Positions 1 to 64,000 of a DNA stretch of 64,000 nt are shown here, one piece after another (position 1 is the stretch's first letter; each line of letters opens with the position of its first letter). Below the pieces are notes generated by a model that saw only the letters and a list, made by a program, of their open reading frames with translations, made no database searches and had not been told where the DNA came from. This DNA comes from Cohaesibacter haloalkalitolerans (GTDB lineage Bacteria > Pseudomonadota > Alphaproteobacteria > Rhizobiales > Cohaesibacteraceae): the NCBI RefSeq assembly GCF_003574655.1, contig NZ_QNUM01000001.1, forward strand, positions 62,001-126,000, written 5' to 3'. A program made the position numbers and the translations under genes.

Positions 1-253
1 TGAAGCCGATGCCATATTTGGAGCCGAGCAGCGCGGCCACATAGGCACCAACGCCATAAAGGGAGGCATGACCCAGATGCAACAGGCCCGCCACACCAGT
101 GACCAGATGCAGGGAGGCGGCCAGCAGCATGAAGACGAAGGCCAGTGTGGCGATCTGGTAATAGTAGCCCTTGCCGAGGCCTTCGAGCGCGAACGGAACC
201 ACGGCGAAGACGATAACCAGCAGCAGCAGCTTGATGAACAATGGTTTAGACAC
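1..253 (-). CDS. livM: Branched-chain amino acid ABC transporter permease LivM (5' part only)
   Basis: Inner-membrane permease of a branched-chain amino acid/amide type ABC importer. Only the first 84 or so residues are present because the gene runs off the left edge. The visible part has one hydrophobic N-terminal helix followed by a short KGYYYQIAT stretch and the GLLHLGHASLYGVGAY signature of LivM permeases. I start it at a GTG at 253 because an excellent ribosome binding site (AAGGAGGG) lies just upstream. This start overlaps the livH stop by a few bases, indicating translational coupling. The partner ATPases LivG and LivF would lie beyond the left edge. Confidence 0.85.
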   Translation of the reverse strand, partial: MSKPLFIKLLLLVIVFAVVPFALEGLGKGYYYQIATLAFVFMLLAASLHLVTGVAGLLHLGHASLYGVGAYVAALLGSKYGIGF

Positions 254-1160
254 GTTCCCTCCTTGCTCCGAAGAGGCCTTGCGGGAAGAAGATCAGCGTA
301 GCGAGCAGGAAGGCATAGGCAACCATGTCAGACCATACCGATGGCATGAAGCTGGTGGAAATGCTCTCGGCAAGACCGAGGATCATGGCAGAGACGACCG
401 CGCCCGGAATGGAGCTGAGACCACCCATGACCATGGCAACAAAGGCCTTGATGCCCGGCGTGAAGCCCATGGCGGGGAAGATGGCGCCATAATAGAGCCC
501 GACGAGAATCCCGGCGAGTGCCCCCATGCCCGAGCCGATGATAAAGGTGAAGATGATCGTCCGGTCAGTGTTGATGCCGCAGTATTTGGCACCCAGCGCA
601 TTGTTCGATACGGCACGGATGGACATGCCGATCGGGCTTTTCTTGAGCAGCCACTGCAGACCGCCCAGCATGATCAGCGTGATGGCCAGAATGATCAGGT
701 CGCCATTGACGATAGTGATCGGGCCGATCTCGATCGGCTTGTTGATCAGGTAGGCCAGATCAATGGACTGGAACTGCGAGCCGAAGATCAGCTCCATGGC
801 TTCGCGGGCGATGATCGACATGGCCAGAGACGACATCAGGGTCGCTTCGCGCATGGCGCGGGATTTCAGCGAGGCCTCATCGGAGAATCTGCGGAACGGA
901 CGGAAGGCAAGGCGTTCAAGTCCGAAACCGGCAAACGCACCCGCAGCCAGAGCAATGAACAGAACCACCAGAAGCGGCGGCGCAAAAGCCGTGATGGCCA
1001 TCAGACCGGCAAAGGCGCCAATCGTGTAAACCTCGCCATGGGCAAAGTTCACCACATTGAGCACACCGAAGATAAGCGTGAAGCCGATCGCCATCAGCGC
1101 ATAAATCATACCCAGCGAAACGCCAATGGCGAGCTGTTGCAAAATATAAGGATCGAACAC
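246..1160 (-). CDS. livH: Branched-chain amino acid ABC transporter permease LivH
   Basis: Inner-membrane permease of about 304 residues, normal for LivH. The protein is a chain of hydrophobic helices with the LivH hallmarks GLNFAHGE-like (VVNFAHGEVY near residue 37) and a C-terminal PGAVVSAMILGLAES segment. The start is a GTG at 1160, preceded by GGGGGACC. It lies between the binding protein gene and livM in one leftward operon. The family moves leucine/isoleucine/valine, urea, short amides or aromatic acids, so the substrate cannot be read from the permease alone. An ATC-hydrolase-like gene upstream hints at a sulfur- or nitrogen-containing amino acid derivative, which is inference. Confidence 0.88.
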   Translation of the reverse strand: MFDPYILQQLAIGVSLGMIYALMAIGFTLIFGVLNVVNFAHGEVYTIGAFAGLMAITAFAPPLLVVLFIALAAGAFAGFGLERLAFRPFRRFSDEASLKSRAMREATLMSSLAMSIIAREAMELIFGSQFQSIDLAYLINKPIEIGPITIVNGDLIILAITLIMLGGLQWLLKKSPIGMSIRAVSNNALGAKYCGINTDRTIIFTFIIGSGMGALAGILVGLYYGAIFPAMGFTPGIKAFVAMVMGGLSSIPGAVVSAMILGLAESISTSFMPSVWSDMVAYAFLLATLIFFPQGLFGARRERV

Positions 1161-1187
1161 GAAGGTCCCCCTTTTCTCTTATTGCCA

Positions 1188-1215
1188 CCCGCCCGAAGAC
1201 CGAGCTCCGGGCGGG
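1188..1215 (-). promoter_or_regulatory. Intercistronic stem-loop between binding protein and permease genes
   Basis: A perfect 8-bp GC stem (CCCGCCCG at 1188-1195, CGGGCGGG at 1208-1215) with a 12-base loop lies just after the binding-protein stop codon. No U-run follows on the minus strand. Such hairpins commonly protect the upstream mRNA or attenuate read-through, so that the binding protein is made in excess over the permeases. That role is inferred. Confidence 0.55.
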
Positions 1216-1228
1216 ATGGGGGATTGGG

Positions 1229-2341
1229 TTACTTCACTTCAACGAAAACGCCATCCTTGACGGTGGCCTTGGTGAGTTCCTTGAGAGGCTCGCCATTTTC
1301 ATCGAAGGAGGTGTTGCCGGTGACACCCGGGAAGTCCTTGGTCGCAGCCACGGCATCGCGCAGGCTCTGACGGGTTACATCCGGATAGGCCTTGACGACA
1401 GCAGCCAGCATGATGTTGACAGCATCATAGGCCTGCGCAGGGAACTGACCCGGCGCATTGTCGTGGGTCTTTTTCCATTCGGTCACGAATTCCGTCACAT
1501 TGGCATCGGCACGGGTCGGCAGGAAGGTTGCAGTCAGCTTGAGACCTTCGGCAGCAGCACCGGCCAGCTCGATCAGCTTGTCGTTATAGGCGGCAGAGGT
1601 GGAGTAGACAGGGATACCGGCATTGAGCTGGGCAACCTGTTTGAGGAACTGGGCACCGTCTTCATAGAAGAAACCGGTGTAGATGGCTTCCGGCTTCTGT
1701 TCTTCGATCTTGGTGATGATGGAACGGAAATCAGCCAGACCACGGTTGAAGAATTCGGTGTAGACGACTTCGCCGCCCATTTCCTTGAAAGGATCGACAA
1801 AGCCCTTGACCACGGACTGACCCCAGTCGGTCTGCTCGGCAATCACGGCGACTTTCTTGATGCCCTGATCGATCATCCACTTGGCGTTCACGCCACCTTC
1901 CTGATTCTGGGTGGTGATGTTGCGGAACTGCCATTCGGAGATCTTGGCGAAATCCGGGTGGGATGCGGTCTGGGACAGCTGAACCATGCCGGAGCGCTTG
2001 TAGACCTGGGCGGCAGCCATGGAGACAGTGGAAGTGAAGTCACCGAGGACGCCGACGATTTCCTTGTCGTCAACGAACTTGCGGGCGATGGTCACGCCTT
2101 CCTTGGCGTCGGAACGAGAGTCTTCATAGATGATTTCTACCGGCACCGGAATCTGGCCGGAAGCGTTGAACTTGGCAAGAGCGATTTCTGCAGCGTCCTT
2201 GAAGTCCTGGCCGTACTGGGCGGTGTTGCCGGTAAGGGGCAGCTGGTAGCCGATCTTGATGCTATCGGCAGCCTGCGAGGCGGCGGGCAGCATAACTGAA
2301 GCGACAGTGAGTGCCAAAAGCGTTCTGCGAGAAAGTTTCAT
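1229..2341 (-). CDS. LivK-type ABC transporter substrate-binding protein
   Basis: Periplasmic binding protein of 370 residues for the livHM permeases downstream. Residues 1-24 form a Sec signal peptide ending ASQAA. The mature part begins with the IKIGYQLPLTG motif of the periplasmic-binding-protein type I (LivK/AmiC) family and contains GVLGDFTSTVSMAAAQV around residue 100, where these proteins bind the ligand carboxylate and amino groups. The best-matching subgroup is the broad amino acid/amide one, so leucine specificity should not be assumed. The gene is the first of the transporter operon. Its ribosome site is weak (GGGGAAC). Confidence 0.85.
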   Translation of the reverse strand: MKLSRRTLLALTVASVMLPAASQAADSIKIGYQLPLTGNTAQYGQDFKDAAEIALAKFNASGQIPVPVEIIYEDSRSDAKEGVTIARKFVDDKEIVGVLGDFTSTVSMAAAQVYKRSGMVQLSQTASHPDFAKISEWQFRNITTQNQEGGVNAKWMIDQGIKKVAVIAEQTDWGQSVVKGFVDPFKEMGGEVVYTEFFNRGLADFRSIITKIEEQKPEAIYTGFFYEDGAQFLKQVAQLNAGIPVYSTSAAYNDKLIELAGAAAEGLKLTATFLPTRADANVTEFVTEWKKTHDNAPGQFPAQAYDAVNIMLAAVVKAYPDVTRQSLRDAVAATKDFPGVTGNTSFDENGEPLKELTKATVKDGVFVEVK

Positions 2342-2412
2342 AGCGAGTGTTCCCCAATGGGTTGGTAATCGGTGTACTAAGCGCCTGAAAAGTCAGGCCG
2401 AGGGAGGTGACG

Positions 2413-2480
2413 CCCGTTTTAACGGGTCTGTTTCAAGTCCGGTATTCCGGATCCTGCATTTCGACGTCCGGTTTGCCGGA
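2413..2480. repeat. Three small tandem hairpins
   Basis: Three short palindromes occur in a row in the gap between the ATC-hydrolase-like gene and the ABC operon: CCCGTTTTAACGGG (2413-2426), TCCGGTATTCCGGA (2438-2451) and TCCGGTTTGCCGGA (2467-2480). Each is followed by a TCTG or TCCTG motif, which suggests copies of one unit. They could act as RNA processing or stability elements between the two transcription units. Confidence 0.5.
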
Positions 2481-2507
2481 TCTGTCTGTATTATAAAAAG
2501 ATGTTCT

Positions 2508-3020
2508 TCAAACGGCTTCGGCTTCAGAACCAGGTTTCACGATCAGGCGGCAGCAACCGGTGTCGCCGATCTTCCAGGTTTCGCCTTCAAAGGTGAAGCC
2601 GGCCTTGGTGAACATGCCTGCGTCAATGGCTCCGGCAGCCTTGCACAGCAGCTCAAGCGCTTCGCCCTTGCGGCCAGCAGCAACCCAGTTGTCCTTCAGC
2701 GGGCATTTGTGGAATTTGATTTCCATGCCTTCATGGTCGCACTTGCGCAGTTCTGGGCCAAACAGGTGGTCGCGGCAGGGGATGCCCTGCAGGAACTGTT
2801 CGGTCAGCCCTTCGATGTTTGCAGGGCCATGGGCCTGAAGCTTTTCGCCCATCTCTTCGCCAAGGCGATAGGTCGCCGCGCTCATCAGCTCGACGGCTTT
2901 GTCATTGCCAAAATTCTCGACCAGAACATCAAACATGAACATGTAGAATTTGGCACGCATCGCGTAGGCGCCAGAAAGCTGTTCAAGGGTGATTTCCGGG
3001 GTTTTGGTCTCTTCTGTCAT
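2508..3020 (-). CDS. L-2-amino-thiazoline-4-carboxylate hydrolase family protein
   Basis: Cytosolic protein of 170 residues. It resembles the ATC hydrolase family (PF14196), whose founding Pseudomonas enzyme opens 2-aminothiazoline-4-carboxylate to N-carbamoylcysteine on the way to L-cysteine. Cysteines and histidines typical of the group are seen: IPCRDHLFGPE, KCDHEG, FHKCPLKD and GDTGCCRL. I place the start at 3020 (MTEETKTPE) because GGAGAG precedes it; longer readings back to 3140 have no family similarity. It reads in the same direction as the liv-type operon and sits about 170 bases upstream, so a common substrate is plausible. The family contains many uncharacterised members, so the exact reaction is uncertain. 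Confidence 0.7.
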   Translation of the reverse strand: MTEETKTPEITLEQLSGAYAMRAKFYMFMFDVLVENFGNDKAVELMSAATYRLGEEMGEKLQAHGPANIEGLTEQFLQGIPCRDHLFGPELRKCDHEGMEIKFHKCPLKDNWVAAGRKGEALELLCKAAGAIDAGMFTKAGFTFEGETWKIGDTGCCRLIVKPGSEAEAV

Positions 3021-3970
3021 CGGTCTCTCCAAATATGGTCCTGAGGTTTGACACCTTCTGGCTCTGATCGTTGGTGGCCAAGTGTGGCCGGTATGACGCT
3101 CCGTTACGGGGGCAACGGAATAATCTGAAAACTGTTGCAAATGCTTGATCGGTTCTATTCCAAAATGAAAGGTGCCAATCGGTTTGCGAACCGTATGATC
3201 AAGGGCACGCCCTCTGCTTCGAACTCAATTAAGAACAATTTGCAACAACAAAATTCAACCTCTAACTCTACAGGCACCCTTCCCGCTCGCCCACACGGGT
3301 GAAAATGCCTTAAAATTAGCCCTGCTTAAAATTTACGCATACAAACCTGTAAAGCGCAATTGAAACATTGTTTTCCAAACAAACTACAGCGAATTTGCCA
3401 AACAACCGCTTCGTGACGACTTGCTACACAAATTGAATAACCATTTTATTACATGAGGATAGAGACGATATCTCAGGCGCTGCAAGGCCATTGATGCCCA
3501 TACAAGTTTGTGCGCCGGAGAACGGAAAGCCGTTTTCCTCCGCAAGCAGATCGACACCTCAGATTGCAAGGCGCGGGCAACACTCCCACCTTGGGTGGTA
3601 TGGAGACCACAGGCCGGGGAGTGGAGTCTTGCGGAACAGACTTGTTGCAAGACAGGACAGCCAACTGCTTGATCTGTCAATTGATATTCGGAGAGGTCAA
3701 GAATTCAACCGCATGTCGGCTTGAGTCGGTGTCACCAGACACCACTGATGCGCAGGACAGCGAGATACATCGGAGAAGCCACGAGCGAGCCCGGCAGCAA
3801 GCATACAGCACCGGCCCACGATCAAAGGGGATTGGATCCATAAATCCGACAGCAGCCCAAGCGTGAGCAAGGGGCGTTTGCGGTCGCCGCCAATCACTCA
3901 AGCCGAGACAGTCCGCTACATCGGGAACGGCAGTGGAGCCCGTCGTTCCCGGAAACGATGAGACCGAAGG
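3021..3970. other. Gene-free stretch with folded sequence
   Basis: No open frame here resembles a protein on either strand. The part around 3517-3651 is rich in inverted repeats. It contains a hairpin CGGAGAACGG...CCTCCG (about 3517-3545). It also contains a possible three-way junction closed by CACTCCC (3581-3587) with GGGAGTG (3617-3623), enclosing ACC-TTG-GGT and GGT...ACC arms. A stem CTTGC (3628-3632) with GCAAG (3647-3651) follows. This could be a structured RNA or 5' leader of the leftward gene at 3020. I could not match it to a known RNA family. Confidence 0.35.
3922..3951 (-). terminator. Hairpin after the leftward kinase gene
   Basis: An 8-bp perfect stem (CGGGAACG at 3922-3929 with CGTTCCCG at 3944-3951) lies 20 bases past the stop codon of the fused kinase gene. 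There is no U-run, so this is a weak or Rho-assisted terminator, or an mRNA 3'-end stabiliser. Confidence 0.4.
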
Positions 3971-5734
3971 TCAGCCCTGATGGCTCAGTGCGTCGGTCAT
4001 CGCCTGAAGAATGACATGAGCCGATTCCGCACCCGGATCGATATGACCGACAGACCGGGCGCCCAGCTTCTTGGACCGGCCCCGGCGGCTTTCCATGTCG
4101 CGCGTTGCATCGGCTCCGCGTCTGGCGCCTGCGGCGGCGGCGGCGATCACCGCCAGTGCATCGGCCTGCGCGTCCGCCGCCTTCTTGGCAGCCTCCACAG
4201 CAGGTGCCCAGGCATCAAGCATCGTCTTGTCGCCAACACTGGCACCGCCCCGGTCGAGAATGCCCAGAAGCATGCCCTCAACCCATGCCGCCATGGCCTT
4301 GGCATCCATGTTCAGACGATCGGAGACCGCCTTGCCAGCCCGCTTAAAGGCTCCGGCATAAAGCGGCCCGGAAGAGGCCCCCACCGCATCCAGAAAGGCC
4401 TTGGCAGTTCTGGTGCAGGTCTGCGAGATCGTGTCTTCATCGGGCGCAGCGTCGAGGCTCTTGACCACGGCGGTCCAGCCGATGTCCATGGTCACCCCAT
4501 GATCGCCGTCGCCGATCACTCCATCAAGCTCGCTCAAACGGTCCTTTTCCCGAGCGATGGCCTCAGCTGCCGCATACATCATGCTTCTGAAAACCCTCGG
4601 CGTCACGGTGCCATCGGTCTTCAGGCTTGCGCGGTCTACCGTATCATCATGGTCATGGGTTTCGTAGATACGCGCTGTGTGTTTGCTACCGATCACGGGC
4701 TCTGGCGCACTACCCACGGTGAGGGCTGGCGTCCGGCAGGGATGATCAAGCAGAGCGCGCAGATCGTCATCGAGCTTCATCAGGGTGATCGATGCCCCAG
4801 CCATTTCCATCGAGGTGCAATATTCCCCCACCCAACTGTGATAGATCCGGACGCCGCGTTGCTTGAGGATCTGCGCCACCCGACGGTGAATGAGATAAAG
4901 CTCCATCTGGCCGGTTGCGCCCAGCCCGTTCACGAGAACGGCAACCTCATCACCGGCCGCAGGGGCCATTTCGCCAAGGATCATGTCCATCAGATTGTCG
5001 GTGACGTGATCGGCCGTTTCGACCTTGCTGCGACGCATCCCCGGCTCACCATGAAGCCCCATGCCGATTTCCATCTCGTCCGGGCCGATTTCGAAATTCG
5101 GTTTCAGCGTCTGGGGCATGGAACAGGCCGAAAGCGCAACGCCCATGGAAAGGGTGGCGGCATTGGCCTTGCTGGCTGCAGCAAAGACTTCGTCAAGCGA
5201 CCGGCCCTGATCGGCGGCAGCGCCTGCGATTTTGAAAACAAAAAAATCGCCGGCGATGCCGCGACGTTCCCCGGCCTTGTCTTTGGGGGCGGAAGCCACA
5301 TCATCGATCACGGCCACCGAGCGCACATCCATACCAAGCGCGGTGCATTCTTCCGCCGCCATGTTGAAGTTGAGGCAATCGCCCGTGTAGTTGCCGTAAA
5401 GAAAGACCAGCCCGGCCCCGCCGTCGGCTGCGATTGCGGCTTCCTTGATGTGTTCCGGCGAAGGAGAGGCAAAGACATTGCCGATCGCAGCCGCATCGGC
5501 AAGACCACGCCCGACATATCCGGCAAACGCAGGCTCATGTCCGGAGCCGCCACCGATGACAATGCCGACCTTGCCATCGCGCGGTCCATCGATTGCCACC
5601 ACGGCCCGACCGGTTTCCCCTTCCAGTCGCAGAAGATCGGGATGGGCAGAAATCATCCCCTCGATCATCTCGGGAATGATCACTTCCGGCTTATTCATGA
5701 GCTTCTTGGTAGAATGCTCTTGACTGTTTGACAT
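3971..5734 (-). CDS. Fused DhaK-DhaL dihydroxyacetone/tetrulose kinase (first copy)
   Basis: ATP-dependent ketose kinase of 587 residues that joins a DhaK substrate domain (about 1-345) to a DhaL nucleotide domain (about 375-587). Key residues are intact: GGGSGHEP at 61-68, the histidine that covalently holds the ketone in GLHGEPG (H228), and the Mg-binding aspartates D404, D409 and D411 of the ELDGVIGDGDHG region. This architecture is shared by dihydroxyacetone kinases and the D- and L-erythrulose kinases DerK and LerK. I use the ATG at 5734, preceded by GAGGAGGAAGAC. It is the last gene of the SIS-SorC-kinase operon, divergent from an ABC importer. A tetrulose or dihydroxyacetone substrate is likely, but the choice cannot be made from sequence. 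Confidence 0.85.
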   Translation of the reverse strand: MSNSQEHSTKKLMNKPEVIIPEMIEGMISAHPDLLRLEGETGRAVVAIDGPRDGKVGIVIGGGSGHEPAFAGYVGRGLADAAAIGNVFASPSPEHIKEAAIAADGGAGLVFLYGNYTGDCLNFNMAAEECTALGMDVRSVAVIDDVASAPKDKAGERRGIAGDFFVFKIAGAAADQGRSLDEVFAAASKANAATLSMGVALSACSMPQTLKPNFEIGPDEMEIGMGLHGEPGMRRSKVETADHVTDNLMDMILGEMAPAAGDEVAVLVNGLGATGQMELYLIHRRVAQILKQRGVRIYHSWVGEYCTSMEMAGASITLMKLDDDLRALLDHPCRTPALTVGSAPEPVIGSKHTARIYETHDHDDTVDRASLKTDGTVTPRVFRSMMYAAAEAIAREKDRLSELDGVIGDGDHGVTMDIGWTAVVKSLDAAPDEDTISQTCTRTAKAFLDAVGASSGPLYAGAFKRAGKAVSDRLNMDAKAMAAWVEGMLLGILDRGGASVGDKTMLDAWAPAVEAAKKAADAQADALAVIAAAAAGARRGADATRDMESRRGRSKKLGARSVGHIDPGAESAHVILQAMTDALSHQG

Positions 5735-5820
5735 GTCTTCCTCCTCAATTATAAGCCGCTGGCAATTCATCTCCGCCTTAGCTTGCTTGTTGGTCTGTTG
5801 AGGCCTGCCCCCTGATGCCA

Positions 5821-6774
5821 TCAGGTTTCATAGAGCAGCGCCCGGGCAACCGTCTCATCGGTCACCAGTCGATTGACATATTTCCCGCGCAGGATTGCGC
5901 GGATGATCGGCAACTTGCTTCGACCACCGGATGCCAGGATCGAGACAGGCTTTTCCCGCAGTTTTTCAGCAGGCAACGCCATGATCGACCGGTTCAGCGG
6001 GTGATCGATCACGTTGCCAGCCGGATCGAGGAAGAAGCCCAGCACCGAGCCGACGGCCTCTTTCTCAAGCAGTTCCGGCAAGGCCTGCTTGACGCGCGGC
6101 AGGCTCATGATCCTTGACCGGTGCGTGAGGTCTGCACAGGAAATCAGGCATGGCTGAACCACCTCGGCGTGATGCATTGCCTCCATCAGCATCTCGTCCT
6201 GCAGAAAGGAGTCCCGGTCGGCACTCGTCCGGCAGTAAATGGGCGCGGTCAGCGAGAAGCATTCCACGTCGATCGCATTGGCCATCGCTGTTGCGACTTC
6301 GGTGGTGTCATTACCGGACCCGCGCGTTGTCGCCCCCATCAGGCCAACCACATGGGACAGCTTGCCGTGATGGCCACTGAGCCGACGCACCGAGTAGCTG
6401 AGCGTCTTGCCCCAGCCGATGCCGACGCCATCATAGCGCCCCATATGGTTTTCCAGCATCTGACCGGCTGCCTCCCCGATCGTCCGCTGGGTTTCGTCAT
6501 AGTCTTCAACCGCCGGTAAAACCGCGGCCTCTTCCAGGCCGTAGCGATGCTTTATGGCTTCCTCCAGCTTCACACACTCAACCAGCGGCAAACGCAAATC
6601 GACGATGACGGACCCGTCCGCCCTGATCTGCCCGATAATCCGGTTCACACGTAAACGTGTTACTTGTAACTTGTCGGCTATCTGCTGCTGGGTCATCCCA
6701 CCAACAAAGTAAAACCACCCTATGCGCGCCCTCAGAAGGTCCGCTTCTATGTCTTGTGACTGATCGTTTTTCAT
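5821..6774 (-). CDS. SorC/DeoR-type sugar-binding transcriptional regulator
   Basis: Transcription factor of 317 residues. It has an N-terminal helix-turn-helix (about 20-50, with MTQQQIADKLQVTRLRVNRII) and a C-terminal sugar-phosphate-binding domain of the SorC family (GVGIGWGKTL near 115, ILASGGRSK near 280). Members respond to phosphorylated sugars made by the pathway they control. Its ATG at 6774 overlaps the stop of the SIS gene (ATGA), so the two are translationally coupled. The kinase gene follows. It probably acts on the divergent promoters near 7387-7412. Effector candidates are a tetrulose or dihydroxyacetone phosphate, which is inference. Confidence 0.82.
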   Translation of the reverse strand: MKNDQSQDIEADLLRARIGWFYFVGGMTQQQIADKLQVTRLRVNRIIGQIRADGSVIVDLRLPLVECVKLEEAIKHRYGLEEAAVLPAVEDYDETQRTIGEAAGQMLENHMGRYDGVGIGWGKTLSYSVRRLSGHHGKLSHVVGLMGATTRGSGNDTTEVATAMANAIDVECFSLTAPIYCRTSADRDSFLQDEMLMEAMHHAEVVQPCLISCADLTHRSRIMSLPRVKQALPELLEKEAVGSVLGFFLDPAGNVIDHPLNRSIMALPAEKLREKPVSILASGGRSKLPIIRAILRGKYVNRLVTDETVARALLYET

Positions 6775-7322
6775 TCGAGATTTGTATGGTTCTGTCGCAT
6801 ATTGTCCGTGCTGACAGCTAAAACTTGCCTCAGCTTCAAAATCAGACACTCGAATACTACATACTGTGCACCCTCGTAAAGCGACCCCATTGGAAGGGTG
6901 GAGGTTTTGGCCCCCATATCGTCAGCCATGGTCTGGGCCGGGATCACGAGGACATGGTCGGCAGCCCTGGCGCTCGCCCCATCCCTTTGCGCGGTAATAC
7001 ACAGGGTTGTAGCGCCAGCCTTGCTGGCTGTCTCGATGAGGGCCGAAACGGTGGAAAAATACCCCGGTCCCGCCGAGACAATCAGCAGATCTCCCTTGCC
7101 AAGCGGCGGTGTCGTCATGTCTCCCACAACGGACACCTTGAGGCCCAAGTGGAACAGCCGCATGGCGAAACCCTTGATCTGAAGACCCTCCCGACCGACA
7201 CCATAGAGCGCAATCCGGTGAGCAGAGCTGATGACATCCACGGCTTGATCACAATTATTTTCATCAAGTTTATCAATTACTTGATTAAGTTCAGCAAGCG
7301 CATTCCGGCACAGTGTCTTCAT
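6771..7322 (-). CDS. SIS-domain sugar-phosphate isomerase (6-phospho-3-hexuloisomerase-like)
   Basis: Small cytosolic sugar isomerase domain protein of 183 residues, the length of 6-phospho-3-hexuloisomerases (HxlB/PHI). The SIS fold shows IALYGVGREG (about 36-45), GLKVSVVGDMTTPPLGKGD and LLIVSAGPGYFSTV. GSLYEGAQYVVFE near the C-terminus is the active-site region of the PHI group. The start is at 7322 because GGGAGGGAG precedes it. No partner hexulose-phosphate synthase is nearby, so formaldehyde fixation is unlikely. Its place beside the kinase suggests aldose/ketose phosphate isomerisation in the same pathway. Confidence 0.75.
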   Translation of the reverse strand: MKTLCRNALAELNQVIDKLDENNCDQAVDVISSAHRIALYGVGREGLQIKGFAMRLFHLGLKVSVVGDMTTPPLGKGDLLIVSAGPGYFSTVSALIETASKAGATTLCITAQRDGASARAADHVLVIPAQTMADDMGAKTSTLPMGSLYEGAQYVVFECLILKLRQVLAVSTDNMRQNHTNLE

Positions 7323-7386
7323 GAGTTTCTCCCTCCCGCTTGAAATTTCAGCACCTTTCACGAGGCGTCATTTGCCAGAAGCATAA

Positions 7387-7412
7387 CATATGTATTTTTC
7401 GATTTACATATG
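7387..7412. promoter_or_regulatory. Palindromic operator between divergent sugar operons
   Basis: CATATGTA (7387-7394) and TACATATG (7405-7412) form a perfect 8-bp inverted repeat with a 10-base spacer. It lies in the 190-base gap between the leftward SIS-SorC-kinase operon and the rightward ABC operon. The position and symmetry fit an operator for the SorC regulator encoded at 5821. The assignment is inferred. Confidence 0.5.
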
Positions 7413-7512
7413 AAATGTTCTCTCCTATACTCTTTTCCGCAGACGCAAGTTCGGGAGGTACGGACTATTTTTTGCCACACGGCAAAGCTTCGTCTGCACT
7501 TGGAGGAAAAAC

Positions 7513-8460
7513 ATGAATAAACTTACAGTTGCGCTTCTTACTACAATTGCGATTTCCCTGCCGCAGGTGGCCTCGGCTGCTGACAAGGCTGGCATGGAGA
7601 AAAAGGACAGCTATCGCTTCGTCATCATTCCAAAGGTTGTGCACCCATGGTTCGACCTGGTGAATGACGGCGCCAAGCAGGCGGCCGCTGTCATCGAGGC
7701 CCAGACAGGCTCAAAAGTAAAAATCGACTACAGTGCACCGCAGCAGGCTGACGTTGTTCAGCAGAACCAGATCGTGGAAAGCTCGATCTCTACCCGTCCA
7801 GACGGCATCGCCATTGACCTTCTTGATGCCAGCGGCAACCGCGCTTCCCTTGAAGAAGCCATCGATCAGGGCATTCAGGTCACGGTTTTCGACTCGGTTC
7901 CGCCTGAAGGCATGAAACTCACCTCGATCGGCAACGACTTCTGCGAACAGGCCGAGATCGCCTCTCATCGTCTTGCTGAACTGCTCGGGGAAAAGGGCGA
8001 AGTCGCCATCATGATGGGCGTGCCAACAGCGCCGAACCACGCCATTCGCGCCGAATGCCACAAGAAGGTATTCGAGAGCTATCCGAACATGAAAGTCGTC
8101 GCCACCGGCATCGACAATGACAGCATCGAAACAGCCCAGAAGCAGGCCGCTGCCATCATGCAGGCCAATCCGAACCTGAAGGGCTGGGTTGCTTGTGATG
8201 CTGCCGGTCCAATCGGCATCGGTCAGGCCATTCAGGAAGCTGGCAAGGTCGGTGAAGTGAAGATGGTCGGTCTCGACAACCTGCCCGAAATGCTGCAGTT
8301 GATCCGGGATGGCGTTGCCGACAGCTCTTCGTCCACGAAACCACAGATGCAGGGCTACTGGGCCGTCATGGCCATGTGGCAACAGTCCATCGGCATTGAA
8401 ACACCCAAATATCTCGACACGGGCATTGCTGTGCTGACCAAGGACAACATCGGCGAGTGA
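7513..8460 (+). CDS. Sugar ABC transporter periplasmic binding protein (RbsB family)
   Basis: Periplasmic solute-binding protein of 315 residues with a Sec signal peptide ending ASAAD (about 1-23). The mature part follows the ribose-binding fold: YRFVIIPKVVHPWFDLVNDGAKQAA, RPDGIAIDLLDASG and VTVFDSVPPEG near the hinge, then GWVACDAAGPIGIGQA and MVGLDNLPEM in the second lobe. The gene opens the rightward operon, behind a strong ribosome site (TTGGAGGAAA). The family binds pentoses, tetritols, apiose and similar sugars. Linked ketose kinases suggest a short-chain ketose or polyol. Confidence 0.85.
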   Translation: MNKLTVALLTTIAISLPQVASAADKAGMEKKDSYRFVIIPKVVHPWFDLVNDGAKQAAAVIEAQTGSKVKIDYSAPQQADVVQQNQIVESSISTRPDGIAIDLLDASGNRASLEEAIDQGIQVTVFDSVPPEGMKLTSIGNDFCEQAEIASHRLAELLGEKGEVAIMMGVPTAPNHAIRAECHKKVFESYPNMKVVATGIDNDSIETAQKQAAAIMQANPNLKGWVACDAAGPIGIGQAIQEAGKVGEVKMVGLDNLPEMLQLIRDGVADSSSSTKPQMQGYWAVMAMWQQSIGIETPKYLDTGIAVLTKDNIGE

Positions 8461-8511
8461 TGCAATCAATGCCCGGTGGCCGGAGGGATTCCGCTCACCG
8501 GGCTCTTGCAT
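8460..8511 (+). promoter_or_regulatory. Long intercistronic stem-loop after the binding-protein gene
   Basis: GCCCGGTG (8471-8478) pairs with CACCGGGC (8496-8503), and an outer stem ATGCAA (8460-8465) pairs with TTGCAT (8506-8511). No U-run follows. Its place directly after the binding-protein stop suggests an RNA stabiliser that gives high binding-protein expression relative to the ATPase and permease. Confidence 0.55.
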
Positions 8512-8629
8512 CGGCCCTGGCAAGCAAAGCCGGGCTTCCGATCGATCGGACAGAATGCCGCACCAGCGGCTCCCCATCTGTATAGCCACGATTCTGTGCT
8601 GGTTCGTGGCACAGCCTTGAGACATCATC

Positions 8630-10141
8630 ATGGCATTTCTAGAAGTTGAAGACTTGACGCGCGACTATCCGGGCGTTCGAGCTTTGAGCGAAGTGAGCCT
8701 CAAGCTTGAGTTGGGTCGCGTCCATATTCTGGCGGGCGAAAACGGTGCCGGAAAATCCACACTGGTGAAACTGGTAACAGGAACGGAAAACCCCAGCGGC
8801 GGGCGCATCCTGATTGACGGTCAGGATGCAAAGCTCAATCCGGACCTGCACCGCTTCGTCGCCTATGTGCCCCAGGAACTCAATCTGTTCCCGCATCTCA
8901 CGGTATCCGAGAACCTGTTTCTCCCCTTCAGCCGATCCAGCCTGTCCGGACGACTGGTCAACCGGCGCCAGATGAACCGCGACGCGCAGAGCTATCTGGA
9001 TCGCTTTGCCATTTCCGCAAAACCGGGTGAACTGGTCCGCGACATTTCGGTTCCCGAACAGCAGTTGCTTCAGATCGCCCGTGCATCGGTCAATGCGGAC
9101 ATGAAGGTGCTGATCCTTGACGAACCGACATCCTCGCTCACCTCCACGGAGATCGAGCGGGTGCTCGGCATCATCAAGGCCTTCCGCGACCAGAATCACG
9201 CGATCGTCTTCATTTCGCACAAGATCGATGAAGTGCTGGCCATCGGCGACGACTACACGGTCCTGCGCAACGGCTCAAAGGTGGCAGACGGCCAGATTGC
9301 CGATATCGATGAGGCTGGCCTGATCCGCGCCATGTCCGGCGAGGACATCGCCGCCAGCAAACATTTCCAGCCCGACATTCCGGACGAACAGTCCCCGCAG
9401 GTGCCGATCCTTGAAGTCTCCGGGCTCAGTGGCACCATGTTCAACGATGTCTCGTTCGCGCTTAGGCCGGGAGAAATCCTTGGCTTTGCCGGACTTCTGG
9501 GCGCGGGCCGCTCGGAAGTGATGCAGACGATCTTCGGCTATCTGAAAGCCAAGAGCGGCAGCGTCAAACTGAACGGCACGCCCATCCCGCTCGGCAAGAC
9601 CAGCCAGTCCGTTCAGTCCGGGCTGCTCTATCTTTCCGAAGAACGCAAGCTGCATGGCATTCTGCCACAGTCAAGCCTGCGGGAAAATATCGGCATATCG
9701 ATTCTTGACCAGATTTCGAACTGGACGGGTATCGATCTGGCATCCGAGCGCCAGAAGGTGCGCGATGTGGTGAAAGCCTATGACATCAAGGCGGCGGGCA
9801 TTTCCCAGCAGATGTCGCATCTGTCGGGCGGCAACCAGCAGAAGGCGATCATCGGCCGGGCGATGGCGACAAGGCCCAAGGTACTCATCTTCGACGAGCC
9901 GACCAAGGGGATCGACGTTCGCACCAAAACCGAAATCTACAAGATCATGAAACGTCTTGCCGAAGAGGGGGTCGGAATCATTCTGGTTTCCTCTGAGATG
10001 GATGAATTGCGCAAGTGTTCCAACCGCATCATCACCATGTATTCCGGCAAGGTTACCGGATGTTTCGATTCCTCAACCACCAAAAACGAGACCCTGCTTG
10101 GAGCCATGTTCGGGTCGGAGGCAAACCCAGATGCAGCCTAA
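8630..10141 (+). CDS. Sugar ABC transporter ATP-binding protein (two fused ATPase domains)
   Basis: Cytoplasmic ATPase of 503 residues with two ABC domains in tandem, as in RbsA/MglA/XylG. The first has a good Walker A (GENGAGKST, 36-44), signature region and Walker B VLILDEPTS near 160. The second has the usual degenerate P-loop GLLGAGRSE (near 285), a proper LSGGNQQK signature and VLIFDEPTKG near 420. It energises the permease encoded next, whose start lies 11 bases inside this gene. Sequence features are normal for carbohydrate-uptake class 2 importers. Confidence 0.9.
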   Translation: MAFLEVEDLTRDYPGVRALSEVSLKLELGRVHILAGENGAGKSTLVKLVTGTENPSGGRILIDGQDAKLNPDLHRFVAYVPQELNLFPHLTVSENLFLPFSRSSLSGRLVNRRQMNRDAQSYLDRFAISAKPGELVRDISVPEQQLLQIARASVNADMKVLILDEPTSSLTSTEIERVLGIIKAFRDQNHAIVFISHKIDEVLAIGDDYTVLRNGSKVADGQIADIDEAGLIRAMSGEDIAASKHFQPDIPDEQSPQVPILEVSGLSGTMFNDVSFALRPGEILGFAGLLGAGRSEVMQTIFGYLKAKSGSVKLNGTPIPLGKTSQSVQSGLLYLSEERKLHGILPQSSLRENIGISILDQISNWTGIDLASERQKVRDVVKAYDIKAAGISQQMSHLSGGNQQKAIIGRAMATRPKVLIFDEPTKGIDVRTKTEIYKIMKRLAEEGVGIILVSSEMDELRKCSNRIITMYSGKVTGCFDSSTTKNETLLGAMFGSEANPDAA

Positions 10142-11093
10142 TCCTTTCCTGTCTGTGTTACGCAACCCGCTTGTTGGGGTCTTCATCGCGCTGCTGGTGA
10201 TCTTCGTCATTTCGGCCGTCGCATCGCCCTACTTCCTGACATCCTACAACATGTCCGTGGTGGCTCGTTCGCTCGCCTTTGTCGGCCTGATCACCATTGG
10301 TCAGTCGATGCTGATGATGCTTGGCGAACTTGATCTCTCGCTCGGTGTCATCGGCGGGCTCTGCGGCGTTGTCAGCGGCATGCTGATGATCAATCTCGGG
10401 CTCAACCCGTGGGTTGCCCTTTTGGCCTGCCTGCTGCTCGGCGCCGCGCTGGGCTGTTTCAACGGCCTGATGGTCACCGTTCTGAAGCTGCATTCGCTGG
10501 TGCTGACCATTGGTACGGCCGGTGTCTTCGGCGGCGCCAATCTGGTTCTGACCAAGGGCGTGGCCATCACCAACATCCCCAAGGAGATCCAGTTCCTTGG
10601 GCGTGGTGATCTGTTTGGCGTTCCGATGCCTTTCGTCGTCATGCTGATCGTGCTGATCATCGCTTCCTTCGTGATCATGAAGACACCGTTTGGCCGCTAT
10701 ATCTATGCCATCGGCGACAACACACCGGCAGCCCGCATGCTGGGCATCAAGGTAGACACCGTCCGGGTGCTGGTCTTCACCATCGCAGGCATGCTGGCCG
10801 CATTGGCTGGCCTGCTGATGGTCACGCGACTCGGCACGGCCCAGCCATCCATCGGCGAAACCTGGGTGCTGCCTCCCATTGCGGCGTCGGTGATTGGTGG
10901 CGTTGCCACGACCGGTGGCGTCGGTACACCGCTTGGTGCCATTCTCGGCGCAGCCATCATCGGAGTCATTGAGAATATCATCGTGCTGTTCGGCGTTTCG
11001 CCTTACTGGCAGGGGGTTGTCAGTGGCTTCATCGTTGTCTTGGCCATTTCCTTCGACTCCATCTCCCGGCGCTATATTCGCGGCGACCGCTAG
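10131..11093 (+). CDS. Sugar ABC transporter permease (RbsC family)
   Basis: Inner-membrane permease of 320 residues with eight or more hydrophobic helices, matching the RbsC/XylH family. GELDLSLGVIGGLCG near residue 65 is the conserved segment of this group, and GRYIYAIGDNTPAARMLGI near 195 is the coupling loop that contacts the ATPase. The start is ATG 10131, which overlaps the end of the ATPase gene by 11 bases. A single permease gene implies a homodimeric pore. Confidence 0.88.
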   Translation: MQPNPFLSVLRNPLVGVFIALLVIFVISAVASPYFLTSYNMSVVARSLAFVGLITIGQSMLMMLGELDLSLGVIGGLCGVVSGMLMINLGLNPWVALLACLLLGAALGCFNGLMVTVLKLHSLVLTIGTAGVFGGANLVLTKGVAITNIPKEIQFLGRGDLFGVPMPFVVMLIVLIIASFVIMKTPFGRYIYAIGDNTPAARMLGIKVDTVRVLVFTIAGMLAALAGLLMVTRLGTAQPSIGETWVLPPIAASVIGGVATTGGVGTPLGAILGAAIIGVIENIIVLFGVSPYWQGVVSGFIVVLAISFDSISRRYIRGDR

Positions 11094-11105
11094 AGCGGAA
11101 GGTGC

Positions 11106-11134
11106 GTCCCCGCCCCCTCCGCGGGATCGGGGAC
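11106..11134 (+). promoter_or_regulatory. Stem-loop separating transport and enzyme genes
   Basis: GTCCCCG (11106-11112) pairs with CGGGGAC (11128-11134) in the 130-base gap between permease and TIM-barrel genes. No U-run is present. It probably modulates RNA decay between the transport and catabolic halves of the operon. Confidence 0.4.
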
Positions 11135-11223
11135 CAGCCCGCAAGGCATGCACAGCCAATATCGTTTTGGACGGCCAACTTTCGCCCAAAACCAGTTCCG
11201 TCATCTGACCTTGGGAGGAGAAA

Positions 11224-12105
11224 ATGAAACTTGGTCTGAATTTGTCCTTTGCCATCAAACGCTGGATCGAGCCTGAACGGCTGGCGGCGCTGGTGGCGGA
11301 CGAGCTGGATACGCGCTATGTGCAATTCACCTGGGACCTTGTCGATCCGGGCTGGCCCGAGGTAACGCGCGATGCGCTTGCCCGGCAGTATGCCAAGGCC
11401 TTCTCAAAGGCCGGAGTCATCGTTGAAAGCTCGTTTGGCGGACTTGCCTCCTATTCCTACAATCACCTGCTCGCACCGACCGCCGAATTGCGCGAACTGG
11501 GCAAGCTACACCTGCAAAACGCCATCGATATGACGGCGGCCATGGAAGTGCCTGCTGCCGGTATGCCTTTCGGCTCCTACAGTGCAGACGATGCGGTCAA
11601 TCCGGCCCGCCGCGAGGAAATCTACAAGCAGGCTCTTGAGGCCTATGTCGAGCTGTCCCGGCACGCCAGAACGCAGGGCCTCAGCATGCTGATGGTCGAG
11701 CCGGTTCCTCTGGCCACGGAATTCCCGTCGTCCGCGACGGATGCCCTGCGGCTGATGAAGGATCTCGATGGACAAACCGATATTCCCGTCCGGCTGTGCG
11801 TTGACTGGGGTCATGCCCTGTTCAAGCCGCTGTTCGGCGACGATGCCAACATGGACCACTGGATGCAGACCTGTGGCGACTATATCGGAGCCTTCCATCT
11901 GCAACAGACCGATGGCCTCTATGACCGGCATTGGAACTTCACCCATGACGGCATCGTGACGCCACAGCTGTTGGCCGATTTCTGGGACCGCCATCAGCTC
12001 ACGGATCAGACCTGCTTCATGGAAATCATCTATGCCTTCGAGGAAACCGACGAATTCGTTCTCTCGGACATGAAAAAAGCCATGGCGCTTTTCAAGAAGG
12101 TTTGA
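11224..12105 (+). CDS. Xylose-isomerase-like TIM barrel (sugar isomerase/epimerase/decarboxylase family)
   Basis: Protein of 293 residues of the AP-endonuclease-2/xylose-isomerase-like superfamily (PF01261), a metal-dependent TIM barrel. Likely metal or substrate ligands sit in the strand ends MLMVEPVPLATEFP (near 160), LCVDWGHALF (near 195), GAFHLQQTDG (near 220) and CFMEIIYAFEE (near 270). Family members include the Brucella tetrulose-4-phosphate racemase EryC and several 3-oxo-sugar-acid enzymes. It lies between an ABC importer and a tetrulose-type kinase, with a clear ribosome site (TTGGGAGGAG). An epimerase or isomerase acting on a tetrulose or its phosphate is the most economical guess. 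Confidence 0.7.
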   Translation: MKLGLNLSFAIKRWIEPERLAALVADELDTRYVQFTWDLVDPGWPEVTRDALARQYAKAFSKAGVIVESSFGGLASYSYNHLLAPTAELRELGKLHLQNAIDMTAAMEVPAAGMPFGSYSADDAVNPARREEIYKQALEAYVELSRHARTQGLSMLMVEPVPLATEFPSSATDALRLMKDLDGQTDIPVRLCVDWGHALFKPLFGDDANMDHWMQTCGDYIGAFHLQQTDGLYDRHWNFTHDGIVTPQLLADFWDRHQLTDQTCFMEIIYAFEETDEFVLSDMKKAMALFKKV

Positions 12106-12183
12106 CAGACCGGTTCGAAAGCACCTTAGATAGACCGGCAATCGGGATAGACCACGGCCATTCGAACACAGAAGTCCAATCAA

Positions 12184-14040
12184 TTGAGCAAAACCAAGAA
12201 ACTGATCAATGCCCCCGAAACCGTCATCCAGGACATGGTCGGGGGCATGCTTGCCGCCCATCGGGATCTTCTTGAACCGGTGGGCGTTTCCGGTCGTGTC
12301 ATCCGCGCCAAGGACGGCCCCCGCAAGGGCAAGGTGGGGATTGTCATCGGCGGCGGCTCCGGGCATGAACCGGCCTTTGTCGGCTATGTCGGGCGCGGTC
12401 TGGCGGACGCGACAGCCATCGGCAACGTCTTCTCCTGCCCACCGCCAGACCCGATCATCGAGGCAGCGCGATCCGTTGAGGGTGGGGAAGGCATTCTGTT
12501 TCTCTTCGGCAACTATGACAGCGACGCGATGAACTTCGAGATGGCCGCCGAACAGCTGACCGAGGAAGGGATCCCGGTCGCATCGGTTCCCGTCACGGAC
12601 GATGTGGCCTCGGCACCACCCGAACGCCGCAACGAGCGACGGGGCGTTGCTGGCGACTTCTTTGTGTTCAAGATCGTCGGGGCCGCCGCCGATCAGATGA
12701 AACCTCTTGAAGAGGTTGAACGCATTGCGCTGAAAGCCAACCACAACACCGCCACGATGGGTGTGGCCCTCAACTCCTGCTCCCTGCCCCAGACCCGCAA
12801 GCCCAATTTTGAAATTGGCGAGAACGAAATGGAAATCGGCATGGGGTTGCACGGCGAGCCCGGCATTCGGCGGCTGTCGCTGGACACGGCCAACGGGGTG
12901 ACGGACCTCTTGATGGATTACATTCAGCAGGAATTGCGCCTTCAACCGGGCGAGCGCGTCGGGGTTCTGGTCAACGGGCTCGGCTCCACCACCCAGATGG
13001 AACTCTATATTCTCTATAACCGTCTGCAACAATGTCTGGACACACTGGGCGTGTCGATCCACCGCTCCTTCGTCGGCGAGTTCGCAACATCGCTGGATAT
13101 GGGCGGCGCATCGATATCGCTTCTCAAGCTGGATGACGAGTTGGCAGAGCTGCTCGACCACCCTTGCAAGGCCGCCGGGTTGAGCGTCGGCATTCCACCT
13201 CAGCCAATCAGATTGGAAGACCGTCTGCCACTGGTCGCAAGCGAACGGCAGATAGCAGCATCCGGCAAGACAGATGGTGAACCACAGGAGGATGCTGTTT
13301 CATCCGGTGCCACACTGGCTGATCAAGCATCGGAAGAAACGCCCACAGACAGCGCAACTGCAATCACGGGCGACATTCTCGTCAACATGTTTCGGGCAGC
13401 CGCCATTGCCATTGAAGACAGGGCGGACTGGTTATCCGAGCTGGACGGTGTGATCGGCGATGGAGGCCACGGCATCACCATGGGACTTGGCTGGAAGGCG
13501 GTAAGGCAGGCCCTCAGGAACTATCCGTCCGGGCAGGATATTGATGTGATCTTCTGCTTCATCGCCGAGGTCTTTCTGAATGCGGTGGGCTCCACACCCG
13601 GCCCCCTCTATGCATCTGCGCTGAGAAACGCCGCCAAGGTTTCGTCCGGCCTCAAACAGCTGGACGCCGAGGCAACGGTCCGGTTTCTTGAGGCTGCGAT
13701 GGAAGGCATCCGTGCCAGAGGCAAGGCCAACCCCGGCGACAAGACGATGCTGGATGCATGGTGGCCTGCGGCCAAGGCCGCACGCGCTGCGCTGGATAAT
13801 GGTGCCGATATCACCGATTGTCTGCGCGCTGCCGCCAAGGGTGCCGAGAAGGGCATGAAACAGACCGCTGCCATTGCCGCCCGCTATGGCCGCTCATCCA
13901 AAATGGGCGAGCGATCACTGGGTCACATCGATCCGGGGGCAGCGTCCAGCTTTGTCGTGATCGACGCCCTGCGGCGGTCCTTCGAAGCCCAGACCCTTGA
14001 CCCGGTTGAAAGCGCCGCCAGACCGGTGTTCCGGATCTGA
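12184..14040 (+). CDS. Fused DhaK-DhaL ketose kinase (second copy, altered Mg-binding motif)
   Basis: Ketose kinase homologue of 618 residues, a paralogue of the one at 3971 but with a longer linker (about 345-395). DhaK hallmarks are intact: GGGSGHEPAF, and GLHGEPG with substrate-binding H223. In the DhaL domain the motif normally reading GDGDHG is GDGGHG: the third metal-binding aspartate is glycine (G428, codon GGC), while D421 and D426 remain. Loss of this Asp could lower catalysis or change nucleotide handling. The start is a TTG at 12184; no in-frame ATG occurs before residue 18. It ends the rightward operon and may phosphorylate erythrulose or a related ketose, if active. Confidence 0.8.
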   Translation: MSKTKKLINAPETVIQDMVGGMLAAHRDLLEPVGVSGRVIRAKDGPRKGKVGIVIGGGSGHEPAFVGYVGRGLADATAIGNVFSCPPPDPIIEAARSVEGGEGILFLFGNYDSDAMNFEMAAEQLTEEGIPVASVPVTDDVASAPPERRNERRGVAGDFFVFKIVGAAADQMKPLEEVERIALKANHNTATMGVALNSCSLPQTRKPNFEIGENEMEIGMGLHGEPGIRRLSLDTANGVTDLLMDYIQQELRLQPGERVGVLVNGLGSTTQMELYILYNRLQQCLDTLGVSIHRSFVGEFATSLDMGGASISLLKLDDELAELLDHPCKAAGLSVGIPPQPIRLEDRLPLVASERQIAASGKTDGEPQEDAVSSGATLADQASEETPTDSATAITGDILVNMFRAAAIAIEDRADWLSELDGVIGDGGHGITMGLGWKAVRQALRNYPSGQDIDVIFCFIAEVFLNAVGSTPGPLYASALRNAAKVSSGLKQLDAEATVRFLEAAMEGIRARGKANPGDKTMLDAWWPAAKAARAALDNGADITDCLRAAAKGAEKGMKQTAAIAARYGRSSKMGERSLGHIDPGAASSFVVIDALRRSFEAQTLDPVESAARPVFRI

Positions 14041-14067
14041 GAGACCCGTTGCACGTCAGTGTCGAGT

Positions 14068-14091
14068 GGTGGATGTCCTGAGCCATCCACC
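14068..14091 (+). terminator. Hairpin ending the rightward ABC-kinase operon
   Basis: GGTGGATG (14068-14075) pairs with CATCCACC (14084-14091) about 30 bases after the kinase stop codon. The following sequence is only mildly U-rich, so termination strength is uncertain. Confidence 0.45.
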
Positions 14092-14132
14092 CTCTCATGC
14101 CTTTGGGCAGGCGTTTTTGAGAGGCAACAAAA

Positions 14133-14165
14133 AACCTCCTGAACACCCTTGGCATCCAGAAGGTT
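14133..14165 (-). terminator. Intrinsic terminator of the TRAP operon
   Basis: On the minus strand AACCTTCTG (14165-14157) pairs with CAGGAGGTT (14141-14133) with one mismatch, and a run of six T residues follows. It lies 65 bases past the dctM stop and is a convincing Rho-independent terminator. Confidence 0.7.
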
Positions 14166-14231
14166 AGCAGTCGTTGGGAGACTATGGTCATTTGCCAACA
14201 CCGCGGCTTGGCACGGCGTTGGCAGGATTCG

Positions 14232-15512
14232 TCAGTGGCTCAACCCACCACCGGAGATGCCGATGGTGGCCGCCGGAACATAGGTGATGATCAGCAGGGT
14301 ACAGACGACCACCAAAATCGGCCACAACAGGCTCGAAAACATCTTCTGAACCGGAATCTGGGCGACCTGCGCTGCTGCGAACAGGTTCACGCCGAGCGGC
14401 GGGGTGAACATGCCCAGCGCCAGATTGACAACAATCACGATGCCGAAGTGGACCGGATCAATGCCATATTGCAGGGCAACGGGCGTCAGGATCGGCGCCA
14501 GCACCAGAATGGCGGCAGACGTCTCGATGAACATGCCAACCACAAACAGCAGGGCGTTGATACCGAGCAGGAATGTTGTCGTGGACGAGAAGGTTTGCGT
14601 GGCCCAGTGCCCGACAGCCGTAGGCAGCCCGGAAAGGCTGATCAGGAAGCTGAAGAGCGACGCCGCTGCAATGATGAACATCACCGCACCCGAAGACATG
14701 GCCGCGCGGCGGAAGATTGATGGCAACTGGGCGAAGGTGATCTCCTTGTAAATGAAAATCGACAGCACCAGCGCATAGATTACCGAGACCGCAGCCGCTT
14801 CCGTTGGCGTGAAGATGCCGCCATAGATACCGCCAAGGATAATCGCCGGCATCAGCAGGGCACCAAAGGCTTCCCTGCCTGCGGTCAGGACGGATTTGCG
14901 ATTTTCGCCGTCATTCTTGCCAACCCCGGTCAGGCGGCACCAGATCTGCACCATGATAACAAGGCCGATCACGATCATCACGCCGGGCACCAGACCTGCA
15001 ATGAACAGCTTGGTGATCGAGGTTTCGGTCGAAACCGCATAGAGAATGAGGGGGACCGATGGGGGAATGATCACCCCAAGCTCGGCGGATGAAGCCTGAA
15101 TGGCAGCGGCCATGGGGGTCGGATAGCCATGCTTGACCATGGCCGGTATGAGGATCGAGCCGATGGCAAAAGTAGTTGCCACGGACGAGCCGGAAATGGA
15201 CGCAAAGACCATGCAGGTCAGCACGGTGGAGCTGGCCAGCCCCCCTTGCAGATTGCCGATCAGTGCCTTGACGAAGTCAACCAGCCGCGAGGAAATACCG
15301 CCATGGGTCATGATCATCCCGGCCAGGATGAAGAAGGGTACGGCCATCAGGGGGAAACTGTCGAGGCCGGTGAACATCTTTTGGGGGACAACCATCAGCG
15401 GCAGCACGGAGAACAGCTTGATGGAGAAGACCGAGGCCAGACCGATGGAGACCGCAACGGGAACGGATAGCGCAAAGAATCCGATCAGGAACAGAGCAAG
15501 AGCGGCATTCAT
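14232..15512 (-). CDS. dctM: TRAP transporter large permease DctM
   Basis: Inner-membrane sodium-coupled permease of 426 residues, the standard DctM length, with about twelve hydrophobic helices. Family segments are visible: DSFPLMAVPFFILAG near 50, GGLASSTVLTCMVFASISGSS near 90, LGVIIPPSVPLILY near 145 and the C-terminal GMFTPPLGVNLFAA. It forms the transport core with the DctQ subunit, whose stop overlaps its start (ATGA at 15509). Adjacency to apnO suggests the cargo is D-apionate or a closely related branched sugar acid, which is inference from context. Confidence 0.9.
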   Translation of the reverse strand: MNAALALFLIGFFALSVPVAVSIGLASVFSIKLFSVLPLMVVPQKMFTGLDSFPLMAVPFFILAGMIMTHGGISSRLVDFVKALIGNLQGGLASSTVLTCMVFASISGSSVATTFAIGSILIPAMVKHGYPTPMAAAIQASSAELGVIIPPSVPLILYAVSTETSITKLFIAGLVPGVMIVIGLVIMVQIWCRLTGVGKNDGENRKSVLTAGREAFGALLMPAIILGGIYGGIFTPTEAAAVSVIYALVLSIFIYKEITFAQLPSIFRRAAMSSGAVMFIIAAASLFSFLISLSGLPTAVGHWATQTFSSTTTFLLGINALLFVVGMFIETSAAILVLAPILTPVALQYGIDPVHFGIVIVVNLALGMFTPPLGVNLFAAAQVAQIPVQKMFSSLLWPILVVVCTLLIITYVPAATIGISGGGLSH

Positions 15513-15985
15513 TTCTCTTCCCTTTCAAGTTCGAAATGACGGAGCAGCAGACCGGGAATGGCAAAGAATGCGCCGACAGGAATGGCGAGATAGAATACCG
15601 ACATGGACATATCGAGCATCGCAACGCGCTGATTGATCACGCGATGGGCCATCGCAAGACCGTACCAGAGCAGCACGACCAGAAAAGCCAGACTCAGAAG
15701 GGTCACCAGCCTTGTCATCCACATTTGCGGTGTGGGAGGCAGCAGTGACCGGACAAAGTCGATGGGTATCATCGTTCCAAAGCGAAACGCTGCCCCTGCG
15801 ACCAAGAAAGTGGACCAGATGATGAGGCCCCGCGCGAGTACTTCTGTCCATACAGCAGCATCCCCCAGCAGAAACCGGGTCACCACCTGCACGAATACCA
15901 GGATTACAGCGAGGGCCAATAGAATTGCTGCAAGATTGTGCATCAACCGCACGAACCATTCTGCAGTCAGCTTTATTGCCGTCAT
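15509..15985 (-). CDS. dctQ: TRAP transporter small permease DctQ
   Basis: Four-helix membrane protein of 158 residues, typical of DctQ. The conserved WTEVLARGLIIWSTFLVAGAAFRFG stretch lies near the second helix (the tryptophan-glutamate pair is the family mark). The start at 15985 is chosen because GGGAGGGAG lies just upstream. It overlaps dctM by four bases, so the two permease subunits are translationally coupled. Confidence 0.87.
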   Translation of the reverse strand: MTAIKLTAEWFVRLMHNLAAILLALAVILVFVQVVTRFLLGDAAVWTEVLARGLIIWSTFLVAGAAFRFGTMIPIDFVRSLLPPTPQMWMTRLVTLLSLAFLVVLLWYGLAMAHRVINQRVAMLDMSMSVFYLAIPVGAFFAIPGLLLRHFELEREEK

Positions 15986-16044
15986 GACTCCCTCCCGAGA
16001 ACAAGGGGAATGCCTCCCCCTTCCCTCTGATAGCAAAACAAGAA

Positions 16045-16072
16045 GGAGGCCGTCTTGGTCAGGATGGCCCCC
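16045..16072 (-). promoter_or_regulatory. Stem-loop between dctP and dctQ
   Basis: GGAGGCC (16045-16051) and GGCCCCC (16066-16072) form a seven-base stem with one mismatch in the gap after the binding-protein gene. It mirrors hairpins after the binding-protein genes at 1188 and 8460 and may raise binding-protein expression over that of the permeases. Confidence 0.4.
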
Positions 16073-16088
16073 TCATCTTCAGATGCGC

Positions 16089-17063
16089 CTACTTCTGAGC
16101 ATCACGGATGCGCTGGATCAGCTCCGCTCCATATTTGGGAGCATACTCATCATAGACAGGCTGAACCGCAGCAGCAAAGGCATCCTTGTCGACGTCGGTA
16201 ACAACCTCCATGCCGTTGTCCTTCATCAACTGCACGCCGCTTGCTTCCTTGGCGGCCACCGTTGCTCGGGATGCTTCGGCAGCATCATGGGCGGCTTCCT
16301 TGACCCAGCCCTGCTCTTCTTCTGTCAGTTGATCCCAATGAACCTTGGACATCATGACAACAGCAGGGGAGTAGACATGGCCGGTCAGGGTCACATATTT
16401 CTGGATTTCCCACATGTGGTTGACCGTGATGATCGGGGTCGGGTTTTCCTGACCGTCGATCGTGCCCTGCTGCAAGGCCGTCAGAACTTCAGTCCAGCTC
16501 ATCGGGGTTGGAGCAGCACCCAGTGCCTTGAACGCCGCGATATGGACCTCGTTTTCCATCGTCCGGAGCTTGATGCCCTTCAGATCGTCCGGAGTCTTGA
16601 TCGGATGCTTGGAGTTGGTGATATGGCGGAAGCCGTTTTCGGCCCATGCCAGACCAACCAGTCCGGAATCGGACATCTGGTCAAGAAGCGACTGACCGAT
16701 CTCGCCGTCCAGAACCTTGTGAGCCGATTCATAGCTCTTGAACAGGAACGGGAAGTCCAGTGCATAGACGTCAGGCACGAAGTTGCCGATCGGCCCGGTG
16801 GACGAGATGGTCATCTCGATGGCACCGATCTGCAGGCCTTCAACCACGTCACGCTCTCCTCCGAGCGCTCCGGCTGGTTTCAGGTCTACGGTGATGTCAC
16901 CACCGGACAGCTTTTCGATCTTTGCCTTGAAGGCCTTGCCCGCATCACCATAGTGACTGTCCAGCGGCGGGGTAAAGCCCAGATTCAATGTCTTGGCATC
17001 GACCGGTGCCGTTGCCAGCATCAGCCCGGCAACAACGAAGGTAGAAGATAGAAGCTTGTTCAT
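16089..17063 (-). CDS. dctP: TRAP transporter periplasmic binding protein DctP
   Basis: Periplasmic binding protein of 324 residues with a Sec signal peptide (about 1-23, ending PVDAK). It has the DctP signature with the carboxylate-binding arginine in GIKLRTMENEVH (near 170), followed by the expected ALGAAPTPMSWTEV and GTIDGQENP segments. It captures a sugar acid and hands it to DctQM. The operon order is apnO, dctP, dctQ, dctM. Because apnO encodes a putative D-apionate oxidoisomerase, D-apionate is the leading ligand candidate. Galacturonate, gluconate or related acids cannot be excluded. Confidence 0.88.
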   Translation of the reverse strand: MNKLLSSTFVVAGLMLATAPVDAKTLNLGFTPPLDSHYGDAGKAFKAKIEKLSGGDITVDLKPAGALGGERDVVEGLQIGAIEMTISSTGPIGNFVPDVYALDFPFLFKSYESAHKVLDGEIGQSLLDQMSDSGLVGLAWAENGFRHITNSKHPIKTPDDLKGIKLRTMENEVHIAAFKALGAAPTPMSWTEVLTALQQGTIDGQENPTPIITVNHMWEIQKYVTLTGHVYSPAVVMMSKVHWDQLTEEEQGWVKEAAHDAAEASRATVAAKEASGVQLMKDNGMEVVTDVDKDAFAAAVQPVYDEYAPKYGAELIQRIRDAQK

Positions 17064-17112
17064 AGGTCGTCCTCCCTAGTTTTGACCATGAATATATGAA
17101 ATTGTAAGCGTT

Positions 17113-17940
17113 TTAGGTAATACGTTTAACGCTGGCCATGATCTCCTCGGCTTTGAACACATTTTTCCAGTCATCCTTCATGAGAGTCGGGATGCCGAAT
17201 TCGATTGCCTTGTTGCAGGCATCGGAGAATACGCCGTCGACTTCTTCAAAGATAACAGCTGCCAGAATGTTCATGTGGCCAAGCAGGAAGTCACGGGCAC
17301 AGTCCTCGCTGACGCCCGTCTTGACAACCTCGTCCATCGCTTGCCGCATCACATAGAGAAGAGATGCACAAACGGTTTCCGAAAGACCCGGCTCCAGATA
17401 AGCCATCTGTTCAACCGTGCAGCGGTAGGTCGCCTTGATCGGGGCATAGATTGCACGGGCAATCTTGTCGCCCAGCTCGTAATGCTCTTCCGGCCCTTGC
17501 ATGAGCGCGTTGACGACACTCTGTTTGGCATAAAGACCGCCGAAATGATCGTTGCGTGCTTCCTCGGTGCTTTCGTCGTTGAAAATCGTCGGATGGCACG
17601 GATGGGTGATGAAGTAGGAGATGTCGGCACGTTCCGGCAGATACCCGGCGTACGGGGCTGCGGCATCAAGGATCACGACCATTGTCCCCGGAGCGAGAGT
17701 CGGGATCAGCGAGGTTGCCAGTTTGCCGATCACCGTGTCCGGCACGGCCAGAATGACCACATCAGCGCCGTCGATGGCGGCTGCCTGATCAACGGCTTCA
17801 ACCCCATGCTCGGCTTTCAGCTTCTGTTTGCCGGCATCCGAGACCTCAACGTGGCGAACTTCAAAATCGGTTTTGAGCAGATTGCGCCCCAAGCGCATGC
17901 CCATTTTTCCGCCCGCACCAAATAATGCGACTACTGTCAT
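17113..17940 (-). CDS. apnO: Putative D-apionate oxidoisomerase
   Basis: NAD-dependent enzyme of 275 residues. It has an N-terminal Rossmann domain (VVALFGAGGKMGMRLG, about 3-18), a strand VVILAVPDTVIGKLA (near 60-75) and an all-helical C-terminal domain of the 6-phosphogluconate-dehydrogenase type. The loop ITHPCHPTIFNDE (near 110) and the helix LGHMNILAAV (near 220) are typical of the ApnO group. ApnO oxidises D-apionate and migrates its hydroxymethyl group to give 3-oxo-isoapionate. The assignment rests on fold, length and linkage with a DUF1537 kinase and a RuBisCO-like protein. It is divergent from oiaK across a putative GntR operator. Related oxidoreductases of unknown function remain possible. 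Confidence 0.7.
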   Translation of the reverse strand: MTVVALFGAGGKMGMRLGRNLLKTDFEVRHVEVSDAGKQKLKAEHGVEAVDQAAAIDGADVVILAVPDTVIGKLATSLIPTLAPGTMVVILDAAAPYAGYLPERADISYFITHPCHPTIFNDESTEEARNDHFGGLYAKQSVVNALMQGPEEHYELGDKIARAIYAPIKATYRCTVEQMAYLEPGLSETVCASLLYVMRQAMDEVVKTGVSEDCARDFLLGHMNILAAVIFEEVDGVFSDACNKAIEFGIPTLMKDDWKNVFKAEEIMASVKRIT

Positions 17941-17982
17941 AGAAGGTATCCTCCCTAACTCTCAGTCAAACACCAAATTGTT

Positions 17983-18000
17983 CAACTGGTATGATGACAT
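17983..18000. promoter_or_regulatory. Putative GntR-type operator between apnO and oiaK
   Basis: The sequence CAACTGGTATGATGACAT in the 150-base divergent gap between apnO and oiaK matches CAACTGGTATAATGATAA at 20610 in 15 of 18 positions. The second copy is a full inverted repeat. Sharing this element between the two promoter regions suggests control by the GntR regulator encoded at 19545. Confidence 0.55.
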
Positions 18001-18091
18001 GATGATCATATGTGTATATATTTGAGCGACAAAGTCAACAGGGCGACCAAAATTGAGTCATTTATTCGCTGAAATTTATCGGGAGGAAGAC

Positions 18092-19474
18092 TTGGAGCCA
18101 CAATCAAACCCAGAAACCAGCTCGTCCAAACCATGGGTCACATGGTATGGGGACGACTTTACCGGCGCCGCTGCGACCATGGAGGTTCTGGCCTTCGCGG
18201 GGGTACCGACCATCCTGTTTACGGAAATCCCCTCGGACGACCTCAAACAACGGTTTTCCGGCGCTCTGGCCGTTGGCCTGGCCTCGACGGCCCGCTCAAA
18301 AAGCCCTCAGTGGATGCGCGACAATCTACCAGACGCCCTGAGCTGGCTGGACAGCTTCAAAGCCCCGATCTTGCACTACAAGGTCTGCTCCACCTTTGAT
18401 TCCTCACCAGAGAGCGGCTCGATCGGAACGGCCATCGAGACAGCTCTGACCGTGCGCCCATCCCGCGGTGTGCCCCTGATTACGGCCGCCCCCCAGATGC
18501 GGCGCTATCAGGCTTTCGGTCATCTCTATGCAGGAACCTTCGAGGGAGTCTTCCGGCTCGACCGGCATCCGGTGATGGCGCGGCACCCGGTCACACCGAT
18601 GAACGAATCCGATCTGCTGCGCCATCTGGCAGCGCAAACCGACCTGCCCTCCGGGCTCATCGATCTGGAGGCTCTGTGGTCCGATCCGCAGGCCGCCCTC
18701 GACAAGGCTCTGGCGGATGGCGCAAAGGTCCTGTCCATCGACTCGATGGAGGCAAGCTCGGAGGAAGCGGCAGGGCGGCTGCTTTGGACCAACCGCGAGG
18801 ATCTGTCCTTCGTCGTCGGCAGTCAGGGCGTGGAATATGCCCTCGTCCGTCACTGGCTTGCAACCGGCCAGCTTGCTCCCTGCCCGCCAACGCCATCCCT
18901 TAAGGCTGTTGACAAGATCGTTGCCGTATCCGGCTCGGTCTCTCCAATGACAGCAGAACAGCTCAGCAATGCAGAAGTTGACGGCTTTGTCCTCATCCCG
19001 ATCAACGTGGAACTGGCTTGCGGCTCCGACGAAGGGTTGCGGGACGAAATCGACCGCCTCGTACGCCTGTCGCTGGAAACGCTGGCAAGGGGCGCAAGCC
19101 CGCTTGTCTGCTCGGCGCGCGGTCCGGAAGATCCGGCCGTCGAGACCTTCCACCGCGCCCTGTCACAGAGCGGCATGGACATCGCAACAGCCAATGAGCG
19201 GATCGGCGTTTCCCTCGGTCGTGTTCTCGATGGTGTGTTGAGTGGCTCATCGGTGCGGCGGGCCGTCATTTCCGGTGGTGACACGTCAGGCTACGGCCTG
19301 CAGCAACTGGGCATTCAGGCACTGGAAGCAAAAGCAGCAACCATTCCCGGCGCCTCCATCTGTGTCGGCTACGGACAGACGCCACACGACGGACTGGAGA
19401 TTGCCCTGAAAGGCGGACAGATGGGCACGAAGGACTTCTTCAGCTGGATCCGCCGCGGAGGCGGCGGCCACTAA
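18092..19474 (+). CDS. oiaK: Four-carbon acid sugar kinase family protein, putative 3-oxo-isoapionate kinase
   Basis: Cytosolic ATP-dependent kinase of about 460 residues of the DUF1537 family (PF07005 N-terminal, PF17042 C-terminal). WYGDDFTGAAATMEVL near the N-terminus carries the substrate-binding aspartates. SGSVSPMTAEQL near 280 and VISGGDTSGYGLQQL near 395 belong to the nucleotide-binding C-terminal domain. I prefer a TTG at 18092 preceded by GGGAGGAAGAC over the TTG at 18053, which lacks a ribosome site. Relatives include OtnK, DenK, DtnK and OiaK. Linkage with apnO and the RuBisCO-like gene makes OiaK (3-oxo-isoapionate to its 4-phosphate) the best choice. Confidence 0.72.
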   Translation: MEPQSNPETSSSKPWVTWYGDDFTGAAATMEVLAFAGVPTILFTEIPSDDLKQRFSGALAVGLASTARSKSPQWMRDNLPDALSWLDSFKAPILHYKVCSTFDSSPESGSIGTAIETALTVRPSRGVPLITAAPQMRRYQAFGHLYAGTFEGVFRLDRHPVMARHPVTPMNESDLLRHLAAQTDLPSGLIDLEALWSDPQAALDKALADGAKVLSIDSMEASSEEAAGRLLWTNREDLSFVVGSQGVEYALVRHWLATGQLAPCPPTPSLKAVDKIVAVSGSVSPMTAEQLSNAEVDGFVLIPINVELACGSDEGLRDEIDRLVRLSLETLARGASPLVCSARGPEDPAVETFHRALSQSGMDIATANERIGVSLGRVLDGVLSGSSVRRAVISGGDTSGYGLQQLGIQALEAKAATIPGASICVGYGQTPHDGLEIALKGGQMGTKDFFSWIRRGGGGH

Positions 19475-19505
19475 AGCACTGGTCCATGAGCCAGAAGGCA
19501 ACAAG

Positions 19506-19533
19506 GAGGCGCGGTTCACTCGGACAGCGCCTC
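19506..19533. terminator. Shared terminator between convergent oiaK and gntR
   Basis: A perfect 7-bp stem, GAGGCGC (19506-19512) with GCGCCTC (19527-19533), lies in the 70-base gap between the convergent genes. Both flanks have only short T or A runs, so it may serve both directions with moderate strength. Confidence 0.5.
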
Positions 19534-19544
19534 TTATCGTTCGG

Positions 19545-20264
19545 TTAGCTGTTGTAGAGCCGGTTTGTACGATCGAGGTGATGCTGCATTTCCGACACGG
19601 CAGCATCCTCGTTGCCGGATTCGATATTGTCGACGATCTTGCCGTGCTCCTTGAGGGTGATCGCCTCATTGCCAGCCCAATGCAGCAGTTCATACTGATA
19701 TTCCATCAGCCAGCGCAGCATGGCACTGGAGGCAGCCACAATGATCGGATTGCTGGTGATTTCAGCAATGCGCGTATGAAACAGAATGTCGACTTCAACA
19801 AAGACACCCGGATTGCCAAGTTCCTTTTCCTGCCGGTCAATCAGCGCCCTCAGGGCCTTGATGTCCTCTTCCTTTGCCATGCGCGTGGCTTCGCGGACGA
19901 TACCGCGCTCGAACATGCGGCGAGCCTGCTTGAGATGTTCGAAATTCTTGGGAGCGGAATAGAGCAACAGCCGGGCAATCTCATTGACGTGATCAAGAAC
20001 GGCGGTCGCAGTCACCTTGTTGACCCGCGATCGCTCGCCATGCTTGATTGTGATCAGGCCTTGCGTATGAAGCGCCTGCAACGCCTCCCGGACGGCGGGG
20101 CGCCCCACGCCAAAACGTTGCATCAGGTCCCGCTCCGATGGCAGATAGTCATCAGGCGTCAGTTCTCCGCTGCGGATCATGGAGCGCAACTCGTCCACAA
20201 CCTGATCGGAAAGCTTCTGACGGACGATCTTGCGATCTCCCCTTTGGTCACCGAACTCGCTCAC
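19545..20264 (-). CDS. GntR/FadR-family transcriptional regulator of the apionate locus
   Basis: Repressor-type protein of about 239 residues with a winged helix at the N-terminus (QKLSDQVVDELRSMI, LPSERDLMQRFGVGRPAVREALQAL) and a helical FCD ligand domain. Metal-binding residues are suggested in HTRIAEITSN (near 155) and the C-terminal EMQHHLDR. FCD regulators sense small carboxylates or sugar acids. The GTG start at 20264 is chosen because AGGAAGGGAAG lies upstream. Two matching operator-like sequences at 17983 and 20610 frame its likely targets apnO/dctPQM, oiaK and the RuBisCO-like gene. Confidence 0.82.
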   Translation of the reverse strand: MSEFGDQRGDRKIVRQKLSDQVVDELRSMIRSGELTPDDYLPSERDLMQRFGVGRPAVREALQALHTQGLITIKHGERSRVNKVTATAVLDHVNEIARLLLYSAPKNFEHLKQARRMFERGIVREATRMAKEEDIKALRALIDRQEKELGNPGVFVEVDILFHTRIAEITSNPIIVAASSAMLRWLMEYQYELLHWAGNEAITLKEHGKIVDNIESGNEDAAVSEMQHHLDRTNRLYNS

Positions 20265-20296
20265 GGAACTTCCCTTCCTCAAAAATCTTATTCTTT

Positions 20297-20328
20297 ATCT
20301 ATAAGGCCCTGAATCTATAAGGCACTGA
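20297..20328. repeat. 16-bp tandem duplication upstream of gntR
   Basis: The units at 20297-20312 and 20313-20328 read ATCTATAAGGCcCTGA and ATCTATAAGGCaCTGA, one mismatch in 16. They lie in the promoter region of the leftward GntR gene and could double a promoter or binding element (each includes a TATAA-like core). Confidence 0.6.
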
Positions 20329-20609
20329 CCGGTCACAGACCATCCCAGTCAAAACTGGGCGCGACGACCAAAATGTCGCACCCCCAAAGTCTTCGGATTT
20401 GGTGCGAATGCCAAATTCATCACCAGAACTCCGTCCGATGCAGAGAGAAGACCTCTGCGCAAAAAGTTCCCTTTAAGGATCTCCAAACAATCCTTCGGGA
20501 TCTCCTGAAACAATACTTCACAGAGACACCGCCAATGGAACGCGCAATCTCCCCTATTTAACGCCTTCGGGAATCAAAGCAATGCACATTTTTGCTTGGC
20601 CTCATTTCT

Positions 20610-20633
20610 CAACTGGTATAATGATAATACCAG
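20610..20633. promoter_or_regulatory. Palindromic GntR-type operator before the RuBisCO-like gene
   Basis: CTGGTAT (20613-20619) and ATACCAG (20627-20633) form a perfect inverted repeat with a 7-base spacer, 30 bases upstream of the RuBisCO-like start codon. The left half and spacer match the element in the apnO/oiaK gap. It is the best operator candidate for the neighbouring FCD-type GntR repressor. Confidence 0.62.
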
Positions 20634-20662
20634 AATGAGAAAAGGTACACAGGAAAAGATCC

Positions 20663-21943
20663 ATGCAAGACAAAAACACCGGGCAAGACAAAAACACCGG
20701 CAAGGACGTCATCAGGGTGACCTATCGGATCGAAACACCGGACAGTCCGGAGAAAATTGCCAACAAGATGGCTGGCGACCAGTCCACTGGCACATTTACC
20801 GAGTTGCCCGGTGAGTCGGAAGAAGTGCGGGCACGCTGCGCAGCCCATGTGGTGGATGTGCGGCCGCTGGAGCCGCACAGCTTTGCATCCATTCCCGAGC
20901 CCGCGACAGGCAAGCAGTATAATCGGGCCGACGTCGACATCGAATTCCCGCTCGAAGCGATCGGCACCGACATCGCAGCCCTTGCAACGATCGCCATCGG
21001 TGGTGCCTTTTCCATCCGTGGTGTCTCCGGCATTCGCATCATGGACATTGACCTGCCCGATGCCTGGCGGTGCCATCCGGGGCCGCAGTTCGGCATCGCT
21101 GGCTCTCGCAAGCTGATGGGCGTGGAGGAAGGGGTGATGATCGCCTCGATCATCAAGCCCTCGCTGGGGCTGCTGCCGGAAGAAACTGCACCAATCATCG
21201 CCGAATTGTGCGCGGCCGGTGTGGACTTCATCAAGGATGACGAAAAGCTGATGAGCCCGGGCTATTCGCCACTGGAAAAGCGTGTTGAAGCGTTCATGCC
21301 GGTCATAAGGGATCATGAACAAAAGACAGGCAAGAAGGTGATGTACGCCTTTGGCATTTCCTCCGCCGATCCGGATGAAATGATGCGCAACCACGACATT
21401 GTCCTGAAGGCGGGCGGCAATGCGGCCGTCATCAATATCAATTCCGTCGGCTATGGCGGCATGAGCTTCCTGCGCAAGCGGTCCTGCCTCTGCCTGCATG
21501 CCCACCGCAACGGCTGGGACATCATGACCCGCAACCCGGGCATGGGCATGGAGTTCTCCGCCTATCAGAAGATCTGGCGCCTGTTGGGCGTCGACCAGTT
21601 CCAGATCAATGGCATCCGGGCCAAATACTGGGAATCCGACGAAAGCTTCATCAAATCCTTCAAGGATTGCATGACGCCGATCTTTGACGAGAGCGACCGG
21701 CCTCTGCCTGTTGTCTGCTCGGGGCAATGGGGCGGACAGGCCGTCGACACCTATCAGCGCACCGGCAAGACCCTTGACCTGATGTATCTGGGCGGTGGCG
21801 GCATCCATGGCCATCCGGACGGGGTGGCCGCTGGTGTCCGCGCCATCCGGCAGGCATGGGAGGCAGCAGAAGAGGGGCAAACACTGGAACACAAAGCCAA
21901 AAGCTGTTCCGAACTGGCCGCCTCTCTGGCCAAGTGGGGTTGA
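20663..21943 (+). CDS. RuBisCO-like protein, putative 3-oxo-isoapionate-4-phosphate decarboxylase
   Basis: Large-subunit RuBisCO homologue (form IV) of 426 residues. Catalytic features of true RuBisCO are kept: K165 in SIIKPSLGL, the carbamylatable lysine K191 with metal ligands D193 and E194 in DFIKDDE, H279/H281 in LHAHRNG, a lysine in the loop-6 region (K321), S353 in CSGQWGG and the phosphate-binding GGGGIHGHPDG (377-387). In D-apiose catabolism such proteins either decarboxylate 3-oxo-isoapionate 4-phosphate to L-erythrulose 1-phosphate or split it by transcarboxylation/hydrolysis. The nearby erythrulose-phosphate isomerase gene favours the decarboxylase. A tandem hexapeptide is duplicated at the N-terminus. 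No CO2-fixing role is implied. Confidence 0.75.
   Translation: MQDKNTGQDKNTGKDVIRVTYRIETPDSPEKIANKMAGDQSTGTFTELPGESEEVRARCAAHVVDVRPLEPHSFASIPEPATGKQYNRADVDIEFPLEAIGTDIAALATIAIGGAFSIRGVSGIRIMDIDLPDAWRCHPGPQFGIAGSRKLMGVEEGVMIASIIKPSLGLLPEETAPIIAELCAAGVDFIKDDEKLMSPGYSPLEKRVEAFMPVIRDHEQKTGKKVMYAFGISSADPDEMMRNHDIVLKAGGNAAVININSVGYGGMSFLRKRSCLCLHAHRNGWDIMTRNPGMGMEFSAYQKIWRLLGVDQFQINGIRAKYWESDESFIKSFKDCMTPIFDESDRPLPVVCSGQWGGQAVDTYQRTGKTLDLMYLGGGGIHGHPDGVAAGVRAIRQAWEAAEEGQTLEHKAKSCSELAASLAKWG
20665..20700 (+). repeat. 18-bp perfect tandem duplication at the start of the RuBisCO-like gene
   Basis: Two identical 18-base units (20665-20682 and 20683-20700) encode the hexapeptide QDKNTG twice right after the start methionine. 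This in-frame slippage product lengthens a disordered N-terminus and should not affect the fold. Confidence 0.8.
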
Positions 21944-22019
21944 CAATGACTCCAATTCTGAAAATCTAGCCCGACGGGCAGAAGGCTCGGGACAGAAGAG
22001 CAAGCATCGGAAAAGACAC

Positions 22020-23201
22020 ATGAAACAGGACCTTAGCCTAACCTCAGGCCTTGATCGGGCTCAGGGGATACTCAGTGCTTCGGCTTTCGTCCTGCTTCTG
22101 GTGGGAACCAACACCCCCACCCCTCTTCTGCCCCTCTATCGCGATCAGTTGGGATTTTCGCCACTGGTGCTCACGCTGACCTATTCGACCTATGTCAGTG
22201 CGCTGGTGGTCGTGCTGTTCATCGCGTCCAGCCCGGCGATTGTGCGACGGGCACCGTTGATGCTGCTGTCGTCCCTGCTGGTGGCAATTCTGGCCGACAT
22301 GCTGCTGGCCACCGGCGTGCAGCAAGGGGTTCTTGCCGGCCGGGTGCTGGCAGGAATTTCCGGCGGGATCGGCACCGGTGCAGCCGCAGCCCTGACGGTT
22401 TCCGTCTTCGGGGAGAAAGGCAGGGCGCTATCGGTGACCGGGAATCTGGGCGGTGCAATTCTGGGCACGTCACTTTGCCAGCTGGTCGTGTTTCTGACCG
22501 GCGTGCGTGCGGTATCCCTCAGTTTCGAAATCCACCTTACCATGTGCCTTGTGCTGCTTGTGCCGCTGTTCGGGGTGCTGTTCGCACGTCGCAAGAGCAA
22601 TTCGGCGATTTTCGCCTATAGCGACAGCCACAAGTCATCCGTTCTGCCGGTTCTCCAACAGTTTCGCTGGGCGCTGTTCACTGGCTGTCTGGCATGGATT
22701 CTGATCAGCTGCTGCATCGTCTTCCTGCCGAGCTATTTTGCCGATCACGCCATGCCATTCGTTCAGGCCTTCGGCATTCCGCTGATGTTGACCGGCAGCC
22801 TTGGCGGGCAGCTGTTCAGCCCCAGACTGCGGCAGGTGGCCGGGTTTCTTTCCGGCATGTGGTGCATGCTGGTCGGTATCGGGCTGATCTTTGGCGGGGC
22901 CTGGCTGACCGTGGGGATAGCGAGTCTTGTCGGCTTCTGTCTGGTCGGGTTCGGCGCGGGCCTTGCCTATCGCTCGTCGCTCATGCTGCTGGTGCTCAGG
23001 GTTTCACCGGTGACTCAGGGGCGGATTTCTTCGCTCTATGCCGCCATCACCTATGGCGTTGCGGCTGTTGCCATCGTGCTCTCCGGCTTTCTGACGAGGG
23101 TCGCGGACATGTCAACAGTTGCCGACTATGTCTTCGTTTCGCTGCTTGTGTTGATCCTCATTGTCAATCGCCGCGCACCGAAACTCTCGGATCTGGACTG
23201 A
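22020..23201 (+). CDS. MFS transporter
   Basis: Inner-membrane major facilitator of 393 residues with about twelve hydrophobic helices. Family marks are NTPTPLLPLYRDQLGFSPLVLTLTYSTY in the first helices, AGRVLAGISGGIGTGAAAAL in helix 4 and the mid-protein loop with RRKSNS. It starts 76 bases after the RuBisCO-like gene, behind GGAAAAG, and is likely co-transcribed. Its place suggests export or import of a pathway compound such as apionate, apiose or a by-product. The subgroup resembles drug/sugar exporters, so the direction of transport is open. Confidence 0.75.
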   Translation: MKQDLSLTSGLDRAQGILSASAFVLLLVGTNTPTPLLPLYRDQLGFSPLVLTLTYSTYVSALVVVLFIASSPAIVRRAPLMLLSSLLVAILADMLLATGVQQGVLAGRVLAGISGGIGTGAAAALTVSVFGEKGRALSVTGNLGGAILGTSLCQLVVFLTGVRAVSLSFEIHLTMCLVLLVPLFGVLFARRKSNSAIFAYSDSHKSSVLPVLQQFRWALFTGCLAWILISCCIVFLPSYFADHAMPFVQAFGIPLMLTGSLGGQLFSPRLRQVAGFLSGMWCMLVGIGLIFGGAWLTVGIASLVGFCLVGFGAGLAYRSSLMLLVLRVSPVTQGRISSLYAAITYGVAAVAIVLSGFLTRVADMSTVADYVFVSLLVLILIVNRRAPKLSDLD

Positions 23202-23289
23202 CTGGCCATCCGAGTTCCAATCAGGGATCTGACGATCCGTTCGACCGTCAGTCGATGAGTAGAATTCTGCAAACATAACGGCATTTCAT

Positions 23290-23330
23290 CACAAAATAAC
23301 AAAATAAAATTGATTATGTGATGTTTTGTG
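23290..23330. promoter_or_regulatory. AT-rich dyad upstream of the DeoR-type gene
   Basis: CACAAAAT (23290-23297) and GTTTTGTG (23323-23330) form an imperfect inverted repeat in an AT-rich promoter region upstream of the DeoR-family regulator. Autoregulation of the regulator-isomerase pair through this site is plausible. Confidence 0.35.
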
Positions 23331-23375
23331 TTACAAATTATGAGCCCAATGAAATGCCGGGCAGGGGGAGATCGC

Positions 23376-24140
23376 ATGAGAGGAGAAGACCGCAGGCAGT
23401 TCATCATGGACCTGCTGGTGGAACACAAGGCGGTTGATATCGACGATCTTGCTGAAAGATTCGGCGTATCGAAAATGACCATTCACCGCGATCTGGATGA
23501 ACTGGAACAGACTGGCGTGCTGCGCAAGGTCCGGGGAGGCGCCACGGCCGACGCAGGCAACCAGTTTGAAAGCGATTTTCGTGTCCGTGTCCAACAGGAT
23601 GCTGATGCCAAGGAACGGATCGCGCGCCAGGCCTTGTCCCTGATCGAGCCGGGCATGACGGTCATGGTCAATGATGGCTCGATGTCTGCCGTTCTCGGAT
23701 CCATGCTGCCCCAACAAAGGCCCCTCACCGTCATAACCAACAATCAGTCCATCATCAGCACATTGCTGGGGGAAGCCGGAATAACATTGTTGGCCCTCGG
23801 AGGAATCTATTCATCCAAATACAACGCCTTTTGTGGCGTCGTGACCGAGGAAACACTGCACCGGCTGCGCGCCGATATCGCGTTCATTTCTGCGCCAGCC
23901 GCATCCGGACTGCAGGCATTTCACATGGATGACGCCATCGTGCAGACCAAACAGGCAATGATGCTTGCCGCCACGCGCAAATGTCTGCTGATCAATCACA
24001 CCCGTTTCAACCGCACCGCCCTTCACTTTCTTGCCGACCTCAAGGCCTTTGACTGGATCATCACCGATGGCGAGCCAGAGGGCACCGTCTCCGAAGACCT
24101 GAAGAATGCCGGGTTGAACCTCACTGTTGCAAGGACCTGA
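23376..24140 (+). CDS. DeoR-family transcriptional regulator
   Basis: Regulator of 254 residues with the N-terminal DeoR helix-turn-helix (DIDDLAERFGVSKMTIHRDLDEL, about 21-43, then GVLRKVRGGA) and a C-terminal sugar-phosphate sensor domain (VMVNDGSMSAVLGSML, TVITNNQSI, HTRFNRTALH). The ATG at 23376 follows AGGGGGAG. It is separated by only three bases from the triose-phosphate-isomerase-like gene, so the two form an operon. In erythritol and tetrulose pathways DeoR regulators respond to tetrulose phosphates, which would fit here. Confidence 0.85.
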   Translation: MRGEDRRQFIMDLLVEHKAVDIDDLAERFGVSKMTIHRDLDELEQTGVLRKVRGGATADAGNQFESDFRVRVQQDADAKERIARQALSLIEPGMTVMVNDGSMSAVLGSMLPQQRPLTVITNNQSIISTLLGEAGITLLALGGIYSSKYNAFCGVVTEETLHRLRADIAFISAPAASGLQAFHMDDAIVQTKQAMMLAATRKCLLINHTRFNRTALHFLADLKAFDWIITDGEPEGTVSEDLKNAGLNLTVART

Positions 24141-24143
24141 ACC

Positions 24144-24917
24144 ATGACAACCACCCCTCGTTTCTGGATCGGCACAAGCTGGAAGATGAACAAGACGCTG
24201 GCCGAAGCCGTGACATTCGCCAACGGCCTCAAGGCTGCCGACGCCAATCGCGACCCGCGCATCCAGCGTTTTGTCGTGCCACCGTTCACGGCCGTGCGCG
24301 AAGTCAAGGCCATGCTGGCCACCACGTCCGTCAAGGTCGGAGCCCAGAACATGCATTGGTCGGAAGCTGGCGCCTGGACCGGAGAAGTCTCGCCCCTGAT
24401 GCTCACCGACTGCAATCTTGATCTGGTGGAGCTGGGCCATTCCGAGCGCCGCGAATTCTTTGGCGAAACCAACGAAACGGTGGGCCTGAAGACCGAAGCT
24501 GCCGTGCGCCATGGCCTGACGCCTCTTATCTGCATCGGCGAGACCCTTGAGCAGAAAGAAGCTGGGCGGGCCCAGCAGGTTCTGGAAGAGGAAGTCCGCG
24601 GTGCGCTGGGCAAATTGACCGGCGACCAGAAGAAGGCAACCATCCTGCTTGCCTATGAGCCAGTATGGGCGATCGGCGACAAGGGCATTCCGGCCAGTTC
24701 CGACTATGCCGACGCCCGACAGGCCGAGATTCTCGCAGTGGCCGAGGACATGCTGGGCTATCGCCCGCTTTGCCTTTACGGCGGTTCGGTCAACCCCGGC
24801 AACTGCGAAGAGCTGATCAACTGCCCCAATATCGACGGCCTGTTCATCGGCCGGTCGGCATGGCAGGTGGAAGGCTACCTCGACATTCTCGATAAGTGCT
24901 CAAAGGCCATCCAGTAA
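24144..24917 (+). CDS. lerI: Triose-phosphate-isomerase-like L-erythrulose-1-phosphate isomerase
   Basis: Cytosolic TIM-barrel isomerase of 257 residues. The catalytic set of triose-phosphate isomerase is conserved: K14 in SWKMNK, H99 in LGHSERR and E172 in AYEPVWAIG, plus the phosphate-binding YGGSVNPGN. The N-terminal IGTSWKMNKT and the insertion around 65-80 (AQNMHWSEAGAWTGE) are those of the EryH/TpiA2/LerI branch, which interconverts L-erythrulose 1-phosphate and D-erythrulose 4-phosphate, not of the glycolytic enzyme. It therefore links the RuBisCO-like decarboxylase to central metabolism. The next enzyme, EryI/DerI (RpiB family), is not in the window. A second glycolytic TpiA is expected elsewhere in the genome. 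Confidence 0.78.
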   Translation: MTTTPRFWIGTSWKMNKTLAEAVTFANGLKAADANRDPRIQRFVVPPFTAVREVKAMLATTSVKVGAQNMHWSEAGAWTGEVSPLMLTDCNLDLVELGHSERREFFGETNETVGLKTEAAVRHGLTPLICIGETLEQKEAGRAQQVLEEEVRGALGKLTGDQKKATILLAYEPVWAIGDKGIPASSDYADARQAEILAVAEDMLGYRPLCLYGGSVNPGNCEELINCPNIDGLFIGRSAWQVEGYLDILDKCSKAIQ

Positions 24918-25006
24918 CAGTCAGGCCGTTGCCGTTCGATCTGGAGGAAGGAAACCCACGTTCCAAGGCAGGGAAGTCCATTGGAAAGAAGCGCTCCTGC
25001 GGCGCA

Positions 25007-25178
25007 TGTCAACGGCGGAGTAAAAGCCGGCCATGAGGTGGCGCAAAAGTCGGCCACTTGCGCCGCAGGCATTCGACTGCCGGGAGGGCGTAGCCCGAGC
25101 GGGGGTTGAATGCCTGCGTGACGATTTTCCTTGAAGGGTTTTATGTGGCCTTTCGCGCCTTGCTTTGTGCAAGACGAT
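25007..25178 (-). mobile_element. Solo 172-bp end of an IS21-family element (copy A)
   Basis: This segment is the reverse complement of 39456-39627 with very few mismatches. It contains the last codons of istB (RLAQSKARKAT), the non-coding tail with two subterminal repeats (GTGGC...CGGCC types) and the terminal TGTCAACGGCGGAGTAAAAG that marks the tip of IS21-type elements. No transposase gene accompanies it. It lies inside an integrase remnant and forms an inverted pair with the copy at 39456. Confidence 0.8.
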
Positions 25179-25272
25179 GGATCTCGGTCTTTCCGGCGAC
25201 GCCGACATATTCCTTCGGGACCCGCATCCTGAAATGGAAAGTCCCTTTACCGCGCTTGATCAAACCGCTCAT
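25141..25272 (-). pseudogene. N-terminal stub of a tyrosine recombinase/integrase fused to an IS21 tail
   Basis: From 25272 the minus strand encodes MSGLIKRGKGTFHFRMRVP and continues to GKTEIHR, the opening of phage/island integrases with the DUF6538 N-terminal domain. After IHR it runs directly into the IS21-derived LAQSKARKAT and stops, so only about 32 integrase residues remain. The catalytic domain is gone. The upstream region still carries a ribosome site (AAAGGG). It marks a former integrative element. Confidence 0.55.
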
Positions 25273-25805
25273 GAATTGTACCCTTTTCACCGGTGTTGCA
25301 ACGTCGTCCGGCCAACGACAGTTGCTACACTTTTTGCTACACATTCCGTTTGAATGCTCACAATGCAAGTAGGGCTAAACTTCTAGAGACAAAAAGAAAA
25401 ATCAATATCGGCCAGATCCGCCAGAAGGACTGTCTCTCCGCAATGCCCCCTGTAAGGTATCGACTTTGCCGCAGGCATGTTGACCTTCCTCCACGGGCGA
25501 AGCGGTCGCGGCTCTCCGGTAGAGCTCGCGTGGGGCGACGTACCGACCAAGTCCGACATTCTCGTTTTATTCAATGATCGTATTCTCAGCCGTCTAGCAA
25601 ACCTCATCTCTGAAGGTTTTGCGGACGTTGCTATCGAACGTCGTCGGCTCGGAAGGCTCCCTCTGGCTGCTGAAGATGCTGCGTTTGGCTCGAATGTCAG
25701 GTGCCGGGTAACAGCCTTGCAGCTTATGCCCGTGAACTGGTGTTGGCTGCGAGCATCTCGGACAGCCCTTGTCATTGGGAATACCATCATACCCGGAGGC
25801 GGCCT
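25273..25805. other. Stretch without a recognisable gene
   Basis: The gap between the integrase stub and the P-type ATPase has open frames on both strands (for example 25383-25790 minus), but none resembles a protein family. The part nearest 25280-25350 contains repeated GCTACAC-type words typical of integrase promoter/attachment regions. The rest may be decayed coding DNA. Confidence 0.4.
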
Positions 25806-28085
25806 TCAGCTCTCTCTTGTTGGATCAAAGCGCAACAGCCGCAGCGCGTTGAGCGTGACCAGAACCGTGGCGCCCGTATCGGCGAGGATGGCGATCCAGA
25901 GCCCGGTGAAGCCCAGAATAGACGTTACGAGAAACACGCCCTTCAGCCCCAGTGCCAGCGTCACATTCTGGTGGATGTTGCCCATCGCCGCGCGCGCCAG
26001 ACGGATCAGAGAAGGAATGTCGGTCACCCGGTCGCGCAGGATTGCCGCGTCGGCGGTTTCCAGCGCCACATCGGTGCCCGAGCCCATGGCAACGCCCACG
26101 CTCGCCTGCTTCAGCGCCGGAGCATCGTTGATGCCGTCACCGATCATCAGGACGCCCCCCTTCTTGCCCATCGCCCGAATGGCTTCCTGCTTGTCTTCCG
26201 GCATCATTCCGGCGCGATAATCCGTGCCGAGTTGTGCGGCAATGGCTTCGGCGGTTCGTGGATTGTCGCCGGTCAGGATGACAGGGGTAATCCCCATGTC
26301 CGTCAACTGGCGCATGGCCTCGGCCGCGTCATCCCGTGGCTCGTCGCGCAGCGCAATCAGGCCAAGCGGGCTGCCCGAGCGGAACACCGCAACCACGGTC
26401 TTGCCTTCGCCTTCGAGCGTCTCTGCCTGCCCTGCCTGTTCGGCATGCAGTCCGCCGACCTCTTGTGCATGGCGAGGCGAGGAAACCCAGACCGTCGCAC
26501 CCTCGATCACCGCTTCCACTCCCTTGCCGACAATGGCGCGGGCATCGGATGCTGGAAGCGCCTTGATCCCCGCATCCTCTGCATGGCGCAGGATTGCCTG
26601 AGCCAGCGGATGCGACGACCCGGCCTCAACGCCTGCCGCGAGCGCCAGCAAATCGGGTTCCGCGACATCCGGGGCAGGAACGATATCGGTCACCTTCGGC
26701 TTGCCATGGGTCAGCGTCCCGGTCTTGTCAAAGGCGATGCGGTTGATACCGGCGGCAGCCTCGATCACCGCGCCGCCCTTCATCAACAGGCCCTTTTTTG
26801 CGCCCGAGGACAGAGCCGAGGCAATCGAGGCGGGAACGGAGATGACCAGCGCACAGGGGCAGCCGATCAGCAAGATTGCAAGACCACGATAGATCCATGT
26901 GTCCCAATCCGCCCCCATGGCCAACGGTGGAACGAGCACGACCAGCGCGGCCACGGCAACGATCACCGGCATGTACCAGCGGCTGAACCGATCGATGAAC
27001 CGTTCGGTCGGTGCGCGGGCTTCCTCGGCCTCTTCGACGAGCTTGATGATGCGTGCGATGGTGTTGTCGGCAGCCGTTTTGGTCACCGTAATGCGGAGCG
27101 CGGCTTCGGTGTTGATCGAGCCGGCAAAGACCGCCTCTCCCGGCCCGCGGGTGATGGGAACGCTTTCGCCGGTGACCGGGCTTTCATCGATGCCACTCAC
27201 GCCCTCGGCGATCTCGCCGTCTGCCGGAATGCGATCGCCGGGCCGAACCAGAACGGTCTGGCCGATTGCCAGCCGCTCAGCCGGAATTTCTTTGGTCTTG
27301 CCGTCCTTTTCCAGAAGCGCGATTTTGGGAACAAGATTGGCCAGAGCCCGAATTCCGTCTCTCGCCTTGCCTGCCGCCACGCCTTCAAGCACCTCGCCAA
27401 CCGCAAACAGGAAGACGACAAGGGCGGCCTCTTCGGCAGCGCCAATGAACAGGGCTCCCACAGCGGCAATCGTCATCAGACTTTCAATGGTGAAAGGCTG
27501 GCCCAGCCGCAACGCCTCGAAAGCGCGCTTTGCGATGGGAGCAACGCCAATGAGGCAGGCGACGGTGAAGGCCCAATAGCCATAGGCGGTGGAGGTGAGC
27601 AATTCGAACACCCATGCAAGCCCGAGCAGAACGCCCGTGAAAAGCACCAAACGCCCCTTGCTGGTCTGATACCATCTCTTGCCACGGTCGGCAGGGTCGA
27701 CATGACCATGCCCGATGGGATCATGGCTGGCATGGTCTTGGCTGGCGTGGTCATGCCCTGCATGATCATGTTTTGTGTGATCATGATTCTGCCCGCAACA
27801 CCCGCCATGACAATGCGCCTCAGCTTGCGCTTCCATCTCGGTTGCCACTGCCGTTGGAGCGACACCGCGCTGTGTGATGCCGTATCCGAGCCGCTTGACG
27901 ATGGTCTCGATTTCTTCCGGCGCTGTGCCATCAGGGGCAAGGTTGAGCGACAGGCGTTCACTCATCAGGGCGACCTTGACATCGCTGACACCCGGAAGGC
28001 GCTCGACCGCCTTGGTCACTTTCGCCGAGCAAGAGGCACAATCCATCCCGCTAACGGTCCATTCGCGACGTTCGACATTATCCAT
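25806..28085 (-). CDS. zntA: Zn/Cd/Pb-exporting P1B-type ATPase
   Basis: Inner-membrane heavy-metal efflux pump of 759 residues. It has an N-terminal metal-binding domain (GMDCASC, 13-19), a histidine-rich segment (91-128, repeated HDH units) and transmembrane helices. It also has the ion-selective CPC (C409-P-C411), the phosphorylated aspartate D453 in DKTGT, the TGD and GDGIND hinge motifs, and a final pair of helices. The CPC motif with the histidine-rich linker fits the CadA/ZntA (Zn, Cd, Pb) group rather than copper pumps. The ATG at 28085 has GGAGAG upstream. A MerR-type promoter lies 50 bases before it. No cadR/zntR gene was found nearby. Confidence 0.88.
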   Translation of the reverse strand: MDNVERREWTVSGMDCASCSAKVTKAVERLPGVSDVKVALMSERLSLNLAPDGTAPEEIETIVKRLGYGITQRGVAPTAVATEMEAQAEAHCHGGCCGQNHDHTKHDHAGHDHASQDHASHDPIGHGHVDPADRGKRWYQTSKGRLVLFTGVLLGLAWVFELLTSTAYGYWAFTVACLIGVAPIAKRAFEALRLGQPFTIESLMTIAAVGALFIGAAEEAALVVFLFAVGEVLEGVAAGKARDGIRALANLVPKIALLEKDGKTKEIPAERLAIGQTVLVRPGDRIPADGEIAEGVSGIDESPVTGESVPITRGPGEAVFAGSINTEAALRITVTKTAADNTIARIIKLVEEAEEARAPTERFIDRFSRWYMPVIVAVAALVVLVPPLAMGADWDTWIYRGLAILLIGCPCALVISVPASIASALSSGAKKGLLMKGGAVIEAAAGINRIAFDKTGTLTHGKPKVTDIVPAPDVAEPDLLALAAGVEAGSSHPLAQAILRHAEDAGIKALPASDARAIVGKGVEAVIEGATVWVSSPRHAQEVGGLHAEQAGQAETLEGEGKTVVAVFRSGSPLGLIALRDEPRDDAAEAMRQLTDMGITPVILTGDNPRTAEAIAAQLGTDYRAGMMPEDKQEAIRAMGKKGGVLMIGDGINDAPALKQASVGVAMGSGTDVALETADAAILRDRVTDIPSLIRLARAAMGNIHQNVTLALGLKGVFLVTSILGFTGLWIAILADTGATVLVTLNALRLLRFDPTRES

Positions 28086-28136
28086 TTTCGTCTCTCCCGG
28101 CCCGGAAACGGTCCGGGCGTGTTGTGGTCGAGTCGA

Positions 28137-28167
28137 TTCATACAAGCTCTAGTGACTAGAGCTTCAA
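28137..28167 (-). promoter_or_regulatory. MerR-type (CadR/ZntR) promoter-operator of the metal ATPase
   Basis: AGCTCTAGT (28145-28153) and ACTAGAGCT (28155-28163) form a perfect dyad centred on 28154. On the minus strand it lies between a -35 box TTGAAG (28167-28162) and a -10 box TATGAA (28142-28137), separated by 19 bases. The long spacer with a central dyad is diagnostic of promoters twisted open by MerR-family metal sensors. Confidence 0.78.
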
Positions 28168-28345
28168 GCTTTTTTTTGAGGGCGATGATTATAATTCACA
28201 CAGCGTCAGCAGGTGAAATTAGCAAAGGGAGAAGTTCGACAACCATGCTGTCGCCGCACTGGGGTTTGCTTTTTGTCCCGGTCATGAACTCAATGGTGGA
28301 GTGCTGTCGATTGAAAATGGTCAAAGGCACGAAGCGGTTTTCGTG

Positions 28346-28552
28346 TCACCGCGTTGAAGGGAGCTGTGGTCCGGTTGATGCAACGAGACGCGAGAAACGG
28401 CGCGGAGGCATCCCGACGGTTCTGGTGAAGCGGTCAAAGCAAGCGGACCGCGACATGCCGGAGGCCCGGGCGAGGCTGGTGATTGTCCATGACCGGTGCG
28501 CATCTTCATGAATCAGCCTGAGCGCGGTGGCAATGCCGACGTCGGCAACCAA
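28346..28552 (-). pseudogene. Fragment of an AraC-family regulator
   Basis: About 50 residues (minus strand, ADVGIATALRLIHED to FTRTVGMPP) match the first DNA-binding helix-turn-helix of AraC-type regulators with an N-terminal cupin. The sequence then loses similarity and ends after 20 unrelated residues. Both the effector domain and the second helix-turn-helix are missing. Confidence 0.6.
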
Positions 28553-29220
28553 ACCGACGCCTGCTGCGAAACAAAGGCCGGTCTAATTCCACTCGACAAG
28601 GCCGTTGCGTTGGCGCTTGCCCAGGTTTCTCCCATCTCCCAGACCGAACAGATCGACCTTGCCAAAGCGGTGAGCCGGATCGTGGCAGAGGATATGTTCG
28701 CACCTGAAGCCATGCCGTTTTTTGACAATTCAGCCATGGACGGATTTGCTCTTGCTCTTTCCGATCTCGGCGATGGCAACTCTCTCCCGCTGGCAGGTAC
28801 CGTTGCTGCGGGGTCCGCGCCAAGGGATTTGCCGAAGGGTATGGCGTTGGAGATTTTCACCGGAGCTCCCTTTCCTTTCGGATGCGATACGATCGTCATG
28901 TTTGAAGACACGACTGTGGCCGGAGATCGCGTGCATTTTCAAAACCCACCGAAACCGGGGAGAAACATCCGCCGACAGGGGAGTGCTCAGCCTCTAGGGG
29001 CGTAACTTGTCAAGCGGGGGCAGCATATTGCTCCGCGTCATGTTGGCCTGCTCGCAGCCAACGGGTTTGGCGAGGTTATGGTTACGCGCCAGCCACGGGT
29101 TGCGGTGTTTTCAACTGGCGACGAACTTGCCGGTGGTGGCAAGATGGCCGATCAGATCCACGATGCCTGGGTTGACTTTGGCGGCGACTATGTATGCGAG
29201 TTGCCGTTTGAAGCTGGGTC
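28508..29220 (+). pseudogene. moeA: Decayed moeA (molybdopterin molybdotransferase)
   Basis: The first frame (to 29005) encodes the MoeA N-terminus: GLIPLDKAVALALAQV, then AEDMFAPEAMPFFDNSAMDGFAL and the domain-3 region GAPFPFGCDTIVMFEDT. A stop at 29003 and a frameshift follow. Similarity resumes as HVGLLAANGFGEVMVTRQP and VAVFSTGDELAGG up to ADQIHDA near 29165, after which the molybdenum-binding C-terminal part is lost. The normal protein is about 400 residues, so this copy cannot be functional. Confidence 0.75.
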
Positions 29221-29234
29221 TGTGCTTGACTGGT

Positions 29235-29430
29235 TGAAGCCCTCGGACGCGAGCAGGAGAAGGGCCTGCTTGACGAGCTTATCCTGACGACCAATGGCAC
29301 CCAACTGGCCCGTTAAGCGCAGGCGTTGGTACAGGCTGGGGTGCGCCGGATCAATGTCTCGCTCGATACACTCGATCCCGGCAAATATGAAACAATCACC
29401 CGTCGCGGTCGGCTGAACCAAGTGGTCGAT
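29235..29430 (+). pseudogene. moaA: Internal fragment of moaA (GTP 3',8-cyclase)
   Basis: A short reading frame with LGREQEKGLLDELILTTNG, a stop codon in place of a tyrosine codon (TAA near 29314), then [19 protein letters not shown] and [10 protein letters not shown] corresponds to the middle of MoaA. Neither the N-terminal radical-SAM cysteine motif nor the C-terminal cluster-binding part is present. Confidence 0.7.
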
Positions 29431-29439
29431 CAGCTTGGA

Positions 29440-29883
29440 CAGGCACCCAAGCAAAAGAATTACCTGCCTTATGCGACATCCAAAGAACTTCAGAAAATTC
29501 TTGAAAAGCTGCGGAAAATCCCCGCAGATGATCGTTCGGTTGCAGAATGGGCCGAGTATATCAATACCACAGGCCGGACGCTGCAACGGCGATGCCTTGG
29601 TGAACTGGGGCTGACACTGGTTGAATGGCGCCAGCGATTGCGGTTCTTGCGGGCCGTTGAGGCGTTAACCGCCGGAGCGTCCATCCAGCAAGCAGCTTTC
29701 GAACTCGGATACAGTACGCCTTCAGCGTTTGTCGCGATGTTTCACCCAATGTCTGGCAAGCCCCCCGGACAGTATCGTTCATCCCACAAAATAGAGGCCA
29801 GCAACCGATCCGCATCGACGCAAAATAACGAAACGCTTGCAAGGGTCAGGGCAAGAGATCAAAGGGCTGACAATTGCACGTAG
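29440..29883 (+). pseudogene. C-terminal half of an AraC-family regulator joined to the moaA fragment
   Basis: The open frame begun in moaA debris (from 29326) continues as an AraC DNA-binding domain: [19 protein letters not shown], then [17 protein letters not shown] and the second motif [12 protein letters not shown] ending SGKPPGQYR. The ligand-binding half is absent. The resulting 185-residue chimeric frame is probably a by-product of deletion, but as an isolated DNA-binding domain it might still be expressed. Confidence 0.6.
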
Positions 29884-29958
29884 GCTTGCTTTGCTGCCGG
29901 GCAGATGTTGCCCTCTGGGCAAGGCTTGCCGGGAAGAATGTGAACGGTCAATCGAGCG

Positions 29959-30816
29959 TTAGATGGTGTATCCATACCGCTGCAAGATGTCGGCAACCGT
30001 ACTTTTGTCCACAAAGCCTTTGTGAACGTCGTCAATGACGCCTTGTACAGCGCTTTCCGCACTCTTCATTGTGTCATAATTCGCATCATCCGGTGTCAGC
30101 ATGATGTAGGAGTTGTCGGTGTGGCTGTAGATCAGTTTGACGTCTTGGCCATATTGCGCCCGGAGCTGGCGTTCGGCGTCGACGGTATTCATCAGAGTCT
30201 CAAGGCGCGATCTGCGCCCCTCCTCAACGGCCCGATCGGAATTGTTCATTTCCAAGGGAGTTTCGCTGCTCCAACGGCCGCGACTGTGAAGGAAATCCTC
30301 ATTCATGTAGGCAGATGTGGCTCCCTCCGGCAGAGCCTCAAGGGCTTCGGTTTCAACCTCCATCATGACACCTTGCCTATCCAGCCTGATGATATTGCTG
30401 CCAGATTGTGACCCTTCCTGCAATCCTGCGTCACCTGTATTCTCAGTGCTGTCATCCATTGAGGCGATCACCGCCATCATGGACTTGGTCTCTGACGGGG
30501 AGAGTGTTCGAAGTAGAGACACGCCATCCCGAGCATCGACGCTATGCCCTGAGACGATGATCGATAGCCCATTGATATCAACAGATTGCACCGACGTGTC
30601 AGGGGATGCATCTTCCTGAAGTGCCAGAAGAGACGCCTGTGTTTCAGCGGTCAATGGCGGATTGGCGTAAGTGCCTTTCAACGCCTCCGGACGAGAATCG
30701 CTTTCTGCCTTTGTCACGTATGCTTGTTTCGAAGCATCTTCTGATTGGGGTGCGTTCGTCGCCATCAAACGGATAGGCTTCGTCGGAGATATCATGCCTG
30801 AAATGGGGAGCTGCAT
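29959..30816 (-). CDS. Hypothetical protein, acidic, 285 residues
   Basis: I do not recognise this protein. It starts MQLPISGMIS at 30816 behind GAGAAGG. It is rich in Ser, Asp and Glu, has no signal peptide or membrane helix, and its N-terminal third looks disordered. The C-terminal 90 residues (RRSRLETLMNTVDAERQLRAQYGQDVKLIYSHTD onward, ending QRYGYTI) look folded and alpha-helical. Codon usage looks ordinary and the frame is long and undisturbed amid pseudogenes. The nearest intact neighbour is a convergent or divergent sugar-acid operon, which gives no clue. Confidence 0.6.
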   Translation of the reverse strand: MQLPISGMISPTKPIRLMATNAPQSEDASKQAYVTKAESDSRPEALKGTYANPPLTAETQASLLALQEDASPDTSVQSVDINGLSIIVSGHSVDARDGVSLLRTLSPSETKSMMAVIASMDDSTENTGDAGLQEGSQSGSNIIRLDRQGVMMEVETEALEALPEGATSAYMNEDFLHSRGRWSSETPLEMNNSDRAVEEGRRSRLETLMNTVDAERQLRAQYGQDVKLIYSHTDNSYIMLTPDDANYDTMKSAESAVQGVIDDVHKGFVDKSTVADILQRYGYTI

Positions 30817-31243
30817 GGTGTGGCCTTCTCTAAAAACTACAAAACGGAAAGCAAAAGATGTGCCAAACCCTACTGCACATCCAAGATTGTGATCGGCAAA
30901 AGCTTTGCTCGTTGAGCGCCAACGGTCGCAGTGACACGCAGACAACACAGGGAGGGAGTATGGTGCTGCCCGTGTTCATCAGATTGCAGCTGAAACAACC
31001 CAAACAACACCAGGGCTTGCACCATATCGCTTTGTTGCGTCTGTTCGTCTTGGGATCCTCTCAGCCCTTTTCCAGAGAGCATCGAGGATGTCGCCATGGT
31101 TCTCGGAAAGCTGCTTTTGTTGGATGGCCATACAGTTGACTCAGCGGAAATTTTCCACCAACGTGTCTCACTATTTGAACTGATATTCTACTATTTGACA
31201 TTTCTTATGCATGCTCCTAACACTTCCACAGGAGAAATTTTCA
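30817..31243 (+). promoter_or_regulatory. Intergenic region with direct repeats before the IclR gene
   Basis: No gene is visible here. Close to the IclR start two copies of CTATTTGA occur 20 bases apart (31171-31178 and 31191-31198), that is two helical turns on the same DNA face, followed by TTTCTTATGCAT. This is a reasonable place for promoter and IclR binding sites. The distal part has no notable structure. Confidence 0.4.
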
Positions 31244-32053
31244 ATGCAGCACAAAGTGGTTGAGCCATCAGTCAAGCCCTCTTCCCCAAAGGGAACGCAG
31301 ACGCTTGCGCGTGGTTTGGAGATCTTGCAGATCGTCGCCTCAGATATAAAAGACGCCGGTGAGATCGCGCGTGCTGTCGGCATTCCGCGCAGTACTGCGC
31401 ATCGGATGCTGTCCAGCCTGGTTCAGCTCGGCTATCTCTACAATCTGCCCAGTCACGGCTATCTGCTCGGTCCTGAGCTGGTTTTTCTTGGCCACAAGGC
31501 CAAGGAGCAGCAACCTCTTGCTCTCGTTGCCGAACCCCATCTAAAGGCGCTTGCAAGCAAAACCCGAGACACGGTGCATCTTGGCATCCCCGACGGGGTC
31601 GAGGTTTTTTATCTGTCCAAGATCAATGGTACACAAGGCGGCTTGGTGATGCGATCCAAGGTCGGACAGCGCATGCCGATGGCTTTTACCGGGCTTGGCA
31701 AGGCTCTGCTGATAGGCCTGCCGTCAGAGCTCTGGCGTGACTATTACGACCGGGGCTGCGCCATGCAGGCGGGCCATCCCGAGCGTGTGGCACCACGGCC
31801 ATGGAAAGAGGTCGAGATTGACCTTGCCCGGTCGAAAGAAAAGGGCTTTGCCGTCGACATGGAAGAGAACGAGATCGGTATTCGCTGCGTGGCCGCTCCG
31901 ATTTTCGATATTTCTGGCAAGCTGGTTGCCTCTATCAGTGTCGCAAGTGCCGTTCCCTTCATGCCTCTTGAACGCATGGACGAGCTTGCGCCGCTTGTGC
32001 GGGAAACATCGGCAGCCATTTCTCAGGATCTTGGGAGGCGTGATGTTGACTGA
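31244..32053 (+). CDS. IclR-family transcriptional regulator
   Basis: Regulator of 269 residues. It has an N-terminal winged helix (TLARGLEILQIVASD, EIARAVGIPRSTAHRMLSSLVQLGYL) and the IclR effector domain (TVHLGIPDGVEVFYLSKINGTQG, MAFTGLGKALL, GFAVDMEENEIGIRCVAAPIFD). The start is ATG 31244 with AGGAGA upstream. It reads into dgoA and tctCBA and is probably their regulator. IclR proteins of this group commonly sense sugar acids such as galactonate or its keto-deoxy products. Confidence 0.87.
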   Translation: MQHKVVEPSVKPSSPKGTQTLARGLEILQIVASDIKDAGEIARAVGIPRSTAHRMLSSLVQLGYLYNLPSHGYLLGPELVFLGHKAKEQQPLALVAEPHLKALASKTRDTVHLGIPDGVEVFYLSKINGTQGGLVMRSKVGQRMPMAFTGLGKALLIGLPSELWRDYYDRGCAMQAGHPERVAPRPWKEVEIDLARSKEKGFAVDMEENEIGIRCVAAPIFDISGKLVASISVASAVPFMPLERMDELAPLVRETSAAISQDLGRRDVD

Positions 32054-32179
32054 CCAGGACTGGGGTGGACGTCCCTATGAAATTCGGAAGCTCCCTGCGC
32101 TGGGGGCGGGAATCCAGCGCCTGACGGGCTGTTCTGGCTCGCAAAGGCAGCCGGTTTGTTGGATTGAGGAAGAAGAAAT

Positions 32180-32830
32180 ATGTCAGACACTCTCTTAGAT
32201 CGATTTGAAGTTGCCTTTGAACACCTGCCACTGGTTGCCATCATGCGCGGTGTTCGCCCGGATGAGGCCTTGCCACTGACACAGGTGCTTTACGATCAAG
32301 GGTTTCGTCTGATCGAGATTCCGCTCAATTCGCCCGATCCCTTCACCAGTATCGAAGCCGTTCGCAAGGCATTGCCGACAGATGCGCTGGTCGGTGCCGG
32401 TACGGTAACATCCGTGGACGAGGTGAGCCGACTTGCTGCCATCGGTGCCGATCTCGTGGTCATGCCGCATTCGGATAATGCAGTGATCAAGGCCGCTCGT
32501 GCAGCAGACATGATCTGCACGCCGGGTATTGCCACTCCGACGGAAGCGTTCGCTGCCCTTGCGGCCGGTGCCAACGCGCTCAAATGTTTTCCGGCAGAGT
32601 TGCTGGTTCCGGCAGTGGTCAAGGCCATCGGAACCATCCTGCCAAAGAACACAAAATTGTTGCCGGTTGGGGGCATCCGCCCGGACAACATGCATGAATT
32701 CCTCATGTCCGGAGCCGCAGGGTTCGGACTGGGAAGTGCGCTCTACAAGCCAGGTCTCACTGCGACCGAACTTGCCGAGCGTGCACAAAACTTCGTTACA
32801 GCCATCAGAAATGAACGGAAGGCCATGTAA
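32180..32830 (+). CDS. dgoA: 2-dehydro-3-deoxy-6-phosphogalactonate aldolase (KDPG/KDPGal aldolase family)
   Basis: Class I aldolase of 216 residues that splits 2-keto-3-deoxy-6-phospho sugar acids into pyruvate and glyceraldehyde 3-phosphate. The Schiff-base lysine is K135 in NALKCFPAE. The general base glutamate lies in IEIPLNSPDP (E46), a segment characteristic of the DgoA subgroup, as is LVVMPHSDN. Linkage with an IclR regulator and a TctCBA importer points to hexonate (galactonate-like) use. The matching dehydratase and kinase are not in the window. Between the IclR stop and this gene lie 126 bases without a clear gene. Confidence 0.85.
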   Translation: MSDTLLDRFEVAFEHLPLVAIMRGVRPDEALPLTQVLYDQGFRLIEIPLNSPDPFTSIEAVRKALPTDALVGAGTVTSVDEVSRLAAIGADLVVMPHSDNAVIKAARAADMICTPGIATPTEAFAALAAGANALKCFPAELLVPAVVKAIGTILPKNTKLLPVGGIRPDNMHEFLMSGAAGFGLGSALYKPGLTATELAERAQNFVTAIRNERKAM

Positions 32831-32918
32831 CGGGGATCTTATTGGCACCTCACAAATAATCGTGAAGGTGCAGAACAATGATAATGAATGATACGAGTTT
32901 ACTCGGGAGGGTAATATT

Positions 32919-33881
32919 ATGAATCGTCGTACACTCATGCTTGGCACAATTGTGGCTGCAGCAATGGGCTTGGTTGGGGTTCAGGCTCAGGCTGCGAGCT
33001 TTCCAAACAAGGGCATCGAACTGATTGTTCCTTATTCTGCTGGTGGTGGTACCGATCTGGTCGCCCGCGCCTTTGCTGATGCTGCCAACAAGCATCTTTC
33101 AAAAGCCATCGGCGTTGTGAACCGGACCGGTGGTGGTGGTGCCGTCGGCCTCACCGCGATCGCCAAGGCCCGCCCGAACGGATACACCGTCGGCATGGGC
33201 ACTGCTGAAATCACCATGCTGCCACACATGGGCCTTGCCACCTTCAAGGCTGACGAGTTCAAGGCCGTTGCACAGCTCAACGCAGACCCGAGCGCCATCA
33301 CCGTTCGCGCTGATGCACCATGGAACACCGTTGAGGAATTCCTTGCCTATGCAAAGGAACATCCCGGTGAAGTTCGCGTTGGCAACTCCGGCACCGGCGC
33401 CATCTGGCATCTTGCTGCCGAAGCCCTGTCCAAGGAAACCGGCGTCAAATTCAACAACGTTCCGTTCGAAGGGGCCAACCCGGCCGTAACGTCGCTGCTC
33501 GGCGGCCATATCGAAGCCGTATCCGTCAGCCCGGCTGAAGTTTCCAACTTCGTGAAAGCAGGGACCCTCAAGATGCTGGGTGTCATGGCTGACGAACGCG
33601 TCAAGGCCTTCCCTGATGTTCCGACCCTGAAGGAAGGCGGCATTGACCTTTCCATCGGCACCTGGCGCGGCATTGTCGTTCCGAACAAAGTGCCGGAAGA
33701 CGCTCTGAAGGTTATTGGCGAAGTCACCAAACAGGCAGCTGACGATCCTGCATTCCAGGAACAGCTGGCCAAGATGAACCTCAACTTCTTCTATCTTGAC
33801 GGCGAAGCTTTCCAGAAAAAGATCGCTCATGACGATGTTTACTACAAACAGCTCATGACTGACCTGGGTCTGGCAAAATAG
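32919..33881 (+). CDS. tctC: Tripartite tricarboxylate transporter binding protein TctC
   Basis: Periplasmic binding protein of 320 residues with a signal peptide ending AQAAS (about 1-26). It belongs to the Bug/TctC family: FPNKGIELIVPYSAGGGTDLVARAFA carries the conserved ligand-binding loop. VRVGNSGTGAIWHLAAEAL and LGGHIEAVSVSPAEV are the other family segments. It delivers a carboxylate to the TctAB membrane pair encoded downstream. Linkage with dgoA suggests a sugar acid. Confidence 0.88.
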   Translation: MNRRTLMLGTIVAAAMGLVGVQAQAASFPNKGIELIVPYSAGGGTDLVARAFADAANKHLSKAIGVVNRTGGGGAVGLTAIAKARPNGYTVGMGTAEITMLPHMGLATFKADEFKAVAQLNADPSAITVRADAPWNTVEEFLAYAKEHPGEVRVGNSGTGAIWHLAAEALSKETGVKFNNVPFEGANPAVTSLLGGHIEAVSVSPAEVSNFVKAGTLKMLGVMADERVKAFPDVPTLKEGGIDLSIGTWRGIVVPNKVPEDALKVIGEVTKQAADDPAFQEQLAKMNLNFFYLDGEAFQKKIAHDDVYYKQLMTDLGLAK

Positions 33882-33955
33882 GGGTTCGCTCCTGAGATAA
33901 TCAGTTCCGGTGGCACTTCCTTGCGAATGCCGCCGGGCGCATTGGAGATCACACC

Positions 33956-34477
33956 ATGAGCGCTTCAGCAACCAGTCAGAACGAAGATGCTGCTCTGACC
34001 AGGGGGGATCGGATCGGAACGCTTTGCTTTCTCGCTCTGATCATTGTCATTGCCCTCTGTTCTGTTTTTCTGACTTTCAGCTTTCCCCAAACCCCGCTTC
34101 CTACCGACATAGGTCCGGCCCGCTTTCCCAATATCTTTGCCTTCTTCCTGATCGTGCTTTGCGTGGCACAAATCGTCCTGACGCTGAAAAGCCCGGATGC
34201 CATCGCACCAACAGATGAAGCCACCCCGGACAGTAAACCGAATTACTGGCGAGTGCTGATTGGCGTGGGAGCAACCGTCCTGTGCATCTACGCGATGGCG
34301 TATCTGGGCTTCGAGATCTGCTCGATCCTCTATCTCTTTGCCCTCATGAGGCTTATGGGGCGACGCCAGTATCTCTGGAACGGCATCTTTGCCGTCCTGT
34401 TGTCCGCATCCATCTATCTGGTCTTTTCCTACGGGCTGAGTGTTCCACTTCCCGAGATAACCCTGTTCGATATGTAA
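33956..34477 (+). CDS. tctB: Tripartite tricarboxylate transporter small membrane subunit TctB
   Basis: Membrane protein of 173 residues with four hydrophobic helices, the standard TctB size. The FPQTPLPTDIGPARFPNIFAFFLIVLC segment between helices 1 and 2 is characteristic. It lies between tctC and tctA in the same direction and assembles with TctA. Confidence 0.82.
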   Translation: MSASATSQNEDAALTRGDRIGTLCFLALIIVIALCSVFLTFSFPQTPLPTDIGPARFPNIFAFFLIVLCVAQIVLTLKSPDAIAPTDEATPDSKPNYWRVLIGVGATVLCIYAMAYLGFEICSILYLFALMRLMGRRQYLWNGIFAVLLSASIYLVFSYGLSVPLPEITLFDM

Positions 34478-34502
34478 CGCTCGGCAGAAGGAGACTTTTA
34501 CA

Positions 34503-36017
34503 TTGCTCGACTATTCCATGCTTCTGCAGGGCGTTACCAATCTGGCAACTGATCCGGTTGCCCTGCTCTTTGCCATGCTGGGGGTTCTGCTCGGCATTTT
34601 CATTGGCGCCATGCCCGGCTTGACGGCCACCATGGGCGTCGCCATTCTGCTGCCCTTCACCTTCGGCATGGACCCGATTTCGGGTCTCCTGATGATCTGT
34701 GGTGTCTTTTTTGGCGGCGTCTATGCAGGTTCGGTGACTGCCATTCTGCTCAAAATCCCCGGCACCCCGGCGGCGGCAGCGACGGCTCTGGACGGCTATG
34801 AACTGACCAAACAGGGCAAGGCTTCCATCGCCCTTGGCACCGCCACGATGTCCTCCTTCCTTGGCGGGACGGGCAGTATTCTGGTGCTTATCTTCATGGC
34901 GCCGATTCTGGCCAACTTCGCTCTCAAGTTTTCCGCTTCCGAAAGTTTCGCTCTTGCCTGCTTTGGCCTGTCCATCATTTCCTCCATTGCAGGGCGCTAT
35001 CCGATCAAGGGGCTGATTGCCGGCTTCATGGGTCTGTTGCTCGCCATGGTGGGGCTTGACCCGATGGGGGGCTTTCCTCGCTTCACCTTCGGTTTCAGCG
35101 AGCTCTATGAAGTGCCCTTCATCGCCGTGATGATCGGCCTGTTTGCTGCGGCGGAAGCCTTCAAGGCAATGGAAAACCCGGAATTCCGTGAAACCGCAAC
35201 CACCGCGCTTGGGCGCTTGTTGCCGCCATGGATGCAATTCCGCAAGATCCTGCCGACCATCGGCCGCTCCACCATCCTGGGTGTCCTCATGGGCATGATC
35301 CCGGGGGCTGGCGCTGACGTGGCGGCCTTTGTTGCCTATAGCGAAGCCAAGCGCTTCAGCAAGACGCCGGAGAATTTCGGCAAAGGGGAGCTGGCCGGTG
35401 TTGCCGCCTGCGAGTCTGGTGCCAACGGCTGTACCGGTGGTGCCTTGCTGACCATGCTGACACTGGGCATTCCGGGTGATGCTGTCACCGCGATCATGCT
35501 CGGCGCCTTGACCCTGCAGGGGTTGCAACCTGGTCCCTTGCTGTTCCAGCAGCACTCGGACATGGTCTTCACGCTCTTCATCGGTATGCTCTTCTGCTAC
35601 ATCTGCATGCTGATTTTTGGCCTGTTGTCCTTGCGGGTGATCTCCAAGGTGCTGAAAGTTCCCAACGCAATCCTGACTCCAGCCATCCTGATCCTTTGCA
35701 TTGTCGGCACTTACGCGCTCAACAATTCGCTGTTTGACGTTGGCATCATGCTGGTTGCAGGTGTTGTTGGCTACTTCATGCAGAAATGGGAGTTCCCGGC
35801 CTCTCCGGTTGTCTTGGCCCTGATCATGGGCCCAATGGCTGAAGCCAATTTCCGCAGGGCGTTGTCTCTGTCGAATGGCAGCTACGATTTTATCTACACG
35901 CGACCAATCACGATCGTGCTTTTGCTCGCTGCCATCCTGACGCTGTTCCTGCCCTTTATCCGCTATCTGCTCGGCAGATGGAAAAAAGGCAAGGCATCGA
36001 ACGCATCAGTAGCGTGA
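34503..36017 (+). CDS. tctA: Tripartite tricarboxylate transporter large membrane subunit TctA
   Basis: Membrane protein of 504 residues with about twelve helices. Family marks are GIFIGAMPGLTATMGVAILLPFTFGM (near 35-60), FFGGVYAGSVTAILLKIPGTPAAAATALDG (near 75) and GMIPGAGADVAAFVAYSEAKRFS (near 265), related to each other by the internal repeat of TctA. The start is TTG 34503, with AGGAGA at the right distance; the next in-frame ATG lies 15 bases later without a ribosome site. A strong terminator follows 27 bases after the stop. Confidence 0.9.
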   Translation: MLDYSMLLQGVTNLATDPVALLFAMLGVLLGIFIGAMPGLTATMGVAILLPFTFGMDPISGLLMICGVFFGGVYAGSVTAILLKIPGTPAAAATALDGYELTKQGKASIALGTATMSSFLGGTGSILVLIFMAPILANFALKFSASESFALACFGLSIISSIAGRYPIKGLIAGFMGLLLAMVGLDPMGGFPRFTFGFSELYEVPFIAVMIGLFAAAEAFKAMENPEFRETATTALGRLLPPWMQFRKILPTIGRSTILGVLMGMIPGAGADVAAFVAYSEAKRFSKTPENFGKGELAGVAACESGANGCTGGALLTMLTLGIPGDAVTAIMLGALTLQGLQPGPLLFQQHSDMVFTLFIGMLFCYICMLIFGLLSLRVISKVLKVPNAILTPAILILCIVGTYALNNSLFDVGIMLVAGVVGYFMQKWEFPASPVVLALIMGPMAEANFRRALSLSNGSYDFIYTRPITIVLLLAAILTLFLPFIRYLLGRWKKGKASNASVA

Positions 36018-36043
36018 AAGCTCTGTTGGCAATCAAACGAGAA

Positions 36044-36072
36044 GGGGGGCTTGATTCAGGCCCCCCTTTTTT
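36044..36072 (+). terminator. Strong intrinsic terminator after tctA
   Basis: GGGGGGC (36044-36050) pairs with GCCCCCC (36060-36066) across a nine-base loop and is followed directly by six T residues. This ends the IclR-dgoA-tctCBA transcription unit. Confidence 0.92.
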
Positions 36073-36237
36073 GCTTATTGAGGAGCAAGTCTGGCTATGT
36101 GCGAAGGCCTCTTGAAGGGGAGGCTGAGAGGTGCCTATTCGGTTTCATTCGCAAAAACAATCCAGGATTGGATTGTGCATTTGTTCACCAATATGAGCTA
36201 CTTAAGAACTTGGATACTCGTGTAGGGAATTTCTTCC

Positions 36238-37461
36238 ATGTTCAAAGGTGACCTTGCTCAGACACATCTATATGCGCTGACCGATACCGAAATGGCGAGG
36301 ACCGGATTGTCCCTTCGGTTCGATACTGAGCTGGAAAATCATTATCAAAATAGAATCAATACGTTGCGGAACAAGCAGTTTGTTCAGGTGGCGTTGATTT
36401 CTCTTCTGATCTTTGAGGCGATCTGTGTTGGCATTGTTGCCAAAGGGGAAGTCTTGCCGCAGCGTGTCGGCACGTTTCTCTTGGCGGCTCATCTTTTGGT
36501 TGTATTACCGACCCTGATGGCCACAGCATTGCTCCACTTCTTTCCGCAGAAAAAGTTCAGGCGAGAGTTCCTGTTTGCGGTGCTGTGTTTGTTTGTGTCC
36601 CTGGTGCCCGCAGTCAATCACAACTATCTCGCGGATAATGGCGCCATAGGAATCTATTTCGGGCAGGTGCTGGCCATCATCACGTTCAATATTGCCTTCC
36701 CCATGACGTTCAAATGCAAGGCGATCACCTCGGGCTTGGCGACGGTTGTCATGTCTCTTTCAGCGATCCTGTTTCTGGATGCTTCGTGGCATACTGTTTC
36801 GTCGATTATCGAGACCTATTTCTCTGCGATGATTTTTTCTCTGGTTGCAAGCTATCGCATCGAGAAGTCGGAACGAAACAGCTATCTGCTGATGCTGCGC
36901 GAGAATATCCGCAATCTGGTTATCCAGCAGCAGGCAGAAGAACTGGCACTGCTATCGCAAACCGATCCCTTGACAGAGCTGCCAAACCGCCGTGCCTTTG
37001 ATATCCGTCTTGATTCTGAAATCCAGAAAGCAAAAGACAACGGGGCGCCAATTTCGGTCTTGATGATCGATATCGACCATTTCAAGAATTACAACGATTA
37101 TTATGGACACCCGGCTGGCGATGCTTGCCTGAAACAGGTCGCAAGGGCCATCATGGAAGCGTGCGAGACGGGGTTTGCGGCCCGCATCGGAGGCGAAGAG
37201 TTCGCCGTCATCCTCGCTGGCCTTGACAACAGGCAAGCCGAAGCCGTTGCTGATCAAATATGCTGGACCATTCAGGCTCGTGGCATCGCACATGAAAAAT
37301 CAGGCACTGCCAATGTTGTTACAGCAAGCATTGGCGTCGCGACCCAGACTGCAACCGAGGCTATGGATGCCAAGAGCCTTTTGATACAGGCCGATACCGC
37401 TCTCTATTTCAGCAAGAGCAATGGCCGCAACATGGTCAACTCCAGACAGAACGCCGCCTGA
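36238..37461 (+). CDS. Membrane-anchored diguanylate cyclase (GGDEF)
   Basis: Protein of 407 residues. The N-terminal half contains about six hydrophobic helices (45-225), a short linker helix (LRENIRNLVIQQQAEELALL) and a C-terminal GGDEF domain with TDPLTELPNRRAF, DIDHFKNYND and the active-site GGEEF near 325. It should make cyclic di-GMP from two GTP. The inhibitory RxxD site five residues before GGEEF is missing (CETG occupies it), so feedback inhibition is probably absent. No phosphodiesterase domain is attached. It is transcribed alone, and the helical sensor resembles no named domain I know. Confidence 0.87.
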   Translation: MFKGDLAQTHLYALTDTEMARTGLSLRFDTELENHYQNRINTLRNKQFVQVALISLLIFEAICVGIVAKGEVLPQRVGTFLLAAHLLVVLPTLMATALLHFFPQKKFRREFLFAVLCLFVSLVPAVNHNYLADNGAIGIYFGQVLAIITFNIAFPMTFKCKAITSGLATVVMSLSAILFLDASWHTVSSIIETYFSAMIFSLVASYRIEKSERNSYLLMLRENIRNLVIQQQAEELALLSQTDPLTELPNRRAFDIRLDSEIQKAKDNGAPISVLMIDIDHFKNYNDYYGHPAGDACLKQVARAIMEACETGFAARIGGEEFAVILAGLDNRQAEAVADQICWTIQARGIAHEKSGTANVVTASIGVATQTATEAMDAKSLLIQADTALYFSKSNGRNMVNSRQNAA

Positions 37462-37578
37462 GCAGGGGGGCGGTTGACCATGCCGGTGCATGGGGGTCTT
37501 CACGCCAATGGATGTCTTTCGGACCAACCATGCCATAGCCTTCGACTGGACCGCTTTGCTTGTGCCGCGGCATCTTGC

Positions 37579-38649
37579 TCAAGCTTTTGGCTTGGACAGA
37601 AGCAGTGTGAAGGGAGCGGCAAACAGGAACGCAACCGCAAGCATCAGGAAGACATCATTCCAGGCCATGATCGAGGCTTGCTTCTGCACCTGCGCTGTAA
37701 TGTTGTAAAGGGCAGCGACCTCACTATCCGTGTTCACACCAGAGAGCTGGGCCATGTAATTGGAGAGCATGGTCACCTGATCTGAAAAAATCTGGTTGGT
37801 GTTCGTCAACCGCTCCATCATCCACCAGTAATGCTTGTCATATCGTCCGTCCCATTGGGTGTTGATCAGGGCAAGCCCCACCGCTCCGCCCATGTTACGG
37901 AATACATTGAACTGGGCCGACCCGGCACTCACCATGTCGCGTGGCAAGGTGCCCAGAGACACGGTGGTAATGGTCACCAGATTGAGAATGAGACCAACGC
38001 CTCGTGTAATCTGAGGGGCCAGCAACTCGTTGAAGCCCACTTCCGTTGTCATGTGCGAGTTGAGATAGAGACCCAGACACACGAGGGCAAAGCCGCAGAA
38101 ATGAATGACGCGGACGTCCAGTATTGTCTCGAGCTTCCCGACAATCGGAGCACTGAGAAACATCGCCAAACCGGTTACCGCCATGACATGACCGATTTGC
38201 ATGGCGTTGTAACCCCGAATATGGGAGAGAAACTGTGGCACGATATAGGTTTGCCCAATCAGGCACATCCCCAGGACAAACGCGAGGATGCAGCCGACGG
38301 TGAAATTCCGGTTCGCAAAAACGCGCAATTCAATGGTCGGGTGTTCCGGTGTCAGGCTGCGCCAGACCAGCAATATCCCGGACGCTGCGGACAGAAAGGC
38401 AAACGCAACAATTAACCGGCTTTCAAACCAGTCTTTTCTGGCTCCTTCATCAAGGACAAATTCCAGCGAACCGAGGAAGCCGGCAACAAGCACGATGCTA
38501 AGAAAGTCGATCGTCTTGAACAGGTGCCAGTTGGGTCGGTCAATCCGGACAATCATCGGGAAGAAACCGAACATACCACCTTTGGGCTCAAAGGGCACAT
38601 CAGCCCCTGCCATAGGCACACTTGATGACGGGGCTCCGGTGGCAGTCAT
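37579..38649 (-). pseudogene. emrB: emrB-type multidrug MFS exporter with large internal deletion
   Basis: The frame encodes 356 residues instead of about 510-530. The first 23 or so residues (MTATGAPSSSVPMAGADVP) look like a normal EmrB amino terminus. The sequence then jumps within GGMFGFF to PMIVRIDRPNWHLFK, which in intact proteins lies after helix 6. About 170-190 residues, including the proton-coupling helices and motif A and C, are missing. The remainder to LLLSKPKA is intact. Its start overlaps the emrA stop (ATGA). The truncated protein is unlikely to transport. Confidence 0.7.
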
Positions 38650-38920
38650 TGCTGCTTGCCTTCTTTGGTGTTGATGTCAACGACAACTGACGTTCCGGGC
38701 CGCAGGGATGGCCCCTCGGTCGGTTCGATGGGATCCAGAATGATCTCGACCGGAATGCGCTGCACGATTTTGGTAAAGTGCCTGTTGCATTCTGTGGTGC
38801 GAGCAAGGCGAATTCAGACCCTGTTACCGGAGCAAGGCTATCGATATGTCCCTTGAACGTGGTTCCGCCGAGCATATCGGCGCTGACTGAGGCACTCGTG
38901 CCCTCGCGGAAGTGTTCAAC
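38646..38920 (-). pseudogene. emrA: C-terminal fragment of emrA (HlyD-type adaptor)
   Basis: The minus strand encodes HFREGTSASVSADMLGG and HIDSLAPVTGSEFALLAPQNATG, the membrane-proximal end of an EmrA periplasmic adaptor. A one-base deletion near 38777 shifts the frame; thereafter FTKIVQRIPVEIILDPIEP and PGTSVVVDINTK continue to the stop. The upstream three quarters of the gene are missing because the IS21 remnant begins at about 38921. Confidence 0.75.
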
Positions 38921-39493
38921 TTGACAGCTTTGACTTCAAGGCGATACCGAGGCTCAACAAGATGCTGGTGCTGGAACTGGCGCGCTGCGAATGGGTTGAC
39001 CGGCGCGAGAACGTCATTGCGCTGGGTCCCAGCGGAACCGGCAAGACCCATGTGGCGCTGGGCCTGGGGCTTGCTGCCTGCCAGAAAGGGATGAATGTCG
39101 GCTTCACCACCGCTGAGGCCCTGGTCAATGAACTGATGGAAGCGCGTGACGAGCGCCGCCTGTTGCGTGTCCAGAAGCAGATGGCAAACGTCAAGCTGCT
39201 GATCATCCCCTCTCGGACATGCAAGCATGTCCTGCCGGGCAACGGACGAATTGGGCTTCGTCCCTCTATCCAAAACCGGGGCGGAACTCCTCTTCGAGTT
39301 GATCTCGCCGCGATACGAACGGGGGGCGACACTGATCACCTCCAACCTGCCGTTCGATGAATGGACAGAGACCTTCGGAACCGAACGGCTCACCGGTGCA
39401 TTGCTTGATCGCCTGACACATCACGTCAACATTCTGGAAATGAATGGCGAGAGCTATCGTCTTGCTCAAAGCAAGGCGCGAAAGGCCACATAA
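38921..39493 (+). pseudogene. istB: istB helper ATPase remnant, truncated and interrupted
   Basis: IstB is the AAA+ helper of IS21 transposition. The Walker A region reads ALGPSGTGKTHVALGLG, followed by GFTTAEALVNELMEARDERRLLR and KLLII. At 39208 a 37-base insertion shifts the frame. The normal sequence resumes at 39245 with DELGFVPLSKTGAELLFE, which holds the Walker B aspartate-glutamate, and continues to the proper C-terminus at 39493. The 5' third of the gene is absent. Confidence 0.82.
39208..39244. repeat. 37-bp palindromic insertion in istB
   Basis: Compared with the expected istB reading frame, bases 39208-39244 are extra. Their core GGACATGCAAGCATGTCC is a hairpin with an 8-bp perfect stem and a two-base loop, flanked by CT-rich and GCCGGG sequence. 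It has the look of a small palindromic repeat element. No second copy was found by eye in this window. Confidence 0.6.
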
Positions 39494-39627
39494 AACCCTT
39501 CAAGGAAAGTCGTCACGCAGGCATTCACCCCCCGCTCGGGCTACGCCCTCCCGGCAGTCGAATGCCTGCGGCGCAAGTGGCCGACTTTTGCGCCACCTCA
39601 TGGCCGGCTTTTACTCCGCCGTTGACA

Positions 39628-39780
39628 ATGACTGGGTCTGATCAGCGTGCAGCTCTTTGGTTTAAACATCAACCGATTCCCGGTTGGGCCGGAAAAACTG
39701 CGTTTGATTTGGTTGCCGAGCGCAAATCTGACAGTGTTCTTGCCTATTTGCTGTCGGTCCAATCAGGCGTCTATTCATAA
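39628..39780 (+). pseudogene. C-terminal fragment of an MbcA/ParS/Xre-type antitoxin-like protein
   Basis: Directly after the IS21 tip, the frame encodes RAALWFKHQPIPGWAGKTAFD and LVAERKSDSVLAYLLSVQSGVYS. This matches the conserved C-terminal (toxin-binding) domain of DUF2384-type proteins. Only about 48 residues remain and no start codon of its own is likely. No toxin partner gene lies downstream, only 230 bases of empty sequence. Confidence 0.5.
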
Positions 39781-40014
39781 GCGCATCTGCAATGCTCAGA
39801 TTGGCATAATCATGACCAGATCTCATTGAGCCCATGGAAGAGGCGGCCCAGAGCCGCCGTTCGCCGACCTCTGAGGCTAAAAAATCAGCCTCCTCATTCC
39901 TGACATTCGACTAAAGCGCAGCATTTCGCTCCCAAGCTGTACGGATGGCTGAGAGTATCCAGAAGCAGCTTTATGATAGGCAGTTTGTGGTGTTTGCTTA
40001 AGTTCGCACAGGGG

Positions 40015-41220
40015 CTAGCTGGTTGAGGTTTGCTTTCTCCTCAGGGTGAGCCCCAATCCTATTGTGACCATCACGATCAGGCCCAGGACGTAGACATCAG
40101 CGACAACGGTCAGGTCGAGATTACGGGTAAGAAAACCAGCCAAAATGGTGGGCACACTATTGGCAAGGTAGCTCTGGAGGTAGAAAGCCGACATGAGACC
40201 TGCTCTCTCATCTGCCTTGGCCAGTGGCATAACGCTGCGCATCGCACCCAGAAATCCCAATCCGAAGCCACCACCGGCAATCATGGACCCCACAATCAGA
40301 AGGCTCGTCATGCTGGCATTGATGCCGATCAGTGTCACAACCAATCCTGCAAGCAATGAATAGGCACCGCCGATCAGGGCCGTGCGCGGCTTCGCATTGC
40401 TAAGCATCACAATGAACGCCGCTCCACTCAGCGTCAGAGCAGCAACGCTGATGCCGCCAAGCCAGACCGAGCTATCTCCGATTGCCTGTGAAATCAGAGT
40501 TGGCATCAAGGAAAGATAGAAGCCACCCATCGCCCAGAGAGCTACATTGATCGGAGTGACGGCCAGCAATTCTACACGCGCCGCATTGGGAATCGCGATA
40601 CGCGCGCGCAGCGAGGCGATCGCTCCAGGGCGTGGTGCTCTCGTCTCAGGCACCATCCATGTGAAGACAGTTTGCGCAAGAAACGCAGCCAACAGCACTA
40701 TGTAGACCAGATGCAAAGGAGCGGGAGCAAGCTGTACCAGCGCTGCGGTCCCCAGTGCCCCCAGCGCCATCCCACTCATCGGAGCTACGCTATTGATGAA
40801 GCCCCCGAGCTGTTGATCAAGATCGAGAAGTGCAGCACCGAGAGCCGCGGTTGCCAGTCCCGTCGCAACGCCCTGCATCACTCTGGCACCCAACAGCCAG
40901 TATGGGGACTGAGCAAACAGGAAGATGGTCATTGCCACAATCTCGATGCCAAGTGCCAGAGCAATGACCGGCCTGCGGCCAATGAAGTCCGACAGCTTGC
41001 CCGCGAACAGCAACGCAACGAGCAGCGCGATGGGATAGACACCAAAGATCAGCGTCAAGACGTCGGAAGAAAAAGCCCAATTGTGCTGATAGAGCCGATA
41101 GAGCGGTGTTGGTGCGCTGGAAGCCGCAAAAAAGGCGATCAGGGATAGAGAATGTATGATGGCGGTCAAGCGACCTGTTTGGCCGGTTGACTGGCAACTG
41201 GCATCGCAAAGGTTTGACAT
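40015..41220 (-). CDS. MFS transporter of the drug-efflux type
   Basis: Inner-membrane protein of 401 residues with twelve hydrophobic helices. The typical loop 2-3 motif A reads GKLSDFIGRRPVIALAL (near 75), and helix 1 contains ASSAPTPLYRLYQ as in several exporter subfamilies. It starts at 41220 behind AGGAAAA. It is divergent from a TetR regulator, a pairing that usually means an efflux pump induced by its own substrate. The substrate is unknown. Confidence 0.82.
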   Translation of the reverse strand: MSNLCDASCQSTGQTGRLTAIIHSLSLIAFFAASSAPTPLYRLYQHNWAFSSDVLTLIFGVYPIALLVALLFAGKLSDFIGRRPVIALALGIEIVAMTIFLFAQSPYWLLGARVMQGVATGLATAALGAALLDLDQQLGGFINSVAPMSGMALGALGTAALVQLAPAPLHLVYIVLLAAFLAQTVFTWMVPETRAPRPGAIASLRARIAIPNAARVELLAVTPINVALWAMGGFYLSLMPTLISQAIGDSSVWLGGISVAALTLSGAAFIVMLSNAKPRTALIGGAYSLLAGLVVTLIGINASMTSLLIVGSMIAGGGFGLGFLGAMRSVMPLAKADERAGLMSAFYLQSYLANSVPTILAGFLTRNLDLTVVADVYVLGLIVMVTIGLGLTLRRKQTSTS

Positions 41221-41237
41221 TTCTAAATTTTCCTGTA

Positions 41238-41299
41238 AAAGCTAATTTTGAGCGTTTACATATATAGAACGATCGCCCTTAAAGCAAATTATTAGCTTT
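41238..41299. promoter_or_regulatory. Divergent promoter region with paired half-sites
   Basis: AAAGCTAAT (41238-41246) and ATTAGCTTT (41291-41299) form a perfect 9-bp inverted repeat 44 bases apart in the 136-base gap between the MFS and TetR genes. Each half could bind a TetR dimer subunit, or both might mark two sites serving the two promoters. Confidence 0.4.
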
Positions 41300-41356
41300 A
41301 ATTCCAATGTGTGAAAGAGGCCCACACGCAGGAATTGGAGTGGGAAGCAAAAAAAC

Positions 41357-41938
41357 ATGAATGATTTGAAGGCGACAAGGCCCGGAGGGCGGAGTGCTCG
41401 TATTCAACAGTCTGTGCATAACACCGTGCGAAACCTCATCGAAACGCAAGGCAGAGAGAGCCTGAATGTGCCACTCATCGCGCAGGCGGCAGGCGTAACG
41501 CCCTCGACAATCTATCGTCGTTGGGGTGACCTGGCGCAGCTGCTCTCGGATGTCGCCCTGGAACGTATGCAGCCTGATGCAGCTCCGGTGTCTACTGGAT
41601 CATTGCGTGGAGATCTTGAGGTTTGGATTGAGGGCTACATTGAGGAGATGACCTCTGATGTCGGGCGAACAATACTCCGCGATATCCTGAGCAGCCCGAA
41701 GATTGAGAATGCCGATGCCTGCGCCAACTATATGCGTCAGCAATTTGACATCATGCTGGAAAGAGCAGCCGAGAGAGGCGAAGAGGTTCCATCCAGCGAC
41801 GCGCTCATCAATCATTTGTTCGCGCCGATTGTGTACCGCCTCCTGTTTGCCTCGTCTCCACCCAACCTTGCATTTGCGAGGGAACTTATCGATGAAATGA
41901 TGGTTACTGGAAAGAGCTGCGAACCGTCGAACTCGTAG
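41357..41938 (+). CDS. TetR-family transcriptional regulator
   Basis: Repressor of 193 residues. The N-terminal helix-turn-helix region reads VHNTVRNLIETQGRESLNVPLIAQAAGVTPSTIYRRWGDLAQLL (20-65), and the C-terminal ligand domain is of the TetR_C_16 type (VGRTILRDILSSP, LINHLFAPIVYRLLF). It probably represses the divergent MFS exporter gene and itself. Confidence 0.85.
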   Translation: MNDLKATRPGGRSARIQQSVHNTVRNLIETQGRESLNVPLIAQAAGVTPSTIYRRWGDLAQLLSDVALERMQPDAAPVSTGSLRGDLEVWIEGYIEEMTSDVGRTILRDILSSPKIENADACANYMRQQFDIMLERAAERGEEVPSSDALINHLFAPIVYRLLFASSPPNLAFARELIDEMMVTGKSCEPSNS

Positions 41939-42463
41939 TCGAGAAGCTTAATGACCGTCCGATTTTCCGGAAGCGCTTTCAGGTGCCATGAAATCTCGCT
42001 CTAGCACCAAATGTCTCCTTCGTCCGCTCACCCGTCATCTGGTCGATTGAAATACTGCACTTCGTTCGAACGGCAGGAATGCAGAAGTCATTTTGAGGCA
42101 GATGTCAGCTGGCGAGGGTCAGCAATGGACCGCGTTTTCCGGCCCCCGTTGAAGCATCAGCGCATGATCCCTCAATTCGAAGGTCTCTAATGGGCTCCGA
42201 GCGGCCTGATTCGCTGCATCATAGCCCGAAATTGCACATCTAGGATCGTGATTGGTATTCGCGGCCCAAAGGCGACGTGCGCTTGCGTTCTGATGCAGCA
42301 ACGCTGCCGCCTAAAAGCTGCCATTAGATTTTGAAGCACCATCTACGCATTCAGGGCGTCAGTGCTACAAGACCTTGGGAGATCCAAAGAAAATGTCTGA
42401 ATATATAAACGATAAAATCATGGTCCTAGACCACAATACTGCATAGTCACTTCTATCGCTATT
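41939..42463. other. Gene-free stretch
   Basis: No frame of convincing quality occurs. A 60-residue minus-strand frame at 42119-42301 has no recognisable similarity. The right half becomes AT-rich and merges into the foreign-looking gene group that follows. Confidence 0.4.
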
Positions 42464-42973
42464 TTATTCCTCTATCGCAAAAGTCAAGTTCTTCTGCTTC
42501 AATAAAGACATGTAAAATTTTAAATATTTGGATTTGCTGGAAAATCCAATTTCATAAACATTTGTCGATTTGCCAGAATGCCGAATCCTTATGGATTGAA
42601 AGCCTCCGCGAGGTGCTTTTTCCAGTAACACCGCGTCGATGTCGCTATATCTGATGAAGATCTGCTTGCGTGTCAGAATCGTTCGCGGGAGTTCCAGTCC
42701 ATCAGCACCAAGATGGATGGCTCGACCGGAATGCCTCTGAGCCTTCCATGCGTTGAATAAAAGCAGAGCCAGTGCAACTGATCCAACTGCCCCTAGGCCC
42801 CAAATTGCAAATTCGAGTGGATGCGATGGAGAATTGGTAAGTCGACTATAGCTCATGAAGAAACAAAGGCCTGAAAAGACGAGAATTAGAAGCAGCATTG
42901 CCCAAGTTTGGCCCGTTTGAAGCCGATAAGGAAAATCAGCCTTGCCAAGCACCTCATCGCCATTCAATTCCAT
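42464..42973 (-). CDS. Hypothetical membrane protein with possible PH-like domain
   Basis: Unrecognised protein of 169 residues. Two hydrophobic helices (about 24-42 and 55-75) are followed by a cytosolic domain with alternating strands (IHLGADGLELPRTILTRKQIFIRYSDIDAVLLEK) that resembles bacterial PH-like domains found in membrane proteins. It ends in a lysine-rich helix. I use the ATG at 42973, which overlaps the upstream gene by ten bases. It is the last gene of a three-gene unit. Confidence 0.6.
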   Translation of the reverse strand: MELNGDEVLGKADFPYRLQTGQTWAMLLLILVFSGLCFFMSYSRLTNSPSHPLEFAIWGLGAVGSVALALLLFNAWKAQRHSGRAIHLGADGLELPRTILTRKQIFIRYSDIDAVLLEKAPRGGFQSIRIRHSGKSTNVYEIGFSSKSKYLKFYMSLLKQKNLTFAIEE

Positions 42974-43506
42974 TGTAAAATCAGGTCCAAGAGCAGTAAC
43001 ACAAAGGTCAAGCAAACAATGGCATAAATTATGGATGTGACGCGTTTGGTGCGCCGCTTCTGGGCATATTCCTCTGCCTCAGATAGGAATATCCCATCTT
43101 CGACCAACAGTTTCTGCTGATTGTTGACTTGGGAAGGGAGATCGGCAAATAAACCGTACTTGCCCCACAAAGACCAGAATACTGTAAATCCGCCTAGTCC
43201 AAGCAACATTATGCAGAGCGCTATGTTGGAAGGAGCATCCAGCGTGACGGCGAAGACGATACCTGCGACGCAAAGCAAAACGCCAACCATGGCCTGTGAA
43301 ATCTGGATAGAGCGAGCTTCAATCAGAGCCTTGTTATCGCACTGTTCGCAGCAGTAGAGAAACCGCAGACCATTTCCACCCCAGCCTCCCCCAACAGTGG
43401 CTCTCGTTGCCATCATTGTACCGCTTTTGCATTTGGGACAGCGCTTTGGCCTATTTGGCAAGCTTGTATAGCGTTGAGGAGAGCGATCCTCGGCCAGCCT
43501 TATCAT
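42964..43506 (-). CDS. Hypothetical membrane protein with zinc-ribbon-like cysteines
   Basis: Unrecognised protein of 180 residues. The N-terminal 60 residues contain CPKC and CCEQC pairs that could bind one zinc ion. Two hydrophobic helices (about 72-90, 95-113) and a third at the extreme C-terminus follow. The start overlaps the stop of the gene before it (ATGA at 43503-43506), so the unit is translationally coupled. The function is unknown. Confidence 0.6.
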   Translation of the reverse strand: MIRLAEDRSPQRYTSLPNRPKRCPKCKSGTMMATRATVGGGWGGNGLRFLYCCEQCDNKALIEARSIQISQAMVGVLLCVAGIVFAVTLDAPSNIALCIMLLGLGGFTVFWSLWGKYGLFADLPSQVNNQQKLLVEDGIFLSEAEEYAQKRRTKRVTSIIYAIVCLTFVLLLLDLILQWN

Positions 43507-43997
43507 TGTCCTGCCACCGGGTTATGAAAGGTGATGACTTCCACTCTCGCACTATTGGGGTCGGTGCAAAAATCATCCTGCCCGTCGGACCAGATTCTGA
43601 TCTTCTGTGCTCCATTGAGGTCGTATTCCGAGCAACCCTGATTTGAAAGAAGCTGATAGTTTTGATTGCTACTGGAAATTACCAGTTGAACCGACTCTTC
43701 AGCCTTGAAAATGGTCACAGTATCGGAAATCACGGAGCAAGTTGCAGGTGGTTTTGCTCCTTCTGAGGGTGGTATCACCCAGATGGTTCGACCCGGGCTA
43801 TAAAGGATATCCGTGCCGTAATCCTCGTTGAAATTGCCAACCCAGCCTTGTTCCTCCAATCTGTCCTTAACAAAGAAGCCGTCATCGCCAAAATCTTTGC
43901 AGATCTGTAGTCCCTGAGTGAAGCGTGCTTGCGATTGTTCCGCAAAAGCTGAGGTACAGATAAGGCCCAAGATACCCATAGCTAAAATAATTCGCAT
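43503..43997 (-). CDS. Hypothetical secreted protein
   Basis: Protein of 164 residues with a clean Sec signal peptide (LAMGILGLICTSAFAEQ, cleavage near 20). The mature part has four or more cysteines (ICKDFGDDG, ATCSV, GCSEYD, DFCTD) that could form disulfides in the periplasm. AGGGGGCAGGG precedes the ATG. It is the first gene of the three-gene unit running left. No family is recognised. Confidence 0.6.
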   Translation of the reverse strand: MRIILAMGILGLICTSAFAEQSQARFTQGLQICKDFGDDGFFVKDRLEEQGWVGNFNEDYGTDILYSPGRTIWVIPPSEGAKPPATCSVISDTVTIFKAEESVQLVISSSNQNYQLLSNQGCSEYDLNGAQKIRIWSDGQDDFCTDPNSARVEVITFHNPVAGQ

Positions 43998-44121
43998 TAC
44001 CCTGCCCCCTTTTGCTTAACACCACTCATGCAATCCGAGATACAATTGCCACTTAAAGAAGAACCGAGATAAATTGATTTGGTGAAAACAAATATTCGTC
44101 TCACCAAACCAATTTATAAAT

Positions 44122-44442
44122 TTAGTTGTTTCTTGTTCTTATCCCACAATAGTTATTCCAACCACTATTGCCATAAATTTGCACTACATGTCGGGTCGCA
44201 TCGGCACGTCCATATCTGAAGTTTGTCGAGAAATATTTCCCAGATCCATTGCCAGTTCCGCAAAACAGAAAATATGTGCCACCACTATTTCTTCCTGGCC
44301 AAACATTTGACGTCGACTTTATTCTGCCGTCTGTACCTATAATCACGTATCTATATTGAGCTGCTTGCGCATAAGCAGTCAGTAAAGAAGACGCAACAAC
44401 TGTAAGTGACATCATCAAGATAATTGAAGAAAATTTCCTCAT
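44122..44442 (-). CDS. Small hypothetical secreted protein
   Basis: Protein of 106 residues with a signal peptide (MRKFSSIILMMSLTVVASS, cleavage after AYAQA). The mature part is rich in Gly, Asn, Ser and Tyr, with two cysteines (FLFCGTGNG, NNYCGIR). I prefer the ATG at 44442, with GGGGA upstream, over a TTG six bases earlier. It lies 124 bases before the three-gene unit, in a markedly AT-rich region. The function is unknown. Confidence 0.55.
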   Translation of the reverse strand: MRKFSSIILMMSLTVVASSLLTAYAQAAQYRYVIIGTDGRIKSTSNVWPGRNSGGTYFLFCGTGNGSGKYFSTNFRYGRADATRHVVQIYGNSGWNNYCGIRTRNN

Positions 44443-45126
44443 TTCCAAATCCCCACTTTCTAAATAACATTAAACCAACTCTAATGTTTCTGATTATATA
44501 AGTCACTCGACGGCTGAAAAATTGTCTATGAATGGTACATTTGTAGCCAAAAACTGTGAATTTATTCTAAGTTTTACATATTCAATCGAATTGTAATATT
44601 TACATTGACTGATAACCTGGAATTGTTATCACTAAATGCGCCTGTATTCTGTAGGCATGAGCTACTCCACACAAAGTGGACAGAAGCCATGTGGATTTAT
44701 GCTATCGTGCTGATCTGCCTGATCAGGACTGCGAATTAAGACCGGTTCCTCGCTTAAACAGACTACGGTTACTAAAACGCTCCTCTAGCATTCCTGGATG
44801 GCTGCTTTGACCAGAAGAATCTGCGAACTCGCACCTGCGGGAAATGACCGCTTTCCGCCCGAAACAGGCCTGCGAGAAGCAGGCACAAAATCGCTCGTCG
44901 CAATTCGCGTAAATCGACCAATGCCGAGCTACTTGGCTCGAATGCATCCCTTGCAGGTTGAAGCGTTCAGTCAGTTCCACTCAACATGAAAGAATTGAAG
45001 AAAACCGTGGAAAGGGCCATAGACCTTTGCATAGGTTTGTGTAGCTTTTTTTTGGGGGGGGGTGCAGGGGATCTCGCATCAAGCGATTGAATTTACTATA
45101 TAAATTCCAATTTATTGCTTGAAAAA
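44443..45126. other. AT-rich gene-free stretch with a T8G9 tract
   Basis: No coding frame of quality is visible. The first 200 bases are very AT-rich and probably hold the promoter of the small secreted protein gene. A run of eight T followed by nine G lies at 45046-45062, just downstream of the tRNA gene on its minus strand. Such a tract is prone to slippage and to sequencing error. Confidence 0.45.
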
Positions 45127-45216
45127 TGGCGGAGAGACAGGGATTCGAACCCTGGAGACGGTTACCCGCCTACACGCGTTCCAGGCGTGCGCCTTCGACC
45201 ACTCGGCCACCTCTCC
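45127..45216 (-). tRNA. tRNA-Ser (anticodon GGA)
   Basis: On the minus strand the gene starts GGAGAGGTGGCCGAGTGG and ends TCTCTCC, G, CCA, so the CCA tail is encoded (45129-45127). The anticodon loop reads CCTGGAACG with anticodon GGA. A long variable arm (GCGGGTAACCCGT region) is present, as expected for serine tRNAs, and the T-loop GGTTCGAATCC is canonical. The acceptor stem has one G-U pair. Confidence 0.95.
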
Positions 45217-45593
45217 GTACCCTAAAGTGTGGGCGCACTATAGCCAAAAAAAGCGGGAACGCAAGCCACTAAAATTGCACCTGTTGACAGAAAACACAAC
45301 TTCCTTGGCAATCCTGGCTAAAAATCTGTTTTTCTTTCGTAATTTCACTGTGCCGAACTGCTTTTACAGGGTGAAAACAGGCCGTCCAAGCTCCGGTGGG
45401 CCTTGCTGGCAGCAGAATCCGGTACTGATATCCCTGCTGCCTTTGAGATTGTGCGCAATCATCATAAAATGCACATTAATTTGAGATGATGCTGCAACAA
45501 ATGTGATACCCAAGCGTTGATCATGAAGACTATAGTGATGAGACCTGAGGCGTCGCTTCTTGAGCAAGGCTTGGACTGTGAAAGGCGGGTTCG
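45217..45593. other. Gene-free stretch upstream of the tRNA and of a small membrane protein gene
   Basis: No convincing coding frame or RNA is visible. It should contain the tRNA promoter on the minus strand and the promoter for the gene at 45594. Confidence 0.4.
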
Positions 45594-45914
45594 ATGAGAG
45601 TCATACGATTTGTTTTTTCCTTCATCGGATTATGGATTTGCGCCTTAGCCCTCTTGGCTCTGGTGCTTGATGGTGTGCGATCGATTGCGGCCAACCGGAT
45701 TGTCATGAAGCCGCTGGGCGAGACATGGTTCGAGATGCACCGGGAAAGCCTCAATCTGGCTCAGGCTGTCATCCAGCGCAATGTGCATCCCCTGATTTGG
45801 GATCCGGTGGTGCAGTGGATCCTGATGATGCCTGCCTGGCTGTTTGCGGCCATCATCGGACTGTTGTTTGTCTATCTGGGCAGAAAACGCCGCCCGAAGA
45901 TGATCCGGATCTGA
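45594..45914 (+). CDS. Conserved small membrane protein
   Basis: Protein of 106 residues with a hydrophobic helix at each end (about 4-26 and 76-96). A conserved middle section reads PLGETWFEMHRESLNLAQAVIQRNV. The C-terminus is basic (GRKRRPKMIR). Similar small proteins are widespread in Hyphomicrobiales beside a serine tRNA, but no function is known. The ribosome site is AAGGCGGG. Confidence 0.7.
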   Translation: MRVIRFVFSFIGLWICALALLALVLDGVRSIAANRIVMKPLGETWFEMHRESLNLAQAVIQRNVHPLIWDPVVQWILMMPAWLFAAIIGLLFVYLGRKRRPKMIRI

Positions 45915-46096
45915 TGGACGACCCTATCTATCAGTAAGCGGCCCGACCACGCCTTTTTGGGCTGACGACCGGTCAGGATCAGCGTGCTTTTGCCGTTGGC
46001 AAAAATCGGCCCATATGGCCATCGGCTTCGGCCTCAAAGTCTGACGTCCGCTATACCATCATTCACATTCACCGTTCAGCCGTGGAGGAATGCACC

Positions 46097-46738
46097 ATGT
46101 TTGGATTACACCGTCGCAAGCTGGAAATGCCCAACAGGGAAGAGGCCCTGCCCGGCCGACAAACGCCCATCGCAACCGCCGAGACCCATTTTGTCCTCGG
46201 CCACCCGCTGCATCCGCCGTTCCCAGCCCATTGCGATATCATCGAGTTTGGCATGGGCTGCTTCTGGGGTGCAGAGCGGCTTTTCTGGCAGATGAACGGG
46301 GTTCACGTGACAGCCGTGGGATATAGTGGAGGCCATACCCCGAACCCGACCTATGAAGAGGTCTGCAGTGGCGGGACAGGACACGCCGAGACCGTTCTGG
46401 TGGTCTATGATCCGGAAATATTGCCTCTCTCCTTTCTGCTGGCCGTGTTCTGGGAACAGCATGATCCGACGCAGGGCATGCGGCAGGGCAACGATATCGG
46501 CACGCAATATCGCTCGGCGATCTACACCTATTCGGAAGAGCAATTGTCCGAGGCCCGGCAATCGCAGGCGCGCTATCAGGCCGAACTTGCCAAAAAGGGA
46601 TATGGGCCGATCACCAGCGAAATCAGACCGCATGGGCCGTTCTATTATGCCGAGGCCTATCATCAGCAGTATCTTGCCAAAAATCCCGATGGCTATTGCG
46701 GGTTGGGCGGCACCGGCGTGCGCTGCCCCGGTTCATGA
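46097..46738 (+). CDS. msrA: Peptide methionine sulfoxide reductase MsrA
   Basis: Repairs methionine-S-sulfoxide in proteins, using thioredoxin. The 213-residue protein has the catalytic cysteine C55 in [14 protein letters not shown], the conserved GYSGG and GHAETV motifs, and resolving cysteines C201 and C210 at the C-terminus ([12 protein letters not shown]). The ATG at 46097 is preceded by TGGAGGAA. An N-terminal extension of about 45 residues before the domain is common in alphaproteobacterial MsrA. It appears to be transcribed alone. Confidence 0.93.
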
Positions 46739-46834
46739 AGCTGCGGCGCTCGCCTATGGCTTGCCTCGGAATCTGGCCTCTGGATCTGGCCTCTGGCGTT
46801 CCCGTCAGAGGCCCGGTGAGACATATTCCGGCCT

Positions 46835-47941
46835 TCAGTTGACCAGCGGCCTCGGTTTGGGCAGAGCTGCTACGGGCGCATCATCCTCGATCGGGACATA
46901 GGGTGCCGAACCGACCGCGGCGGAGGCTACAGTAGCCCCAGGGGTCGGGCCTGCGGCGATCACCGCCTGACAGGCATCGGGCAGATCGGCCAGCGTCATG
47001 ACATGCTTCTTGACGGGCGGCTTGTTGGGGTCGGGCTTCTTGGGCGTCCAGGGTTCGTCCGAGAGCCACCAGGCCAGTTCCTTGCCACAACCATCACCGG
47101 CTGGCGGCGGTGCCTGATCCTTGCAGCCCGGATTGCCGGGAGGGCAGGCCAGACGGACATGGAAGTGGTAGTAGTGGCCATACCAGGGGCGCACCTGCCG
47201 CAGCCAGGCGCGGTCATTCCCTGCCATGTCGCACAGGGCTTTCTTGATGCCGGGATGCACAAAGATGCGGGCAACTCCGGGGGTGGATGCGGCCCGCTTG
47301 ATGAGACGGAACTGGGCCGATGTGAATTTGCTCGGATCAACGGAACGGGTGCCGTTCTTCAGCATCGAGATGGCGGAGACGGTTTCCCGTTCCTTCATGT
47401 CAAAGCGCTGTTCCGGCATCGGACGCAGCCAGATGTCGGCATCAAGCCCGATCTGGTGAGAGGCATGACCGGTTATCATCGGGCCGCCACGCGGCTGAGC
47501 TATATCGCCGACAAGCAATCCGTTCCAGCCGTCATGGGCCCTTGCATCCACTGCAAGCTTTTCCAGAAAGTCGATGAGCACCGGCTGCCCCCAGTTGCGA
47601 TTGCGCGACAGGCGCATGGCCTGCCATGCCGGTCCATCAACAGGCAGGGCAACCGCCCCGGCCTGACAGCCCTTGGCATAGGACCCGATAGCGCGGGACT
47701 GGAGATTGGCGGGCAGTTTCTGCGCGCCGAAGAGCTGTTTGGCAGAGGTCTGGGCTGAAGCAGACCCCGTTGCCGCTCCGGCCATCAGCCCGGCCGCAAC
47801 CATCGCCACGGCCAGCGGCGCCCAGCCAGAACGCCATGTGCGCCATGTGCGCCAACTTGCGCCCAGCCCGACCATTGCCGTATCTCTTGGCAACATATTG
47901 GAGAGTTTATCGAATTGCCTTTGCACTGTCTGTGGCACCAT
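46835..47941 (-). CDS. mepA: Penicillin-insensitive murein endopeptidase MepA
   Basis: Periplasmic zinc peptidase that cuts D-alanyl-meso-diaminopimelyl cross-links in peptidoglycan. The zinc ligands are in GHASHQIGLDAD (158-169) and GHYYHFHVRL (near 253). A hydrophobic export signal covers about 42-63. Translation may begin at 47941 or at the ATG at 47875; the latter gives a more usual signal peptide but has only a weak ribosome site. The C-terminal 60 residues are proline-rich and low in complexity. A small duplication gives WRTWRTW near the start. Confidence 0.88.
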   Translation of the reverse strand: MVPQTVQRQFDKLSNMLPRDTAMVGLGASWRTWRTWRSGWAPLAVAMVAAGLMAGAATGSASAQTSAKQLFGAQKLPANLQSRAIGSYAKGCQAGAVALPVDGPAWQAMRLSRNRNWGQPVLIDFLEKLAVDARAHDGWNGLLVGDIAQPRGGPMITGHASHQIGLDADIWLRPMPEQRFDMKERETVSAISMLKNGTRSVDPSKFTSAQFRLIKRAASTPGVARIFVHPGIKKALCDMAGNDRAWLRQVRPWYGHYYHFHVRLACPPGNPGCKDQAPPPAGDGCGKELAWWLSDEPWTPKKPDPNKPPVKKHVMTLADLPDACQAVIAAGPTPGATVASAAVGSAPYVPIEDDAPVAALPKPRPLVN

Positions 47942-48126
47942 GGCCCGACTCCGCCTCGTGAACGTTTATCTCACCTGATCCTATACATAAATCATTAACC
48001 ATATATAGACTGCAGAAAAGTTTCTTTGTGTCTTGACACATATCGCTCGCAAGCAGAGCATTCCGGTCAGAGATGAGATTTGCGGCTATTCAGCCACGCA
48101 AGACAATCACGGAGCCGAGACTTCTC

Positions 48127-48702
48127 ATGCGTAGCCTTCTGACCTTCGCCCTTATTGTGCCGCTTCTGGCGGGCTGCGCCAGCCTGTCGCAGGAAGAATG
48201 CAAGATGGGCGATTGGGCCAGCGTCGGCACCAATGATGCCATGGAAGGCCGGACAACCGCCCGCTTCGAGGACCATCTCAAGGCTTGCGCCAAATATGAT
48301 ATCGTGCCGGATCAGAAGCTATACAACGAGGGCTATCAGAGGGGGCTGATTACCTATTGCACGCCATCGAACGGCTTTTCCGTCGGGCGCAATGGCTACA
48401 GCTACCAGCATATCTGTTCGCCGGCGAGTGAGCCTGAATTCATGCGTGGTTTCATGCGCGGCAGTGAACTGCACGAGGTGGAAACCGAGATCGCCGAGAA
48501 GGAACGGGAAATCTCCAGCCTGCGCCGGAACCGGGAAGAACTCATGGCGAACAGGGACAACCCCAAGGCCGCCAAACGTCTCGGATCATTGAGGAACGAG
48601 ATGGAAGACTTGAAATGGGATTTGAGCTCCCTGCGTTTCAAGAGAGATCGGGCTCTTCTGGAAGCGGATCGCTTTTTGCAGTCGATCGATTCCGATATCT
48701 GA
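48127..48702 (+). CDS. Lipoprotein with DUF2799 domain
   Basis: Protein of 191 residues with a lipobox LLAGC (lipidated cysteine C17). The mature part has a conserved DWASVGTNDAMEG and KACAKYDI pattern characteristic of DUF2799 proteins. The C-terminal third is a charged coiled coil (EIAEKEREISSLRRNREEL). It is anchored to the inner face of the outer membrane or to the inner membrane. Function is unknown. I use the ATG at 48127 because it places the lipobox at the usual distance. Confidence 0.75.
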   Translation: MRSLLTFALIVPLLAGCASLSQEECKMGDWASVGTNDAMEGRTTARFEDHLKACAKYDIVPDQKLYNEGYQRGLITYCTPSNGFSVGRNGYSYQHICSPASEPEFMRGFMRGSELHEVETEIAEKEREISSLRRNREELMANRDNPKAAKRLGSLRNEMEDLKWDLSSLRFKRDRALLEADRFLQSIDSDI

Positions 48703-49009
48703 CCCCACCGACACCAGCAGATCTTACGCGACGACCCGGCTTGAGAGCGTTGGGCGGAATCGCCTGACCAATCTCGGCATTCTGCGGTCAACCGTCGCAC
48801 CATCGTCATTTTTTCCAAGTTCTGAATTCTGGCAACCAAATCTTTATTCTCTTTGCGTTTAACATCTCTCAGAGACTTTTTATTACGCAACTTTGATTTA
48901 TTCCAAATTATTGAGATCTCTCCCATTATAGGGAAGCCTCGCTTTCCAATCCTGCTTCTGGCGATAAAGCTGGCAACGGGACACCTCAAGACCAAGTGTT
49001 GGAGACCGG
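48703..49009. other. Intergenic region before the response regulator
   Basis: No gene is evident. The right half is AT-rich and should contain the promoter of the PleD-like gene. A minus-strand frame with a basic, helix-forming composition crosses this gap but has no start or family support. Confidence 0.4.
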
Positions 49010-49933
49010 ATGAAAATTGTACTGGTTGAAGATAATTACGAGGACTGCAAAGCGGTTCGCACCATTCTGGAGCAACGGCGGGAGACCGTGTTCGCCTTCA
49101 CCAATGGCGACGAGGCATGGAGCTTTGTCCAGCAGACAGCTGACATCGACGTTGTCATCGTCTCTCTCAATCTGAAAGACAACTCCGGGCTTGAAATATG
49201 CTGGAACTGCCGCATTCTGGCAACCGCGCGCAAGCCCATGTATGTGGTCGCCATTTCCGAGCAAACCAACGCCCATATTCTGGTGGAAGCACTGGACAGT
49301 GGCGCAGACGACTTCTTGCACAAGCCCTTGCAGGAGGAAATCCTGCTGGCCCGTCTGCGCGTCGCGGAACGGGTGGTCATGCTGCAGAAGCAGCTGGTCC
49401 AGCTGGCCAATCACGACTCCCTGACCAACCTCTATAATCGCCGCGCCTTTCTGGAGAAGACCCACGCCCTCATCGAGCGGCAGGATCCGGACAGTGCAGT
49501 CTCGGCCATCATGTTCGATCTCGACCATTTCAAATCGGTCAATGACCGCTTTGGCCATGATGCCGGTGATGAGGTCATCCGGACCGTCGCCAAGATCGCC
49601 TCGGCGGAGGGCGACCTGATCGGTCGTCTGGGGGGTGAGGAATTTGCGCTGATCAGCGAAAGCCAAAGCCTCTATTCGGCGGCCTGTCTAGCCAACCGGA
49701 TCCGGGAGGCCATTGAAAAGACCGCGATCATGGCAGGCGGCAAGCTGATCAGGATCACCTCGAGCTTCGGGGTTGCGCGCTATTGCGCCGGTGATGATGT
49801 GGACAGCCTGCTCAAGCGTGCCGACATGGCGCTCTATCGCTCCAAGGGAAATGGCCGCAACATGGTGACCGTCGACAGGTCCGGCGCCTCACAGAACGAG
49901 CAACCCGCACCCCGCCGCACCAAACATGCTTGA
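49010..49933 (+). CDS. Response regulator with diguanylate cyclase output (PleD-like)
   Basis: Cytosolic protein of 307 residues. It has a receiver domain (1-120: acidic pair near 9-11 in VEDNYED, a phosphorylation-site position occupied by VIVSLNLKD where aspartate is usual, and lysine in LHKPLQEE) and a GGDEF domain (SLTNLYNRRAF, DLDHFKSVND, GGEEF near 210). The expected phospho-acceptor aspartate appears replaced by serine (VSLNLKD), so control by phosphorylation is doubtful. The RxxD inhibitory site is also absent (AEGD). It should make cyclic di-GMP. No sensor kinase is adjacent. Confidence 0.82.
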   Translation: MKIVLVEDNYEDCKAVRTILEQRRETVFAFTNGDEAWSFVQQTADIDVVIVSLNLKDNSGLEICWNCRILATARKPMYVVAISEQTNAHILVEALDSGADDFLHKPLQEEILLARLRVAERVVMLQKQLVQLANHDSLTNLYNRRAFLEKTHALIERQDPDSAVSAIMFDLDHFKSVNDRFGHDAGDEVIRTVAKIASAEGDLIGRLGGEEFALISESQSLYSAACLANRIREAIEKTAIMAGGKLIRITSSFGVARYCAGDDVDSLLKRADMALYRSKGNGRNMVTVDRSGASQNEQPAPRRTKHA

Positions 49934-49991
49934 GGCCGGAGCAGCAATCCGGCAGCGTCCGAACCTGGTCACCCGATGGCCACAACAAAAA

Positions 49992-50013
49992 ACGGAGCCC
50001 GATTGAGCTCCGT
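49992..50013. terminator. Terminator shared by convergent lepA and GGDEF genes
   Basis: ACGGAGC (49992-49998) pairs with GCTCCGT (50007-50013). An A-run before it gives a U-run for leftward lepA transcripts, and CTGTTTCTT follows on the plus strand, so it serves both directions. Confidence 0.72.
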
Positions 50014-50043
50014 CTGTTTCTTCAAATTGGCTGTGGCGCCTTG

Positions 50044-51849
50044 TCAGCTGTCCATCTTGAGGGCGGCGATGAAAGCTTCCTGCGGAATTTCCACCTTGCC
50101 GAACTGACGCATCTTCTTCTTGCCGGCCTTCTGCTTTTCCAGAAGCTTGCGCTTGCGGGTGGCGTCGCCGCCATAGCATTTGGCCGTCACGTCCTTGCGC
50201 ATGGCCGAGATGGTCTCACGGGCAATCACCCGGCCACCAATCGCGGCCTGAATGGGGATCTTGAACATGTGACGCGGAATGAGATCCTTGAGCTTCTCGC
50301 ACATGGACCGGCCGCGGATTTCCGCCTGTGAGCGGTGAACCAGCACCGACAGGGCATCGACCGGCTCGTCATTGACCAGAATCGACATCTTGACCAGATC
50401 GCCGGGGCGATAGTCGGACAGCTGATAGTCGAAGCTGGCGTAGCCCTTGGAGATCGACTTGAGGCGATCATAGAAGTCGAACACGACCTCGTTGAGCGGC
50501 AGATCATACTGGACCATGGCGCGCGAGCCGACATAGCTGAGGTCGGTCTGCACGCCGCGGCGGTCCTGACAGAGTTTCAGGATGGCACCGAGATATTCGT
50601 CCGGCGTCATGATGTTTGCCTTGATCCACGGCTCGCGAATCTCGGCAATCCGGACCACATCCGGCATGTCGGCCGGGTTGTGCAGGGTGATCTCTTCGCC
50701 GTTGGTCATCTTCATCTCATAGACCACGCTCGGAGCGGTGGCGATGAGATCCAGATCGAACTCGCGGCTGAGGCGCTCCTGAATGATTTCCAGATGCAGC
50801 AGGCCAAGGAAGCCACACCGGAAGCCGAAGCCAAGCGCGGCCGAGGTTTCCATCTCGAAGGAGAAGCTGGCGTCATTGAGGCGCAGCTTGCCCATCGCCT
50901 GACGCAGATCCTCGAAATCATTGGCGTCGACCGGGAACAGGCCGCAGAAAACCACCGGCTGGGCCGCGCGGAAACCAGCAAGTGGCTTCTCGCAAGGGCG
51001 CTTGACATGGGTGATGGTATCACCGACGCGCGTATCGGCCACTTCCTTGATCGAAGCGATCAGGAATCCGACCTCACCGGGACCAAGAACATCCACATCA
51101 ACCATCTTCGGCGTGAAAATGCCGATGCGGTCGATGTCATAGGCAGCATTGGTGCCCATCATGCGGATCCGTTCGCCCTTGCGCAGCTCGCCGTCGATGA
51201 TCCGTACGATCACCACAACGCCGAGATAGACGTCATAGTAGCTGTCGACCAGCATGGCCTTGAGCGGCGCTTCCTTGTCGCCTTCCGGCGCTGGCAGGCG
51301 ATGGACGATGGCTTCGAGGGTTTCCTTGATGCCGATGCCCGATTTGGCGCTTGCCTCGATGGCGTTCGATGCGTCAATGCCAATCACATCCTCGATCTGC
51401 TCGCGCACCCGCTCCGGCTCGGCGGCCGGCAGGTCGATCTTGTTGAGAATGGGGACGATTTCATGATCGTTATCGATGGCCTGATAGACGTTTGCCAGGG
51501 TCTGGGCTTCCACCCCTTGCGAGGCGTCCACGACCAAGAGGGAGCCTTCACAGGCGGCCAGAGACCGGCTGACCTCATAGGCAAAGTCGACATGACCCGG
51601 CGTGTCCATCAGGTTCAGCGTATAGGTCTCGCCGTCATCTGCCAGATATTTCAGGGAAACGGTCTGGGCCTTGATGGTGATACCGCGTTCCTGCTCGATT
51701 TCCATGCTGTCGAGCACCTGCTCACGCATTTCACGGTCGCTCAAGCCCCCGGTTGCCTGAATCAGCCGGTCGGCGAGCGTGGACTTCCCATGATCGATAT
51801 GCGCGATGATGGAGAAGTTGCGGATTTTTTCAAATTTTTGTTTGCTCAT
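50044..51849 (-). CDS. lepA: Translation elongation factor 4 (LepA)
   Basis: Ribosome-associated GTPase of 601 residues that back-translocates or remodels stalled ribosomes. The G-domain has HIDHGKST (G1), DTPGH (G3) and NKID (G4). The LepA-specific C-terminal domain ends [17 protein letters not shown]. The ATG at 51849 gives the usual [17 protein letters not shown] start. It is transcribed alone. Confidence 0.96.
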
Positions 51850-52007
51850 GGCAGCGCTTATACCCTTGCTCTCATGCACAGAGAAGAGAGAATTCCTGCC
51901 TTTCTCATGCTTGGCTCAAAAAATCCAGTCCCAAATGCAAAACCCGACCATAAAAGGCCGGGTTTATACAGATTCGGGGCCGGACTTCGGCGCGATGAGA
52001 GTAAAGG

Positions 52008-53120
52008 CTAGATCAGCCCCTTCTGGATCGCCATATGGCGCACCCGCACGATTTCCGCCTCGGCGACCATAATATAGTCGTCGGCGATATTGCGGTATTT
52101 CAGGAAGCTGTCGTAAATCTCGCCAGCCAGCGGCGAGCTTGCGGCCACTTCCTCGAGCACACCCTTGGTTTCCTTGGCCATGGCCATCATCAGTTCATCG
52201 GGCAGCTTGCGCAGCTGGACACCATCCTTGGCCAGCAGCTTCGGCAGGGACTCCGCGTTGTTATACTGATAGTCCGCCATGGTTTCGAGCGCTGTGGACT
52301 GGGCGGCTTCCTTGACGATCGCCTGCAAATCCTCCGGCAGCCCGAGATACTTGTCCTTGTTGACGATGATCTCAAGGCCTGCACCCGGTTCGTGGAAGGC
52401 GGGCAGATAGTAGTTGTGCACCACCTTGTAGAGGCCAAAGGCCAGATCGTTCCACGGGCCAACCCATTCGGCCGCGTCGATGGTGCCATTCTGCAGGGCG
52501 GAGAAGATATCTGTTGCTGGCAGCATCACGACCGACACGCCAAGACGGCGCATGACTTCACCACCGAGACCGGCGATGCGCATCTTGAGACCCTTCAGGT
52601 CATCAAGGGTCTTGAGTTCCTTGGCGAACCAGCCACCAGCCTGAGTGCCCGAAGCACCGGCGTAGAACGGAATGACATTGAACGGATCATAGGCCCGTTC
52701 CCAGAGCTCCTGCCCGCCACCAAAGCGCAGCCAGGCGGCATGCTCGATCTGGGTGAGGCCGAACGGCACACCGGTATAGAAATGGAAAGACGGATCCTTG
52801 CCCTGCCAGTAGTAGGAGGTTGCGTGGCCGATTTCGGCTGCGCCACTGGAAACGGCATCAAACACTTCAAGCGGCGGCACGAGCTCACCGGCGCCAAACA
52901 CCTTGATGACCAGACGCCCGCCGGACATCTTGCCAACCCGCTCGGCAAACCGCACACCGTTGATCCCGACGCCCGGCAACTGCTTTGGCCACGACATCGG
53001 CATCTTCCAAACGATCGACTCGTTGGCTTTCACGACGGCCGGGCTGGCCAGCGTTGCCGCACCACCAACAGCAAGCCCGGTCAACACCGAACGGCGGTCC
53101 AGTGATCCACCTTTTTTCAT
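52008..53120 (-). CDS. Orphan TRAP transporter binding protein (TakP-like)
   Basis: Periplasmic binding protein of 370 residues with a twin-arginine-type signal (LDRRSVLTGLAVGGAATL). The mature part matches the TakP/DctP7 subgroup: WKMPMSWPKQLPGVG, then MRIAGLGGEVMRRLGVSVVMLP with the carboxylate-binding arginine, and GTIDAAEWVGPWNDLAFGLY. TakP binds 2-oxo acids such as pyruvate and 2-oxobutyrate with sodium. No DctQ/M gene lies next to it, so it must use a permease encoded elsewhere. The start at 53120 has GGAGGA upstream. It is divergent from an Lrp-type regulator. Confidence 0.83.
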   Translation of the reverse strand: MKKGGSLDRRSVLTGLAVGGAATLASPAVVKANESIVWKMPMSWPKQLPGVGINGVRFAERVGKMSGGRLVIKVFGAGELVPPLEVFDAVSSGAAEIGHATSYYWQGKDPSFHFYTGVPFGLTQIEHAAWLRFGGGQELWERAYDPFNVIPFYAGASGTQAGGWFAKELKTLDDLKGLKMRIAGLGGEVMRRLGVSVVMLPATDIFSALQNGTIDAAEWVGPWNDLAFGLYKVVHNYYLPAFHEPGAGLEIIVNKDKYLGLPEDLQAIVKEAAQSTALETMADYQYNNAESLPKLLAKDGVQLRKLPDELMMAMAKETKGVLEEVAASSPLAGEIYDSFLKYRNIADDYIMVAEAEIVRVRHMAIQKGLI

Positions 53121-53425
53121 TAAATTATCCTCCGACTGCAAAATGAACGTGAAATATTGTTATTTTGTCGGCCATGCTTGCACGACCTAGAGGCGAGCGC
53201 AAGATCTGGCCACGCTCGACCATTTCATTTCCTCATACAAATGCGCAGACTGTTTTCTTTTGCCATCCTATTTTGGTTTATATCTCGAATAAATGAGTGG
53301 ATTACCGCCAAGGGTGCGCCGCATTCTCGCACTGTGTCGGTTTGACTACACAGCAATTTCCTGTAACTAGATAGTCTATTGCGGAATAATGTTTCGCATT
53401 CCCACTCAAAAAAGGATCTGAAAGC
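53121..53425. promoter_or_regulatory. Divergent promoter region between TRAP binding protein and Lrp-type regulator
   Basis: This 305-base gap has no gene of its own. It is AT-rich on both sides (for example around 53250-53290) and should hold both promoters and Lrp-type binding sites. I see no clear palindrome. Confidence 0.4.
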
Positions 53426-53917
53426 GTGCCGCGCAAAAGCTCCAAGCTCGATCGGATTGATCTGCACATCCTGGATGAGCTCCAGAAAAACGCCCGTATC
53501 ACCAACAAGGCTCTTTCTGAGATCGTCGGTTTGTCGCCCAGCCCATGCCTGCAAAGGGTCAAGCGGTTGGAGGATATCGGCCTGATCAGCGGCTACCTCG
53601 GTCTTATCAATCTGGAAGCGCTTTGCCGCCATGTCACGGTGGTTGCGACCATCACGATCCGCGATCACGATCATTCCATCTTCTCGACCTTCGAAAAAGC
53701 CATCGCCGAACTGCCCGACGTGGTCGAGTGCCTGAAGATGTCCGGCTCCTTCGACTATCTGGTCCGCTTTGTCTGCACCGACATCCAGCGCTACCATTCC
53801 GTCACCGAAGACCTGCTCGTGCAGGTGGGCGGCAAGATGCAGATTGCCAGCCACGTGGTTTTGGACCAGACGAAACAATATCATGGAGTCGACCTTGAAG
53901 GTCTGGTTCACGGTTGA
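53426..53917 (+). CDS. Lrp/AsnC-family transcriptional regulator
   Basis: Regulator of 163 residues. The N-terminal helix-turn-helix reads LDRIDLHILDELQKNARITNKALSEIVGLSPSPCLQRVKRLEDIGLI (7-54), and the C-terminal RAM effector-binding domain contains VVECLKMSGSFDYLVRFV. The start is GTG 53426, with AAAGGA upstream. It is divergent from the TakP-like gene, which it may control in response to an amino acid or 2-oxo acid. Confidence 0.88.
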   Translation: MPRKSSKLDRIDLHILDELQKNARITNKALSEIVGLSPSPCLQRVKRLEDIGLISGYLGLINLEALCRHVTVVATITIRDHDHSIFSTFEKAIAELPDVVECLKMSGSFDYLVRFVCTDIQRYHSVTEDLLVQVGGKMQIASHVVLDQTKQYHGVDLEGLVHG

Positions 53918-54040
53918 TCATTTGTTTCTGTTAGACGCCGGCTGAGAAGCAGTATTTCTAAGGGTATATACTTAAACAAATAGTTGTTATCAAAGGATTC
54001 ATCAAAAATCTGTATCTTTTTTTCAAGTTTTTAGCGTTTT

Positions 54041-54054
54041 TTGATGCATATCAA
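54041..54054 (+). promoter_or_regulatory. FNR/FixK-type box upstream of feoABC
   Basis: TTGATGCATATCAA is a perfect match to TTGAT-N4-ATCAA, the binding site of FNR/FixK/Anr regulators, 118 bases before the feoA start. Oxygen-limited induction of ferrous iron uptake makes biological sense. Confidence 0.75.
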
Positions 54055-54085
54055 TTGACATTGAAGCCATTTCGCACGATGAATT

Positions 54086-54107
54086 TGCAAGTCATTCTCA
54101 ATTATTC
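54086..54107. promoter_or_regulatory. Possible Fur-type iron box upstream of feoABC
   Basis: The stretch GCAAGTCATTCTCAATTATTC resembles the reverse of the Fur consensus (ATTCTCATTATC) with one extra base. It lies about 65 bases before feoA, between the FNR box and the start codon, a position suited to repression. Alternatively it may be a RirA or Irr site. Confidence 0.4.
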
Positions 54108-54171
54108 GAACATCTGCCGTTTGGGGAAGTCGACAGACCGTCCGATCCAAGTGAAGAAACGGAGTTCATAA

Positions 54172-54411
54172 ATGATTGCTACTCTCAATGATCTCACAAT
54201 TGGAGATCATGGTCGTATCGCCAGGCTGGATATCTCCAACCGGGCATACAAACAGCAATTGATGGCTATGGGGCTGACCCGCGGAACAGAGTTCACGGTC
54301 ATGCGCATTGCTCCTCTGGGAGACCCGATCGAAATCAAGATTCGCGGAAGCGCCTTGTCGCTGCGCAAGTCCGACACCATTGGTGTTCAGATCGAGACCG
54401 AAGACAAATAG
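54172..54411 (+). CDS. feoA: Ferrous iron transport protein FeoA
   Basis: Cytosolic SH3-like partner of FeoB, 79 residues. The sequence shows the family pattern: IGDHGRIARLDI, LMAMGLTRGTEFTVMRIAPLGDPI and the C-terminal LSLRKSDTIGVQIE. It begins the feoABC operon and ends 91 bases before feoB. Confidence 0.9.
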   Translation: MIATLNDLTIGDHGRIARLDISNRAYKQQLMAMGLTRGTEFTVMRIAPLGDPIEIKIRGSALSLRKSDTIGVQIETEDK

Positions 54412-54502
54412 TCCACTACCACGACGTTTCTCTAACAAATTCAATCGGAAGCAACGCTCCTGGTGCGGCAGCGAACGGTAGCGTTATGCATAGAGAAAGC
54501 TG

Positions 54503-56842
54503 ATGACAGATATTCGTATCGCTTTTGCAGGGAATCCGAACTGCGGCAAGACAACGCTTTTCAACGCCCTGACGGGTGCCCGGCAGCGGGTCGGCAACTG
54601 GCCAGGGGTCACGATCGACCGCAAGGAAGGCCACTACAGCCACAATGGCAACACTGTGGTGATTGTCGATCTTCCCGGCACCTATTCTCTCGATACCACC
54701 TATTCAAGCGGTCTAGATGAGGCCATCGCCCGGGATTACATCCTGGAAGGCGAGGCCGATCTGGTCGTCAATATCGTTGACGCGGCCAATCTGGAACGCA
54801 ACCTCTTTCTGACAACCCAGCTTCTGGATATGCGCGTCCCGATGATTGTAGCCCTGACCAAGACAGGTCTTGCGCGCAAGGAAGGGATCGAGATCGACGT
54901 CGACAAGCTGTCCGCGATGCTGAGGGTTCCCGTCATCTCCGTTGACCGGAAGGATCGCATCAATCAGGACAGGTTGAAGGGTCTGATTGAGGAAGCCGCA
55001 AGGGAAAAGGTCATCAGCGACGTTTCCGTAACCTATGATCCGGCGCTGGAAGAGGTTTTGGAGCGGCTGGAGGAATCCTTCTCCGCTATCGCACAGGCCA
55101 AGGGTGTCGACAAGCGCTGGCTGGCCGTGAAATCTCTTGGTGGCGACGGCAAGGCGCTGTCCTTCCTTGATGACCGGGCCGAGGCGCTGCTCAATGGCGA
55201 GATCACCCGGATTGTCGAGGAGCAGGACGAAGATGCCGACCTGCTGATTGCCGACGGGCGCTACAGTTTTGCCAATGATATGGCGCGCGAAGCCATTCGC
55301 CATATCCGTCAGGTGCCAAAGACCTGGACCGAGCGCATCGACGGTGTCGCTCTGGGCCGTATTCTGGGCATTCCGATCTTTCTGCTGACCATGTATGTGA
55401 TGTTCCTGCTGACCATCAATCTGGCCGGAGCCTTCATCGATTTCTTCGATATTCTGGCTGGTACGGTCATTGTTGACGGTCCGGCCCACTGGATGGCCAG
55501 CATCGGCGCACCTGACTGGATGATTGCCATTCTGCCAAAGGGCATCGGCGTCGGCATCCAGACGGTTGCCACCTTCGTGCCGGTGGTTGCCTTCCTGTTT
55601 CTGTTCCTGACCATTCTGGAAGAGAGTGGCTACATGGCCCGTGCAGCCTTCGTCGTTGACCGCGCCATGATTTCCATCGGCCTGCCGGGCAAGAGCTTTG
55701 TTCCGATGCTGCTCGGGTTTGGCTGCAACGTGCCCGCCATCATGGCCTCCCGGACGCTGGACAACCCGCGCGACCGTATCGTGACCGCTCTCATGGCACC
55801 GTTCATGTCCTGTGGTGCCCGTCTGCCGGTCTACGCACTGTTTGCAGCGGCCTTCTTTCCGACCGGAGGCCAGAATCTGGTCTTCCTGCTCTATATCATC
55901 GGTATCCTGTTTGCCGTCTTCACGGGTCTCGTGCTCAAGAAGGCCGTGTTTGGTGGCAAGGCGCTGCCGTTCCTGATGGAGCTGCCCCCCTACCAGCTGC
56001 CAAGCATCTCGACGGCCCTTATCCGGACATGGGACCGGGTGAAGCAGTTCATTCTGGGTGCTGGCAAGGTGATTGTCGCCGTCGTCTTCTTCCTGAGCAT
56101 TCTCAACTCGATGGCAATGGACGGCAGCTTCGGCCATGAAGACAGCGAGCATTCCGTGCTGGCTACCATCGGCAAATCCCTCACGCCGGTTGTCGAACCG
56201 CTCGGCATCCATGAAGAGAACTGGCCGGCAACGGTCGGGCTGTTCACCGGCGTCTTTGCCAAGGAAGCCGTGGTCGGAACGCTGAACTCCCTCTACAGCC
56301 AGATCGACGCCAGCAGCGCCGATGCGGCCGCCGCACCGGAAGAGGGTTTCGATTTCTTTGGCGGCATCGCGGATGCCTTTGCCACCATCCCGGCCAACCT
56401 CAGCGATCTGGCCGGAGCCCTTTCCGACCCGCTCGGAATGAGTGTTGGCGACGTGTCGACGCTCGACAGCGCAGCAGCTGAGCTGGAGGTCGACAACGCA
56501 ACCTTCTCCGCCATGGTCGCCCGGTTCGACGGCAAGGTTGGGGCCTTCGCCTATCTCTTGCTGATCCTGCTCTATGTGCCATGCGTGGCCGCCGTCGGGG
56601 CCCTGTTCCGGGAAATTGGACGCAAATGGACCTTTTTCGGGATCGGCTGGACGACGCTCATGGGCTATTGCACCAGTGTCTTCGCCTATCAGGTGGGCAC
56701 CTTCTCGCGCCATCCGCAAAGTTCGACGGCCTGGATCATCGTGACGGTCGCAGCCGTGGGGATCACCGTCGCTCTCATGTATTTCTTCAGCCACCGCAAT
56801 CAGCGGCGGCCCGGTGAACTGGCAAGGAGCTCTGTATTATGA
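54503..56842 (+). CDS. feoB: Ferrous iron transporter FeoB
   Basis: Inner-membrane ferrous iron importer of 779 residues. It has an N-terminal G domain with G1 (GNPNCGKTT, 10-18) and G3 (DLPGTYS, 56-62), a helical spacer and a membrane part with two gate repeats (EESGYMARAAFVVDRAM, GFGCNVPAIMASRTL, then FTGVFAKEAVVGTLNSLY). The G4 motif, normally N-x-x-D, reads TKTG (119-122), so the aspartate that selects guanine is missing. The enzyme may have relaxed nucleotide use, like the NTPase-type FeoB variants. The stop overlaps the feoC start (ATGA). Confidence 0.93.
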   Translation: MTDIRIAFAGNPNCGKTTLFNALTGARQRVGNWPGVTIDRKEGHYSHNGNTVVIVDLPGTYSLDTTYSSGLDEAIARDYILEGEADLVVNIVDAANLERNLFLTTQLLDMRVPMIVALTKTGLARKEGIEIDVDKLSAMLRVPVISVDRKDRINQDRLKGLIEEAAREKVISDVSVTYDPALEEVLERLEESFSAIAQAKGVDKRWLAVKSLGGDGKALSFLDDRAEALLNGEITRIVEEQDEDADLLIADGRYSFANDMAREAIRHIRQVPKTWTERIDGVALGRILGIPIFLLTMYVMFLLTINLAGAFIDFFDILAGTVIVDGPAHWMASIGAPDWMIAILPKGIGVGIQTVATFVPVVAFLFLFLTILEESGYMARAAFVVDRAMISIGLPGKSFVPMLLGFGCNVPAIMASRTLDNPRDRIVTALMAPFMSCGARLPVYALFAAAFFPTGGQNLVFLLYIIGILFAVFTGLVLKKAVFGGKALPFLMELPPYQLPSISTALIRTWDRVKQFILGAGKVIVAVVFFLSILNSMAMDGSFGHEDSEHSVLATIGKSLTPVVEPLGIHEENWPATVGLFTGVFAKEAVVGTLNSLYSQIDASSADAAAAPEEGFDFFGGIADAFATIPANLSDLAGALSDPLGMSVGDVSTLDSAAAELEVDNATFSAMVARFDGKVGAFAYLLLILLYVPCVAAVGALFREIGRKWTFFGIGWTTLMGYCTSVFAYQVGTFSRHPQSSTAWIIVTVAAVGITVALMYFFSHRNQRRPGELARSSVL

Positions 56843-57075
56843 TCTTGTCCGATGTCAATCGCTACCTGCGGGATCGCGGGCGGGCCAACACCTCCGATAT
56901 CGCCCTGCATTTCGGAATAGCACCAACCGCCGTTGAGGGCATGTTGCAGACCCTGCAGGAACGCGGGCGCGTGCGTCCCCTGCCCGCTCAGGCGTCTCCC
57001 TGTGGCACATCCTGCTGCAATTGCTCCAGCAGTGCCTGTGCCTCGCAGATGTGGGAAGCCATCAAGAAACACTGA
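56839..57075 (+). CDS. feoC: FeoC-like winged-helix protein with cysteine cluster
   Basis: Small protein of 78 residues. It has a winged helix (ILSDVNRYLRDRGRANTSDIALHFGIAPTAVEGML, 2-36) and a C-terminal cysteine-rich loop (CGTSCCNCSSSAC) of the kind that binds an iron-sulfur cluster in FeoC. It overlaps the feoB stop by four bases and ends the operon. FeoC is thought to regulate FeoB stability or feo expression according to iron or oxygen. Confidence 0.88.
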   Translation: MILSDVNRYLRDRGRANTSDIALHFGIAPTAVEGMLQTLQERGRVRPLPAQASPCGTSCCNCSSSACASQMWEAIKKH

Positions 57076-57098
57076 CTGGTGACAGAGGCCGAAGTCTT

Positions 57099-57776
57099 CT
57101 AGGACAGCTGCTCTGAGGACAGAAACTCCGGGCGCATCGGCTCTCCGGTTTCCCAATCGAGGATTTTCAGCTCAGGCCAAAGGCGGGACATGCGTCTCGC
57201 CTTTTCTGCATAATGGGCCCGGTTGCTCTCCAGCCTGTGACAGGGGCGAATGGTGAGCGCAAAGATATCCTCCAGCCCATAAGGGGCGGCAATCGACAGA
57301 CTGTCATCGCGCTCCAGCCGGACAGCCACCGCGTGGGTGGTGCACATGTAGAATTCCAGGCTCTCGTCCGTGGAAGACAGCTCGGGATAGGCGCCGCCAA
57401 ATTTCTCCGGATACCACAGATGCACCCGCGCCTGATTGCGCACCTCGATGCGCCCCTTCCATGCGGCCAATGCCTCATCCACCTGTGCGATCACCGCGTC
57501 CTCGGCCTCCCATGAGCGGTCGGCCGGATCGTGGTAGGCGACGTCATAGTCCTTGATGCCATGGCCCTGTGGGCGGCCCGTCAGGCGGTTCCAGACGGTC
57601 TGGTAGATTGCACCGGAGACCAGCCGCCAGTCGGGCAGATCGAGCGTCCGCAGCCCTTCAAGAATCTCCATCAGCTGGTCATCCTCGCGAATGAAGCGGA
57701 TCAGAAGACTGCGTCTTGTCTGCTCGTCCAGCGCCTCGTCATCCTTGTCCCTGCGCACCACAAACGGGCTATCCAT
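57099..57776 (-). CDS. Nucleotidyltransferase-like protein (DUF925)
   Basis: Protein of 225 residues of the DUF925/NTP_transf_6 family. Motifs are IRFIREDDQLMEILEGLRTLDLPDWRLVSGAIYQTVWNRL, KDYDVAYHDPADRSWEAED and QARVHLWYPEKFG. The KDYDVAY acidic pair may bind metal. The family has no assigned reaction. The ribosome site GAGGAG supports the start at 57776. It is convergent with feoC. Confidence 0.75.
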   Translation of the reverse strand: MDSPFVVRRDKDDEALDEQTRRSLLIRFIREDDQLMEILEGLRTLDLPDWRLVSGAIYQTVWNRLTGRPQGHGIKDYDVAYHDPADRSWEAEDAVIAQVDEALAAWKGRIEVRNQARVHLWYPEKFGGAYPELSSTDESLEFYMCTTHAVAVRLERDDSLSIAAPYGLEDIFALTIRPCHRLESNRAHYAEKARRMSRLWPELKILDWETGEPMRPEFLSSEQLS

Positions 57777-57814
57777 GGCAACTCCTCACGGTATCATTTC
57801 AAAGGCAAACGGGA

Positions 57815-58207
57815 TCAGCGTTCGAGAATCTCAAGCACTCTGAAGCGCTCGCAAACCAGTTTCATATCGGGAGAAAAGCCGCCATTGCGGGTGAAATAGT
57901 CCTTGTGGCCTTCCCGCCAAAAGTCATACGAGAGATCGCCTTCGCCCTCGGCACGAGCGAAAGCCTCGTCGACTTCATCGAACCGGCGAATGGTCACCTC
58001 AAGGGTTTCAATCATGACGGCGGGCCTGTTGAGGCCATCAAGCAGAATATAGACATCCCCAACCTTGGGCAGGGGAATATTGTTCTTTTCCATCAGGAGA
58101 AGCGAGTCGCAGGAAGCTGTTTTCCTGCCTTCAAGCACCAGAGCCAGAAGCGCATCGGCCAGTTCGGGCGTATCACCCATTGCGTAGGAATCGACAACGT
58201 CAACCAT
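57815..58207 (-). CDS. ASCH-domain protein
   Basis: Cytosolic protein of 130 residues matching the ASCH (ASC-1 homology) fold. It has LVLEGRKTASCDSLLLMEK, VGDVYILLDGLNRPAVMIETLEV and EGEGDLSYDFWREGHKDYFTRN, which carries the conserved substrate-cleft residues. ASCH proteins are linked to RNA binding or to amidohydrolysis of modified nucleosides such as N4-acetylcytidine (YqfB). A specific role cannot be chosen. The start is preceded by GGGGGTGAG. Confidence 0.78.
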   Translation of the reverse strand: MVDVVDSYAMGDTPELADALLALVLEGRKTASCDSLLLMEKNNIPLPKVGDVYILLDGLNRPAVMIETLEVTIRRFDEVDEAFARAEGEGDLSYDFWREGHKDYFTRNGGFSPDMKLVCERFRVLEILER

Positions 58208-58279
58208 GGCTCACCCCCGCCAATGCCAGAAAGGAACATCCCGCAGCTCTCATGAACCGCGGGATGTCGGATGGGTCAA

Positions 58280-60700
58280 TCAGCCGCGCAGCTCGCCGCC
58301 GGTTGCCTTGGCAACGGCTTCGACGATCTTCTTGGAGATGGCTTCCAGATCCTCGTCCGTCAGGGTCTTGTCCTTCGGCTGAAGGGAAACCTCGAAGGCG
58401 ACGGACTTCTTGCCCGGCTCCATATGTTCCCCTTCATAGACGTCGAACAGGCTGACATCGGTGATCAGTTTCTTGTCGGCACTGGCCGCGGCCTTGAGCA
58501 CCGTCGCTGCGGTCACTTCATGGGCAACCACGAAGGCGAAGTCACGACTCAGCGGCTGCAGGTCCGAAAGCTGCAGGGCAGCACGGGACTTGGCAGCCTT
58601 CTTCTTCGGTTCCGGCGCGGCCTCGATGATGATCTCGAATGCACAGACAGGGCCGTCGACTTTCATTGCATCGAGGATCTTCGGATGCAGTTCACCAAAG
58701 GTGCCGAGCACGACTTTCGGGCCAAGCTGGATCTTGCCGGAGCGACCCGGATGGTACCATTCAGGCCCACCGGCGACGATCTGCAGCTTGGAGCTGTCCA
58801 GCCCCATGGATTCCAGCACCGCCAAAGCATCCGCCCGCACGTCAAAGACATCAGCCTTCTTGGCCGGATCGCGCCAATGGCGACCGCTGCCTGCGATCTG
58901 GACGGCACCCCGGCGCAGACCGGTGGCATGGGTGAACTGGTCTTCCGGCTTGTCGCCAAGGAAGATCTGGCCAACCTCGAACAGGGCGAGGTCGTCAAAG
59001 CCGCGGTCGACGTTGCGCTGGGCCGCCAGCAGCAGGCCGGGCAACAGGCTCGGGCGCATGTCGGACAGATCGGCGGAGATCGGGTTGGTCAGGGCCAGTT
59101 CCGGCTTGCCACCACCGAACAGCTCGGCAAGGGACTTGTCGACAAACGACCATGTCACCGCTTCCACCATGCCCCGTGCAGCCAGTTGGCGGCGGGCCTG
59201 ACGGATACGCTTCTGGCGCTCGGTCAGCGGCGGCTGGGTCACGGCGTTGTGCCGTGGCAGGGCTGCGGCAGGAACGCGGTCGACACCAACGATGCGGGCC
59301 ACTTCCTCGACGATATCGGCCTTGCCGTGCACATCGGGACGGAAGGTCGGAACCGCAACCTTGACATGTTCGCCAACCCCGGAAACCCAGAAGCCGAGGC
59401 GCTTGAGTACGGTCTTGATTTCCAGCTCGGGCACATCGAGACCGGCGAGACGCTTGACCTCGGAGAGCGGGAAGTCGATGATCTTGTCAGAAATGGGCGC
59501 TTCACCGGCAACGACCATTCGGGATGGCTCGCCGCCACACAGATCCATCACCATCCTGGCTGCCAGATAGCCGCCGGGAATGACGAAGGACGGATCGACC
59601 GTGCGCTCGAAGCGATAACGCGCATCGGACTGGATGCCGAGGGCGCGACCGGAACGAGCCGTCCGGATCGGATCGAACCAGGCACATTCGATGAAGACAT
59701 TGGTGGTTTCCGGCTGGGAGCCAGTGCCTTCGCCGCCCATGATGCCACCAAAGCCGACCGGGCCATTGTCGTCAGCGATGACGCAGATGTCCGTGCCTTC
59801 CTTGATCTCATATTCCTTGCCATCGAGCGCAACCATCTTCTCGCCCGGCTTGCCAAGGCGCACATGGATGTTGCCAGCCACCTTGTCTGCGTCATAGACA
59901 TGCAGCGGACGGCCGCGATCGTAGGAAATGTAGTTGGTGATATCGACAAGAGCGTTGATCGGGCGAAGACCGATGGCCCGCAGACGCCGCTGCAGCCAGT
60001 CCGGGCTCGGGCCGTTCTTGACGCCCTTGACGTAAACGCCAGTGAAGATCGGGCAGATCGGGTTTTCGCCCTCTTCCTTCAGGACAACATCGAGCGGGCT
60101 GTCAAAGCTGCCTTCGATGACCGCCGGGTGATGCTCCTTGAGAGTGCCGATACCGGCACCAGCCAGATCACGGGCGACGCCATAGACGCCGAGCGCGTCA
60201 CCGCGGTTTGGCGTGATGGCGATGTCGATCACCGGATCGTCAAGACCGAGCACAGGGGCAAACGGTTCGCCGAGCGGTGCATCGGCTGGCAGCTCGATGA
60301 TGCCGTTATGCTCGTCGGAAATGCCCATTTCGCGCTCGGAGCACATCATGCCGTTGGATTCGACCCCACGGATGACGGTTGGCTTCAGCTTCATGCCATT
60401 GGCCGGAATGATGGAGCCGTTCTGGGCCAGAACAACCTTGATGCCAGCCCGTGCATTGGGAGCACCACAGACGATCTGCAGCACTTCCTTGCCGGTGTTG
60501 ACCTTGCAGACATGCAAGCGATCGGCGTCGGGATGCTGGACGGCTTCCTCGACATAGGCAACAGTGAAATCCTTCAGCATTGCAGCCGTATCGATGACTT
60601 CCTCGACCTCAAGGCCGATGATGGTAAGCTTGTCGAGAATTTCCTCCAGAGACGCGTCGGTCTCCAGATAATCCTTCAGCCAGGACAGTGTGAATTTCAT
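58280..60700 (-). CDS. pheT: Phenylalanyl-tRNA synthetase beta subunit
   Basis: Beta subunit of 806 residues. It begins with the tRNA-binding domain ([21 protein letters not shown], 50-70) and includes the B3/B4 editing domain ([16 protein letters not shown] onward), the B5 helix domain and the C-terminal ferredoxin-like anticodon-binding domain ([28 protein letters not shown]). It starts within the pheS stop (ATGA at 60697-60700). Confidence 0.96.
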
Positions 60701-61779
60701 GAGGAAAGCCCTCCTACAAGTCCGGGAATGTCAAGGGGACGGAAGCCATAGTGATCGAGCCAGCGCTTATCACCGTTGAAGAAGGCTCTGAGGTCCGGCA
60801 TGCCATATTTCAGCATGGCGATGCGGTCGATGCCCATGCCGAAGGCAAAACCGGTGTAGCGGTCCGGATCAAGATTGCAGTTGCGCAGCACATTCGGATG
60901 CACCATGCCGCAGCCAAGGATTTCGAGCCAGTCGTCACCCTCGCCGATGCGCAGTTCGTTGCCGACGCGCTGGCAGCCGATGTCGACTTCCATGGACGGT
61001 TCGGTGAAGGGGAAGTGGGAGGCGCGGAAGCGCATCTTGACACTGTCCACCTCGAAGAAGGCCTTGCAGAATTCTTCCAGCGTCCACTTCAGATGCCCCA
61101 TGTGGATGCCTTCCTCGATGACGAGGCCTTCCACCTGATGGAACATCGGGGTGTGGGTCTGGTCGCTGTCGCAGCGATAGGTGCGGCCCGGGCAGATGAC
61201 ACGGATCGGCGGTTGCTGCGACATCATCGTGCGGATCTGCACCGGCGATGTGTGAGTGCGCAGAACCTTCTGGTTGCCTTCGGCGTCAACCGGAAGGAAG
61301 AAGGTGTCATGCTCCAGACGGGCCGGATGATCGGGCGGGAAGTTGAGCGCCGTGAAGTTGTAGAAGTCTTCCTCGATGTCGGGACCTTCAGCAACTGCGA
61401 ACCCCATGTCGGCAAAGATTGCGGTCAGTTCGTCGGTCACCTGAGCAATCGGATGCACCCGGCCGTCAAATGTTGCGCCCATGCGGGTCGGCAAGGTGAC
61501 GTCGACTGTCTCGCTTTGCAGGCGGGCGTTAAGCGCCTGATCCTTCAGGACTTCCTTGCGCGCGCCGAGCAGATCGCCAACCCGGTCTTTCAGACCGTTG
61601 AGGGCCGGGCCCATTTCCTTGCGCTCTTCCGGGCTCATCTTGCCCAGGGTTTTCATCAGTTCCGAGATCTTGCCCTTCTTGCCAAGAGCCGAGATGCGGA
61701 CTTCTTCCAGTGCAGGCTCATCAGTGGCCGCTTCAATAGCGGCGGAGATCTCCTGCTCGAGTGATTTGAGTTCCGACAT
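60697..61779 (-). CDS. pheS: Phenylalanyl-tRNA synthetase alpha subunit
   Basis: Catalytic alpha subunit of 360 residues. The class II motif 2 is in [10 protein letters not shown] and [20 protein letters not shown], and motif 3 in [13 protein letters not shown]. An N-terminal coiled coil ([21 protein letters not shown]) binds tRNA. I start at 61779 ([10 protein letters not shown]) because GGA and the conserved N-terminus support it; in-frame ATG codons lie a few residues upstream. It forms the alpha2-beta2 enzyme with pheT. Confidence 0.95.
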
Positions 61780-61926
61780 AATCATTCCGTTTTGGGCCAT
61801 TCCGTATGGACCGGTCTGACCGGGCTTCTACCCTACGAGACTTTGCTGTGTGCGTTGTAACAGATTGGCAGGGACAATAAAGGGCCTTTTCCTCACTTAA
61901 TCCCCTCAATCTCCCCGAGAAAAAAT

Positions 61927-61959
61927 AAAAACCCGCCTCGACTGCTCGACGCGGGTTTT
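61927..61959 (-). terminator. Terminator or attenuator between rplT and pheS
   Basis: AAAACCCGC (61927-61935) and GCGGGTTTT (61951-61959) form a perfect 9-bp stem. On the minus strand it is followed by TTTTTATTTTT, a typical intrinsic terminator. It lies about 150 bases upstream of the pheS start, so it may end rplT transcripts or act as an attenuator before pheST. Confidence 0.75.
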
Positions 61960-62079
61960 CAAACCTTGCAAATATTCGTGCGCCGATACGAAATCTCTAC
62001 AATTCCAGCTGGAATTGCCAGTATTTCGGCCTCAACACGACTTCCTGCAAAAAGCGATGCTTTTTAACCGGAATGCGCC

Positions 62080-62439
62080 TTAGGCGGCAGCAGAAGATTT
62101 GGCTTTCTCAACCAGGCTTGCAAAAGCCTCTGGCTGATGAATTGCCATATCCGAGAGGACCTTGCGGTCGATTTCGATGCCAGCCTTGTTGAGGCCGTCG
62201 ATAAATCGACCATAGGTCAGGCCCTGTTCACGAACAGCGGCGTTGATACGCTGGATCCACAGAGCGCGGAAGTTGCGCTTCTTGGTCTTGCGGTCGCGAT
62301 ATGCGTACTGGCCAGCTTTTTCAACGGCCTGTTTCGCAATGCGAATGGTTGAACGACGGGCGCCATAGTAACCTTTGGCAGCCTTGAGGGTCTTTTTGTG
62401 ACGGGCATGAGCCGTTACACCGCGTTTTACACGTGCCAT
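62080..62439 (-). CDS. rplT: 50S ribosomal protein L20
   Basis: Ribosomal protein of 119 residues, with the conserved basic N-terminus [18 protein letters not shown] and [18 protein letters not shown]. It binds 23S rRNA and in many bacteria represses its own operon. The start is preceded by AAGGAGA. It follows rpmI by 45 bases. Confidence 0.97.
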
Positions 62440-62484
62440 GATTTTATCTCCTTTACCAGAATGCTGTTCTCAAGCTACTCGCGC

Positions 62485-62682
62485 TTATTTGTAAGGCAGG
62501 TACTGCTTGACGATCTTTGCATCCTGCTCGCTGAGAGTGGTGGTACCACGTGCTTTGCGGATGAATTTGGTGGTGCGCTTGATCATGCCGTGGCGTTTGC
62601 CAGCCTGTGCGGTCACGACCTTGCCAGAACCGGTTACCTTGAAGCGTTTCTTGGCACCGGACTTAGTCTTCAGCTTGGGCAT
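62485..62682 (-). CDS. rpmI: 50S ribosomal protein L35
   Basis: Ribosomal protein of 65 residues, [20 protein letters not shown] to QYLPYK. The start at 62682 has AGGAGAG upstream; longer readings lack support. It is the first gene of the rpmI-rplT pair. Confidence 0.97.
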
Positions 62683-63061
62683 TTTGCTCTCCTGAAATCC
62701 TTGGCGGACTGTTGTTCTTGATGAAGCTCGAAGATGAAGGCAGCTGCCTCGAAAGGCATCCGATCCGTCCATCCCGGATTGAGCATTTCCAACTCCCCAC
62801 GGCAGCCCTAAATTCAGCCGGGCGAGTCGTTTCCTTCTGCACACTGCGCTGCCCCCTCATCTCGAGAGACCGAGCACTACGCGTACAGACTGGCGGGTTA
62901 TACCGATGCGCGCGAAGGGAATCAAGAGGCAAAGCAAAAGAATCTGACAGGGAAATGAAGCCTTCAGCCGTCTCCTTTCCCGCTCTGCCCCGGCATGGGC
63001 TCAGGCTCGGGCACAGGCCGGGGTACAGGCCGGGGTACAGGCCGAAGTGCAGACCGGGACA
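62683..63061. other. rpmI upstream region with a 12-bp tandem repeat
   Basis: This 379-base gap has no gene. It holds the rpmI promoter. Next to the tspO stop are four consecutive 12-base units (63006-63053) of the type CCGGGGTACAGG; the two central copies are identical and the outer two diverged. The repeat is non-coding and probably arose by slippage. Confidence 0.6.
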
Positions 63062-63520
63062 TCAATTCAGGACATAGATGCCCGCATTGAGGTAGCTGGC
63101 GTAGGAAACCCAAACGAAATAGGGGGCAAACAGGGCCACAGACACCGGATCCCATCGGCGCGCCCGCGCCATGAAAGCCGCAATTGCGAGCAGCAACATG
63201 ATAATGATAACAAGAGCCGCTCCGGCAAGCTGCCAGCCAAAGAAAACCGGGCTCCAGATAAAATTGAGCAGCATCTGGAATAGCCAGATCCGGAACAGGC
63301 CCTTGCTGTCCTTGGCGCCAAACACCCGGGCACCAACAATGCCGATGAGCGCATAGAGAATGGTCCATGCCGGTGCGAACAGCCAGTTGGGCGGGGTGAA
63401 GGGCGGCTTGGCCAATGCCTGATACCATGGACCGGGAATGGTGATGACACCAATCAACAAGCCACCCCCCATGGAAAGGGCGAGAAATGCGGGGTATGTG
63501 ATCCATCCGGGTCGTTTCAT
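63062..63520 (-). CDS. tspO: TspO/MBR-family tryptophan-rich sensory protein
   Basis: Five-helix membrane protein of 152 residues. Family motifs are PPFTPPNWLFAPAWTILYALIGI (38-60) and FQMLLNFIWSPVFFGWQ (about 84-100), including conserved tryptophans. TspO binds porphyrins and cholesterol-like ligands and affects stress and photosystem regulation in alphaproteobacteria. It is inserted between infC and rpmI, genes that are usually neighbours. Confidence 0.9.
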   Translation of the reverse strand: MKRPGWITYPAFLALSMGGGLLIGVITIPGPWYQALAKPPFTPPNWLFAPAWTILYALIGIVGARVFGAKDSKGLFRIWLFQMLLNFIWSPVFFGWQLAGAALVIIIMLLLAIAAFMARARRWDPVSVALFAPYFVWVSYASYLNAGIYVLN

Positions 63521-63625
63521 GAGGCCTTGCGACTCCTTGTCGGAAACTTCTTCTGTCTAGGGCAAACGGCAGCGCGGAGAAAAGGTTCCCTACCATGCTG
63601 GCGGACTTTATACGGCGCAATAAAA

Positions 63626-63649
63626 AACCCGGATCAAACGATCCGGGTT
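63626..63649 (-). terminator. Intrinsic terminator of infC
   Basis: AACCCGGATC (63626-63635) pairs perfectly with GATCCGGGTT (63640-63649) across a four-base loop. On the minus strand a T-run follows. It lies 35 bases after the infC stop and separates it from tspO. Confidence 0.88.
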
Positions 63650-63683
63650 GTTGGCGAAATAGAGCATTTTGCCCAGTAAACAC

Positions 63684-64000
63684 TTATTTCGGAGCAAGGA
63701 TCATGATCATCTGGCGGCCTTCGAGCTTAGGCTCCAGTTCAACCTTGGTGCGGTCGGCCATCTCGGCCTTGACTTTCTGCAAGAGCTCCATGCCAAGACC
63801 CTGATGGGCCATTTCGCGACCACGAAAGCGCAAGGTGAATTTGACCTTGTCACCGTCTTCGACAAAGCGGTTAGCGCTGCGAATTTTCACTTCATAATCG
63901 TGGGTGTCAATGTTCGGCCGCATCTTGACTTCTTTGACTTCAACGACTTTCTGTTTCTTGCGCGCTTCAGCGGCTTTCTTCTGTGCCTGATATTTGTAGC
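63684..64000 (-). CDS. infC: Translation initiation factor IF-3 (3' part)
   Basis: The last 105 or so residues of IF-3 are present; the gene runs off the right edge. The segment includes the linker ([19 protein letters not shown]) and the C-terminal domain with [19 protein letters not shown] and the ending [16 protein letters not shown]-3 keeps 30S subunits free and checks the start codon. Confidence 0.95.

Follow-up and report, generated by a model that had tools for sequence, protein, structure and literature searches.

A candidate D-apionate utilization locus with a TRAP transporter and a RuBisCO-like protein in Cohaesibacter haloalkalitolerans

Apionate is a plant-derived branched sugar acid, and chemically a C-branched tetronate. 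The closest described systems are the D-apiose pathways (Carter et al. 2018, as cited in PMC6302742), the enzyme names of which also appear in PMC11747546. According to the latter, the Rhodobacteraceae strain LCG007 carries genes for ApsD (apiose dehydrogenase), ApnL (apionate lactonase), ApnO, OiaK, and OiaX, and grows on D-apiose. We analyzed a 64,000-nucleotide stretch of the C. haloalkalitolerans genome (the window). This genome shares with the D-apiose OiaX pathway, as cited, ApnO, OiaK, OiaX, a GntR regulator, LerI/DerI-type isomerases, and a RuBisCO-like decarboxylase. In contrast to that pathway, it has no close ApsD, no ApnL, and no apiose-type ABC importer, and uses a putative TRAP importer instead. 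LCG007 has the ApnO, OiaK, and OiaX genes in common with the window but also possesses ApnL and ApsD; the term “TRAP” is absent from the main text of PMC11747546.

The locus also resembles the TRAP clusters for D-erythronate and D-threonate, which contain the solute-binding proteins nearest to its own outside the latter's clade and a kinase of the same DUF1537 superfamily, and which follow the same logic of importing an acid. They differ in that their kinase belongs to another family, the 3-oxo-tetronate kinases, and in a pocket signature described below. No RuBisCO-like protein was found in four of the tetronate-linked regions (L112, L113, L114, and L119), whereas four others (L115 to L118) have an OiaX-like one nearby, which in L115 scores 413 bits against the OiaX model, under its cut-off. 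Our observations concern gene content, orthology, synteny, operator-like sites, the clade of the binding protein, and the genome-wide absence of close ApsD and ApnL.

Gene content, enzymes, and regulators

The preliminary description of this DNA had placed a TRAP importer, an ApnO-type oxidoreductase, a DUF1537 kinase, an FCD-type GntR regulator, a RuBisCO-like protein, and an EryH/LerI-type isomerase within 11 kb. All of these are open frames and match the families named; genes for an MFS transporter and a DeoR-type regulator sit between OiaX and the TIM-type isomerase (Table 1). ApnO, DctP, DctQ, and DctM are codirectional with short gaps between them. ApnO and OiaK adjoin OiaX in 68 of 80 related loci, so the grouping of the three is not a product of chance.

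Table 1. Positions of the cluster, its putative operators, and adjoining genes in the window
Feature	Position	Strand	Evidence or remark
Sugar ABC transporter (SBP, ATPase, permease) and xylose-isomerase-like protein	7513-12105	+	Adjoins cluster; linked again in L027 (ABC and xylose-isomerase-like) and in L111 (ABC only)
DAK-type kinase, probable erythrulose kinase	12184-14040	+	PF02733/PF02734; neighboring module, outside the assigned apionate regulon
DctM, TRAP large permease	14232-15512	-	PF06808, 390 bits; TIGR00786 above cut-off
DctQ, TRAP small permease	15509-about 15985	-	Position; >50% identity to DctQs in 7 of 80 loci; start codon uncertain
DctP, TRAP solute-binding protein, proposed D-apionate binder	16089-17063	-	PF03480, 308 bits
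ApnO, D-apionate oxidoisomerase type (PGDH_C domain)	17113-17940	-	PGDH_C, 229 bits
Operator-like half-conserved site ACTGGTATGATGACAT	17985-18000	+	ApnO/OiaK divergent promoter
OiaK-type DUF1537 kinase (3-oxo-isoapionate kinase)	18053-19474	+	NF042436, 466.6 bits; start codon uncertain
GntR/FCD regulator	19545-20282	-	NanR subfamily model above cut-off
Palindromic operator-like site CTGGTATAATGATAATACCAG	20613-20633	.	Between gntR and oiaX
OiaX, RuBisCO-like 3-oxo-isoapionate-4-phosphate decarboxylase (predicted)	20663-21943	+	NF042437, 766.7 bits
MFS transporter, accessory	about 22020-23201	+	PF07690
DeoR-type regulator	23328-24140	+	Open reading frame; family judged from sequence and relatives
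LerI/EryH-type TIM-barrel isomerase	24144-24917	+	PF00121, 240 bits

The RuBisCO-like protein passes the equivalog cut-off of 700 bits of the NCBIfam OiaX model. Its catalytic residues are intact, as had been claimed: the lysines, acids, and histidines of IIKP, FIKDDE, HAHR, and the loop-6 lysine, which we take to be the RuBisCO catalytic motifs, are invariant in all 79 rows of an alignment, which covers 77 of the 80 related loci and includes the window copy twice. Other checked positions, e.g. 352, 382, and 383, vary in 23 of the same rows. The match to the curated model supports its identification as OiaX, a predicted decarboxylase. In the OiaT transcarboxylase/hydrolase pathway a RuBisCO-like enzyme reportedly acts on the same substrate; compared with that pathway as described, the window protein differs in scoring above the OiaX cut-off and in having LerI at hand.

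The kinase falls below the OiaK equivalog cut-off of 700 bits, as do all eight OiaKs scanned from other loci (456 to 484 bits), and is therefore named only OiaK-type. Its best family is nevertheless OiaK, at 466.6 bits vs 154.2 bits for the 3-oxo-tetronate kinase. ApnO is at least 60% identical to proteins in 59 of the 80 OiaX loci, has its orthologues in the ApnO proteins of apiose loci, and matches PDB 5t57 with E = 2e-122. No NCBIfam model matched it above cut-off, so that it is named from its synteny and from the literature. Orthology and synteny support the predicted pathway roles of ApnO, OiaK, GntR, and LerI.

A complete path to erythrulose phosphate had been proposed for the window, and this stands at the level of genes, with the step beyond it, DerI (D-erythrulose-4-phosphate isomerase), located on another contig (C20). 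There, DerI just passed its model (240.1 bits vs a cut-off of 240) and is adjoined by transketolase and F6P-aldolase/transaldolase-type genes. The congener G167 has the entire apionate cluster in one contiguous block with a DerI-type gene, LerI, the DAK kinase, and the ABC transporter. The LerI-type isomerase is 81% identical to a TIM protein beside an RpiB/DerI-type gene in two loci (L057 and L067); a second TIM gene, on contig C18, is presumably the glycolytic one. Relatives of the DeoR-type regulator (59% to 68%) directly precede TIM and RpiB in L057, L062, and L067, and it probably controls the tetrulose-phosphate step. Among the 80 loci, the MFS transporter has relatives only in the TRAP-type L036 and L044 (53% to 54%), and its counterparts in congeners L109 and L110 are 95% to 96% identical.

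GntR relatives occur in 67 of the 80 OiaX loci. A palindrome (allowing at most three mismatches among 16 fixed positions) was found around the start of OiaX in 37 of 78 regions, the window's own being one, vs 0 of 390 shuffles, and before ApnO in 22 of 68 regions, the window not included, vs 0 of 340 shuffles. The operator pattern matches the window twice and none of 100 shuffles. The copy between gntR and oiaX (CTGGTATAATGATAATACCAG) is identical in three congeners (L109, L110, and L111) and near-identical in Gemmobacter and Rhizobium loci, and the window's ApnO-side site (ACTGGTATGATGACAT), in its congener copies, departs from the full palindrome at four positions. We regard this palindrome, common to the window and apiose loci, as a candidate operator. 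With up to three mismatches allowed, no such site was found upstream of the DAK-type kinase.

The TRAP transporter and its binding protein

The window encodes a full DctP, DctQ, and DctM set, with DctM and DctP recognized by models and DctQ by its relatives. How the binding proteins group by sequence had been named beforehand as a test that could refute the apionate reading. The window DctP falls in a clade of 11 closely related DctPs (support 99/97), all from OiaX loci, and outside the tetronate-linked ones. Every one of the 11 members has its TRAP genes near ApnO, though in L005 two other genes separate them. The closest DctPs outside the clade are 54% to 61% identical and, in four of the four scanned, sit with 3-oxo-tetronate kinases above cut-off. 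The DctPs of L115 to L118 fall outside the clade, yet an ApnO (61%) lies some 4.6 kb away from them, accompanied by OiaX-like and OiaK-type genes; we assign the DctP of L115 to a tetronate kinase that lies about 2.8 kb away in the opposite direction. The clade likewise does not include further DctPs from OiaX loci (L013, L026, L032, and L081; 31% to 40% identity), and the congener G132 has OiaX, OiaK, ApnO, and GntR without a TRAP of the window type.

The window DctP, whose predicted structure has a pLDDT of 88.7, carries the conserved pocket residues E70, R146, R167, and N207. These align with positions 76, 152, 173, and 213 of 4p47, which in TRAP binding proteins supply the acidic residue and bind the carboxylate, and W190 aligns with position 196, the pocket-closing aromatic (PMC11668362). 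The two arginines, the asparagine, and the acidic residue are the set expected of a binder of hydroxycarboxylates, and the carboxylate-binding residues are kept by the clade as a whole. Tryptophan at position 190 is present in 11 of 11 clade members vs 1 of 18 others, and positions 189 and 190 read Ser-Trp in the clade vs mostly Ala-Phe in tetronate-linked DctPs.

Substrate and competing explanations

No apiose dehydrogenase or lactonase had been seen in the window, and the observation extends to the whole genome, which is 99.85% complete. ApnL had no match at E ≤ 1 and none by the NF049900 model, which detects it in 34 of 48 other genomes. For ApsD, we used GFO-type proteins of two OiaX loci as queries, which are putative ApsDs judging from synteny and the described pathway. 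The best match in the genome was 29% identical and none reached E ≤ 1e-30, whereas 12 of the 26 genomes in the search at that threshold, one of them the query's own, had a match of at least 66%. Neither close ApsD nor ApnL was found in congeners G350 and G364; G167 has an ApnL-like gene under the cut-off (431 bits). Three other genera (Tropicimonas, Gemmobacter, and Acidimangrovimonas) have the same TRAP together with ApnO, OiaK, and OiaX, and in their searched genomes, of unstated completeness, neither gene was found. Because the whole genome lacks close ApsD and ApnL and the TRAP recurs without both, environmental apionate, the substrate originally suggested, is the best-supported reading. 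ApnL is missing from five of seven TRAP genomes vs 9 of 41 others (Fisher P = 0.017, a test that ignores relatedness). The TRAP also occurs alongside apiose dehydrogenase, since 4 of the 11 clade genomes carry ApsD (Fulvimarina, Aurantimonas, and two Paracoccus, both of which also carry ApnL). Together with the DctPs of L115 to L118 near ApnO, this means that neither the TRAP nor its clade is in itself proof of a life on apionate only.

Apiose itself could instead be the environmental substrate, oxidized by a cytosolic dehydrogenase of another family, which the genome may encode, or by a periplasmic oxidase to apionolactone that opens spontaneously or through an SMP-30 lactonase, with the ABC or TRAP transporter importing the sugar or its product. 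We judge this unlikely. A sugar ABC transporter does adjoin the cluster in the window, in G167, and in Aliiruegeria lutimaris, the genome holds four SMP-30/gluconolactonase homologues, and the TRAP-clade members L005 and L006 have ApsD without ApnL. However, besides the missing close ApsD, no membrane PQQ glucose dehydrogenase (TIGR03074) was found in the genome, and the window ABC is only about 25% to 40% identical to the apiose-type ABC of other loci. Within the window, moreover, a site with up to three mismatches occurs only before OiaX and a related one before ApnO/OiaK, with none before the ABC genes; weak matches in L109, L110, and L027 fall inside the SBP coding sequence.

It is improbable, in our estimate, that the TRAP is a mere hitchhiker importing another small hydroxy acid such as erythronate, threonate, or pantoate. 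The tetronate linkage of the nearest outside DctPs, four of them some 4.6 kb from an ApnO, would fit this, as would erythronate or pantoate, the reported ligands of the nearest solved relatives. It would also fit that structures of this kind mostly have co-purified ligands (PMC11668362). Against it stand the separate clade with its own pocket signature, the constant proximity to ApnO, with which the TRAP runs in the window, and the fact that the window's single scanned DUF1537 kinase prefers the OiaK model. An orphan RuBisCO-like pathway, in which these enzymes would have some other branched or C5 keto acid as their substrate, seems very improbable: the OiaK score and the predicted nature of the functions leave room for it, but OiaX is above cut-off, and the gene set and operator-like site are common to apiose loci, one such set belonging to a strain for which growth on D-apiose is reported.

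Proposed pathway and its meaning

We consider it probable that the locus is a dedicated D-apionate utilization regulon, leading through import, ApnO, OiaK, OiaX, LerI, and DerI to erythrose 4-phosphate. The step chemistry follows that of the apiose pathway enzymes. The TRAP transporter would import D-apionate, ApnO would oxidize and rearrange it to 3-oxo-isoapionate (an oxidation with hydroxymethyl migration), and OiaK would phosphorylate this at O4. Decarboxylation by OiaX would then yield L-erythrulose 1-phosphate, which LerI would convert to D-erythrulose 4-phosphate and DerI to D-erythrose 4-phosphate, entering the pentose phosphate pathway. Control of the ApnO-TRAP, OiaK, and OiaX units would lie with the GntR regulator, acting through the shared palindrome. 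We infer every reaction, ligand, and regulatory step from the published apiose pathways. The enzymes are thus already known from those pathways, and the difference lies in the entry point; a published link between apionate and a TRAP transporter may exist, Carter et al. (2018) being known here as cited.

More tentatively, and at somewhat less than even chances, a distinct TRAP subfamily may have switched from tetronates to D-apionate (Ser-Trp for Ala-Phe), and specialists in several genera may live on free apionate from plants or other microbes while being unable to use apiose.

The analysis separates apionate use from apiose use, points to a testable candidate for the D-apionate importer and to a position that may govern its specificity, and provides a candidate operator for the regulon. 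OiaX alone may not mark growth on apiose, as 10 of the 48 examined OiaX-bearing genomes, of unstated completeness, lack both ApnL and a close ApsD. If the specialist reading is true, plant material containing apiose would be broken down with a cross-feeding step, and apionate would form a pool outside cells.

Gene content and operator-like sites

The genes named in the preliminary description are all present in the window, and open reading frames and family models place them in the families that it had claimed. The genome is 5.01 Mb, with a completeness of 99.85% and a contamination of 0.39%. That description read the cluster as a pathway fed with D-apionate by a TRAP transporter; the cluster is real, the reading is the best on offer, and we consider it likely to be correct. 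Coordinates are collected in the table.

Coordinates of the features discussed (L, locus or region; G, genome; C, contig)
Feature	Locus or genome	Positions
Window	G000, C11	62001-126000
Proposed D-apionate cluster	Window	14,232-24,917
DAK kinase/ABC transporter module	Window	3971-14040
Split ApnL match	L058, Paracoccus	1915-3438
Second ApnL-like family	L131, G167	8475-16250
Second ApnL-like family	L132, G010	7064-15767
Second ApnL-like family	L133, G011	7513-11067
Cluster without window-type TRAP	L130, congener G132	9221-18889
Fructose-bisphosphatase between OiaK and OiaX	L013	8879-9952
Fructose-bisphosphatase between OiaK and OiaX	L014	7835-9965
Fructose-bisphosphatase between OiaK and OiaX	L021	7837-9969
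Other TRAP family	L014	2224-4070
Other TRAP family	L021	1-1646
Other TRAP family	L038	16161-17174

The genes for the oxidoisomerase ApnO and the TRAP proteins DctP, DctQ, and DctM are arranged in this order on the minus strand and separated by short gaps, and because of this arrangement the transporter is most likely cotranscribed with ApnO. OiaK and ApnO form a divergent pair, as do OiaX and the GntR gene, and 3′ of OiaX there is an MFS gene, followed by a DeoR-type gene and a TIM-type isomerase.

For comparison, OiaX was used for one genome scan, and the best 80 of 423 related stretches became our 80 loci, some of whose flanks end at contig ends. The window's RuBisCO-like protein scored 766.7 bits against the OiaX equivalog model (cut-off 700), and four further OiaX proteins, scanned as references, also passed (745 to 796 bits); a RuBisCO-like protein from a different cluster (L115) fell below the cut-off at 413 bits. 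The motif residues, which we take to be the RuBisCO catalytic residues and which had been described as intact, were invariant across the 79 rows of an alignment that took in 77 of the 80 loci. The OiaK model was preferred for the window kinase (466.6 bits vs 154.2 for 3-oxo-tetronate kinase), with a score below the OiaK cut-off, as was the case for all eight OiaK proteins scanned from other loci. ApnO matched no NCBIfam model above a cut-off, and orthologues at least 60% identical occur in 59 of the 80 loci; the putative name rests on orthology, synteny, and the literature. ApnL was named by a curated model, and the GFO-type gene of the OiaX loci is presumably ApsD, a name taken from synteny.

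Between gntR and oiaX stands a perfect palindrome, CTGGTATAATGATAATACCAG; the apnO/oiaK intergenic region holds a related site that is half-conserved. A pattern of 16 letters covering both had no other match in the window, and no further palindrome site was found there with up to three mismatches allowed. Three congeners have this palindrome unchanged, and close versions of it occur in Gemmobacter and in Rhizobium apiose loci. Allowing up to three mismatches, we found a site close to the start of OiaX in 37 of 78 regions, the window's own included, and in none of 390 shuffles; ahead of ApnO, the counts were 22 of 68 and 0 of 340, respectively. These counts are descriptive because the pattern was picked after viewing some sequences and the loci are akin, the palindrome having been spotted by eye, the statistics being post hoc, and the shuffles being simple base shuffles. 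The short GntR site form TnGTnnnACnA was also looked for, and no consistent site was found.

Entry enzymes and distribution among relatives

ApnO and OiaK occur together within the flanks of 68 of the 80 loci, apiose dehydrogenase (ApsD) in 57, and apionate lactonase (ApnL) in 47. An apiose-type ABC transporter is present in 48, of which 47 also contain ApsD, and a TRAP transporter of the window's type in seven. The commonest form therefore combines the apiose pathway with ABC import, and the window represents a minority form. Within the genus, OiaX was found in 5 of 18 genomes, with the TRAP transporter in four of these, and the trait is therefore patchy.

Two variant arrangements were observed. 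The cluster of congener G132 has OiaX, GntR, OiaK, and ApnO without the window-type TRAP and adjoins a 3-oxo-tetronate kinase (above its cut-off) and genes that by eye resemble tetronate catabolism. In L013, L014, and L021, the fructose-bisphosphatase (Pfam-confirmed in L014) is followed in the latter two by one more gene, with transaldolase- and transketolase-like genes (by eye) 3′ of OiaX; these genes are a built-in set for sugar-phosphate recycling.

The reported absence of an apiose dehydrogenase and lactonase from the window extends to the whole genome, in which ApnL was found neither by protein query nor by the curated model, and no close ApsD was found (best homologue 29% identical, none at E ≤ 1e-30). 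A periplasmic PQQ glucose dehydrogenase was considered as an entry oxidase, and none was found in the genome. The wider ApnL search took 50 of the 80 loci as input, excluding eight with the full apiose set and L060 to L081; less one locus, and with two in one genome, these led to 48 genomes, for which completeness is not given. The ApnL model matched in 34 of the 48, above its own cut-off in five. ApsD was searched for in 26 genomes (our own, three congeners, the 14 without ApnL, and eight others); among the 14, no close ApsD was found in 10, and four have one at 70% to 80% identity.

Neither enzyme was found in 6 of the 11 genomes with the window-type TRAP: our own, two congeners, Tropicimonas, Gemmobacter, and Acidimangrovimonas. 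Congener G167 is without ApsD and has an ApnL-like gene below the cut-off, Fulvimarina and Aurantimonas have ApsD with ApnL not found, and two Paracoccus genomes have both. The ApnL match of one Paracoccus runs across two frames, which may reflect either decay or a sequencing error.

A second ApnL-like family (34% to 35% identity, 431 to 441 bits, below the cut-off) is possibly another entry route to apionate. Genes for an ABC transporter and for an SMP-30-like protein are neighbours of its gene in G167 (Pfam-confirmed) and G010 (by eye); the G010 copy is also flanked by OiaK- and ApnO-type genes, and the G011 copy adjoins an ApsD-type gene (69%).

The binding protein and other candidate importers

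We checked whether the window DctP groups with proteins of another known substrate. In a tree of 34 DctPs, it falls in a single clade (99/97) of 11 proteins from OiaX loci, at least 63% identical to it and apart from the tetronate-kinase-linked ones; all five solved chains lie outside this clade, and the DctPs of L014, L021, and L038 are outside the tree sample. In L005, two other genes separate TRAP from ApnO. The nearest outside DctPs (54% to 61% identity) belong to clusters in which the DUF1537 kinase passes the 3-oxo-tetronate kinase cut-off (4 of 4 scanned). Counting against the apionate reading, the four outside-clade DctPs of regions L115 to L118 have an ApnO some 4.6 kb away as well, together with OiaX-like and OiaK-type genes, and the association of the clade with apionate is thereby less clear-cut. 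These regions, candidates for an OiaT-type pathway, contain ApnO (61%) and a divergent RuBisCO-like protein (38% to 40%), with an OiaK-type kinase in L115 to L117, and in L115 the TRAP genes are followed by a 3-oxo-tetronate kinase.

Several of the nearest DctP structures presumably hold erythronate or pantoate. PMC11668362 states this for its own homologue set alone, and gives pocket positions 76, 152, 173, and 213 (4p47 numbering) as acidic, Arg, Arg, and Asn; by alignment with 4p47, these correspond to E70, R146, R167, and N207. W190 aligns with aromatic position 196, which closes the pocket. All 11 clade members have Trp at this position and Ser just before it, each of which also occurs in 1 of 18 others; this comparison omitted 4p47, L013, L026, L032, and L081 from the 34 tree rows, and in 4p47 the pocket-closing residue is Tyr. 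The confidently predicted DctP structure (pLDDT 88.7) has TRAP binding proteins as its best Foldseek matches. Since D-apionate is a tetronate with an extra hydroxymethyl branch, a specificity switch from tetronate to apionate at the W190 position would be plausible.

An apiose-type ABC transporter was rejected as the main importer, as the window's ABC proteins are 25% to 40% identical to those of apiose loci and no operator-like site lies upstream in the window; counting against dismissing it, a sugar ABC transporter is linked to the apionate cluster in three settings. Separately, L014, L021, and L038 have another TRAP family near ApnO clusters (DctP 24% to 28% identical to the window's), in genomes where ApnL and close ApsD were not found, and this family may represent an additional, independent importer of apionate.

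Lower pathway and relation to published work

The window TIM-type isomerase is not alone in the genome, a second lying on contig C18, and is 81% identical to those adjoining an RpiB/DerI-type gene in L057 and L067. DerI (240.1 bits, cut-off 240) lies outside the window on contig C20, beside a transketolase, an F6P-aldolase/transaldolase-type gene, and a DeoR-type gene. In congener G167, one contiguous run contains transaldolase- and transketolase-like genes (by eye), a DerI-type gene, LerI, DAK, ABC, the apionate cluster, and TRAP.

The window's DAK/ABC module comprises two DAK kinases, a SorC-type regulator, a 6-phospho-3-hexuloisomerase-like SIS protein, a sugar ABC transporter, and a xylose-isomerase-like protein matching PDB 3qxb and, distantly, 4k3z. 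It probably serves tetrulose or tetritol use, with LerI and DerI in common with the apionate cluster. The ABC and xylose-isomerase-like pair again adjoins ApnO-OiaK-OiaX in Aliiruegeria lutimaris (L027).

Apiose pathways were reportedly assigned by Carter et al. in 2018, who may already mention TRAP-linked apionate clusters. The pathway chemistry is already known. RuBisCO-like proteins are described as acting on 3-oxo-isoapionate-4-phosphate by decarboxylation and by transcarboxylation/hydrolysis (PMC6302742), and a strain carrying ApnL, ApsD, ApnO, OiaK, and OiaX genes is reported to grow on D-apiose (PMC11747546). In the literature searched, which lacks most subscription journals, no paper on an apionate transporter was among the matches listed, and none was found on apiose catabolism with a TRAP transporter. 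The TRAP-fed variant, with neither a close ApsD nor ApnL, seems to be undescribed in the literature searched. Plant compounds listed in PMC6724055 include apionic acid, and PMC9698119 has it as a mass-spectrometry annotation, which makes it possible that apionate has an environmental source.
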